Shown here: positions 1 through 36,025 of the stretch, in pieces
How the letters are laid out: each line of letters opens with the position of its first letter
Position numbering within the stretch: position 1 is the first letter of the stretch
Assembly: GCA_001940705.1 (NCBI GenBank)
Contig: MEHG01000009.1
Location: forward strand, 1 to 36,025
DNA from: Candidatus Thorarchaeota archaeon AB_25
GTDB lineage: Archaea; Asgardarchaeota; Thorarchaeia; Thorarchaeales; Thorarchaeaceae
Direction: 5' to 3'
DNA: 36,025 bases
Position numbers and translations under genes: made by a program
Notes under the pieces: model-generated
Databases searched by the model: none
What the model saw: the letters and a program-made list of their open reading frames with translations, nothing else
Told to the model about the DNA's origin: nothing

Positions 1-92
1 TTGCACTAGTGCTTCAATAGCGTCTGACCTGACGGACTGTCCCTTATTCATGACATGCAAACACATGCTCTGTCGCTGTTCAATCTTGTTGT

Positions 93-2123
93 TTACTCCT
101 TTATTGGAGGCATTACATTAGCATAGCCATCCATAACAACGACACCATCATTGTTGAAGACATCAAAACTAAGACGGCATAGGTTGTTTTCAGGCACTTT
201 TTCTGTCACCTCAACAACAGCTCGTATTTCATCCCCAGGATAGACTGGAGCTTTGAAGTTTACTTTCATATTGAATGCTAGTGTTCCTAGACCAGGTAAT
301 TGAGTACCGATCACACGAGCTACCAATGCGCCACCAATTGGACCATGAGCAATTCGTTTCCCAAACATGGTTGTCGCCGCATATTCCTCATCCATATGGA
401 GCGCATTATAATCACCAGACATCTGAGCGTACAAGTCTATGTGCTCATCTGATACAATCATGGTTGATTCAGCTTTTTCGCCAATCTCGATTTCATCCAA
501 ACTTTTTCCAAGCATAAACTTAGTTTCATCCAATGACTCCTTCTTCTCTGGTTTCTTCTCCGCAGGTTTAGGTACACCTTGAAGAATCTCAGGAGTGAAT
601 CTGAACATCCTGGCGAATTTCATCAGTAGCTCCATGTCATCCGTATCAATAACGACCTTCTCCGTCATCATGGCTTGCATCGCATCAAGTTTCCCAAGCA
701 GAATTTCTCGCCAAGTTGCAGAATCTGTCTTCACGTTCATCTTTGGATTCTCAGAATCTCCTTTCTGGATAGCACACTCTTGATTTTCAATTGTTAGTAA
801 CCATGGGTCCGTGTCATCAAAAGAGAACTGGATAACTGCGGAAACACCTTCAGCACGATCAGGTCGAAATCCATTTGGTATCGCACCCATCATTGTGTCA
901 AAATCTAAATCATCAATCTCTGACGATATTTGAGCTGAAGAATCCCGTCTACTCTCAATATAGACCTCTCGTTGGATTAGAAACCGCAGGATCTCTGAAG
1001 TTCCTCCCCCAATTGTACCCAAGCGAGCGTCCCGGTAAAATCTCTCAAGCGGATAGAAGTCTGTGACATATCCAGCTCCACCACATATCTGAATTGCCAT
1101 ATCACAACATTCTACAGACACTTCACTTGCATAGAGTTTGGCAATTGTTGCTTCCTTTGTGCAGGGAATGTCCTTCTGAATCATTCTTGCTGCTGACATC
1201 ATGAGTAATCTTGCAGCGCGCATTTTCACAGCCATATCTGCAACCTTGAAAGAAACACCTTCAAACCGAGAGATAGGTCTACCAAACTGTTCTCGTTCTT
1301 GGGAGTACGCGACAGCGATTTCGAAAGGAGTCCTCATACAGCCAAGTGCTTCTGCGGCAATACCGATTCTCTCCGAGTCTAGTTCATTCATCAGGATTAG
1401 AAATCCCTGATTCTGTTTTCCAAGTAGATTCTCCTTTGGCACTTTCAGATTGTTGAGGCTAAAATGAGTGATACGAACACCATCACGGCCCATCAAATTG
1501 AAGTCCTTCTCAACCTTGAAACCATTCCAGGAAGTTTCAATTATGAACGCAGACATGCCACTTTTGCTGTCCACTGTTGGATCAGTTATTGCGAACACAA
1601 CAATCTGATCAGCTATACTAGCGTTTGTGATGTACCTCTTTTCACCATTGAGAATCCAACACTCATCGTTCGGATCCCATTTTGCAGTTGTGACCATCCC
1701 TGCGGTGTCACTACCGACGTTAGGTTCAGTTATTGCTAGTGCACCTATTTTCTCTCCTTTTGCTAGTGGAGTCAAATACTTCTGCTTTTGCTCCTCCGTC
1801 CCATATCGAAGAATCGGAATTGCTGACAGAGTGCAGCTAGCTCCAAACATCATAGTTGCAGAGGGACAGACTGCTGAAATTTCCTCTCCAGCAATTAGTT
1901 GATACATGAATGGTTTCTCAGAACCGCCGTATTTCTTTGGAATTAGAAGACCTGACAGTCCGAAATCCCCAAGTTTCATGAAATAACTACGAAAGTCAAA
2001 GTCAGGACTTGTAATTGTATCGACGATTGGTTTGATTTCCTTGTCAACCCAGTTACGCACCTTAGAGCGAAATTCGAGCTCATCCTTTGTATACAGTAGC
2101 GTTTCGTCATTCATCTGAGTCAT
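93..2123 (-). CDS. Acyl-CoA dehydrogenase / SCP2 / MaoC hydratase triple fusion
   Basis: Three domains in 676 residues. Residues 1-390 are an acyl-CoA dehydrogenase (FAD, alpha,beta-dehydrogenation of acyl-CoA). The MCAD catalytic glutamate position is glycine (IGGGTSEI, 371-378), while E251 in LDSERIGIA sits where isovaleryl- and long-chain acyl-CoA dehydrogenases carry their base, so the enzyme should be active with the alternative geometry. Residues about 405-510 resemble an SCP2 lipid-binding domain. A charged linker (516-535) leads to a MaoC hot-dog domain (537-675) with the hydratase-2 signature GDYNALH (D571, N573, H576), which hydrates trans-2-enoyl-CoA to the (R)-3-hydroxy product. 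The reading frame is continuous. The ATG has a GGTG site 8 bases upstream. It is divergent from the aldehyde dehydrogenase. The domain calls for the two ends are firm; SCP2 is less so. Confidence 0.9.
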   Translation of the reverse strand: MTQMNDETLLYTKDELEFRSKVRNWVDKEIKPIVDTITSPDFDFRSYFMKLGDFGLSGLLIPKKYGGSEKPFMYQLIAGEEISAVCPSATMMFGASCTLSAIPILRYGTEEQKQKYLTPLAKGEKIGALAITEPNVGSDTAGMVTTAKWDPNDECWILNGEKRYITNASIADQIVVFAITDPTVDSKSGMSAFIIETSWNGFKVEKDFNLMGRDGVRITHFSLNNLKVPKENLLGKQNQGFLILMNELDSERIGIAAEALGCMRTPFEIAVAYSQEREQFGRPISRFEGVSFKVADMAVKMRAARLLMMSAARMIQKDIPCTKEATIAKLYASEVSVECCDMAIQICGGAGYVTDFYPLERFYRDARLGTIGGGTSEILRFLIQREVYIESRRDSSAQISSEIDDLDFDTMMGAIPNGFRPDRAEGVSAVIQFSFDDTDPWLLTIENQECAIQKGDSENPKMNVKTDSATWREILLGKLDAMQAMMTEKVVIDTDDMELLMKFARMFRFTPEILQGVPKPAEKKPEKKESLDETKFMLGKSLDEIEIGEKAESTMIVSDEHIDLYAQMSGDYNALHMDEEYAATTMFGKRIAHGPIGGALVARVIGTQLPGLGTLAFNMKVNFKAPVYPGDEIRAVVEVTEKVPENNLCRLSFDVFNNDGVVVMDGYANVMPPIKE

Positions 2124-2250
2124 ATATCAGCACCTGCAATCTGATTTGTTTGATTAGACGACCGCTCCCAGTTTAGAAGCTCTTAAATCTCCTCTCATAG
2201 CCGACCAATCCTTGTCTGAATAACAAAATCATAGGAGACTCGAATCCCGT

Positions 2251-3909
2251 ATGCGTTTCTTTGGACATCTAATCAAGGGTGAAAAATCAGAACCAGTCAC
2301 TGGCAAAACCAACTTCTTTCCAAACATGAACCAGGCGATAGGTGATCCCCGACTTCTCTATGCAATGGCGCTCAAAGAGCAGGGTTCGCTCAGCAGATTT
2401 GCAGCTCGTTACTTTTCCAACCAATTACCAGTTAAGGTTCCTGAAATTCGGTTGTTAAAGGACTACATCAGAGAGCATGGATATCCGCAGGCGTCAAAAG
2501 ATGAAATCCAAGAGATGCTGTTTGCTGAGTATGCTATTGGCGGAGCTCGGGAAGCAGCGGATGCGTGTGAAGAGGCGCACTCTATTCGTCATCTAATGCA
2601 TAAGGAGCAGTACAAGAAAGGCAAAGGACTTACTCTCAAGGAACGTGCAGAAGGGCTGATTAAAGTTGGTGAAATCCTGTGGAAGCATTTTGATGTTTTC
2701 CGAGAGATTGGCATTGCAGAAGGAACCCCTGTAAAGTTGTTTGAGTGGCAGACAAAAGGTGTCTTCAACACATTATACAAAGATCACATTGAATATGCTA
2801 GTTCCAAGATAGAGTCTGAAGAAATACCCAGTGCAAAGGAGGGTGAAACCACAATCCTAAGTCGCTATCCATTTGGCGCAGTCGGTATCTTTCCACCCTA
2901 TAATGCAGCCATTGGTTTGGGAGGAATGGCAATTATCTCTAGCTACTGGGCAGGGAATGCTACAGTCACAAGAACTCCCTCGAAAATGCCACTCACCAAT
3001 ATGGAACTGGCATATGTCTTGACTGAAGCCATGAAGGAATTAGATTTTCCTCACAGCGCGTTTCAGTCAGTTATCGGGCCAGCCCGTAGCATAGCTAAGT
3101 ACATGGTGAATGAGTCGCCGTTGAATGCAATGGTTTACTATGGTGATTCAGATATTGGTCTAGAATTGATGTCTCAAGCAGTAAGAAGAGGCCTCCATTT
3201 CATTCCAGAACTAGCTGGAAGTGGTGCAAGCCTTGTTTGGAAGGATGTAGATGTTGACAGAGTGGCAGACTACGTAAATCATGCTCGCTTCTTTGGTTCA
3301 GGACAAATCTGCTTAGCCGCTAAAAGATTATTCTTGCATGAAGAAATTTATGATGATTTCATTGAAGAGCTTATTGAAAGAAGTCAGAATTTGAAAGTAG
3401 GTCTCCCTGCTGATCCCAACACGGACTTGCCAATTATTGGGGCTCGTGCGCTTTACCAGAATATTGACATGATTCGTGAAGCAGTGAGCAAAGGTGCTAA
3501 GTTGGAAGCTGGCGGTTATCGGTTGAATGCGCAGGGAGAAAGAGATGAATCCGGTTTATTCTATAAACCAACAATTCTCAGTGATGTGGCTCTCGACTGC
3601 AAGATGTGGTATCATGAAACATTCGGTCCAGTCTTACCAGTCATGAAAATCAGCTCATTTGAAGAAGCTATCACCCAGGCAAACAACACGCCTTATGGAC
3701 TTCGAACCTCGGTGTATAGTGAAGACCCAGAAATATGGCAACACTTCTTCGATGAAATTCAAGCTCCAGGGATTGCTGTAAATACGGACCATCTACACTT
3801 TGATGATTACTATCCCCATCTGGGTGGTTTGAAGACCAGTGGTTTGTTCGGTGGCAAGTACTTCTATGAAGTCCTTACGTATCTGAAGTATATGCATCTT
3901 CCAAAGTAA
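2251..3909 (+). CDS. Aldehyde dehydrogenase family protein
   Basis: NAD(P)-dependent aldehyde dehydrogenase superfamily, oxidising an aldehyde to the acid or acyl-CoA. Residues 204-500 carry the fold signatures: PPYN (N218, oxyanion-hole asparagine), ELAGSGA with general-base E320, GSGQIC with nucleophile C354, and ETFGPVLPV at 456-464. The protein (552 residues) is longer than the usual 480-500, with an extended N-terminal part of roughly 80 residues. An AGGAG sits 13 bases before the ATG. It is divergent from the acyl-CoA dehydrogenase fusion and convergent with the GNAT gene 12 bases away. The substrate cannot be read from the sequence; the neighbourhood suggests a fatty or short-chain aldehyde. 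Confidence 0.88.
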   Translation: MRFFGHLIKGEKSEPVTGKTNFFPNMNQAIGDPRLLYAMALKEQGSLSRFAARYFSNQLPVKVPEIRLLKDYIREHGYPQASKDEIQEMLFAEYAIGGAREAADACEEAHSIRHLMHKEQYKKGKGLTLKERAEGLIKVGEILWKHFDVFREIGIAEGTPVKLFEWQTKGVFNTLYKDHIEYASSKIESEEIPSAKEGETTILSRYPFGAVGIFPPYNAAIGLGGMAIISSYWAGNATVTRTPSKMPLTNMELAYVLTEAMKELDFPHSAFQSVIGPARSIAKYMVNESPLNAMVYYGDSDIGLELMSQAVRRGLHFIPELAGSGASLVWKDVDVDRVADYVNHARFFGSGQICLAAKRLFLHEEIYDDFIEELIERSQNLKVGLPADPNTDLPIIGARALYQNIDMIREAVSKGAKLEAGGYRLNAQGERDESGLFYKPTILSDVALDCKMWYHETFGPVLPVMKISSFEEAITQANNTPYGLRTSVYSEDPEIWQHFFDEIQAPGIAVNTDHLHFDDYYPHLGGLKTSGLFGGKYFYEVLTYLKYMHLPK

Positions 3910-3921
3910 CAAACCCGCAAC

Positions 3922-4407
3922 TCAAAGAGGTCGTTCATACAATTGAACTATCATGCCCTCTGCTTGTTCGTAAGGTTCTTTCCAAGGACTAAAACCAAAT
4001 TTCTTCATGAGTTTCTCACCGACTTTTTGCCCAACTAGGATATTACAGTAATTTCGTTTGCACCCAAGGGCACGTCCGTATTCTGCAAATTGCATATACA
4101 TCGCAGACGCAAGACCTGTGGTTCTACATTCAGGTCGGACAGTCTGATGTTCGCCATACAGACCCTTGTCAGTAATTTTGGCTTTGTAGAGGCCAACGAT
4201 TCTTCCTTGGAGCCGGCTTCCGAAGTAGTGGTAGCCATTCCTCAAATCCTCAATAATTTGCTCAGGAGTGTACATTCTCTGTTTTCGCCAGTGTTCAGGA
4301 TATTCCTTAGCCAATGGCCATACCTGTCTGAAGAGCTCTGAGATCTCTTTGGCATCTTCTTCACGAAACTCAATGATACGAATTTCTTCAGCAGGATACT
4401 CTTCCAT
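3922..4407 (-). CDS. GNAT family N-acetyltransferase
   Basis: A 161-residue single-domain GNAT protein that would transfer an acetyl group from acetyl-CoA to an unknown amine. The acetyl-CoA pyrophosphate-binding motif A is RTTGLA (95-100) on the expected strand-helix turn, and the C-terminal motif-B region is GEKLMKKFGF (130-139). It is probably the last gene of the long minus-strand series that starts at glpA, 51 bases after the radical SAM gene. GNAT genes are known to accompany radical SAM proteins of the MSMEG_0568 family in Nit1C clusters, so this pair may be functionally linked. Whether this GNAT belongs to the same subfamily as those partners cannot be told by eye. Confidence 0.85.
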   Translation of the reverse strand: MEEYPAEEIRIIEFREEDAKEISELFRQVWPLAKEYPEHWRKQRMYTPEQIIEDLRNGYHYFGSRLQGRIVGLYKAKITDKGLYGEHQTVRPECRTTGLASAMYMQFAEYGRALGCKRNYCNILVGQKVGEKLMKKFGFSPWKEPYEQAEGMIVQLYERPL

Positions 4408-4458
4408 GACTCTCAGAAAGACAGTTGATAATCAGGGCTATAACTGCTAGGATGCGGT

Positions 4459-5586
4459 CTATTTCTGAGTCTGAGCCGCCCAATCATACGCTTCTTGGTT
4501 TGGAGTGCATCCACCACATCTGTGACAGCCTGCAACCGTATTCTCTGGATTTAGGTCATTCTTATAGAGAATTGTCCCAATGCTCTGGTACAGGTTAATT
4601 GAGGATTCTATATCGTCAACATATGTTGGAATATAGTCTGCGAGTTGACTTCCTCGAGACGGTCGAACTGGAGTGACAACAGGTAAAACTCCAACCTCAG
4701 CCAATTCTTCAGCCAACGCCAACGTCTGGCCTGGATCTTCTCCGAGACCGTGTAGTAAGAAGGTACTGACATTCCCTCTCTCAAAGAAGTCAAGTGCATG
4801 TTGCCAGCTCCTACGGTATAGATCAAGGGGTCCATACTGGAACTTACCAGGGCACATCTCTTCTCGAATTGATTCATCTGCACTCTCTATATGCATTCCA
4901 ACAGCATTTGCACCAGCATTAGCTACATCACGAATCATGTCTTTTGCAACAGGAGGCTCAAACTGGATACCAATTGGAATGTTACTGGTTTCTCGAATAG
5001 CTTCTATAATTAACATCAAGGGGTCTATACCAACATCAGGGGTTTCAGGCGTTCCAGTTGTCAGTAGGACATCCTCAGCAACACCCTCTCGTTCTGCCGC
5101 ACGCAAGACCTCAACGATTTGTTCTGGAGTCTTTTCGAGAACAGTGTCACCCGACATATGCGATGTTGGGATTGTGCAGAACTTACACTGGGTCCCATGT
5201 GTCCAATACCTGCATGCCTGATAGACAGTCGTTGCCAAGGTTCGAGTTCCATGTAATAATGCAATCTTATGATAGGGGATACCCTCATCGGTGGTCAAAT
5301 CGTAGAATTTAGGTTTTGGAACCATCTTGAGTTCAATTTTATTATCGTAGATCCAGATGTTTGGGTCATCTGTTGGCTCAAGAGTTGCAGATTTGAATTT
5401 CTTGGCAATCTCACCTTGCCTGATGGGAATTCCACAAGGTCTACCATTTGGAAGGACGAAGTATCTACCACCTACTGGTCCAGCCCCTCCCGTTCGGCCT
5501 TTCCACTGACTCTCAGGAAGACTAGCACCCTCTGTTAAGAGGCGCACCTTCAGTCGAAGTAGCTCTTCTCCGTCCATGTTAGTCAC
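4459..5586 (-). CDS. Radical SAM protein, MSMEG_0568-like
   Basis: Radical SAM enzyme with an unusual cluster motif: C125-x8-C134-x2-C137 (QACRYWTHGTQCKFCTI) instead of CxxxCxxC. Before it come GGAGPV (33-38) and KPKFYDLTTDEGIPYHKIAL (91-110), both of which I recognise from the MSMEG_0568/Sll0785 family of Nit1C operons. A C-terminal CxxCxxC (C354, C357, C360) may bind a second cluster or zinc. The reaction of that family is unknown to me. The gene begins 19 bases after the CCG protein, with GTG at 5586 or ATG at 5577 as possible starts; neither has a strong ribosome site. No nitrilase or other Nit1C gene is in the window apart from the neighbouring GNAT. Confidence 0.75.
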   Translation of the reverse strand: MTNMDGEELLRLKVRLLTEGASLPESQWKGRTGGAGPVGGRYFVLPNGRPCGIPIRQGEIAKKFKSATLEPTDDPNIWIYDNKIELKMVPKPKFYDLTTDEGIPYHKIALLHGTRTLATTVYQACRYWTHGTQCKFCTIPTSHMSGDTVLEKTPEQIVEVLRAAEREGVAEDVLLTTGTPETPDVGIDPLMLIIEAIRETSNIPIGIQFEPPVAKDMIRDVANAGANAVGMHIESADESIREEMCPGKFQYGPLDLYRRSWQHALDFFERGNVSTFLLHGLGEDPGQTLALAEELAEVGVLPVVTPVRPSRGSQLADYIPTYVDDIESSINLYQSIGTILYKNDLNPENTVAGCHRCGGCTPNQEAYDWAAQTQK

Positions 5587-5605
5587 GATACTCTATTTTC
5601 AAGGT

Positions 5606-6730
5606 CTAATCTGCTTTCACATCGCGGCCCTTTGTTCCGTGCATTACAAACTCTGGTAGGTCAAGAACCGTTATGGTCTCACCTGATTGTGAGTCTAACA
5701 TTTCCTTACAAAATGGACATGATGTCACAAGATACCGTGCGTCGACATTTGTTGCGTGACGAATTCGCTCTGCACCGATTTTCTTTGCATGCTCTGGAAA
5801 TAAGGTTCTGAGTCCAGCACCATTGCCGCAGCACATTGCGTTATCCTTATTCCGCTCCATCTCAATAACTGGAGAGCCAGAAACTCGTTCAATTACATCT
5901 CGTGGTGCATCATACACACCAGAATGACGTCCTAGATGACAAGGATCATGATATGTGATTAGTCCATCATACTCACAAGTGGATAGTTTTTCCAAAGAGT
6001 TACCCAAGAACTCACTGATGTGCCGTACGGGTTTGTTAAGTTTGCGTTTATTTTCAGAGTAATCAGAAGTGAGCACCCGATAGCAGCCAGGACATGTTAC
6101 CAAAATCTCCTCAGCATCTATGCTATTCAGTACCTCAACATTATGAGCTGCCAGTTCCAGACCAGACTCTAGGTCTCCAGTCCTGATTAGCGGACTTCCA
6201 CAGCACCACTCATCAGGTGTGACCTCAACTGAGTATCCAAGTTGTTCAAGAAGGGATACAGTATCCTGAGCATTATCTTTCTCTCGGTAAGCTGCTGTGC
6301 AGCCAGTAAAGTACAGGATTTTCGGTCCCTTTGAGTCGCCGGTTTTCATCCAATCATTCCTTTTAGAATGGTCTTCTCCAAATGGATTGTGAGTCTCTTT
6401 GACAATGCTTGTAAGTCGAGATATGCCTTCAGGCTGCCGGTTAGTCTTCACCAGTTCTCGCCGTTTATTTTCAACAAGAGTGGCAATGTCAATTTCAGGT
6501 TTACACCAAGTTAGACAGTGACTACATTCAAGACACTGGTATAGTACTTCCACTCCACGTTCATCTATATCACGAGTGCCAGTGGTTTCGTGATGCATTA
6601 TTAGCGCGCGTCCGTGAGGTGTAGGTGCATCTGATCTCCAGGCAAAGAATGTAGGACACACATGCCTGCACATCTTTGGACAACCTGCGCACATCCTCAC
6701 CTGTTCCGCAATCTTATCCGGTTCTGTCAC
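5606..6730 (-). CDS. CCG-domain Fe-S oxidoreductase subunit
   Basis: 374-residue electron-transfer protein of the GlpC/HdrD/LldE type. Two [4Fe-4S] sites lie at C14, C17, C21, C25 and C66, C69, C72, C76. Two CCG domains follow: C144, C176-C177, C213/C216, and HDPCHL C264, C300-C301, C338/C341. Such proteins carry electrons from a flavoprotein to quinone or heterodisulfide-type acceptors. The start is a GTG overlapping the stop of the upstream AGPS-like flavoprotein (GTGA), with a GGGGGTG site 5 bases before it, so the two are translationally coupled and probably form a complex. No membrane segment is visible, so the protein is cytoplasmic or peripheral. Confidence 0.88.
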   Translation of the reverse strand: MTEPDKIAEQVRMCAGCPKMCRHVCPTFFAWRSDAPTPHGRALIMHHETTGTRDIDERGVEVLYQCLECSHCLTWCKPEIDIATLVENKRRELVKTNRQPEGISRLTSIVKETHNPFGEDHSKRNDWMKTGDSKGPKILYFTGCTAAYREKDNAQDTVSLLEQLGYSVEVTPDEWCCGSPLIRTGDLESGLELAAHNVEVLNSIDAEEILVTCPGCYRVLTSDYSENKRKLNKPVRHISEFLGNSLEKLSTCEYDGLITYHDPCHLGRHSGVYDAPRDVIERVSGSPVIEMERNKDNAMCCGNGAGLRTLFPEHAKKIGAERIRHATNVDARYLVTSCPFCKEMLDSQSGETITVLDLPEFVMHGTKGRDVKAD

Positions 6731-8154
6731 TCACGCACCCCCAAACCAAGCTTTCCAGGGTTCATGATGCCATTGGGATCCAAGGCATCTTTGATCTTCT
6801 TCAGAACCGAAAAACCAGATCCCAATTCATCCGCAGTGTAAGTACTGCGAGATAGACCAACACCATGTTGATGGCTCATTGTCCCTCCCTCTCTAAGGCA
6901 AGCCGCAACTCCATCTTCAAAGATCTTGTTGTAGGTCGCCCAAGCAGTTTCTGCATCAGCTTGCGATGAGTAGAATATCATGTAGATACTACCACCATTC
7001 TGATACATGTGAGAGAAATGAGAAATGACAAATACGTCATAAGCTTCCATAGCTTTCTTCATTGCGTGATACACATTCTCAAGCTTGTCATAAGTTGCAA
7101 CAATATCGATAGTATCAACTACAGTATAACCCGCAGTTGTTAGACGTGTTGGGTAGTACATATCATAGCGATGTTCCCACCAACGTTTTGCAATACTCTC
7201 TCCCAGATCAGTTCCACCCTCTGTCCTGCACAAATCGAGCGATCTTGCTTCGTCGATTTCAACTTTCTTTGAGGCTCCATCAAATGCTAAGAGTAGTATG
7301 CAATGGCCTTCTTCGAAATCAAAATGCATAGAAAAGCTATATGATGCATCTTCTGGGTCATAGAGTCGAGCTACTGAAGGAACTATTCCTTCCCGAAAAA
7401 TCTTGCGTATAGCCTCAAGCCCACTATGGACATCAGGGAAACTCAAACTACAAAACCGTCGCTCTTCAGGTAGTAAGAACAGCCGCAGAGTTGCTTCAGT
7501 GATAACTCCCAACGTACCCTCTGAACCAACGAAGAGTTCTCGTAAATCAGGACCTACGGAATGACGAGGTACAGCTTTTGTAGAAACAACTGAGCCATCA
7601 GGAAGGACCATCTCAAGACCTAGGGTCAGATCCTCAATTTTACCATATAGAGAAGACATCGACCCCCCAGACCGAGTTGCAATGAATCCTCCAATATTTG
7701 ATGCTCGTGATGACGTAGGAGTATGTCCAGTGGTGTATCCGTGACGATTTACTTCTTCTTCAAGGTCTATGCCCATGACTCCAGCTTGGACTCTTACAGT
7801 CATAGAGGAATGATCTATTTCGTAGATTTTGTTGAACCGTTTGAGGTCAAGGTGAATACCCCCATAGACAGGTACGGTTCCTCCACAGGTTCCAGCTCCA
7901 CCACCTACAGGTATGACTGGGATTCTCAGCTCATTTGCTACAACCAGAACCTGTGAGACCTCATCTGTACTTCCTGGAAAAACAACTAGGTCTGCTTGGG
8001 GTAGTATCTCACTTGCGCGAATCTTAGCCAAACTAAGTGGCCAAGCATCATGCGCGTTCAAAATCCTGTCCGTTTCGAGTTCGGTGATGTTATCTTTGCC
8101 AACAATCTTGATAATCCTGCTCAGAGCTTTCCGCTTCGTTTTTTCATCAACCAT
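6727..8154 (-). CDS. FAD-linked oxidase, alkyl-DHAP synthase-like
   Basis: Flavoprotein of the VAO/PCMH family, 475 residues from the ATG at 8154 (GGTG 8 bases upstream, 7 bases after the preceding stop); 12 further residues would be added from an upstream start I consider less likely. The FAD pyrophosphate loop is PVGGGAGTCGG (82-92), then SEGTLGVITEATLRL (211-225), a FAD-oxidase C domain and SHQHGVG (427-433). The layout and the GGTMSHQHGVG motif resemble alkyldihydroxyacetonephosphate synthase more than D-lactate or glycolate dehydrogenases, although AGPS has SHHHGVG. It sits between two CCG Fe-S proteins in a glp operon, which would suit a 2-hydroxyacid or glycerol-phosphate dehydrogenase. 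The substrate is therefore open. Confidence 0.85.
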   Translation of the reverse strand: MVDEKTKRKALSRIIKIVGKDNITELETDRILNAHDAWPLSLAKIRASEILPQADLVVFPGSTDEVSQVLVVANELRIPVIPVGGGAGTCGGTVPVYGGIHLDLKRFNKIYEIDHSSMTVRVQAGVMGIDLEEEVNRHGYTTGHTPTSSRASNIGGFIATRSGGSMSSLYGKIEDLTLGLEMVLPDGSVVSTKAVPRHSVGPDLRELFVGSEGTLGVITEATLRLFLLPEERRFCSLSFPDVHSGLEAIRKIFREGIVPSVARLYDPEDASYSFSMHFDFEEGHCILLLAFDGASKKVEIDEARSLDLCRTEGGTDLGESIAKRWWEHRYDMYYPTRLTTAGYTVVDTIDIVATYDKLENVYHAMKKAMEAYDVFVISHFSHMYQNGGSIYMIFYSSQADAETAWATYNKIFEDGVAACLREGGTMSHQHGVGLSRSTYTADELGSGFSVLKKIKDALDPNGIMNPGKLGLGVRE

Positions 8155-8161
8155 TTGTGAT

Positions 8162-9400
8162 TCACCTTTTCTTCGGAAGTCTTTGAGCAATGAATACTGT
8201 CAGGTCATCGACCTCAACTGAACTACCAGCTTTGAAGAGATTACTCTCAATTTGTGCGGTACAAAGAGGACAGGGAGTCACAAGTCTATCCGCGCCAGTT
8301 TTCTGGATAGCCTTCATGTTCTCCTTGACAACAGCATTAGCCACATCACTAGCATGGTATGCGACCAACCCACCCCCACCACAACACGAGTCATACGCTT
8401 CTGATTCAGAAACTCTCACGCTTGGTAGCGCACGAAGAATGTTGAGAGCGTGTTCCATGATCTGACGAGATGTATGTTTAATGAGGTGGCAAGGATCATG
8501 AACTGTGACATGTACTTCTGTCAGCTCCGGGGGTTTGTCCATCGCTTTTCTCATTCTCTCAAGGCCAATCTCTTCAACCAAGAATTCCAAGATATGAATA
8601 GTTGGAATACCCCAATCATAGTTGTGTGAGATGTCGGATAAGTTGGAGGTACAGCCTGCACATGTGGTGACTACTGTCTTTGTTCCTAGTCGCATCACCT
8701 TCTCTTTTAGCTGTTCTGCCAAGGATCTTGCAGTTTCATTATCACCAATCAGGCGAGCAGGTAGTCCACAGCATGACATCTCATCAAGTAACGTATAGTC
8801 AACATCAAAATAATCTAAAATCACCTTTGCTGCTTCTCGAACCTCTTGAGCTCGTTCCTCCGCTTGACATCCTGGATAGAATAGAACCTCAGCTTTATCG
8901 AGGTTCTTGTCTTGTACAAATGGGAGTCCTAGTCGTTCAAGTCGCATATCTCTGCTCTCTGCTTTCTCTGCTTTATCCTCCCAGGGTTCGAATGCTAAAT
9001 TGTACTTAGTGAGGATTTCTCGAACCATATAGAGCCCTTTGGGAACTAGATCACGGCGATGCTCGAAGATTCTTGCACGGATTAGATTGACTACTTCAGG
9101 GATATCGACATTCTTTGGGCAGACTTCACGACAGGTTCCACATCCTGTACACAGGTATACTATTTCAGCAGTTGACCAGAACTCAGGTGGAGATCTACTT
9201 AATTCCACTGCGATACTTCGAGGTCCACTGAACCTGTCTATCCCCACAGCGGCAACCACAGGACAGTGGGATAAGCAGAGACCGCAGTTTATGCAGCTCT
9301 CTACTGAATTCACAGCCTCAAACTCATGTGGATGATATGGAGTTATTCGCTCTTCCTTAAGCGTGCTCTTCGCATACTCAAAAGCTTCATCCTCATTCAT
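8162..9400 (-). CDS. GlpC-like Fe-S / CCG-domain protein
   Basis: 412 residues, likely the electron-transfer subunit of anaerobic glycerol-3-phosphate dehydrogenase. [4Fe-4S] sites: C36, C39, C42, C46 and C84, C87, C90, C94. CCG domains: YPGC (C178), C210-C211, C247/C250, and HDPCHL (C304), C339-C340, C377/C380. The start at 9400 is chosen because AAGGAGGTG ends 7 bases before this ATG and the GlpB stop ends one base upstream; the longer open frame reaching 9469 would overlap glpB. The position directly after glpA and glpB supports the GlpC role. It is a paralogue of the second CCG protein downstream; one may serve GlpAB and the other the AGPS-like flavoprotein. Confidence 0.88.
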   Translation of the reverse strand: MNEDEAFEYAKSTLKEERITPYHPHEFEAVNSVESCINCGLCLSHCPVVAAVGIDRFSGPRSIAVELSRSPPEFWSTAEIVYLCTGCGTCREVCPKNVDIPEVVNLIRARIFEHRRDLVPKGLYMVREILTKYNLAFEPWEDKAEKAESRDMRLERLGLPFVQDKNLDKAEVLFYPGCQAEERAQEVREAAKVILDYFDVDYTLLDEMSCCGLPARLIGDNETARSLAEQLKEKVMRLGTKTVVTTCAGCTSNLSDISHNYDWGIPTIHILEFLVEEIGLERMRKAMDKPPELTEVHVTVHDPCHLIKHTSRQIMEHALNILRALPSVRVSESEAYDSCCGGGGLVAYHASDVANAVVKENMKAIQKTGADRLVTPCPLCTAQIESNLFKAGSSVEVDDLTVFIAQRLPKKR

Positions 9401-9401
9401 G

Positions 9402-10769
9402 TCAGAACACCTCCTTGATGAAATTGATGGCATTCTTTGCTGCTGAGTAACCACTCGTAGCCGCAACACCTAAGCCGCTCTTCTCAGTAGAATAATCATA
9501 TCCTGCCAAGACTGATCCAGCGGCGAAGAGATTCGAAGCCCACTCCACACCATCTTCTTTAACTGGTCTGAAGTGTGGATCAACAGTCAACCCACAGGAA
9601 TAGAGAGGTTGACCCTCTGGACTGATTGCAACACGATTTGTGAAACGAGATGGTAGAATATCGCCAGCTGAGTGGTATGTTCCTGTGACTGTCATCAAGT
9701 CAAAGAGAGATTCATGAATTCCGTTTTCATCTCCACTTAATCCGCATCCTATGTACTTCCCTGTAGCAAGGATGAACGCCTTGGCATCAATCTGCATCTC
9801 TCTACGTGGGGCCTTCGCAGTCACACTACTCAATCGGTTATCAGTCGTGAAGGAGGATATTGCTTCATGACCAACTAGCATCTTTCCACCACTTCTTCTG
9901 AATAGTCCTTCTAGAGCGAGTTGAAGTCTCAATCCGGGAACGGATGGTGGAAATCCTAGTAATTCAAACACTTCGACACCTAACAGTTTCTCTAATTCTT
10001 TCTTGTTTTCAAGCGCATTCTTAAGACCAAGGACTGGTGGAAGAGCTACGTGAGTCGCTCCTAATTGGTCCACATGCATCTTCAACTGGTTTGCTAGTTC
10101 TTCGATGGAGTTTTCATGATCCAAATGTCTAGCAATCTCTATTGAGGACAAATTGTAGGATTTACCAAAGGGAGTAATCTGTAGTAAACATCGTCCAACC
10201 TTTCGAGGTGGCCCACTACTTGCGAGTCTATCCTCGAGATATGTCTTCGCTGCAATTGAGGGGTTGAAGTCAGGATAACCCGTAATTCCAGCCAAAAGAA
10301 GAACTCCATCCTCGCGTTCCTGAAGTGTTTCAGAATACATAGTTTCCTGAATCAGGCAGGTAGGTTTTGTTGTTCCAAGAATTGTGATAGCATGAATATT
10401 GGATTTGAATGAACCTCTCAGTTGAGCGATTGTTCCTTTAAGATTCGTCTTCAACCAAGTGATGGCATCCCGTGTTCTACTTACAATCTCATTTACTACA
10501 TTGTCTTCTTGTACCTCTTCACTGTAACCAACAATACTGTATGGATGAAGAGGTAGTAGTCCAGCAACAGCTGCGAGTCCCTCTTTAGGTGATGAGAATG
10601 GTTCAGAAGCATCTGGAAGGTATCCCATGACATCTATGGCACCGGACGAGTATGCAGTCGCACTCTGTCCTTTACGCAGTAGAATTGTTGAGAGACCCTC
10701 GTTGGAGGCGATAGAGCCTGCTACAAGACCAGCCATTCCTCCACCAATAACTAGGAGGTCACATTCAAT
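9402..10769 (-). CDS. glpB: Anaerobic glycerol-3-phosphate dehydrogenase subunit B, non-AUG/GUG/UUG start
   Basis: GlpB flavoprotein subunit. GQSATAYSSGAID and LPLHPYSIVGYSE match the Escherichia coli subunit (SSGSLD, HPYS). The FAD loop VIGGGMAG lies upstream of the first ATG (10736), so that ATG would remove the Rossmann motif. The frame extends back only to the glpA TAG stop, through ATA GAT ATT GAA TGT, with no ATG, GTG or TTG. Starting at ATT 10769 puts eight residues before GGG, exactly as in E. coli GlpB, and gives 455 residues. ATA at 10775 is the alternative. A GGAGGAGGGG site lies just upstream, inside the end of glpA. Identity is firm; the start is inferred. Confidence 0.85.
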   Translation of the reverse strand: MECDLLVIGGGMAGLVAGSIASNEGLSTILLRKGQSATAYSSGAIDVMGYLPDASEPFSSPKEGLAAVAGLLPLHPYSIVGYSEEVQEDNVVNEIVSRTRDAITWLKTNLKGTIAQLRGSFKSNIHAITILGTTKPTCLIQETMYSETLQEREDGVLLLAGITGYPDFNPSIAAKTYLEDRLASSGPPRKVGRCLLQITPFGKSYNLSSIEIARHLDHENSIEELANQLKMHVDQLGATHVALPPVLGLKNALENKKELEKLLGVEVFELLGFPPSVPGLRLQLALEGLFRRSGGKMLVGHEAISSFTTDNRLSSVTAKAPRREMQIDAKAFILATGKYIGCGLSGDENGIHESLFDLMTVTGTYHSAGDILPSRFTNRVAISPEGQPLYSCGLTVDPHFRPVKEDGVEWASNLFAAGSVLAGYDYSTEKSGLGVAATSGYSAAKNAINFIKEVF

Positions 10770-10775
10770 ATCTAT

Positions 10776-12422
10776 CTAAATCCCCTCCTCCCATGGCTTT
10801 AGATCATAGTCGACATCTGACTGGTCAAGGTTTCCAACACACGAATACATACCCTGAGCCAGCTCTTCTTGGGCAAGCTGTTCACCTCTCATAGATGGAC
10901 GAATACCTTTCCATCTCTCCGCTCTGAAGTCTAGTATGTCAACTAGAAAGTCATCACCTTCTAGATTGAGTTCTTCGGACAAGATTGCAGCAGCTTTGTA
11001 AGTACAGAAGGTTCCTTGACATGGTCCAGTACCTAGCCGCAATCTTCTGCGAAGATCATTCAGTGTTTGCGGAAACTCCTCTCTTATTGAATATCGAATC
11101 TCCGCTTCTATGATGGGTTCACAAGTACAGATTGTTGTCTTCCATTCTGGATTGACCTTTGTCATTTCAAGGATTTTCTTCATCTCTGTCCCACGTCGAG
11201 CACGCATACGTTCCAATGCATGCATTTTCACTCCATATTCTTTTGACAAAGTCTCGATGTCCACATCAGCCTCATTTCCAGGTAGAGGCTTTTTGTGTGT
11301 AGTACATTTTACTTTGCTACCTAGTTTCTTACAGACTAGATTGGTGACCGCCTCTGCCATGTGTCTGCACATCACGAGTTTTCCACCTGTAAAACTGATC
11401 ATACCATTGTCATGATCTATCACCTGATATCCTCGAGTCACCTTGTCCTCAGGGACATTCCATTCTGGTACAAGGGGACGAATACCAGCCATTGTTCTGA
11501 TGATTCGTGCTTCGCGTATGGATGGGATAACAGTTTCAATACTCTGCAAGAGGTACTCAATCTCATCAAGTGAGGCAACTAGAGTGTCAGGGTCTTCCCA
11601 AGTGTCCAATGCAGTAGTACCCAGAAGAGTTGTATTCTCATGAGGGAAAAGATAGATCCATCTACCATCGATTGCCTTTGCAGTGATTCCTACATTTACA
11701 ATCCTACGATCAAAGATTACATGAGCACCTTTGTTGAGTCGAAGGTCGAGGTCTGCGCCACTTAATCTAGCCAGTTTGTGAGCCCATGGTCCAGCTGCAT
11801 TCACAACTAATTTCGTGCTTACTATTTCTGTTGTACCAGTGATTCTATTGTAGAAGACAACTCCTTGAACTTCGTTTTTGAGTGTTTCAAACCGGATCAC
11901 TTCGCAATAGGTCCTGATATTGGCTCCATAGTTTCTAGCATCAAGAGCCTGAAGGAGGCACAAACGGAATGGGTCAATGAAGAATTCTTCATAGTAGACA
12001 CCAGCAATAACATCAGGACTCACCATGGGTTCTATCTCTAAAGTTGCCTCAGGCGTAATGAAATTCATAGGAGGAACTTCTCGTTCCTCAGCATGCTCAG
12101 AATAGGCATCAATAATCTCACCATCACTGGCTGCAACACTCAGATCAAGAATTGGGGCAAGTATTGGATTCTTCATAATTATGTGACGCGCGATTCGGTT
12201 TAGATACACAACCTCTAATGAACACATCTTCATTATCTCAGGTTCGCCTCTGTACTTGAGACCCGAGGATATCATCCCTGCACAGGTGCCTACACTGGCG
12301 GATGCAATATCATCACGCTCCAAAAGAATAGTTCTGAGACCCCTCATTGCGCAGTCCCGGGCTACAGCAGTGCCAGTGCTTCCTCCACCAATTACAACAA
12401 CATCATACTCAGAGTCGCTCAT
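10776..12422 (-). CDS. glpA: Anaerobic glycerol-3-phosphate dehydrogenase subunit A
   Basis: FAD-dependent oxidation of sn-glycerol 3-phosphate to dihydroxyacetone phosphate. The FAD motif GGGSTG is at 12-17, followed by the DAO fold; LLERDDIASASVGTCAGMI covers the conserved segment after it. The C-terminal BFD-like Fe-S domain has C432-x-C434 and C468-x4-C473 (GPCQGTFC), which separates GlpA from aerobic GlpD. The length of 548 agrees with GlpA. It is the first gene of a minus-strand operon with glpB and the GlpC-like gene. Its TAG stop is in the same frame as glpB, with no frame change between the two. An AGGA lies 11 bases before the ATG. Confidence 0.93.
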   Translation of the reverse strand: MSDSEYDVVVIGGGSTGTAVARDCAMRGLRTILLERDDIASASVGTCAGMISSGLKYRGEPEIMKMCSLEVVYLNRIARHIIMKNPILAPILDLSVAASDGEIIDAYSEHAEEREVPPMNFITPEATLEIEPMVSPDVIAGVYYEEFFIDPFRLCLLQALDARNYGANIRTYCEVIRFETLKNEVQGVVFYNRITGTTEIVSTKLVVNAAGPWAHKLARLSGADLDLRLNKGAHVIFDRRIVNVGITAKAIDGRWIYLFPHENTTLLGTTALDTWEDPDTLVASLDEIEYLLQSIETVIPSIREARIIRTMAGIRPLVPEWNVPEDKVTRGYQVIDHDNGMISFTGGKLVMCRHMAEAVTNLVCKKLGSKVKCTTHKKPLPGNEADVDIETLSKEYGVKMHALERMRARRGTEMKKILEMTKVNPEWKTTICTCEPIIEAEIRYSIREEFPQTLNDLRRRLRLGTGPCQGTFCTYKAAAILSEELNLEGDDFLVDILDFRAERWKGIRPSMRGEQLAQEELAQGMYSCVGNLDQSDVDYDLKPWEEGI

Positions 12423-12584
12423 ACATATCTATTCCTGAGATACTGCTTCTGGGATTCAGCCATGGGGAGTGAACCTACGTGCAATACTAAGGTTTCGGAT
12501 TGGATATGATGGGAGCACATCATCAATAACAACCAAGATTACATTAAAAGGAGAAATTCGAGGTTTGGGTTGGTGAACTTTTCT

Positions 12585-12833
12585 ATGCCCACCTATGACC
12601 TCGGTACACTTGTAATCGATAACCATGACGTAAAGAAACTCACTCAAGCTCTTGACATCCCTGATCACCGTTTTGAAGACATTGTAAACCTCGCTAGACA
12701 GGCATGGGAACATGAAGATACAATCAGTGAATCAATTGAGTATATAGCACAGAATGCAAGTGGATCCGAATTAGTTCTAGCATTCGTATTCTTTGGCAGA
12801 ATCTGGGAAGATAATCAAGAAGAAGACGAATAG
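12585..12833 (+). CDS. Small acidic protein of unknown function
   Basis: 82 residues from the ATG at 12585, chosen because GGTGA ends 8 bases before it; in-frame TTG 12570 and GTG 12573 are alternatives. I do not recognise the family. The protein is mostly amphipathic helix, with ALDIPDHRFEDIVNLARQAW in the middle and the acidic tail EDNQEEDE. It lies on the opposite strand between the glycerol-kinase-like gene and glpA, ends 2 bases before the kinase stop, and is divergent from glpA. It could be a small regulator or binding partner, but nothing in it shows DNA binding. An overlapping minus-strand frame (12456-12713) has no ribosome site and less protein-like composition. Confidence 0.6.
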   Translation: MPTYDLGTLVIDNHDVKKLTQALDIPDHRFEDIVNLARQAWEHEDTISESIEYIAQNASGSELVLAFVFFGRIWEDNQEEDE

Positions 12834-12835
12834 TC

Positions 12836-14293
12836 CTACGATATTGCTTCCAAAATATTTCCGATTTCAGAGTTTAAAAGTTTGTTAAAGATTGGGAATT
12901 GTTTCTTGTATACTTCTACATTTTCAGGAATAGGCTCTCGGCGTTCTTCGATATGAAACATGTTGTCAATGGCTTCACTATAGTCCCCATAAATTCCAGT
13001 TCCAATGGTGCCAAGAATTGCAGCGCCAATCACAGTTGAGTCTCGAACTTTGGGTAGAACGACAGCTCTGTTAATGCAGTCTGCTTGTATTTGACGCCAT
13101 AATGGGGAATTTGCTCCACCACCACCGATACGGAGCTCATTGAACTCAATATCAAGCATCCCTTCCATCATCTCAAGGTACATAGAAATGATATACCCAT
13201 TGGCCTCGAGGATTGCTCGAGCAACATGTGCCTTCGTATGCCCGAAACCTAGATTGTAGAATATTCCTAAATTATATGCCATGAATGGAAACATCACAAG
13301 TCCATCACTACCAGCAGGAACAGAAGCTGCAGAAGATTCGATAATTTGATACACGTCCTTCTGAGTTTGCGCGGCTAATGCCATCTCAGGTTCACAATAC
13401 TGATCTCTGTACCACTTGTAGGTGAGTCCAGTTCCGGGTGTAACTCCTTCAAGAATCCACTTTCCGGGAATCGCTGACGGGTTACAGTACATGACATAAG
13501 GCTCTTCCATGAATTCATCGAGATGTGTTATCACGAAGGTTCCAGTACCTGTAGTAGCTTTCACCATGCCAGCTTCGATGACACCCATACCCAAAGCAGA
13601 ACATTGTTGGTCACCACTACCCAGAATAACAGGAGTTCCTTTTCTCAGAGATGTAGCCTTTGCAGCCTCAGAACTAATCTCGCCAATGGTGGTGCCGGAA
13701 TTCTTGATTTCAGCTAGCTTGTCAATTGGAATTCCTGTTGCCTCACATAACTCATCAGACCATTGAAGTGTTTCATGGTCAATCGGACCAAACCTAGCAT
13801 CAGCAGGTGAACTGACCAGAGCACCACAGAGCCGGTTGTTGATGAAAGCATCAAGCTGTGGCCATTTGTGTGTCTTCTTAAAGAAGTCTGGTCGGTTTTC
13901 AATGAACCACATCAATTTTCTAACGCTACCTCGTGGACCGATTTCCCCAGCCATTTCCTTGCTCTTTGAAGTTGATCTATTATCAACCCAAGTAACTGTG
14001 GGGGCTAGTGCCTTTCCTTCTTTGTCTATTGGAGTGATTGAATCTCTGGTCGTTGAAACAACCACACCTACAATCGCATCTGGTCCATGTTTGCAACCTG
14101 CAAGAGACCTCTGCATCGTATTGGCGGAGGTTCGCCAAAAGGTGTCAGCAACTTGCTCATGTATCTTGACGTTTCTGGGCTTTGGAGGGTACTCTTCATA
14201 CGCTTTGCTAACCTCACGCCCTTCCTCATCCACAATAACAGAACGTGCTCCTGTGGTCCCAATATCAAAAATCGCAAAGAGACGGTCACTCAT
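12836..14293 (-). CDS. FGGY-family carbohydrate kinase, probable glycerol kinase
   Basis: ATP-dependent kinase of the ASKHA fold, 485 residues. The phosphate-1 motif is DIGTTGARS (10-18). GSGDQQCSALGMG contains D228 in the GDQQ motif characteristic of glycerol kinases, where this aspartate is the catalytic base. The adenosine motif region is IGGGGANSPLWRQIQAD. The N-terminal motif is less typical of GlpK (which has DQGTTSSR), so another polyol or ketose kinase is possible; the glp neighbours favour glycerol. The start at ATG 14293 is preferred over GTG 14305 because GGTGA lies 7 bases upstream. It is separated from glpA by a plus-strand gene, so it probably has its own promoter. Confidence 0.8.
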   Translation of the reverse strand: MSDRLFAIFDIGTTGARSVIVDEEGREVSKAYEEYPPKPRNVKIHEQVADTFWRTSANTMQRSLAGCKHGPDAIVGVVVSTTRDSITPIDKEGKALAPTVTWVDNRSTSKSKEMAGEIGPRGSVRKLMWFIENRPDFFKKTHKWPQLDAFINNRLCGALVSSPADARFGPIDHETLQWSDELCEATGIPIDKLAEIKNSGTTIGEISSEAAKATSLRKGTPVILGSGDQQCSALGMGVIEAGMVKATTGTGTFVITHLDEFMEEPYVMYCNPSAIPGKWILEGVTPGTGLTYKWYRDQYCEPEMALAAQTQKDVYQIIESSAASVPAGSDGLVMFPFMAYNLGIFYNLGFGHTKAHVARAILEANGYIISMYLEMMEGMLDIEFNELRIGGGGANSPLWRQIQADCINRAVVLPKVRDSTVIGAAILGTIGTGIYGDYSEAIDNMFHIEERREPIPENVEVYKKQFPIFNKLLNSEIGNILEAIS

Positions 14294-14326
14294 CGATTTC
14301 ACCACTAATCAGTGTGTGGACAAGGA

Positions 14327-14340
14327 GGCATATAGATTGT
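14327..14340. promoter_or_regulatory. Divergent promoter element, kinase and MBL-fold genes
   Basis: GGCATATAGATTGT on the plus strand (TCTATATG on the minus). It is about 40 bases before the kinase ATG and about 48 before the MBL-fold ATG, so it could serve either gene as the TATA box. Confidence 0.35.
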
Positions 14341-14382
14341 CCGACCATGAGAGTTATTTGTCGTTAGAACATCCAAAATGTA

Positions 14383-15318
14383 ATGTCAGAATATCCTGTT
14401 CATATTGAAATTGAACCACGTGTTCATCTTGTTAGAGGGAAAAATGAAGCTCGTTTCCCAGAAGCAAACACGTTGTTAATCGATGACGAGATACTCACTC
14501 TTGTAGACGCGGGTTCACATCCAGAGCAGGTCTTCTCGACTCTTAGAGATCTAGGTCATCAACCAGAAGACATAGATCGTATTGTGTTGACGCATTATCA
14601 TGCTGATCACAAGGGTTACGCCGCGTATTTGCGACGTACATCCGATTGTGAAGTGATATGTCATTCATTGGCTAGGGATGCAGTCGAAAGCTTTGAAACT
14701 ATGATGAAAACCATTGGTATCGTTAGTCCAGAAACAAAAGAGCAATGGTTGAACTTACTAAACTCCAGATTACCACACGTGCAAGATGACTACATCGTGG
14801 ATGGTACGTTCCGGGATGATAAGCCAATAGATTGTGGTGAAGTGGAACTCATCCCTATTCATTCGCCGGGTCACACTCATGACCATACTTGTTTTGGCAT
14901 CAATGGACATGAGAAGATACTTCTGGTCGATATAGACCTCACTGAATTCGGACCGTGGTATGGAAATATCGTAAGTGACCTCGAGGATTTCATAAGGTCT
15001 ATTAAAGGAATAATCGATTTGCAACCTAAAATGGGTATCAGCAGTCACCTTCTAAATCCCGTGACCGACGAACTTGAAGAGCAACTTAGCAGATACTTGG
15101 CTTTCTTCCAGCAACGCGATGATGAAATTCTCCATAAAATTGCTGAAGGAGTTGATACTGTGAAACAGCTTGCTCAAATCCCAATTATATATCCTCGAAT
15201 TCCCCATCCAGTATATTTTCTTTTCGAGGAAATCATGCTTGACAAGCACATTGAATTTCTATCCAAGAAGGACCTTGTTCTTCTTGAGGATGGACAACTT
15301 CAGGTTCTCAGAACCTAG
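14383..15318 (+). CDS. Metallo-beta-lactamase fold hydrolase
   Basis: 311 residues. The dinuclear metal ligands are all present: THYHADHKG (H71, H73, D75, H76), SPGHTHDH (H164), DIDL (D183/D185) and SSH (H222). The C-terminal 80 residues form a helical extension with ILHKIAEGVDTVKQLAQIP, as in glyoxalase-II-like and acyl-CoA-thioesterase-like LACTB2 relatives. A thioesterase or lactonase role would fit the acyl-CoA genes next door, but the substrate is not evident. There is no ribosome site before the ATG, so the mRNA may be leaderless or short-leadered; a TATA-like element lies about 48 bases upstream, between this gene and the divergent kinase. It ends one base before the convergent crotonase stop. 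Confidence 0.85.
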   Translation: MSEYPVHIEIEPRVHLVRGKNEARFPEANTLLIDDEILTLVDAGSHPEQVFSTLRDLGHQPEDIDRIVLTHYHADHKGYAAYLRRTSDCEVICHSLARDAVESFETMMKTIGIVSPETKEQWLNLLNSRLPHVQDDYIVDGTFRDDKPIDCGEVELIPIHSPGHTHDHTCFGINGHEKILLVDIDLTEFGPWYGNIVSDLEDFIRSIKGIIDLQPKMGISSHLLNPVTDELEEQLSRYLAFFQQRDDEILHKIAEGVDTVKQLAQIPIIYPRIPHPVYFLFEEIMLDKHIEFLSKKDLVLLEDGQLQVLRT

Positions 15319-15319
15319 T

Positions 15320-16105
15320 TCACTTGTGTTTGAATTCTGGTTTACGTTTCTCAAGGAAAGCTGCTACACCTTCTTCCTTATCATCTGTATCAAAGGTCTG
15401 ACAAAAAACCTCAAGCTCGAAAGCGAGGTGTTCGTCGAGTGGGAGTTGCCACGCTTTCTGGATGGACTGTTTTGCTAAATCAAGAGCAACTCCAGGCTTT
15501 TGTGACAATTTCTTTGCAAGTTCCAATACACCTGCTTTGAGTTCATCCACGGAGCTGAAGACTTTGTCCACAAGACCAATTCTCAAGGCTTCCTCAGCAG
15601 TTATCAAATCGCCAGTTAGAATGAGTTCTTTCGCAATTCCAAGGCCAACAAGCCTTGCAAGTCTTACTGTTCCTCCATTCCCTGGTAAGGTTCCAAGATT
15701 TATCTCTGGAAGACCCAATTTCGCATTAACTGATGCATAGCGGATATCGCATGCAAGTGCAAGCTCACAACCCCCGCCAAGTGCATAACCATTCACAGCA
15801 CAAATTACTGGCTTCTTCATGGAAACCATATACTGGGCTATCTCTCTACTGGGATCAACGACTTCTCGGATGGTCTTGGAGTTCCGACCAACAAAATCAG
15901 TCACATCAGCTCCAGAGATGAATGCCTTCTCTCCTATACCAGTGAGAATCACTACTCTGATAGAAGGATCTTCATGAGCTCGTTTCAGCAGCTCTAGTAG
16001 TTTCTTCTTTACATCAATGTTGAGTGCATTGTATCGTTCTTGTCGATTAATGGTGATTGTGGCTATCGCATCTTTTGCATCATAGATCACCAGATCTTCT
16101 GTCAT
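15320..16105 (-). CDS. Enoyl-CoA hydratase (crotonase), copy 2
   Basis: Crotonase hydrating trans-2-enoyl-CoA to (S)-3-hydroxyacyl-CoA. The oxyanion hole is AFISGADV, and ALGGGCELALACD holds E114; GLPEINLGTLPG holds E134. Both catalytic glutamates are present. The usual GAGG is GNGG here. 261 residues from the ATG at 16105, 19 bases after the stop of the 3-hydroxyacyl-CoA dehydrogenase; a longer open frame would run into that gene. It is close to the copy at 18101-18886, and the last 85 or so bases of the two genes are nearly identical in DNA. It is the final gene of the first beta-oxidation cassette. Confidence 0.92.
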   Translation of the reverse strand: MTEDLVIYDAKDAIATITINRQERYNALNIDVKKKLLELLKRAHEDPSIRVVILTGIGEKAFISGADVTDFVGRNSKTIREVVDPSREIAQYMVSMKKPVICAVNGYALGGGCELALACDIRYASVNAKLGLPEINLGTLPGNGGTVRLARLVGLGIAKELILTGDLITAEEALRIGLVDKVFSSVDELKAGVLELAKKLSQKPGVALDLAKQSIQKAWQLPLDEHLAFELEVFCQTFDTDDKEEGVAAFLEKRKPEFKHK

Positions 16106-16124
16106 GTTCTTCTCACATCCACTG

Positions 16125-17252
16125 TCATTGAAGCATTTTAGGAAGACTATAGCAATCTCCAAATTCTTCTTGGAGTTTCTTCAACTCCTCTCGAACCTTA
16201 TCGACTCCAAGCCGCTCAATGGTTTCAAAGGGACCTTCTTTGTAGTTAGAGCCCAGCTTCATAGCTTTGTCAATGTCCTCCTTAGATGCAATCCCAGCCT
16301 CGAATTCAATCATAGCCTCTCTCAGATATGGCATGAGGATTCTGTTGACCAACCAATCTGGATCTGCACCCTTTGGTTCGTCAAGTGACCGTTTCTGGCC
16401 ATCTTCATAAGCATAGAATCCCTTGCCGGCCTTCCTTCCGATTCTTCCCTCTTTCACAAACCTCTTGAGTATTTCAGGAACTTTGTAACATTCTCCCAAT
16501 TCTCTCTCTAGTGTACTCCCTGTACCTAGGGATACATCCATACCAACAAAGTCAGATAATTCCAATGATCCCATGGGTGTGCCTAGCTTCTCTTTCATAG
16601 CTGTGTCAATCTCTTCGGCGCTCGCTAGACCTTGTTCATAGATATGTAGTACCGCTCTCGAAATCTGACTTCGGAGCCTGTTGACAATGAATCCAGGACT
16701 GTCTATTGCCTTAACAGTGATTTTTCTCTGTTTCTCGCCAACTTCTAGTGCAGTCTGAATGGTGTCTTCGTCTGTTTCCTTGCTGATAATGACCTCTAGA
16801 AGTTTCATTGCAGGCACAGGAGAGAAGTAGTGCATACCAATTACTTTGGTAGGTCGATTTGTAACCTTACCAAGCTCAGTTATACTAAGCGAAGAGGTGT
16901 TGGAAGCAAGGATTGTGTGAGGCTTTGCAGCACTGTCCATTTCTTTGAAGAGTTTCTTCTTGACATCCATGTTTTCGAAGACCGCCTCTATGACCAAATC
17001 TACATCACTGACTGCTTCGCTCAGATTTGTTGTAGTAACTAGCTGACTGATTATCTTCTCACCATCTTCAGGTGATAACTTGCCTCGTTTGATTCCCGAT
17101 TCCACATAGCCGTTGAGCCTCGATAGACCTCGATTTATCGCTTCGTCATCCAAATCTGTCAGTATCACATCATATCCGGAGGCTCGTGAAACATATGAGA
17201 TTCCAGCCCCCATTAGACCGGCACCAATAACGGCTATCTTGTTGACCTTCAT
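16125..17252 (-). CDS. 3-Hydroxyacyl-CoA dehydrogenase, copy 1
   Basis: NAD-dependent oxidation of (S)-3-hydroxyacyl-CoA to 3-ketoacyl-CoA. The Rossmann motif is GAGLMGAG (10-17), then ASNTSSLSI (N118, S120) and GMHYFSPVP with catalytic H141. After it come two C-terminal helical repeats (from about 185 and 300), which makes it 375 residues rather than the 285 of single-repeat enzymes. The start is ATG 17252: AAGGAGTG lies 8 bases upstream and the nitroreductase stop is 5 bases before it. It is paralogous to the enzyme at 22381-23508. No hydratase domain is fused, so separate crotonases on each side supply that step. Confidence 0.92.
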   Translation of the reverse strand: MKVNKIAVIGAGLMGAGISYVSRASGYDVILTDLDDEAINRGLSRLNGYVESGIKRGKLSPEDGEKIISQLVTTTNLSEAVSDVDLVIEAVFENMDVKKKLFKEMDSAAKPHTILASNTSSLSITELGKVTNRPTKVIGMHYFSPVPAMKLLEVIISKETDEDTIQTALEVGEKQRKITVKAIDSPGFIVNRLRSQISRAVLHIYEQGLASAEEIDTAMKEKLGTPMGSLELSDFVGMDVSLGTGSTLERELGECYKVPEILKRFVKEGRIGRKAGKGFYAYEDGQKRSLDEPKGADPDWLVNRILMPYLREAMIEFEAGIASKEDIDKAMKLGSNYKEGPFETIERLGVDKVREELKKLQEEFGDCYSLPKMLQ

Positions 17253-17257
17253 TTCTT

Positions 17258-18025
17258 TCACTCCTTTTTTCTGAAAGCTAATCTCTCGTATGGTTTCCCC
17301 CAACGCTCATCATATAATAATCCCTCAAGTGGTGGTCGACTGGGTCCTAGGTGTCTTGATTTCATTGGAATTCCGATGCAAAATGCTGTCAATGGAGTCC
17401 ATATCGGTGGAATTCCAATCCTATCACGAATTAACTGAGTGTGTCGCGAGTCTGAGCATACCAGAGCCTCGTAGCCGCAACCATAACCCATCGCTGTTGC
17501 GACCATCCACATATTCTGGATAGCCATGCCTGCAACAACAGAACCGAAAAGTTCGTTGGGATACAATTTTGTGGCATCATGCCATGCAGGACATGCACAC
17601 ACAATAATAACAGTGTCACTTTTCTCGGGATAGCGAAAGAGTTCTCCTTCTCGAAGTCTAGAAAATACAGCGGCTCGAAACTCATCCTGTATGTACCAGT
17701 TTCTACCACTTGTGAGCTCGAAAGGGGCTGATCCAAAAACTGTCTGCGCGTTTTCCTGTGCGATATCTGCTAGGAATTCCTTTGTATCTTGATCATCTCG
17801 AATCACGATTAATCGAATCATCAACATGTTCTCTGGACTTGGTGCATGTCGCGCAGCCTCTAATATCAATTCAATATGCTCATCAGGGATTCTTCCACCA
17901 GTAAATTCACGGATAGAGCGTCGGGACCTGATATGTTTCATAACCTGTAAGCCTGAAGCTATCTTTGTGTTTTCTAACTCCTTGCCGCTAACATCCAAAC
18001 TTCCTTTGGTATCTGTTGTCATCAT
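17258..18025 (-). CDS. Nitroreductase-family flavoprotein, copy 1
   Basis: 255 residues of the FMN-dependent nitroreductase fold. RSRRSIREFTGG (FMN phosphate-binding arginines) and EAARHAPSPENM near the N-terminus, and GYGCGYEALV near the middle, are typical. The true substrate is unknown; most members are NAD(P)H- or ferredoxin-dependent reductases. A near copy is at 24408-25169 (by eye about three quarters identical), and both are directly linked to 3-hydroxyacyl-CoA dehydrogenase genes, which suggests a redox task in acyl-CoA metabolism. Both end in an RWGKPYxRLAFRK tail. The gap to the upstream crotonase is 75 bases, so it may be cotranscribed with it or have its own promoter. Confidence 0.88.
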   Translation of the reverse strand: MMTTDTKGSLDVSGKELENTKIASGLQVMKHIRSRRSIREFTGGRIPDEHIELILEAARHAPSPENMLMIRLIVIRDDQDTKEFLADIAQENAQTVFGSAPFELTSGRNWYIQDEFRAAVFSRLREGELFRYPEKSDTVIIVCACPAWHDATKLYPNELFGSVVAGMAIQNMWMVATAMGYGCGYEALVCSDSRHTQLIRDRIGIPPIWTPLTAFCIGIPMKSRHLGPSRPPLEGLLYDERWGKPYERLAFRKKE

Positions 18026-18100
18026 ATCATCTCAAGCTAGTTTCTTGAAATACTTCAACAGCAATTCTTATCGGTCTGTATTTGAACCTGAATCGGTTTC

Positions 18101-18886
18101 CTATTTGTGTTTGAATTCTGCTTTACGCTTCTCAAGGAAAGCTGCTACACCTTCTTCTTTATCCTCAGTATCGAAGGTTTGACAAAACTGATCAAGCTCA
18201 AATGCAAGATTATCAGTCAGAGTTTGTTGCCAAGCATTGTTCAACGATTGTTTTGCCAACTTGATTGCAACACCAGGTTTTCCAACTAACTTGGTTGCGA
18301 GTTCTTTCACACCTTCATGGAGGGCTTCAGTAGATTCAAACACTTTGTTTACTAGACCAATCCGTAATGCTTCATCAGCCTTGATCTGATCTCCTGTGAA
18401 TACAAGCTCTTTCGCCATTCCAAGACCGACAAGTCGTGGGAGTCTTACTGTACCACCATATCCTGGAATGATACCCAGAAGGATCTCAGGTTGACCAAAT
18501 CTTGCATTCGCTGATGCATACCGGATGTCGCATGCCATGGCAAGCTCACAGCCTCCTCCCAATGCAAAACCGTTTACTGCAGCGATAACTGGTTTACCTA
18601 TCGACTCTATATACACACTGAGTTCTTGTCCTTGCAAAGCAGCTGGACGTACCTCTTTCGAGTCTATGCCTGGGAACCCTGTGATATCGGCTCCTGCAGC
18701 AAATGCTTTCTCCCCAGCACCGGTCAAGACAATAACTCTCACAGCATCATCCTTCTCAGCCTTACTGAAGAAATCAGTTAGAGCTGCTCTCACAGTGGTG
18801 TTCAAAGCATTATATTTTGCAGGGCGATTTATTGTGATAGTTGCAATTCCATCAGCTACTTCATAGAGAACTTCCTGTTCAGACAC
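18101..18886 (-). CDS. Enoyl-CoA hydratase (crotonase), copy 1
   Basis: 261-residue crotonase with both catalytic glutamates: ALGGGCELAMACD (E114) and GQPEILLGIIPG (E134), and AFAAGADI forming the oxyanion hole. It begins with GTG at 18886, with AAGGAGG 7 bases upstream. It is the first gene of the cassette that continues with nitroreductase, 3-hydroxyacyl-CoA dehydrogenase and a second crotonase. A TATA-like CTTATTAC lies around 18929-18936. It is divergent from the small hypothetical gene at 19022. The two crotonases probably differ in chain-length or branched-chain preference; nothing visible decides which. Confidence 0.92.
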   Translation of the reverse strand: MSEQEVLYEVADGIATITINRPAKYNALNTTVRAALTDFFSKAEKDDAVRVIVLTGAGEKAFAAGADITGFPGIDSKEVRPAALQGQELSVYIESIGKPVIAAVNGFALGGGCELAMACDIRYASANARFGQPEILLGIIPGYGGTVRLPRLVGLGMAKELVFTGDQIKADEALRIGLVNKVFESTEALHEGVKELATKLVGKPGVAIKLAKQSLNNAWQQTLTDNLAFELDQFCQTFDTEDKEEGVAAFLEKRKAEFKHK

Positions 18887-19021
18887 AGCACTTCCTCCTT
18901 GCTATAGGTCGCTCTGATTCAGAGGTGAGTAATAAGCCTTCGCGCGTATGACTCTGGAATCACTCAATGTTTAATTACTCGTTTGCAACTAAATGACTAG
19001 TACCATCCGGAGTTTGCAGTA

Positions 19022-19375
19022 ATGGTTAGTTCGAAAAAGAGAGATGTTTGGAGGCAGAGTCTTAGCGCGATGAAGGCATCTCTTGAGAGCTCCTATAAAT
19101 TCAAGACAGTTGTTCAAGAAGAGACGCGACTTATCGATGGACTAACGACTGCAAAGAAGGATTATATTGTTTTCTCTGGGTACAGGCGGAACGCTGGTAG
19201 ACGTAGACTGGATGACGTCAAGAGTGTGATTGATGCAGCCCTTGAGAGAATTGAATGTTGTGAGTCAGAGGAAGCATCCCGTATCTACCTAGAAACTTTG
19301 AAGGCTGTAACGATGCAGACACGATGGGCATCAATCTTGGAAAAACTTACAAAATATGATCATGTCTTGCATTGA
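19022..19375 (+). CDS. Small basic hypothetical protein
   Basis: 117 residues of no family I recognise. The N-terminus is basic (KKRDVWRQ), and the whole protein reads as helices, with a central basic patch GYRRNAGRRRLDD and the cysteine pair ECCESEE. It could bind nucleic acid, but no known motif is present. The ATG has CGGAG about 10 bases upstream and a TATA-like TTTAATTA near 18970, which supports real expression. The ferredoxin gene follows 77 bases later on the same strand. Confidence 0.65.
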   Translation: MVSSKKRDVWRQSLSAMKASLESSYKFKTVVQEETRLIDGLTTAKKDYIVFSGYRRNAGRRRLDDVKSVIDAALERIECCESEEASRIYLETLKAVTMQTRWASILEKLTKYDHVLH

Positions 19376-19452
19376 CCATCATTCTATGTCACAAAACTAT
19401 CATTCATATGACTACAATCTTTGATTTTTCCAAATCAAACAGGTGACTGAAT

Positions 19453-19647
19453 ATCCCGACAATACTTGATGAGAACTGCTGCGATGGATGTGGGACATGC
19501 GTAAAGACCTGCAGATATGGAGTTTATGAGAAACTAGATGAGAAACCCCAAGTAGCCTATGTCCAGTATTGCAAGGATTGCGGGAATTGTATCGAAGAGT
19601 GCCCGAATGGGTGCATCTCGTTTCGTGACAGCACTCAAAAGAAATAG
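19453..19647 (+). CDS. 2[4Fe-4S] ferredoxin, apparent AUC start
   Basis: 64-residue ferredoxin with two full cluster motifs: C10-x2-C13-x2-C16-x3-C20 and C40-x2-C43-x2-C46-x3-C50-P, plus extra C9 and C54. It is a soluble low-potential electron carrier that could serve the acyl-CoA and nitroreductase flavoproteins nearby. The frame runs from a TGA at 19444 with no ATG, GTG or TTG in it, so standard ORF calling misses it. AGGTGA (19441-19446) lies 6 bases before ATC 19453, and starting there gives (M)PTILDENC, the usual ferredoxin N-terminus. CTG 19447 would be too close to the ribosome site. Identity is firm, start inferred. Confidence 0.85.
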   Translation: MPTILDENCCDGCGTCVKTCRYGVYEKLDEKPQVAYVQYCKDCGNCIEECPNGCISFRDSTQKK

Positions 19648-19653
19648 AAAGGA

Positions 19654-19667
19654 GAGCCCGAAGGCTC
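19654..19667. terminator. Possible hairpin terminator between ferredoxin and DUF35 genes
   Basis: GAGCC, CGAA loop, GGCTC: a 5-bp stem with a stable tetraloop between two convergent genes. On the plus strand it is followed by aaccttt, a weak T-tract. It could end either transcript. Confidence 0.45.
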
Positions 19668-19676
19668 AACCTTTAA

Positions 19677-20090
19677 CTATACTAGCCACTTGTATGTAGC
19701 CATTTTATCCTGATTTTCAAAAGCAAGTTTGAGAGGCATACCAACTGTTGGCGGACCCATTGGATTTGTTATATGGGCAGTCAATCGCAAGCCTGATGGG
19801 AACTCTCCAATGGCAACAATATATGGCTGCTTTGATGATAGACTTGCTGGAGCAAAGTCTACAATGACATAAGAGTAGAGTTTTGCTTCACGTTCGGTGA
19901 ATTCTATAAGGTCACAATCACTCATGTCTTTCTGGCAGTGCTGTCTTGGAGGCAGATATTCAGCTCCACACTTTGTACACTTGCTCTTCATTAGTTTCCC
20001 TGATTCAAGTGCCTCCAAAAACTTCTGGAAGAAGGGTGTTATAGCTTTGTCGGTTGAGTATCCAAGATAGACCTCTTTGCGTTCTGCCAT
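19677..20090 (-). CDS. DUF35 zinc-ribbon/OB-fold partner of thiolase
   Basis: 137 residues. The N-terminal helix is followed by a zinc ribbon with C38, C41, C52 and C59 (spacing CxxC-x10-C-x6-C) and an OB-fold (SYVIVDFAPASL to the C-terminus). DUF35 proteins pair with archaeal thiolases; in the methanococcal acetoacetyl-CoA thiolase/HMG-CoA synthase complex the DUF35 subunit binds CoA and bridges the two enzymes. Here it starts 3 bases after the thiolase stop, so the pair is certainly one unit. No HMG-CoA synthase is in the window, so the pair may work in beta-oxidation. The second half of the ribbon is looser than in many members. Confidence 0.88.
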   Translation of the reverse strand: MAERKEVYLGYSTDKAITPFFQKFLEALESGKLMKSKCTKCGAEYLPPRQHCQKDMSDCDLIEFTEREAKLYSYVIVDFAPASLSSKQPYIVAIGEFPSGLRLTAHITNPMGPPTVGMPLKLAFENQDKMATYKWLV

Positions 20091-20093
20091 TGA

Positions 20094-21260
20094 TTACCAA
20101 CCCCTCTCAAAGATGAACACATTGACGAACTGACCTGATTGTCCGACATTGTGTGCTAAGCCAAGTTTAACATCATCAATCTGCCTAGATTGATTCTCAG
20201 CTTCACCTCTCATCTGCTTCATAATCTCATAGGTCATTGAAACACCCGTTGCACCTAATGGATGACCTTTGCTCTTGAGACCACCATCACAGTTCACAGG
20301 AATTCGACCTTCATGATGAACTTCTTTATTTTCTATGAGTTCTCGACCCTTTCCGGGTTCAGCAAATCCACAATCCTCATAGGCAATGAGTTCTGCAATA
20401 CTGAAACAATCGTGTACTTGTGCCATATCGATGTCGTTTGGTCCAACTCCAGCCATCTTATATGCTGCATCTGCTGCACGCTTTGCACCGGGAATTGATG
20501 TAAGATTTGGACGGTCTTGAATCATCATATTAGATGCACCAGCTCCTATTCCTTTAATCCACATGGGGCGATCTGTGAACTCCTTAACTCGATCCTCAGC
20601 AGCTATAACAACAGCAGCAGCACCATCGGTGATGAGACTGCAGTCATAGAGATTCAATGGTCTGCAAATCGGCACAGCATTGTTTGCCTCCTCGAAGGAT
20701 ACTTCCTTTGGGAGATGTGCCTTTGGATTCTGAGCACCATAATGGTGGGATTTTACAGATATCTTTGCGAGGACATCATGTTCCATTCCATACTCGCTCA
20801 TATATCGAGATGCCATTAGAGCATAGAATGCAGGGAAGCTAATACCAAAGGGATATTCCCATCGCATGTCACCAGCCTGCGACATATACTCTGTTGCAGT
20901 AGCTGACGAAACGCGATTCATCTGTTCAACGCCCAAGACTAGCATTACATCATAGAGTCCTGCAGCTACCATCCCCCATGCAGCCCGGAGGCTTGCGGTT
21001 CCGGTGGTGCACGCAGACTCAACTCTCAGATGCGGTTTGTCTTGAAGACCAATATAGTCAGCAATCAGCGCAGAACCTGCGCCCTGACCAGTAAATTGCG
21101 ATGCGGCATAAGAGAGGATGCTTGCATCTATTTTGTCTTGTGTGAGGCCTTCGTCATAAATTGGCTTGTAAGCCTCAGCACTAAGCTCTCTCATTGTGGC
21201 ATCGTATCTTTTTCCAAACTTGCTGTGGCCACCAGCGACAACAGCAACCTTTCTTGCCAT
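20094..21260 (-). CDS. Acetyl-CoA acetyltransferase-like thiolase (SCP2-thiolase type)
   Basis: 388-residue thiolase for the last beta-oxidation step or for acetoacetyl-CoA formation. The nucleophile is C84 in VESACTTG; H283 lies in VHDCFSIAE; H333 in GHPLGATG. The C-terminal CxG cysteine of classical thiolases is replaced by HNVGQSG (H370), as in archaeal and SCP2-type thiolases that work with DUF35. The start is ATG 21260 with GGAGG 8 bases upstream, and a TATA-like TAAATAATAT is at 21311-21320. It is followed at once by the DUF35 gene. Confidence 0.9.
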   Translation of the reverse strand: MARKVAVVAGGHSKFGKRYDATMRELSAEAYKPIYDEGLTQDKIDASILSYAASQFTGQGAGSALIADYIGLQDKPHLRVESACTTGTASLRAAWGMVAAGLYDVMLVLGVEQMNRVSSATATEYMSQAGDMRWEYPFGISFPAFYALMASRYMSEYGMEHDVLAKISVKSHHYGAQNPKAHLPKEVSFEEANNAVPICRPLNLYDCSLITDGAAAVVIAAEDRVKEFTDRPMWIKGIGAGASNMMIQDRPNLTSIPGAKRAADAAYKMAGVGPNDIDMAQVHDCFSIAELIAYEDCGFAEPGKGRELIENKEVHHEGRIPVNCDGGLKSKGHPLGATGVSMTYEIMKQMRGEAENQSRQIDDVKLGLAHNVGQSGQFVNVFIFERGW

Positions 21261-21310
21261 TTCATATCCTCCGTAGGAAGAGCCAATTCTGTGAAACCAA
21301 GGATTAGCTC

Positions 21311-21320
21311 ATATTATTTA
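21311..21320 (-). promoter_or_regulatory. TATA-like box for thiolase-DUF35
   Basis: TAAATAATAT on the minus strand, 51 bases before the thiolase ATG. Confidence 0.35.
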
Positions 21321-21388
21321 CAGGATGTAACTTTCCATCGACTAGGGGGTCTTAAGGTTGACGATTAACCATAAAAAAGAGAAGAATG

Positions 21389-21408
21389 ACCCCGGAGAGC
21401 CGGGGTCG
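21389..21408 (-). terminator. Hairpin terminator after crotonase copy 3
   Basis: A perfect 8-bp stem (GACCCCGG and CCGGGGTC) with a four-base loop lies 14 bases after the crotonase stop. On the transcribed strand it is followed by a T-rich stretch (attcttctctttttt). It has the form of a factor-independent terminator. Confidence 0.75.
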
Positions 21409-21421
21409 AATAAGAATGATA

Positions 21422-22234
21422 CTATTCTCCAGTGAATTTCCCACGTCGCTTCTCAAAGACAGAGGCGATTCCCTCACCTAGGTCCTTAGTCTTGAAACAT
21501 TCAACGCCTGCATTAATAAGAAACTCAAAGTTATCCTTGTAGTCTTCCTCGAAGGCCATATGTGTGGCTTGCTTCGCTAGCTTCAAAGCGATTGGTGCAT
21601 TGCCACCCAGTTTTGCGCCATACCACATGGCTTGGCTCAGCAACTCATCCTTTGTTACAACTTTACTTACAAGACCCATATCTAGAGCCTCTTGAGCTGT
21701 GACCTGACCACCGGTTAGAATTATCTCCATTGCTTTCCCAAGTCCTACAATTCTAGGAAGTCTAACGCATCCACCCCACGATGGAATTAAACCTAAACTG
21801 ACCTCAGGGGTTCCAATCTTTGCTTCAGTATCGCAAATTCGGATATCACAAGCAAGAGCAAGTTCGGTTCCACCTCCAAGACAGAGTCCATTTATGGCTG
21901 CTATTACCGGCTTGCTAAGTTTTGCAACAGTATCGATCGCTTCTATTCCCTCTTCCAAAAGCGGTTTGACCTCATCTGGTTTGCCCAGGAGAGACTGCGC
22001 ATCTTTAAGGTCTGCACCAACACCAAACACCTTTTCGTGTGTTGATGCGATTACAACTGATCTGACCTCTGGATCTTTTTCAGCCTCTTGTAAGGCTTCG
22101 ACAAGCTCTTGGAGAATTTTGGCATTAAAAGCGTTCATCGCGTCAATGCGATTCATCTTAATTACTGCCACGTTCTTTGCAGGAGAAAGAAACGAGCCTT
22201 CCTTTGAGTAGAGTATTGTTTCATATTCTGGCAT
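21422..22234 (-). CDS. Enoyl-CoA hydratase/isomerase family protein, copy 3
   Basis: 270-residue crotonase, more distant from the other two. LGGGTELALACD (E124) and GTPEVSLGLIPSWGG (E144) keep both glutamates, so hydratase activity is likely. The oxyanion-hole strand is VFGVGADL. The start at ATG 22234 is preferred over the longer open frame reaching 22375: AAGGTGG lies 7 bases upstream and the N-terminus then matches the family. It has its own promoter, with TTTATAAG at 22283-22290 and a terminator hairpin of the upstream gene before it, and ends at its own hairpin (21389-21408), so it is probably monocistronic. Confidence 0.92.
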   Translation of the reverse strand: MPEYETILYSKEGSFLSPAKNVAVIKMNRIDAMNAFNAKILQELVEALQEAEKDPEVRSVVIASTHEKVFGVGADLKDAQSLLGKPDEVKPLLEEGIEAIDTVAKLSKPVIAAINGLCLGGGTELALACDIRICDTEAKIGTPEVSLGLIPSWGGCVRLPRIVGLGKAMEIILTGGQVTAQEALDMGLVSKVVTKDELLSQAMWYGAKLGGNAPIALKLAKQATHMAFEEDYKDNFEFLINAGVECFKTKDLGEGIASVFEKRRGKFTGE

Positions 22235-22280
22235 TTGTATCCACCTTTTTAGAGTCTTTACAATTCCCGAGTGAGTGACT

Positions 22281-22290
22281 GACTTATAAA
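22281..22290 (-). promoter_or_regulatory. TATA-like box for crotonase copy 3
   Basis: TTTATAAGTC on the minus strand, 47 bases before the ATG and just after the previous gene's terminator. The TFIIB element upstream is not obvious. Confidence 0.5.
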
Positions 22291-22352
22291 CCCCATTTAT
22301 CAGAGCCAGATACACACTGACCCTAGATAAAGGCACTATAAAATAAGAATTA

Positions 22353-22373
22353 GGCAGGGAATGAAACCCTGCC
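22353..22373 (-). terminator. Hairpin terminator after 3-hydroxyacyl-CoA dehydrogenase copy 2
   Basis: A 7-bp stem (GGCAGGG and CCCTGCC) with a 7-base loop starts 8 bases after the dehydrogenase stop; the strand then reads taattcttatttta, a T-rich tract. It separates the second cassette from the crotonase promoter. Confidence 0.75.
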
Positions 22374-22380
22374 AAATGTT

Positions 22381-23508
22381 CTATCCTAGGTACTTCGGTA
22401 CTGAATAGCAGTCCCCTAAATCCTCATGGAGTTTTTTGATGAAATCACGAACTTTGTCAACACCCAACTGGTCAAGCATCTCGAATGGACCCATGGGCCA
22501 ACTTGCACCGAGCTTCATAGCCATGTTGATGTCTTCTACATTTGCAACACCATCATCGACAAGAATCATTGCTTCACGCACACCAGGGATGTTGAGACGC
22601 TCTACAATCCATTGTGGATCAGCACCTTTTGGAGGTTCAGGTTCGTCTTCTTCTGCACCATATGAATAGAAGCCCTTCTTGGACTTCATACCTATATTTC
22701 CAGCATCAACGAGGTTCTTGAGGGTTTCAGGAGGTTTGAAGCAATCTCCAATTTCCCTATAGAGCGTTGACATAGCATTGAAGGTAATATCCAGACCAAC
22801 AAAGTCACCCAATGTGAAGGGTCCTGCTGGAGCTTTGCCAACACTTGTCATTGCTAAGTCAATCTCTTCCTTTGTCGCTTCACCACGCTCCAGCATTAGA
22901 AGTGCTTCGCGCATTACAGGCATGAGAAGACGATTGACAATGAAACCAGGACTGTTCTTGGCAATCACTGTTTTCTTGTTTTGAGTCTTACCAACAGATT
23001 CAGCTGCTGCAATGGTTTCTTCACTTGTCTTATCTCCAATGACAAGCTCTAAGAGCTTCATTGCCGGGACAGGTGAGAAATAGTGCATCCCGATGAATTT
23101 GTCGGGTCTCTTTGTAGAACCTGCTAACTCATCAATGCTTAAGGAGGAGGTGTTTGTTGCCAGGATACAATGGGCTGGTGCGGCAGCATCTACCTTGGCA
23201 AAGACTTCCTTCTTGACATCCATATTCTCAAAGATAGCCTCAATGACTAAGTCAGCGTCTTTGACAGCCTCTTCAACATTAACTGTAGCATTTAGTCTAC
23301 TCATCAGACCTTCAGCATCAGTCATCGAGATTTTCCCTTTGTCGATACCTGTCATGACGTCAGTACGAATACGCTCCATACCTGCATCTATGAACTCCTG
23401 CTTGATGTCAACAACGGTCACGTTGAAACCATTCCATGCTGAAACATAGGCAATACCTGCGCCCATTAATCCTGCACCTATGACTGCAATCTTATTGACC
23501 ACATTCAT
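22381..23508 (-). CDS. 3-Hydroxyacyl-CoA dehydrogenase, copy 2
   Basis: NAD-dependent, with GAGLMGAG at 11-18, TNTSSLSID and GMHYFSPVP (H142 from the ATG at 23508). Two C-terminal helical repeats bring it to 375 residues. The AGGAGGT overlapping the preceding stop is only about one base from ATG 23508 but 7-8 bases from GTG 23502, so translation may begin at the GTG, giving 373 residues. It is the last gene of the second cassette, after nitroreductase, the double-RHH-like protein and the SCP2 protein, and is followed by a strong terminator hairpin. It is the paralogue of the enzyme at 16125-17252. Confidence 0.92.
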   Translation of the reverse strand: MNVVNKIAVIGAGLMGAGIAYVSAWNGFNVTVVDIKQEFIDAGMERIRTDVMTGIDKGKISMTDAEGLMSRLNATVNVEEAVKDADLVIEAIFENMDVKKEVFAKVDAAAPAHCILATNTSSLSIDELAGSTKRPDKFIGMHYFSPVPAMKLLELVIGDKTSEETIAAAESVGKTQNKKTVIAKNSPGFIVNRLLMPVMREALLMLERGEATKEEIDLAMTSVGKAPAGPFTLGDFVGLDITFNAMSTLYREIGDCFKPPETLKNLVDAGNIGMKSKKGFYSYGAEEDEPEPPKGADPQWIVERLNIPGVREAMILVDDGVANVEDINMAMKLGASWPMGPFEMLDQLGVDKVRDFIKKLHEDLGDCYSVPKYLG

Positions 23509-23514
23509 GACCTC

Positions 23515-23877
23515 CTACATTGCCCCCATCATGACCGCAAGGATAAGATTAGCAAGAGGTTCGCTCTCATTAGCGTTTCCAATCACTTCAAGACTCCCAT
23601 CTTTCATTGTGTCCCTGAATGGAACCTCGCCAGTGAAGATGCCAAGTAAGATTTCTGCATTGGACTTGTAGATAACATCAGGACTTGGATAGACTCCATC
23701 GAATATCTCAATCTTGTCTTTTGTCACGACCATGTAACTGGGACCTTCTTCAGTGAAAACCTGAAGGATTTTGCCATGGTAAGGACCAACCCAATCCGCA
23801 AGCAGCTTCTTGAGTTCATCCTTTGTGTTGCATTGTGTCATCAGAAATTTGAAAAACTCTTGTAGTTGTGACATCAT
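23515..23877 (-). CDS. Small SCP2-like lipid-binding protein
   Basis: 120 residues that fit the SCP2 sterol/lipid-carrier fold: strand SYMVVTKDKIEIFDG, then the helix and strand NAEILLGIFTGEVPFRDTM, DGSLEVIGN, and a hydrophobic C-terminal helix LANLILAVMMGAM. In bacteria and archaea such proteins are thought to bind acyl-CoA or lipids. It lies one base after the preceding gene, with GGAGG 7 bases before ATG 23877. A second SCP2-like domain is inside the triple fusion at 93-2123, so SCP2 domains and acyl-CoA oxidation are linked twice in this window. Confidence 0.75.
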   Translation of the reverse strand: MMSQLQEFFKFLMTQCNTKDELKKLLADWVGPYHGKILQVFTEEGPSYMVVTKDKIEIFDGVYPSPDVIYKSNAEILLGIFTGEVPFRDTMKDGSLEVIGNANESEPLANLILAVMMGAM

Positions 23878-23878
23878 T

Positions 23879-24406
23879 TTATTCCTCCTTTGCTATCCAG
23901 TCATCAACAGCTTCTTGCATTACAGTATCCACTGTGGTGGCCCAAAAGTTGCCTTTCTTTGCCTTCACTTTGTCTAGAAATGCATCATACTTGTCGCCAT
24001 CCATCAAGACAACAACCCGACCTTTTCTATCATTGATGAAGGACTGGTGAATCATCTTCTTTGTGTTCCAATACTCATGCTGAATATCACCTTCCTTGAG
24101 TCGCGGATAGAAAGGCCATGCGCCAGTTGGATGGGATCTATAGGATTTTCCTCCAGACTTCCAATTCTTCACTTTGTCCCCAGTTGCTTCTTTGAAGCCT
24201 GGTCGGAAGGGCCACTGTGGGACATAACGAAAGCCTTTCTCACCATCCACCTCTCCACCAGTCCATCTGCCTGTGTAGACTCTTCCACCTTTATTGTCAC
24301 AGAACTGTTCCATGACCACTTCGATGAACCCTTCGAGAGTTAGACCAGATTCTTCAGCCAACTTCTTCATATTCTCAAGAGTTTCGCCTTCGAAATTGAC
24401 GTCCAT
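23879..24406 (-). CDS. Unrecognised protein with RHH-like ends and an aromatic core
   Basis: 175 residues of no family I can name. Residues 2-37 (strand, then LENMKKLAEESGLTLEGFIE and a helix) read like a ribbon-helix-helix unit, and 129-172 (RVVVLMDGDKYDAF, then a loop and two helices) do so again. Between them a core of about 90 residues is rich in W, Y, F, G and P, such as QWPFRPG and GAWPFYPR. RHH domains bind DNA as dimers, so a two-RHH chain might bind alone, but the aromatic core suggests a ligand or partner. Placed between nitroreductase and SCP2 in one operon, with 1-base gaps; GGAGG lies 10 bases before the ATG. Confidence 0.7.
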   Translation of the reverse strand: MDVNFEGETLENMKKLAEESGLTLEGFIEVVMEQFCDNKGGRVYTGRWTGGEVDGEKGFRYVPQWPFRPGFKEATGDKVKNWKSGGKSYRSHPTGAWPFYPRLKEGDIQHEYWNTKKMIHQSFINDRKGRVVVLMDGDKYDAFLDKVKAKKGNFWATTVDTVMQEAVDDWIAKEE

Positions 24407-24407
24407 A

Positions 24408-25169
24408 TCACTTATCCTCCTTCCTGAATGCTAGCCTTGTATATGGCTTACCCCAACGCTCTTCATACATGAGCCCTTCCAAGGGAGCTCTGCTGGGACC
24501 TAACGCTCTGGGAGATATACGTTTGCCAATACAAAACGCTGTTATTGGTTCCCAGATTGGCGGAATTCCAAGTCTATCTCTGATGAGCTCAGCGTGTCGA
24601 GGATCAGAAGTGACAAGAGCCTCATATCCGCAACCATATCCTAATTCAGTTGCAACCAGCCACATATTCTGTATTGCCATTCCACAGACAACAGAACCGA
24701 ATAGGGAGTTTGGGTACAGATAACCTGCATCATGCCATGCCTCACTGGCACACACAATAATCACAGTATCGCTCTTTTCGGGATACCTGAACAGCTCACC
24801 ATCTCTGAGTCTAGCATAAACTGCAGCTCTGTAGGGATCGGTGATAAACCAATTTCTTCCACTTGTAAGTTCAAATGGAGCTCCTCCAAAGGCGGTCTGA
24901 GCCATCTCCTGTGCAATATCTGCAAGGAAGACTTTGGTGTCTTGATCATCTCGAATAACCACAAAACGCATCATCAACATGTTCTCTGGACTCGGAGCGT
25001 GTCGCGCCGCTTCCAGTATCGTTTCAATATGTTCATCGGATATTTTTTCACCAGTAAATTCGCGGATGGAGCGCCTTTCACGAATCCATTTTAGGGATTC
25101 AAGTTCTTTCGCGGTTCTAACTCCATCTTCAGATTCACCGGCAGCTTTACTCTCTGCATCTGAAGCCAT
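24408..25169 (-). CDS. Nitroreductase-family flavoprotein, copy 2
   Basis: 253-residue FMN flavoprotein closely similar to the one at 17258-18025; RERRSIREFTGE, AARHAPSPENM, FELTSGRNW, GYGCGYEALV and the RWGKPYTRLAFRK tail are shared. It begins the second cassette: nitroreductase, double-RHH-like protein, SCP2, 3-hydroxyacyl-CoA dehydrogenase. GAGGTG is 6 bases before the ATG, and CATTTATG (25218-25225) could be the TATA box. The repeated link to beta-oxidation suggests a defined redox partner role, not general nitro-compound reduction; this is inference. Confidence 0.88.
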   Translation of the reverse strand: MASDAESKAAGESEDGVRTAKELESLKWIRERRSIREFTGEKISDEHIETILEAARHAPSPENMLMMRFVVIRDDQDTKVFLADIAQEMAQTAFGGAPFELTSGRNWFITDPYRAAVYARLRDGELFRYPEKSDTVIIVCASEAWHDAGYLYPNSLFGSVVCGMAIQNMWLVATELGYGCGYEALVTSDPRHAELIRDRLGIPPIWEPITAFCIGKRISPRALGPSRAPLEGLMYEERWGKPYTRLAFRKEDK

Positions 25170-25487
25170 TTATACACCTCAACGTATTGTTGAACGGCCT
25201 CGGGTATTATTAGCTAGCATAAATGTATTCCGAGAGAGAGAAATTGAGAGAAGATGAGGTTACATTGATTCCATTTTGCAATGTAATAACAACATAGACC
25301 TATACGATACCCTGAGTAGTTCTCCATCATACTCTAAGTAATGACCCAGTATTGGCTACAGTATACAAGCTGACTTATGACCCATTCTCAGATACTTGCT
25401 TGAGCGCACATTGCTCCTCCCGGCGTATGTGCGTTCATCTCTTTTATTAACCGGGAGCTAGAATGCTCCCTCCTACTGCTCTATTGT
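25170..25487. other. 318-base intergenic region with strong hairpins
   Basis: No coding region is supported. The left part holds the probable nitroreductase promoter. The right part has a stem of about 11 bp with one G-U pair (25401-25411 with 25427-25437), followed on the plus strand by ctcttttatt, and a 6-bp stem GGGAGC/GCTCCC (25453-25470) that may be the terminator of the BioD/DRTGG gene. CTCCCGG inside the first loop could pair instead with CCGGGAG of the second hairpin. This could be a terminator pair or a small RNA; nothing decides. Confidence 0.5.
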
Positions 25488-26552
25488 CTACTTGAGGATT
25501 GCATCCAAATCAAGAGCTGCACCAACAATGTTCTCTACAATTGCTAGCTTCTCTTTGTTGTCAGCAGTGACTGTGCCAATCAGACCATCCACAATGTGAC
25601 CAGTTGTATAGGTGTCATGTGCAGTCATCATGATTGGAACACCTAGTTCCCGAGCACGAGCAATAATTCCAAGTTCAGGGCTCATTCCGCCTGTAAGGAT
25701 AAGCAGGTTAGTGTCTGTTTCCAAAGCTGTCAGACAGATATCAGTTCTATCTCCACTGGTAATGACAGCCTTGTCGCGCACTCGTCTGAACCATTTGAGT
25801 GCATTTTCGGGAGCCATGCTTCCAACCATGAATTGGTCAATAAGGAGATCCATCTTGTTAGAGTCTGTAATCATCTGGCCATCTAGGGCTCTCTGAATCT
25901 CGCGGACGGTAGGACTGAACAACTCACGATTAAGATAGATAACACCAACGAGACCAATTCCCCTATCTTCAAGGAATGGACCTATTTGTTCAGTGACAGT
26001 CTTCTTGAGCATTGGAGGAACCATGTTGAGAACTATACTTACTTTTTCGATTCCCTGCTGTTTGAAGAGCTGTATCTGAAGGAGGATATCATCGATTGCT
26101 TCTATATCAGGGAAGTTCACCAGACAGATCACTGATGCTTCGAGTTCCTTAGCTATCTGGGGTGTAGAGAGATTCACGTGCATGAGATGCCATGATGCCT
26201 TAGTTCCTTCAACAATCATGTAATCCAAGCCTTCAGATACTTCGGAGTAACAGGTCTTGATTTGTTTCATCAGTTGATCATGACCTATGCGAAGGAGCTC
26301 GTCATAGCTTGATTTAGTTCGGACAATGGGACAGACACATGAAAGACGTTGCGCCATTCCTAGAAGCTCTTTCATGATAGCTGCATCTTCGTCAATATCC
26401 TCAGAACCTGTACTGTACTCATAGCTCTTGGTTCCAGCTGGTTTGAAGTAGCCAACAGACATACCTTTCTCTCTAAGCTTGGCTGCGAGACCAATCGCAA
26501 CCATAGTCTTTCCAGTGAGTGTATCTCCACTAATTACGATATTTTTCGCCAT
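25488..26552 (-). CDS. BioD-like P-loop / DRTGG domain protein
   Basis: 354 residues. The N-terminal domain is a dethiobiotin-synthetase-like P-loop ATPase with GDTLTGKT at 9-16; the C-terminal part (from about 215) is a DRTGG domain. This architecture equals the regulatory N-terminal region of long phosphotransacetylases without the catalytic domain. In archaea such proteins are often encoded beside the ADP-forming acetyl-CoA synthetase, as here (4 bases after its stop), so it probably senses or regulates acyl-CoA synthesis. The start is ATG 26552, with GGAGGG 8 bases upstream. Confidence 0.85.
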   Translation of the reverse strand: MAKNIVISGDTLTGKTMVAIGLAAKLREKGMSVGYFKPAGTKSYEYSTGSEDIDEDAAIMKELLGMAQRLSCVCPIVRTKSSYDELLRIGHDQLMKQIKTCYSEVSEGLDYMIVEGTKASWHLMHVNLSTPQIAKELEASVICLVNFPDIEAIDDILLQIQLFKQQGIEKVSIVLNMVPPMLKKTVTEQIGPFLEDRGIGLVGVIYLNRELFSPTVREIQRALDGQMITDSNKMDLLIDQFMVGSMAPENALKWFRRVRDKAVITSGDRTDICLTALETDTNLLILTGGMSPELGIIARARELGVPIMMTAHDTYTTGHIVDGLIGTVTADNKEKLAIVENIVGAALDLDAILK

Positions 26553-26556
26553 TCTA

Positions 26557-28671
26557 TTACCCTCCAATGGTTATCTTGATATCAACAGCTGATACGCCTT
26601 TTCCCTTCTCATATGCAAATACAGGATTGATGTCAAGTTCTACTATTTCCTCGAAATCTGTGACAAGCTGACTTATTCTCAGGATTGTATCCTCGATAGC
26701 AACAAGATCGCTCGGGTCTTCTCCTCTTACGCCTTCCAAGAGAGACCCCATTTTGGTTTCCTTAATCAATTCTCCTGAGTCACTTCGAGTCATTGGTGCA
26801 AGTCGGAACGAGATATCCTTGAGATAATTAACGAATATCCCGCCAGCTCCGAACATGACGAGAGGACCGAACTGCACATCCCTGGAACAGCCGATGATCA
26901 GCTCTTTCCCCTTCTCTGCCATTTCTTGGACATCCACACCATACACCATTGCATTTGGCATGTGAGTCTTCGCATTGTCAAGAATCTGAAGAAATGCCTC
27001 TTCAACCTGTTGAGGTGTATCTAGACCAATACGAATTCCACCGATGTCACTTTTATGAATGATGTCAGGGCTAGCAATTTTCAGAACCACAGGATATCCA
27101 AGCTCATCCGCAAGGATTTTTGCTTCCTCAGAACTTGTCGCAAGCCTGATTCGTGCAACAGGAATTCCATAGGCTTCAGCAATAGCATGAGCCTCACTTC
27201 CTAGGAGCACGCGGCGGTTATCCTTTCGAACTCTTTCAATTATTTCTGTAGTCTTCTTCTTGTCTACTTTGAATGTAGGTATTGATTCAATTTTCAAACT
27301 ATCCCTGTTCACAGTGTAATTGTAGAGCTCTGCGAGTGCATGAACTGCACGCTCTGGAAAATCAAAGATAGGAATTCTTCCCTCTGTAAGCACAATTCGG
27401 GGGTATACCATGGAGTTGCCTCCCATGAAAACTGCAAGCAATGGTTTATGGGGATACTTCTTGTGGGATTCTACCAAAATCTGTGCGGTTTCTGTTTCCT
27501 TAGTCATTGCTTGCGGAGTAAGAAGTACAATAACTGAGTCTACATTCTCATCACGCAACGAGGCCTCGACGCATAATGCGTAATCTTCAGGTTGTGCGGT
27601 TCCAAGAGCATCAATGGGATTGTAAACAGAGGCAGCTGGAGGCAGATTCTTTTTCAGATACGCTATAGTTTCTGAGGTTAAATGAGCAATCTCCAGTCCA
27701 CTGGCGTCACAAGCGTCAGTAGTGAGAATTCCTGGTCCTCCCGCATTCGTTACAATAGAAACACGGTTTCCAGAGGGTAGTTTCATGTCATCAAAAACAG
27801 CAGCAACATCGAAAAGAGATGCCATATTATTTGCACGTTGAACACCACACTGTTTGAAAGCAACATCATAGGCGGTATCACTACCTGCGAGTGATCCTGT
27901 ATGGGAAGATGCAGCCCTTGCTCCGGCCACACTAACACCCGACTTAACAACAAAGATGGGCTTGGTTGGAACGACCTTTCGACAGGCATCCATGAACTTT
28001 CGACCGTCAACCACAGACTCGATGTATAGAAGGATGAAAGTAGAATCGGGGTCTCTTCCGAATGCTTCCACAAAGTCTGCTTCGTTCAAATGAGCCTTAT
28101 TCCCCAGACTCACGAATTTTGAGAATCCAATCTTTTCCATTAGACTCCAGTCAAGAATACCAGTCATTAAGGCACCAGATTGAGAGGCAAATGCAATAGT
28201 ACCCTTTCCAGGAGTCCCTGCAGAGAATGATGCATTATACGGAGCACTTGTGTTAATGATTCCCAGACAGTTGGGTCCTTGAATCACCATTTCATACTTT
28301 TCTGCGAGCTCAACTAGCTTCCTCTCAGCTTCCTGACCCTCATGACCAATTTCCTTGAATCCAGCGGTTATGATGACTAAAGCACTCACACCTTTCTGAC
28401 CACATTCTTCCACTGCAGGTAGAACATACTTTGCAGGAATTACAATTACTGCAACATCCACATTATTTGCTATCTCAGAAACAGAACGATGCACCTTGAG
28501 ACCTAGTATTTCACCACCACGTGGATTCACTGGATACACTCGGCCTTCAAAACCACTCTCTATCAGATTCCGGAGAACATCGTTACCCAGTTTTCCCATT
28601 GTTGCAGATGCACCAATGACTGCAATTGAGCGTGGTTTGAATAATACATCAATGCCTTTCTGACGGTCCAC
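26557..28671 (-). CDS. Acetate/acyl-CoA ligase (ADP-forming), fused alpha-beta
   Basis: 704-residue fusion of both subunits, which converts acyl-CoA, ADP and phosphate to the acid, CoA and ATP, the energy-conserving step of many archaea. The CoA-binding domain begins KPRSIAVIGAS; the phosphohistidine is H257 in SSHTGSLAGS, and the ATP-grasp domain (from about 490) has H539 in IIHKSDIGGI, the second phosphate-relay histidine. The start is GTG 28671 with no clear ribosome site; ATCTTATAAC at 28721-28730 looks like a TATA box. Substrate (acetate or longer or branched acids) is not visible; the beta-oxidation neighbours suggest acetyl-CoA or another end product. Confidence 0.93.
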   Translation of the reverse strand: MDRQKGIDVLFKPRSIAVIGASATMGKLGNDVLRNLIESGFEGRVYPVNPRGGEILGLKVHRSVSEIANNVDVAVIVIPAKYVLPAVEECGQKGVSALVIITAGFKEIGHEGQEAERKLVELAEKYEMVIQGPNCLGIINTSAPYNASFSAGTPGKGTIAFASQSGALMTGILDWSLMEKIGFSKFVSLGNKAHLNEADFVEAFGRDPDSTFILLYIESVVDGRKFMDACRKVVPTKPIFVVKSGVSVAGARAASSHTGSLAGSDTAYDVAFKQCGVQRANNMASLFDVAAVFDDMKLPSGNRVSIVTNAGGPGILTTDACDASGLEIAHLTSETIAYLKKNLPPAASVYNPIDALGTAQPEDYALCVEASLRDENVDSVIVLLTPQAMTKETETAQILVESHKKYPHKPLLAVFMGGNSMVYPRIVLTEGRIPIFDFPERAVHALAELYNYTVNRDSLKIESIPTFKVDKKKTTEIIERVRKDNRRVLLGSEAHAIAEAYGIPVARIRLATSSEEAKILADELGYPVVLKIASPDIIHKSDIGGIRIGLDTPQQVEEAFLQILDNAKTHMPNAMVYGVDVQEMAEKGKELIIGCSRDVQFGPLVMFGAGGIFVNYLKDISFRLAPMTRSDSGELIKETKMGSLLEGVRGEDPSDLVAIEDTILRISQLVTDFEEIVELDINPVFAYEKGKGVSAVDIKITIGG

Positions 28672-28720
28672 TTTTTTGCACGACCCAGGGTTGGTCTGAG
28701 TCGGTCGTCAAAATCAGCTG

Positions 28721-28730
28721 GTTATAAGAT
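28721..28730 (-). promoter_or_regulatory. TATA-like box for ADP-forming synthetase
   Basis: ATCTTATAAC on the minus strand, about 50 bases before the GTG start. Confidence 0.4.
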
Positions 28731-28842
28731 ATCGCTTGTAGGACGACATCAAAACAACAATGAATCTGATTTGAATACCGACCTAGTATTACTCGCAATC
28801 ATATTCACGTATGACGCTGAACATACTCAGGTGATTATCGAG

Positions 28843-28983
28843 ATGAAGCTCGTAACCTTACACATTCCGGAAACTTATGTGGATGGACTAGAAAAACTTG
28901 TTGAAAGTAACCTCTATCCAAACAGATCAGAAGCCATCCGAATCGCTATTCGCGACCTGCTCAAGAGAGAGCTGTGGGGTTGA
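28843..28983 (+). CDS. Ribbon-helix-helix (CopG-type) regulator
   Basis: 46 residues, essentially one RHH unit: strand KLVTLHIPE, helix TYVDGLEKLVESNL and helix SEAIRIAIRDLLKREL after NR. The dimer would bind an inverted repeat in DNA. ATG 28843 is chosen because AGGTGA lies 8 bases upstream; an open frame from 28771 would add 24 residues unlike the family. It is followed by a hairpin with a T-run (28991-29018), so it is probably a single-gene unit, upstream of two paralogous genes that have a 16-bp palindrome before them. CATATTCA, half of that palindrome, lies 36 bases before its own start. Confidence 0.85.
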   Translation: MKLVTLHIPETYVDGLEKLVESNLYPNRSEAIRIAIRDLLKRELWG

Positions 28984-28990
28984 TCACATG

Positions 28991-29018
28991 ATGGAGCCCC
29001 ACAAGCTCCATTCTTTTT
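28991..29018 (+). terminator. Hairpin terminator after the RHH gene
   Basis: A 7-bp stem (ATGGAGC and GCTCCAT) with a 7-base loop, followed by tctttttccc, begins 8 bases after the RHH stop. Confidence 0.75.
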
Positions 29019-29119
29019 CCCAACATCCGAGATTCATTCAAATGTGAACTAAGAGTCGGAGCTTTGTTAGCACGCCTCCATTGGGGGAGCTATCTATAGA
29101 AGAAACTTTGATATTATCT

Positions 29120-29135
29120 CATATTCATGAATATG
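29120..29135. promoter_or_regulatory. 16-bp perfect palindrome, candidate operator
   Basis: CATATTCATGAATATG lies 10 bases before the TTG of six-cysteine copy 1 and about 20 bases after the TATA-like TATCTATAGA (29091-29100), near the expected transcription start. RHH dimers bind such inverted repeats, and an RHH gene is the next gene upstream. The same half, CATATTCA, is at 28800-28807 before that RHH gene. Confidence 0.45.
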
Positions 29136-29145
29136 TAATAAGAGA

Positions 29146-30159
29146 TTGTGCCTGAACACAACTAGGAGTGTCACCAAAATCCGTCCAGAAGCTTCCCGAG
29201 TGAATGCGGAACCAAGCACAGTGTCAGACTCTACAGATAGTCCTAGTCATCTTGTAAGAGGCTGCCCTTGTTATCGCGAGTTTGGTGAAGAGAAAGTCTG
29301 TTTGAACAATGATAGTGTTTTTCCAGTCAATGCAATCTCGGTAGACCCAAGTTTCTTCAGTCAACTCGATTCAAGATCATTACTTGAGGAATTCCAAAGC
29401 GATAACCAAAGCATGTGTTATCTCCTTATGTTCCTCGATAGAGAAGAAGGATTCTGCTATTGTGTGAGTCAGAACCAACAAATTTGCATTAATGAGAAAG
29501 GTGTCAAGGTGTCAGAGATTGACAGCGCATTGCAATTCGTAACCTCCTCTGAAAAAAGCAGAGATGGTGTTCTTTGTTCTGACTGTCTATACAGGTACCT
29601 TAGAACCTTGGGTGAGAGTTCAGAGGGCTTTCTGACAGACGATGAGAGACAGGGGATCATTGCGACCTATGTCCGTGAGCTAGCCACCAATATGGCAAAG
29701 CAACTCAGTGGTTATGAGGGGGGTGGAAACCCCACAGAGTTCAATAACCATCTATGGGGCTATCTTAGAGAGATTAATAGAAGCCGCTCTCACTGGGCAT
29801 CGATGATTCTCAATCTGAAGAAAATGAAGACAGAGGAGGACCTGATTGATTTGGTAGACTCCTATAGAACTCTTGCACGTCTGGAGTCCGTTTTTCTATT
29901 TCAGGTTTTATCCCTTGATGATCCAGCTGATGAAACAGATCCACTCAGTATCCTTCGTTTTATGGTTGGCGTTTCTGAGAAAGTCATCACTGTTAACAAT
30001 GCAATACGTGAGAGAACAAACAGCCTCGTTGAACGTGATGCCATTCCTGACAATATTCGGGAGATGCTTGCCCAGCATTCTGAAGCGAGAAAGACAACAG
30101 AGTACAAGTTCAGCAATCTTGTTTCTGCCCTTCACAATATAGACACACATGCTGCATAA
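29146..30159 (+). CDS. Six-cysteine family protein, tandem copy 1
   Basis: 337 residues from TTG 29146, no family recognised. Residues 36-150 form a conserved domain beginning LVRGCPCYREFGEE; six cysteines are shared with copy 2: C40, C52, C91, C106, C144 and C147 (the last two in LCSDCLY). The spacing C-x11-C-x38-C-x14-C-x37-C-x2-C is identical in both copies. C2, C42, C104 and C114 are not shared. The rest (about 165-335) is predicted mostly helical with no signal peptide or membrane segment, so cytoplasmic. The cysteines could bind zinc or an Fe-S cluster. The start is uncertain: no strong ribosome site, in-frame GTG at codon 19. Confidence 0.75.
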   Translation: MCLNTTRSVTKIRPEASRVNAEPSTVSDSTDSPSHLVRGCPCYREFGEEKVCLNNDSVFPVNAISVDPSFFSQLDSRSLLEEFQSDNQSMCYLLMFLDREEGFCYCVSQNQQICINEKGVKVSEIDSALQFVTSSEKSRDGVLCSDCLYRYLRTLGESSEGFLTDDERQGIIATYVRELATNMAKQLSGYEGGGNPTEFNNHLWGYLREINRSRSHWASMILNLKKMKTEEDLIDLVDSYRTLARLESVFLFQVLSLDDPADETDPLSILRFMVGVSEKVITVNNAIRERTNSLVERDAIPDNIREMLAQHSEARKTTEYKFSNLVSALHNIDTHAA

Positions 30160-30222
30160 TAACTTCTAAATGGTCACTAGTTGTTATCAGGACCTGTTCT
30201 GTAGAGCGTTTTGAGGAAACGC

Positions 30223-31221
30223 ATGCTTGAGTTGGAGAAAAGGAACGTGTTTGGAACTAGCAGTAGTAAGCAGGAGCAAGAATCAAGCATCAAGCTAGTC
30301 AGAGGGTGTCCAGTGTACAAGGTATTCGGAGACGAGCGGCTCTGTGTAAATGATGACAGAGTTCTGGAAATCGATGCTATTGAGATAGATCCCTCTATTT
30401 TCTCGTTTCACTTTGATAAGGACAGCATGGAGGAAGAACGGGCGTCTGATGGCAATGTCTGTTATGCGTCAATCTACATCAACTATCAAGACAACAAAGT
30501 TTACTGTATCTCACAAGGATGGGTCTTGAGAATCCATGGACAAGATGTACCAGGAAATGACCTAGAAGATGCAATGCAGTTTCTTTCGACCAAGGAAATC
30601 ACAAGCAGTGCAGAGCTATGTTCTGATTGCCTGTACAAATTCATACTGACACTTGGTGACACTTTTTCAGATTTATTGACTGAGAAAGAGAAGACTGATG
30701 AAGTGAAGAAATATGTCGATAAGTTCTCACTCATGATTGCAGTGAAACATAGTCAAACTGACCAGATGATGGAACCCATTGGAACAGAAGATGATATTGA
30801 AGAAGGAATCGATCATTTTCAATTCCTTCGAAATTACTTGGTTCAGATCCTTGACCAACAAAGCTATTGGACAAAACTTGGTAATAATCTTGAGGAAGAG
30901 CAAGCTGAAGGCTGGGTACAGAATTTGGTCACGATGAGAGAGAAATTGTCCAGATTGGAATTCCAGTTTTATAGTCAAACCCTACAACTCAGGGACATTA
31001 ATGAGTTCAATATGCTCATCAAGATGCTTCAATATGTTCTCATGTCATCTGACGAAATTCTTGTTTTGAATGACTTGATTCATTCTGAGATCAGATCCGA
31101 TAAGTTCCGTGAGCTAGTTAAGAGGGATGACCGGTTGAAAGTTCTTGAGGGGTATGCCGAGAAGAGTCGCACTATCGAGCATAATTTTGGGAACATTTTG
31201 CAAATCCTGACCAAGTTGTAG
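30223..31221 (+). CDS. Six-cysteine family protein, tandem copy 2
   Basis: 332 residues from ATG 30223 (GAGG six bases upstream; in-frame TTG 30211 is an alternative). It shares with copy 1 LVRGCPxYxxFGxE, CxNxD, AIxxDPSxF, YCxSQ and LCSDCLY, and the six cysteines C29, C41, C80, C95, C133 and C136 at the same spacing. The C-terminal half is helical and acidic and diverges more (KLSRLEFQFYSQTLQL against ARLESVFLFQVLSL). The two genes are 63 bases apart on the same strand and arose by tandem duplication. The function is unknown; nothing here resembles an enzyme active site. Confidence 0.8.
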   Translation: MLELEKRNVFGTSSSKQEQESSIKLVRGCPVYKVFGDERLCVNDDRVLEIDAIEIDPSIFSFHFDKDSMEEERASDGNVCYASIYINYQDNKVYCISQGWVLRIHGQDVPGNDLEDAMQFLSTKEITSSAELCSDCLYKFILTLGDTFSDLLTEKEKTDEVKKYVDKFSLMIAVKHSQTDQMMEPIGTEDDIEEGIDHFQFLRNYLVQILDQQSYWTKLGNNLEEEQAEGWVQNLVTMREKLSRLEFQFYSQTLQLRDINEFNMLIKMLQYVLMSSDEILVLNDLIHSEIRSDKFRELVKRDDRLKVLEGYAEKSRTIEHNFGNILQILTKL

Positions 31222-31226
31222 ATTGA

Positions 31227-31805
31227 CTAAACCGTAAATCTTTGGTCAGAAAGAATAGTATCTACCAAGTGTTCGACCGTTGGGTTCTCTTCATTCCGGT
31301 TCCATTCTTCTGCAAACTCTTTGAAAAGCGCAATGTCCTCCAATACGGCATCAGCCAATTCTCTCAAATCTGAGATTTCAACTTCAGGGCCACTTCCAAG
31401 ACCAGGGCAGATTTCTTTCATGGCACTAAGACCCCAAGTCTTCTCATCGCCACCATCCCAGAAAACAAATGGAAAGGACATACACACCATTGGTCGAATT
31501 GTATGTATCATGCAGAGATTGTCCTTCAAGAATATACAATCTCCATTCTCCATTTTCTTTAGTGCGACATGGGCAGGTCCTTGCTCAGTGTTTACTACTG
31601 GAGTATCGCGTAGTCCTTCCGGCGAGTCAGAACTTGATAGGAGATAAAAATCAAATGCTCTGATCACTTCGCTTGATTCAAGACCCAGTCCCATGGAGAT
31701 TCGAACTATATCGCGTCCTGTGACTGTTACTAGTAGAGCTTCCTCTCTACAACATGCACCACACTTTATGCATTCAAACTGGATGCGGCTATCTTCAGGA
31801 TTCAC
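31227..31805 (-). CDS. YkgJ-like CxxCxxCC cysteine-cluster protein
   Basis: 192 residues. The N-terminal C12-x2-C15-x2-C18-C19 motif (CIKCGACC), then GDCIFLKDNLCMIHTIRPMVC and CMSFPF are the hallmarks of the YkgJ/UPF0153 family, thought to bind zinc or an Fe-S cluster. The function of that family is not settled. Starts with GTG 31805, with GGAGG 7 bases upstream. It follows the aminotransferase by 39 bases on the same strand, and converges with the six-cysteine copy 2, the stops being 5 bases apart. Confidence 0.85.
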   Translation of the reverse strand: MNPEDSRIQFECIKCGACCREEALLVTVTGRDIVRISMGLGLESSEVIRAFDFYLLSSSDSPEGLRDTPVVNTEQGPAHVALKKMENGDCIFLKDNLCMIHTIRPMVCMSFPFVFWDGGDEKTWGLSAMKEICPGLGSGPEVEISDLRELADAVLEDIALFKEFAEEWNRNEENPTVEHLVDTILSDQRFTV

Positions 31806-31844
31806 AAGGTAATCCTCCAGTATGCGTACATCATTTTGAAGGGA

Positions 31845-33011
31845 CTACAGCAGTGTCGGAAGGAATTCAGAGAGCACTGAGAGACCCTCTTTTATCACAG
31901 ACCGATCAGTTGCATACGAGAAGCGGAGGTGGTTGTCATAATCCTTTCCAAAAACAATCCCAGGTGTAGATGTGACCCCGGTTTTCTTCAGAATCAATTC
32001 CGCAAGAGTATTACTGCTAAGGTTGTATGCTGAGAAATCTGGAAACACATAAAATGCACCCATTGGATTAAGGCAAAAGATACCATCCATATTGTTGAAC
32101 ATATTAGTAATCTCATCACGTCGTTTCTCGTATTCTGTCGTCATCATCTTGATTGAACTCTGATCTCCTGTCAGAGCCTTTGTCCCAGCGTATTGAACGA
32201 ACGATGTCGCACAGGAAGTCGTGTTCTGTTGTATACGGACCATATTATTGATAGTTTCCTTATTGCCAACAGCAAACCCAAGTCGCCATCCAGTCATCGC
32301 ATAGGTTTTTGAGAACCCGTTTATGACCAAGGTATGCTCCAGGTTGGGGTCAATCTCTAACATCGATGGCTGTTTGAACCCATTATAGACCAACATCTCA
32401 TAGATCTCATCAGAGAAGACAACAAAATCATGGTCCACAGCGAGATCATGGATCAATTTCATTTGATCTTTGTCAAGGACACCGCCAGTCGGATTATTTG
32501 GGGTGTTGAGTACTAGAGCAGTGACTGTTTTAGAACAACTGTTTTTGAGCGCTTCTTCATCAAGACCATACCTAGGATGTGTATTGACATCTACAGGTTT
32601 AGCACCTACCGTCCTAATCAGGCTTCGGTAAGTTGGCCATGCTGGTGAGAGTACCAGAACATCATCTATTGAATCGAGTGTGCTGAGAAATCCTTGAAAG
32701 AGAGCCATCTTTGCTCCAGGAGTCACAATGACATTTTTGGACCCATCTATCTGGATTCCACGGCCAGAATAATGGTTTTCGATAGCATCGAGAAGAGGAG
32801 GAATTCCTCTGGCAGATGTATACCGTGTAAAACCATGCTCCAGAGCTTCAATTCCCGCAGCAACTATATGAGGCGGGGTTGGAAAATCAGGCTGACCTAC
32901 CTCAAAATGGTAGATACGCTTCCCTTCAGCTTCAAGACGTGTTGCTAACTCAAACATCTTGAGGGTTCCGGAGGCAGGAATCCGCTCCATAGTGTGAGAT
33001 GTCCAGTCCAT
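31845..33011 (-). CDS. PLP-dependent aminotransferase, class I/II
   Basis: 388 residues from ATG 33011 (GGTG 6 bases upstream; an in-frame TTG 33050 would add 13 residues). Fold-type I aspartate-aminotransferase family: NTPNNPTGG (N173), SDEIYE (D201), GFSKTYAMTGWRLGF with the Schiff-base lysine K235, and a C-terminal HLRFSYA with the substrate arginine. It transfers an amino group between an amino acid and a 2-oxoacid; the substrate (aspartate, alanine or aromatic) cannot be told. The neighbours, DUF362 upstream and YkgJ-like downstream, do not point to a pathway. Confidence 0.9.
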   Translation of the reverse strand: MDWTSHTMERIPASGTLKMFELATRLEAEGKRIYHFEVGQPDFPTPPHIVAAGIEALEHGFTRYTSARGIPPLLDAIENHYSGRGIQIDGSKNVIVTPGAKMALFQGFLSTLDSIDDVLVLSPAWPTYRSLIRTVGAKPVDVNTHPRYGLDEEALKNSCSKTVTALVLNTPNNPTGGVLDKDQMKLIHDLAVDHDFVVFSDEIYEMLVYNGFKQPSMLEIDPNLEHTLVINGFSKTYAMTGWRLGFAVGNKETINNMVRIQQNTTSCATSFVQYAGTKALTGDQSSIKMMTTEYEKRRDEITNMFNNMDGIFCLNPMGAFYVFPDFSAYNLSSNTLAELILKKTGVTSTPGIVFGKDYDNHLRFSYATDRSVIKEGLSVLSEFLPTLL

Positions 33012-33108
33012 ATGAAACACCACTTGTGGGCCATTGCAGGCGATATTCAAACCACCTTAGAGGTCTAATCGCTGGTTTTAACACCATGATAAAGTCTTTC
33101 CTGATGAC

Positions 33109-33933
33109 CTATTTTTGGAAAAGCTGATTTAGTTCCTCAATCTGATGGTCTGTACCTCGCACAGTGATTCTATCGGGTATAGCTTCTCCCATACCGAGTG
33201 TGTGAGCAGCTCGCAGATGTTCTACCTTCATAGGGTCAATTCCAAGAAGATTCGAACAGAACGCATCCACAGCAACAGGGTCAATTCCAACCACCACTCC
33301 CCCAACATGCTTTGATTGTCCATCATCTCTGTTTCCTATGACAACATCAGTTAGGTCAATCACCGTGAGATTGGGTCTGTATGCTGTAAGGAGGTCCATC
33401 AACACACTATCAATGGAGGTATGATAGATGCTCTTATCCAGTTCGGGTAGGAGTCCAAAGAGATTCTTAATCCCTGCACCTATTGTGCAGATTTTTGGTT
33501 CTGCCTTCAAAGTGGCCACATTGATGAAGAATGCATCTTCATGAAGAATTCGGGGCATTTTCCTGTCTTCAAAGTAATGACCTGAGAACATGACTGAAGT
33601 CATGTCAACGTCTGAGAGGTTCACAAGCTCCACCTGTTCATTTTCAAGGTCAGTGTAGCCACATTGTAAGAATGCATCTCCCGTGTTTCGTAAAGGGGTA
33701 TCACTTTCTACTATACTAACAGGACCAAGAGAACCGAACATCCGAATGACAGCTCGAACCATATTCACATCAGTATTGCCAGGAAGGTTTGGATCATAGA
33801 TTGATGGTTTGATTACAACACGTGTTGTGTTCTTAGGAGGAACTATAGGTTCATTCAGCTTTGAGAGAGCTGAACTCAACGCTTCCCCTGGACTTCTTTT
33901 CAGTCCAATGGCAACCTCAGACTTAGACTCCAT
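33109..33933 (-). CDS. DUF362 domain protein
   Basis: 274 residues of the DUF362 family: VVIKPSIYDP, SIVESDTPLRNTGDAFLQCGY, IGAGIKNLFGLLP, and VVGIDPVAVDAFCSNLLGID all match the domain. Some DUF362 proteins carry Fe-S ferredoxin domains; this one has none, and its few cysteines do not form a cluster motif. The function is unknown. ATG 33933 is divergent from the ThiF-like gene, with only 59 bases between them, including GCTTTAAGT near 33960 that could serve as a TATA box. The aminotransferase follows after 97 bases. Confidence 0.85.
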   Translation of the reverse strand: MESKSEVAIGLKRSPGEALSSALSKLNEPIVPPKNTTRVVIKPSIYDPNLPGNTDVNMVRAVIRMFGSLGPVSIVESDTPLRNTGDAFLQCGYTDLENEQVELVNLSDVDMTSVMFSGHYFEDRKMPRILHEDAFFINVATLKAEPKICTIGAGIKNLFGLLPELDKSIYHTSIDSVLMDLLTAYRPNLTVIDLTDVVIGNRDDGQSKHVGGVVVGIDPVAVDAFCSNLLGIDPMKVEHLRAAHTLGMGEAIPDRITVRGTDHQIEELNQLFQK

Positions 33934-33992
33934 GACGGACCGTAACTGATGTCCAAGGCTTTAAGTGAGCCCCTGTGTTCATTATCTGAGAG

Positions 33993-35024
33993 ATGAAGCT
34001 CACAGAAGATCAGCGAGAGAGATACTCACGAATGCTTGCACTTCGTGATTTTTCGGAAGACGATATGGATACTATAATGAATACATCAGTTGCCATGCTA
34101 GGAGCGGGCGGGCTTGGAAGTCCATCACTTCGTCTTCTCACGGCCATAGGCTTTGGTAGAATTAGGATTGTGGATCGTGATATTGTTGAGCTTTCAAATA
34201 TACAGAGACAGACTGTCTTCAACACAGAAGATATTGGAAAACCAAAAGCGGAAGCAGCAGCCAGTAATCTCGAGCTGATGAATCCAGAGGTCCAATTTGA
34301 CCCGATATGCGTGTCTGTCGATGATGACAATGCTATTGATGTGTTGAAGGGAGTTGACATAATTGTTGATGGATTGGACTCGTTCAAAACTCGGAGAGCT
34401 GTCAATAAAGCAAGTCTAGCTCTGAAAATCCCATACGTTTTCGCGGGAGCTGTTGAGTACTACGCAAATCTTACTACTTTCATCCCAGGAGAAACAGGTT
34501 GTCTACATTGCGTTATGGGAGATGCACAAGATAATCCTGAGAATACATGTGCGCAGGTAGGAGTGTCACCAACATTACTCTCTTTTGCGGCTTCAGTTGA
34601 GGTAAACGAGGCACTGAAAATTGCGCTGGGGAGAGAACCAGATTTAGTAAATCGATTGATGACCATTGACGTAAGTACATTGAGTTTCGATTTCTTTGAC
34701 ATTGGGAAAGCAGTAGATTGTGAAGTGTGCTCACAACCCCAAAAAGAGCCTGAAAAAAGGAGTAATGAGCTCAGAGTGATGCAACTCTGTTCTCAGAGCT
34801 TCAACATCTCACCAGGGAAACTGCTAAAGCTAAATCTTGATGCACTGGCCAGTAAGCTTGACTCATCCTACTCGGTAGAGCGGAGAAAACGTTTCCTTAT
34901 TGTGACCATCGCCCCTGAAACTAAAGTGACAGTTATGCCAGCCGGAAATCTCATTGTGAAGGGCGTAGCTAACGCTGAAGCAGCCACAAAGATATTCCAA
35001 GAGATAATCGGCGATGGAGATTAG
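33993..35024 (+). CDS. ThiF/MoeB-type E1-like adenylyltransferase
   Basis: 343 residues. The ATP site has GAGGLGSPS (37-45) and NIQRQ with R72. Zinc ligands C170, C173, C243 and C246 are present (GCLHC and CEVC). C186 in NTCAQVGVSP is a candidate for the catalytic or persulfide cysteine. These enzymes adenylate the C-terminal glycine of a ubiquitin-like sulfur carrier (ThiS, MoaD, SAMP). An extra domain of about 85 residues (from 258) ends in VTVMPAGNLIVKGVANAEAA, similar to extensions in some archaeal and bacterial ThiF proteins. It has one adenylation domain and no E2-binding ubiquitin-fold domain, so it is not a eukaryote-like E1. No ubiquitin-like gene is nearby. Confidence 0.88.
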   Translation: MKLTEDQRERYSRMLALRDFSEDDMDTIMNTSVAMLGAGGLGSPSLRLLTAIGFGRIRIVDRDIVELSNIQRQTVFNTEDIGKPKAEAAASNLELMNPEVQFDPICVSVDDDNAIDVLKGVDIIVDGLDSFKTRRAVNKASLALKIPYVFAGAVEYYANLTTFIPGETGCLHCVMGDAQDNPENTCAQVGVSPTLLSFAASVEVNEALKIALGREPDLVNRLMTIDVSTLSFDFFDIGKAVDCEVCSQPQKEPEKRSNELRVMQLCSQSFNISPGKLLKLNLDALASKLDSSYSVERRKRFLIVTIAPETKVTVMPAGNLIVKGVANAEAATKIFQEIIGDGD

Positions 35025-35929
35025 TCACCGAAGAAGAGTCTACGCGCTCGACGTCTTCGCTCATCCTCATCCTCATCGCTATCTGGGGGTGGAGGTGGTG
35101 GAGGTGGTTCTGTTATTGGCGCAGGAGCCTCAGTTGTATCAGCATCCTCTTCATCGATAGAGCCACCATCAAGATCATCATCAGAGAGTACTGGAGGCTC
35201 AGGGATACTCGTCGATTCTGATAGTTCCTCAATGGATTCCGTTTCAACAGGAGGCGGGATTTCTACAGCCTCATCCTCTTCAACAAGCTCTGGATCCTCT
35301 TTCGTCGGAGCCACAGCCTTCTCATAATCTGCCCATGTAAAAGATGGTTTATGATCAGTGTCCTCATCATCTACATCTTCGACTTCTGGTTCTGAAGTGG
35401 GAGTCACTTCATCATCAGCTATAGAGGGTTCAACATCAAGATCAGCAGGCTCTACAAGCTCAAAGTCTGATGAGAACTCACGGGGAGGTCCATCTATCGA
35501 GAGGTCTTCAATCTCCTCCTCTTCGAGTCGACCTACAGTGTCAATACTGACGGAGTCGCTTTCAGATTCGATTGGAACCTCAGAAGGTTCTGGTGGTATT
35601 TCATCAGGAATCGCCTCAAATTCGTCTTCGGATGGCAATTCCAAAGAAGACCCAATTTCATAGCCAGAGGGAACTTTTTCCATCTCGGGTGATTCACTAC
35701 TTCGCGATTCACCCTCAAGAAAAGTAAGGCCCAAATCATCTTTCAAGCAGGACTCACAGCGTTTTGCTGCTGCAAGTAGCCCATCATGAATGAAATCGTC
35801 TAATGCCTTTGCACGATTTTCGTTTCTTCGTGCCCATTTGATAAAACTATCAACCATCCTTAGAGCGTCACGGACGCCCATCCAGTACTCATCTGACCGT
35901 TTCTTCTCTGAGTCCACTATTGACACCAA
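35021..35929 (-). CDS. Acidic, polyproline-containing hypothetical protein
   Basis: 302 residues. Residues 1-75 are helical with a CESC pair and end near LTFLEG. Residues 75-270 are low-complexity and acidic (many E, D, S and P), so probably disordered. Eight consecutive prolines follow TE, then DSDEDEDE and a basic C-terminus RRRRARRLFFGD. Charged-to-basic switches like this suggest partner binding, but no known motif is present. The start may be TTG 35929, GTG 35926 or GTG 35917 (GGTG six bases upstream). The stop overlaps the ThiF-like stop by 4 bases, convergent. Confidence 0.65.
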   Translation of the reverse strand: MVSIVDSEKKRSDEYWMGVRDALRMVDSFIKWARRNENRAKALDDFIHDGLLAAAKRCESCLKDDLGLTFLEGESRSSESPEMEKVPSGYEIGSSLELPSEDEFEAIPDEIPPEPSEVPIESESDSVSIDTVGRLEEEEIEDLSIDGPPREFSSDFELVEPADLDVEPSIADDEVTPTSEPEVEDVDDEDTDHKPSFTWADYEKAVAPTKEDPELVEEDEAVEIPPPVETESIEELSESTSIPEPPVLSDDDLDGGSIDEEDADTTEAPAPITEPPPPPPPPDSDEDEDERRRRARRLFFGD

Positions 35930-35972
35930 GCAGGAAACAAGCTGGAAGTGAGAAAAAGCTTCGTGTTACGTG

Positions 35973-36025
35973 TCACTTCTTCTTCTTCTTTGCCTTTTTC
36001 GTATCCTTCTCATTTTTCTTCTTGC
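35973..36025 (-). CDS. Lysine-rich C-terminus of a gene cut by the window end
   Basis: Reading from the right edge gives 17 codons ending in TGA at 35973-35975: KKKNEKDTKKAKKKKK, almost all lysine. It probably belongs to a protein with a basic tail, as in several archaeal ribosomal or RNA-binding proteins, but only the tail is visible and the rest lies outside the window. Confidence 0.5.
   Translation of the reverse strand, partial: KKKNEKDTKKAKKKKK

Follow-up and report, generated by a model that had tools for sequence, protein, structure and literature searches.

An acyl-CoA dehydrogenase-SCP2-MaoC fusion protein and its linked aldehyde dehydrogenase in Thorarchaeota and other Asgard archaea

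The window analyzed in this work, i.e., the whole stretch of 36,025 nucleotides, opens contig 9 of a draft genome from Thorarchaeota (264 contigs, 2.86 Mb in total, completeness 85%). The gene at positions 93–2123 (stop codon included) is located on the minus strand, leaves 92 bases between its end and that of the contig, and encodes, from ATG to stop and with no internal stops, a protein of 676 aa. The preliminary description of this DNA recognized here a three-part fusion, which was confirmed, as the acyl-CoA dehydrogenase (ACAD; residues 12–387), SCP2 (421–507), and MaoC (551–642) domains follow each other in a single frame, every family is above its Pfam cut-off, and 12 further full-length orthologues were found. 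The location given there was also correct, but the strand was not indicated and a conserved partner gene, encoding an aldehyde dehydrogenase, was overlooked. None of the curated NCBIfam models attains its own cut-off on the fusion protein. The best one for the ACAD part is acryloyl-CoA reductase (338 bits versus a cut-off of 640), while for the MaoC part it is PRK08190, a bifunctional enoyl-CoA hydratase/phosphate acetyltransferase with a MaoC domain of the same type, whose fusion partner is, however, a phosphotransacetylase. The AlphaFold model of the fusion, built with five sequences, has a mean pLDDT of 39.

The ACAD domain (positions 963–2090, minus strand) comprises, in the expected order and all above the Pfam cut-offs, Acyl-CoA_dh_N (PF02771, residues 12–124, 3e-27), Acyl-CoA_dh_M (PF02770, 128–225, 2e-21), and Acyl-CoA_dh_1 (PF00441, 238–387, 8e-47), and the best structural relatives of this N-terminal part of the protein in the PDB are acyl-CoA dehydrogenases (8e-83). 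Glu251 (codon at 1371–1373, minus strand), the probable catalytic base, aligns with the helix-G site (IVD 254/LCAD 291), whereas the loop position of MCAD Glu376 is occupied by Gly373; both residues are invariant in all 17 sequences compared. The earlier remark that E251 replaces the MCAD base was thus right as to the position, but the replacement is not unusual, since the helix-G glutamate is the catalytic base of LCAD and IVD, the former being known to take bulky and branched acyl-CoAs (PMC10925408). The arrangement recurs in two other ACADs encoded by this genome, so that it characterizes the family rather than the fusion alone, and E251 was rejected as a novelty; one of the two, C75, is a single-domain paralogue with 53% identity to the fusion. 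IVD and LCAD resemble the fusion also in that the loop position of the MCAD base is held by a non-acidic residue, but they are single-domain proteins. Moreover, the ACAD part is overall nearer to short-chain/butyryl-CoA dehydrogenases, under which the IVD structures rank, and it has only the base position in common with the IVD subfamily proper; in the alignment, the nearest solved ACADs keep the loop glutamate. The predicted reaction of this domain would be an FAD-dependent alpha,beta-dehydrogenation with ETF.

The SCP2 domain (positions 603–863, minus strand) matches PF02036 at 9e-12, its 45.7 bits exceeding the cut-off of 21.3, and was located at the same place in the family-based genome search, while the PDB search with this domain yielded a single, weak match (2cx7, E 0.085). 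Its role may be that of a putative lipid or acyl-chain carrier. It is followed by a variable linker of 20 residues (approximately 516–535; positions 519–578, minus strand; 0–50% identity), the only freely drifting segment of the protein (pN/pS 0.42–0.90 versus 0.07–0.20 in the domains). The MaoC domain (positions 198–473, minus strand), the fold of which runs on to the C-terminus, matches PF01575 (MaoC_dehydratas) at 5e-19, i.e., with 68.6 bits against a cut-off of 27, and therefore both SCP2 and MaoC are significant matches. The closest solved structures are (R)-specific hydratases, namely the PhaJ-type enzymes 5cpg (2e-30) and 1iq6 (2e-20) and the human mitochondrial HTD2 (3ir3; 1e-17), all with a single hotdog and the SGD-x-N-x-x-H motif. 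In the fusion, this motif reads SGDYNALH (positions 396–413, minus strand), and its active-site residues Asp571 and His576 are invariant in 13 out of 13 fusion proteins. The PhaJ-type hydratases and HTD2 are free-standing, whereas here the domain is attached behind ACAD-SCP2. Since it is of the single-hotdog PhaJ/HTD2 type, the hydration would soundly be predicted to give (R)-3-hydroxyacyl-CoA, and the previously proposed contrast with the (S)-specific enzymes encoded elsewhere in the window holds at the family level.

The partner gene ALDH-A (positions 2251–3909, plus strand) encodes an aldehyde dehydrogenase of 552 aa (PF00171, 2e-82) with the catalytic Glu320 and Cys354 motifs. Applying a threshold of at least 65% identity, we found ALDH-A orthologues in 19 genomes, 17 of which also carry the fusion or an ACAD-SCP2 protein. 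In one genome (G212) ALDH-A occurs without the fusion and in another one (G051) ACAD-SCP2 occurs without ALDH-A, while G044, which has ALDH-A, was left unjudged for the fusion as the contig ends there. In Thorarchaeota and in a second Asgard family (f12) the two genes are placed back to back, and in three genomes of a third family (f9) ALDH-A lies immediately behind the ACAD-SCP2 gene on the same strand, so that the linkage holds in two different gene arrangements. The shared upstream region of the divergent pair (positions 2124–2250) contains, as revealed by the alignment of five Thorarchaeota intergenic regions, a conserved block GAGGAGATTTAAGAG at approximately 2180–2196, whose core AGATTTAAG is identical in all five; the block is possibly a BRE/TATA-like promoter element. 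ALDH-A retains the hydrolytic glutamate, and its product should therefore be a free acid requiring a separate CoA ligase; none linked to the pair was found at the loci. It is also worth mentioning that in five of the eight f12 loci (L039, L041, L043, L044, and L046) a gene of the geranylgeranyl-reductase family lies on the strand of the fusion and downstream of it, and in three of them directly next to it, at a distance of 3–97 bases.

The search for the same architecture in other genomes, covering 227 Asgard genomes, recovered the full fusion in 13 of them (including the one analyzed here), i.e., in five of the Thorarchaeota family (f1) and eight of f12. Four named, independent Thorarchaeota records, one of which is the single-contig chromosome CP070658, have the same full-length frame with 74–85% identity. 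In four genomes of f9, an ACAD-SCP2 protein ends where MaoC would start, and in a fifth one (G047) the gene is truncated by the contig end. A wider search for relatives (392 genomes of 185 genera, with about 165 genomes inferred to lie outside the phylum) listed exclusively Asgard matches, and among the matches listed those extending beyond the ACAD domain were confined to f1, f12, and f9. Short exact patterns, scanned once against species genomes, matched in Thorarchaeota only, and in the plasmid searches no record had SCP2 joined to MaoC across more than 80% of the query made of these two domains. The one plasmid covering more than 80% of the whole protein was rejected as a fusion, as its ACAD gene (594 aa) and its MaoC gene are separate. 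Every domain of the fusion belongs to a known family; the arrangement is new insofar as the ACAD-SCP2-MaoC order was not found described in the literature searched, outside which most subscription journals lay.

Over the pairs compared, pN/pS amounted to 0.07–0.11 for ACAD, 0.14–0.20 for SCP2, and 0.08–0.14 for MaoC, with synonymous sites near saturation among the Thorarchaeota copies. As these values are low in each domain and only the linker drifts, all three domains are kept by selection, and the catalytic residues are invariant in the 13 fusions (those of ACAD in 17 sequences). An assembly chimera or a frame error behind the fusion, a suspicion that the gene end 92 bases short of the contig end might raise, can be practically discarded, because the full-length frame recurs in four Thorarchaeota records (including CP070658) and eight f12 genomes, the identical architecture is present in 13 genomes, one of them a single-contig chromosome, and 675–676 residues align among Thorarchaeota with low pN/pS.

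The history of the locus can be followed by its flanking genes. In 26 other f1 genomes a different aldehyde dehydrogenase is encoded (ALDH-B, approximately 40% identical to ALDH-A), and at the threshold used no genome had both. ALDH-B sits between the same GNAT and RsmB genes in six out of seven loci examined and adjoins RsmB in the seventh, whereas in the lineage of the window its place is filled by the ALDH-A/fusion pair, with ALDH-A inverted (comparison loci L160–L166 versus window positions 2251–4407). In G212, the fusion has been lost from the pair and ALDH-A left. In a close relative, G208, a deletion scar (L139:8518–8767; G208:C111) between intact GNAT and RsmB genes comprises the last 29 codons of ALDH-A and about 60 codons of the fusion, joined by the deletion; it should be stressed that both G208 and G212 are single draft genomes. 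In the phylogenetic tree, long branches part ALDH-A from ALDH-B, and the ALDH-A proteins of the three families are placed close together. With RpoB as the yardstick of divergence (EF-2 was dropped, since its copies were paralogous or fragmentary), Thorarchaeota and f12 show 67% identity in RpoB and 72% in the fusion, while two Thorarchaeota genera have 92% and 74%, respectively. The simplest reading is that the ALDH-A/fusion pair may have been transferred between Asgard lineages, replacing the resident aldehyde dehydrogenase, and that parts of it were subsequently lost from two genomes. If the divergence of the fusion is saturated, this could account for some of the identity pattern, though not for the gene swap at one locus. 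The in-place exchange of one aldehyde dehydrogenase for an aldehyde dehydrogenase-fusion pair, followed by deletions, would offer a legible example of how a metabolic module travels among Asgard archaea.

As regards the metabolic context, EtfAB is encoded in the genome analyzed, and Etf was found in nine out of ten genomes with the fusion or ACAD-SCP2 that were tested. Eight SDR candidates for the oxidation of an (R)-alcohol are encoded in this genome, and among the three f12 genomes checked two yielded a single one and the third yielded none. The (S)-route enzymes mentioned in the preliminary description are indeed present in the window, which contains three crotonases (15320–16162, 18101–18886, and 21422–22375) and two 3-hydroxyacyl-CoA dehydrogenases (3HCDH; 16125–17303 and 22381–23508). 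Crotonases and 3HCDH proteins occurred in all 15 genomes tested, and hence the classical (S) route exists beside the fusion; its hydratases and dehydrogenases could take the enoyl-CoA of the fusion instead. Furthermore, the module can do without the hydratase step, as four f9 genomes keep ACAD-SCP2 without MaoC.

Taken together, we consider it an even chance that the fusion catalyzes two consecutive steps of beta-oxidation and carries its own lipid-binding domain. In such an enzyme, the ACAD domain would convert acyl-CoA to trans-2-enoyl-CoA with FAD, Glu251 as the base, and EtfAB as the electron acceptor, SCP2, tethered to it, would retain the hydrophobic acyl chain or hand it over, and the C-terminal hotdog MaoC domain on its flexible linker would hydrate enoyl-CoA to (R)-3-hydroxyacyl-CoA. 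The divergently encoded ALDH-A may supply the matching acid from an aldehyde, its activation being presumably performed by one of the CoA ligases of the cell. As substrates, the IVD/LCAD-type base and SCP2 would favor bulky or branched (e.g., isoprenoid) chains over short straight ones, and the geranylgeranyl-reductase-family neighbor in f12 likewise suggests a branched or isoprenoid substrate. The fatty-acid and lipid metabolism of the Asgard group is known almost only from gene lists, and here dehydrogenation, lipid holding, and (R)-hydration could be tested together in one expressible protein.

Peroxisomal MFE-2 and SCPx, in which an (R)-hydratase or a thiolase is fused to SCP2, serve the oxidation of branched and bulky chains. 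The fusion would work somewhat like them, but it is not a member of this group: MFE-2 combines an SDR dehydrogenase with a double hotdog, whereas the fusion has an ACAD and a single hotdog, no SDR domain, and another domain order. Descent from the eukaryotic MFE-2 was rejected, as the latter is a remote match only (1e-6). A broader proposal, to which we attach little credence, is that the pair might be an Asgard-specific, horizontally shared module in which branched or isoprenoid chains are oxidized by the (R) route, convergent with peroxisomal ACOX/MFE-2/SCPx; if true, archaea related to eukaryotes would have a counterpart of that system.

The best surviving alternative, though unlikely in our opinion, is that the fusion works in reverse, i.e., MaoC would dehydrate (R)-3-hydroxyacyl-CoA and ACAD-Etf would reduce enoyl-CoA, as an electron sink or for acyl-chain synthesis. 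Fusobacterial MaoC-ACAD-Etf operons provide a precedent, in gene content only, since a run on an Ilyobacter plasmid consists of CoA transferases, a thiolase, a FabG-type reductase, MaoC, ACAD, and EtfA, and the order in ZRK30 is MaoC, ACAD, EtfB, EtfA. The closest curated ACAD profile, acryloyl-CoA reductase, points in the same direction, yet the score is far under its cut-off, and the Thorarchaeota host is probably a strict anaerobe, which would suit this direction. However, the two activities are encoded in the fusobacterial operons by neighboring, separate genes without SCP2, and their ACADs, which share only some 40% identity with that of the fusion, rely on the loop glutamate and not on the helix-G one. 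Moreover, across the genomes the fusion has no direct linkage to genes for a reductase, a thiolase, or Etf, and the gene that is linked encodes an oxidative aldehyde dehydrogenase.

A dedicated enzyme for branched or isoprenoid acids, which would convert a 3-methyl-enoyl-CoA to a tertiary alcohol to be cleaved by a lyase, and thus act in archaeal lipid recycling and not in general fatty-acid oxidation, seems rather doubtful. The IVD/LCAD-type base, the SCP2 domain, the ALDH partner, and the geranylgeranyl-reductase-family gene adjoining the fusion in three f12 loci are consistent with it, but this reductase family is broad, and neither the Thorarchaeota nor the f9 loci contain the gene. Moreover, the fusion has no linked lyase or carboxylase gene, and a substrate class is not proved by the position of the base alone. 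It is still more improbable that MaoC hydrates something other than a simple 2-enoyl-CoA, which would make the (R)-beta-oxidation reading wrong. The MaoC family includes enzymes of mesaconyl-CoA-type or other side pathways, but none of the results obtained here points to one of these, and the top matches of the domain are the single-hotdog PhaJ and HTD2 structures.

Several further genes were noted in the window and in related genomes. Another SCP2 fusion occurs in Thorarchaeota, a protein of about 700 aa composed of an N-terminal hydrophobic stretch, SCP2, and an arylsulfotransferase (ASST) domain (L208:1828–3936, L209:801–2918, and L210:2067–4175). Two tandem, related ORFs of 337 and 336 aa (window positions 29146–31221, plus strand) have no Pfam match, and the same applies to ORFs of 120 and 175 aa (23515–24406, minus strand), which lie within the beta-oxidation run and are flanked by 3HCDH and a nitroreductase-family gene. 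Finally, the minus strand at 5606–14305 encodes two CCG iron-sulphur proteins, a GlcD-like flavoprotein, an FAD_binding_2 protein, a GlpA-like glycerol-3-phosphate dehydrogenase, and an FGGY kinase. Other Thorarchaeota show synteny for the first five genes of this run, and the GlpA-like run is odd for an archaeon expected to make glycerol-1-phosphate lipids.

Follow-up and report, generated by a model that had tools for sequence, protein, structure and literature searches.

A CdrS-like regulator gene followed by two paralogous six-cysteine proteins in Thorarchaeota, and a rare promoter element that also precedes cdrS-ftsZ and a gene for a LonB-like AAA+ protein

Our computational analysis of a 36,025-nucleotide stretch of DNA from Candidatus Thorarchaeota archaeon AB_25 (contig MEHG01000009.1, positions 1-36,025, hereafter the window) identified a locus in which a gene for a CdrS-like ribbon-helix-helix (RHH) regulator is followed by genes for two proteins with a shared six-cysteine domain, designated copy 1 (group A) and copy 2 (group B). 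An earlier note on this DNA had placed the locus at 28771-31221 and regarded it as a candidate for an undescribed system, but it is not isolated, as the promoter element of the RHH gene is common to cdrS-ftsZ and to a gene encoding a LonB-like AAA+ ATPase. The arrangement suggests that cell division, or the control of the cell cycle, has a component in Asgard archaea that is not yet characterised, and the best reading of the two cysteine proteins is that they are metal-binding, probably zinc-binding, adaptor proteins in an FtsZ/LonB-like regulon.

The RHH gene, copy 1 and copy 2 were found in the same order and on the same strand in nearly all Thorarchaeota loci examined, in a profile scan of genome contigs built on the copy-2 alignment, and the linkage of the regulator gene to the pair is therefore genuine. 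Exceptions were a few Thorarchaeota genomes with no detectable A or B (L032, L048), one locus with B and a group-C protein (L029), and loci with a tandem pair of CdrS-like RHH genes before copy 1 (L026/L159, L125). In the window, the RHH gene is located at 28843..28983 on the forward strand and encodes 46 aa from an ATG; the start proposed earlier, at 28771, is too early, since conservation begins at the ATG at 28843 and the 24 additional residues correspond to promoter and leader. Copy 1 (29146..30159, forward strand, 337 aa) and copy 2 (30211..31221, forward strand, 336 aa) are both listed from TTG codons, and both starts are uncertain, with GTG 29200 as the most conserved candidate for copy 1 and GTG 30247 as a possible start for copy 2. 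Their N-terminal cysteine domains extend over about 29239-29625 and about 30283-30669, respectively, on the forward strand. Copy 2 is followed by a convergent gene encoding a CxxCxxCC protein (PF03692; 31227-31805 in the window), and in several genera an NDP-sugar epimerase gene lies between the two. No Rfam match was found.

The six cysteines of copy 1 (C40, C52, C91, C106, C144 and C147) and of copy 2 (C33, C45, C84, C99, C137 and C140) are separated by 11, 38, 14, 37 and 2 intervening residues in both proteins, which confirms the identical spacing that had been noticed in the window. All six are invariant in 61 of 61 aligned homologues, as are three other residues of the domain (one Asn, one Asp and one Tyr), which shows that the shared spacing did not arise by chance; no homologue without the cysteines was found in this alignment, and the constraint that had been proposed to act on the domain is supported. 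A seventh cysteine, within a GCPC motif, is present in 30 of 30 copy-1 and 27 of 31 copy-2 orthologues, its position being occupied by Val in copy 2 of the window. Distant Asgard homologues still have the six cysteines, with slightly variable spacing, and often lack the seventh, indicating that the six form the core.

Both genes are under purifying selection, judging from dN values of about 0.08-0.17 against dS values that were at least 1 or saturated, and copy 2 is the better conserved of the two. The C-terminal divergence described previously holds between the copies and does not extend to orthologues of copy 2, among which the C-terminus is strongly conserved. A and B are old paralogues derived from an ancient duplication; in the tree of the cysteine domain, which was based on few columns and had long branches, group A formed one side with modest support.

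Neither copy matched any entry in Pfam, NCBIfam, PHROGs, PADLOC or the PDB sequences, no relatives were found in phage sequences or IMG/VR, and no description of the cysteine domain was found in a search of open-licence papers. Weak Pfam matches to Arc_capsid, DUF4428 and GSKIP were at chance level and were discarded. AlphaFold2 produced confident models of copy 2 (mean pLDDT 85.8) and of the cysteine domain of copy 1 (mean pLDDT 87.2), and Foldseek comparison of the whole copy 2 or of the cysteine domain with the PDB gave no match at E<=0.001. Thus, sequence-profile and fold searches alike agreed with the earlier view of the domain as unrecognised. In the models, the domain comprises two beta-hairpins, each bracketed by a pair of cysteines, and a helix that begins with the final CxxC. 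This modelled cysteine layout suggests zinc, and it is plausible that both copies bind metal. The C-terminus of copy 2 was modelled as a bundle of long helices, and that of copy 1 is presumed to be helical by homology with copy 2.

Of the 228 genomes of the phylum, 87 had a match to the cysteine-domain profile, and the domain family was found here only in Asgard archaea, the search of other phyla being non-exhaustive. The homologue and neighbourhood searches proposed earlier thus revealed an Asgard-wide domain whose linkage to RHH is kept in Thorarchaeota. The domain occurs as a stand-alone protein of 119-160 aa; with a C-terminal extension (groups A, B and C); C-terminal to an Arf-family GTPase in one Asgard family (f22; L092, L162, L163); C-terminal to a hydrophobic, probably polytopic membrane segment, for which no Pfam match was found (L094, L111); and N-terminal to a thioredoxin-like domain in one Asgard family (L104, a weak profile match). 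The resemblance to the Arf-family small GTPases of Asgard archaea (PF00025) lies in the f22 fusion, and the window proteins themselves have no GTPase domain. Some genes for group-C cysteine proteins were also located near Rab-like small GTPase genes (L040, L109 and L145/L169). Asgard genomes carry many genes of this kind, and this proximity is therefore weak evidence and the link suggestive only. Two stand-alone cysteine proteins (L096, L097) are encoded just 3' of a gene whose 1,475-aa product combines a TrmB-type HTH with an apolipoprotein-like coiled coil, beside GAPDH.

The six to seven invariant cysteines might alternatively hold a redox-active Fe-S cluster or form a disulfide switch, in which case A and B would sense redox state and signal it to the RHH protein or to metabolism. 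The host is probably anaerobic, and the thioredoxin-like fusion in one Asgard family would fit such a role. However, the proteins contain only the CxxC plus widely spaced cysteines, profile searches did not find a known Fe-S family motif, and the modelled hairpins flanked by cysteines, with the CxxC starting a helix, are more like structural zinc sites; a redox function is possible but rather unlikely.

The RHH protein, which is nearly invariant across Thorarchaeota, matched RHH_1 (E=4e-8), and its best NCBIfam match was CdrS (NF058555; E=7e-14), with 51.5 bits, below the curated cut-off of 100. Its single-domain form and short length are in keeping with CdrS, for which about 50-60 aa are expected. 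RHH proteins that truly adjoin ftsZ in Asgard archaea scored only 45.6 and 49.1 bits against the same model, which indicates that the CdrS model is halophile-specific. Other Asgard families have orthologues of the window RHH, 73-78% identical, whose genes immediately precede ftsZ; in Thorarchaeota, a separate RHH paralogue adjoins ftsZ. By these comparisons, the window RHH is CdrS-like and paralogous to the RHH encoded next to ftsZ.

CdrS has been shown experimentally to regulate ftsZ and cell division in haloarchaea (PMC7439475, PMC8406309), and in Haloferax, ChIP sites of CdrS were located before ftsZ1, Cdc48d/AAA+ and proteasome genes (PMC8406309). The window locus resembles this CdrS-FtsZ2 regulon (NF058555; PMC7439475, PMC8406309) in that its short, single-domain RHH has CdrS as its best family match, in that the regulator gene heads a gene group, and in that a cis-element is common to ftsZ and an AAA+ gene, comparable to the Haloferax sites before ftsZ1, Cdc48d and the proteasome genes. 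It differs in that the RHH gene precedes two cysteine proteins rather than ftsZ, and in that its product, paralogous to the ftsZ-linked RHH, scores below the curated cut-off and is only a putative binder of the element. The aCcr1 family (NF053762) shares with it the RHH fold class and an archaeal cell-cycle context, but the window RHH matches that family much more weakly (21 bits, where the cut-off is 60).

The shared cis-element, 19 bp in length, is located at 28786..28804 on the forward strand, at -57 from the RHH ATG; its sequence in the window is GTATTACTCGCAATCATAT and its consensus GTAWTAYWCACANNCATAT. The GTAWTAYWCACANNCATAT block is common to the upstream regions of the window-type RHH genes and of the ftsZ-linked RHH genes. 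For the ftsZ-linked genes its position is -53 in 18 of 19 cases. In RHH-A-B loci, where it usually runs on as NNNNGTATGAC (to 28815 in the window), it is located at -56 to -58, or at -105 to -113 in some genera. Scores of at least 14 out of 17 were obtained for 39 of 43 upstream regions and for 7 of 2150 shuffles. When one mismatch was allowed, 30 matches were obtained in 23 Thorarchaeota genomes, 27 of them at the two RHH promoters, against three control hits. In a stringent scan of 20 genomes, all 20 matches lay before the RHH gene, the ftsZ-linked RHH gene or the LonB-like gene, again against three control hits.

The LonB-like gene (TIGR00764; 307.7 bits, below the cut-off of 516.6) was recognised as the third element-bearing gene via weaker matches. 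In 19 Thorarchaeota genomes, some of them from other genera, it is preceded by GTAATACTCACAATTATCT or a variant, located at -51 to -58 (loci L247, at G000:C27, site 9661-9679, and L268-L286). The motif was derived from the promoters of the RHH and ftsZ-linked RHH genes, so that their recovery is partly circular, but the scarcity of the element elsewhere is not, nor are the LonB-like sites, which were not used in its derivation. The LonB-like gene is thus likely to be a third regulon member; apart from it, the other two-mismatch sites looked like chance on inspection. Upstream of an RHH paralogue of the window's own genome (L157, on contig C16), the sequence GACCTAGTAATACC resembles the first part of the shared element.

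The element could be the site of a factor other than the RHH protein. It could also be an unusual core promoter, in which case A and B would be tied to division only through strong or growth-phase expression; its fixed distance from the start codon and its location near the expected BRE/TATA position are in line with this view. Against it, the stringent pattern was confined to three promoters across the 20 genomes scanned, and we consider a core promoter unlikely.

The earlier note had remarked on a palindrome that, like the RHH gene, precedes the pair. A 16-bp perfect palindrome, CATATTCATGAATATG, does exist at 29120..29135, between the RHH gene and copy 1 and not before the RHH gene, but its sequence is not conserved, although dyads occur at the same offset in three other members of the genus (L043, L050, L052); it is the 19-bp element upstream of the RHH gene that is conserved. 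The same intergenic region contains a terminator-like hairpin, GGAGC-CCCACAA-GCTCC, with a T-rich tract (28993..29019, forward strand), which is kept in close relatives, and, before copy 1, a block resembling a promoter, AGAAACTTTGATATTATCT (29101..29119, forward strand), which is kept in most genus members compared, being absent in L042 and replaced in L044. Because of these two features, transcription of A and B in the window's genus may not depend on the shared element; co-transcription of the RHH gene with copy 1 is uncertain in this genus, and control of copies 1 and 2 by the RHH protein is suggested by synteny.

The shared element also bears on whether the locus serves metal homeostasis, with a NikR-related RHH controlling cysteine-rich metal-handling proteins beside a CxxCxxCC gene. 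NikR models do match the RHH weakly, and the PF03692 gene, which encodes a cysteine-rich putative metal-chelating domain, adjoins copy 2. However, the 46-aa RHH has no NikR metal-sensing domain, the element is common to ftsZ and not to transporters, and the PF03692 gene is convergent and separated from copy 2 by the sugar-epimerase gene in several genera; furthermore, its cysteine pattern is unrelated and its profile does not match copies 1 and 2. This explanation is quite improbable and was rejected, as was a toxin-antitoxin-like module in which the RHH would be the antitoxin and A and B the effectors, a reading that is hardly credible: a small RHH gene directly 5' of tandem genes recalls such modules, but the RHH is CdrS-like and not ParD/RelB-like, the locus is near-universal and syntenic in one lineage rather than patchy or mobile, and no PADLOC, PHROG or phage homologues and no known antitoxin or toxin families were found.

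In the explanation that we favour, the RHH protein or its ftsZ-linked paralogue would bind the 19-bp element before its own gene, cdrS-ftsZ and the LonB-like AAA+ gene, and this binding would time the expression of both cysteine proteins together with that of FtsZ. The cysteines would bind metal, most likely structural Zn2+, and thereby hold together a compact protein-binding module of about 120 residues with six or seven cysteines, and the helical bundle seen in the copy-2 model would serve as an interaction arm. A and B would then act as cytosolic adaptors or regulators in cell division or in a coupled membrane process, and elsewhere in Asgard archaea the same module is attached to an Arf-family GTPase or a membrane segment. 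Taken as a whole, from a CdrS-type regulator and its shared element to zinc adaptors timed with FtsZ, we would give this explanation roughly even chances.

A bolder version, offered tentatively and on balance doubtful, is that an Asgard-wide metal-binding plug-in module, used in Arf-family GTPases, membrane proteins and helical adaptors, has become in Thorarchaeota a dedicated pair of proteins for FtsZ-linked division whose timing, like that of the LonB-like AAA+ protein, is set by a duplicated CdrS regulator. If true, it would represent a previously unseen link of FtsZ-based division to small-GTPase or membrane biology in those archaea that are most closely related to eukaryotes. The locus bears on how Asgard archaea divide and on what their small GTPases do, and the Arf-GTPase fusion offers a way to approach the partners of GTPases close to where eukaryotic membrane traffic originated. 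The analysis provides named genes, a domain not described before, a cis-element with a defined sequence and a regulon of three promoters, so that the question of what else is switched on with FtsZ in an Asgard archaeon becomes directly testable.

Two further conserved gene groups were observed downstream of copy 2. The first (31227-33933 in the window) is a convergent block comprising the CxxCxxCC (PF03692) gene, a class I/II aminotransferase gene and a DUF362 gene. The second (33993-35929) consists of a gene for a ThiF-like E1 protein followed by a convergent gene for a very acidic 302-aa protein, a pair that is kept in many Thorarchaeota loci.
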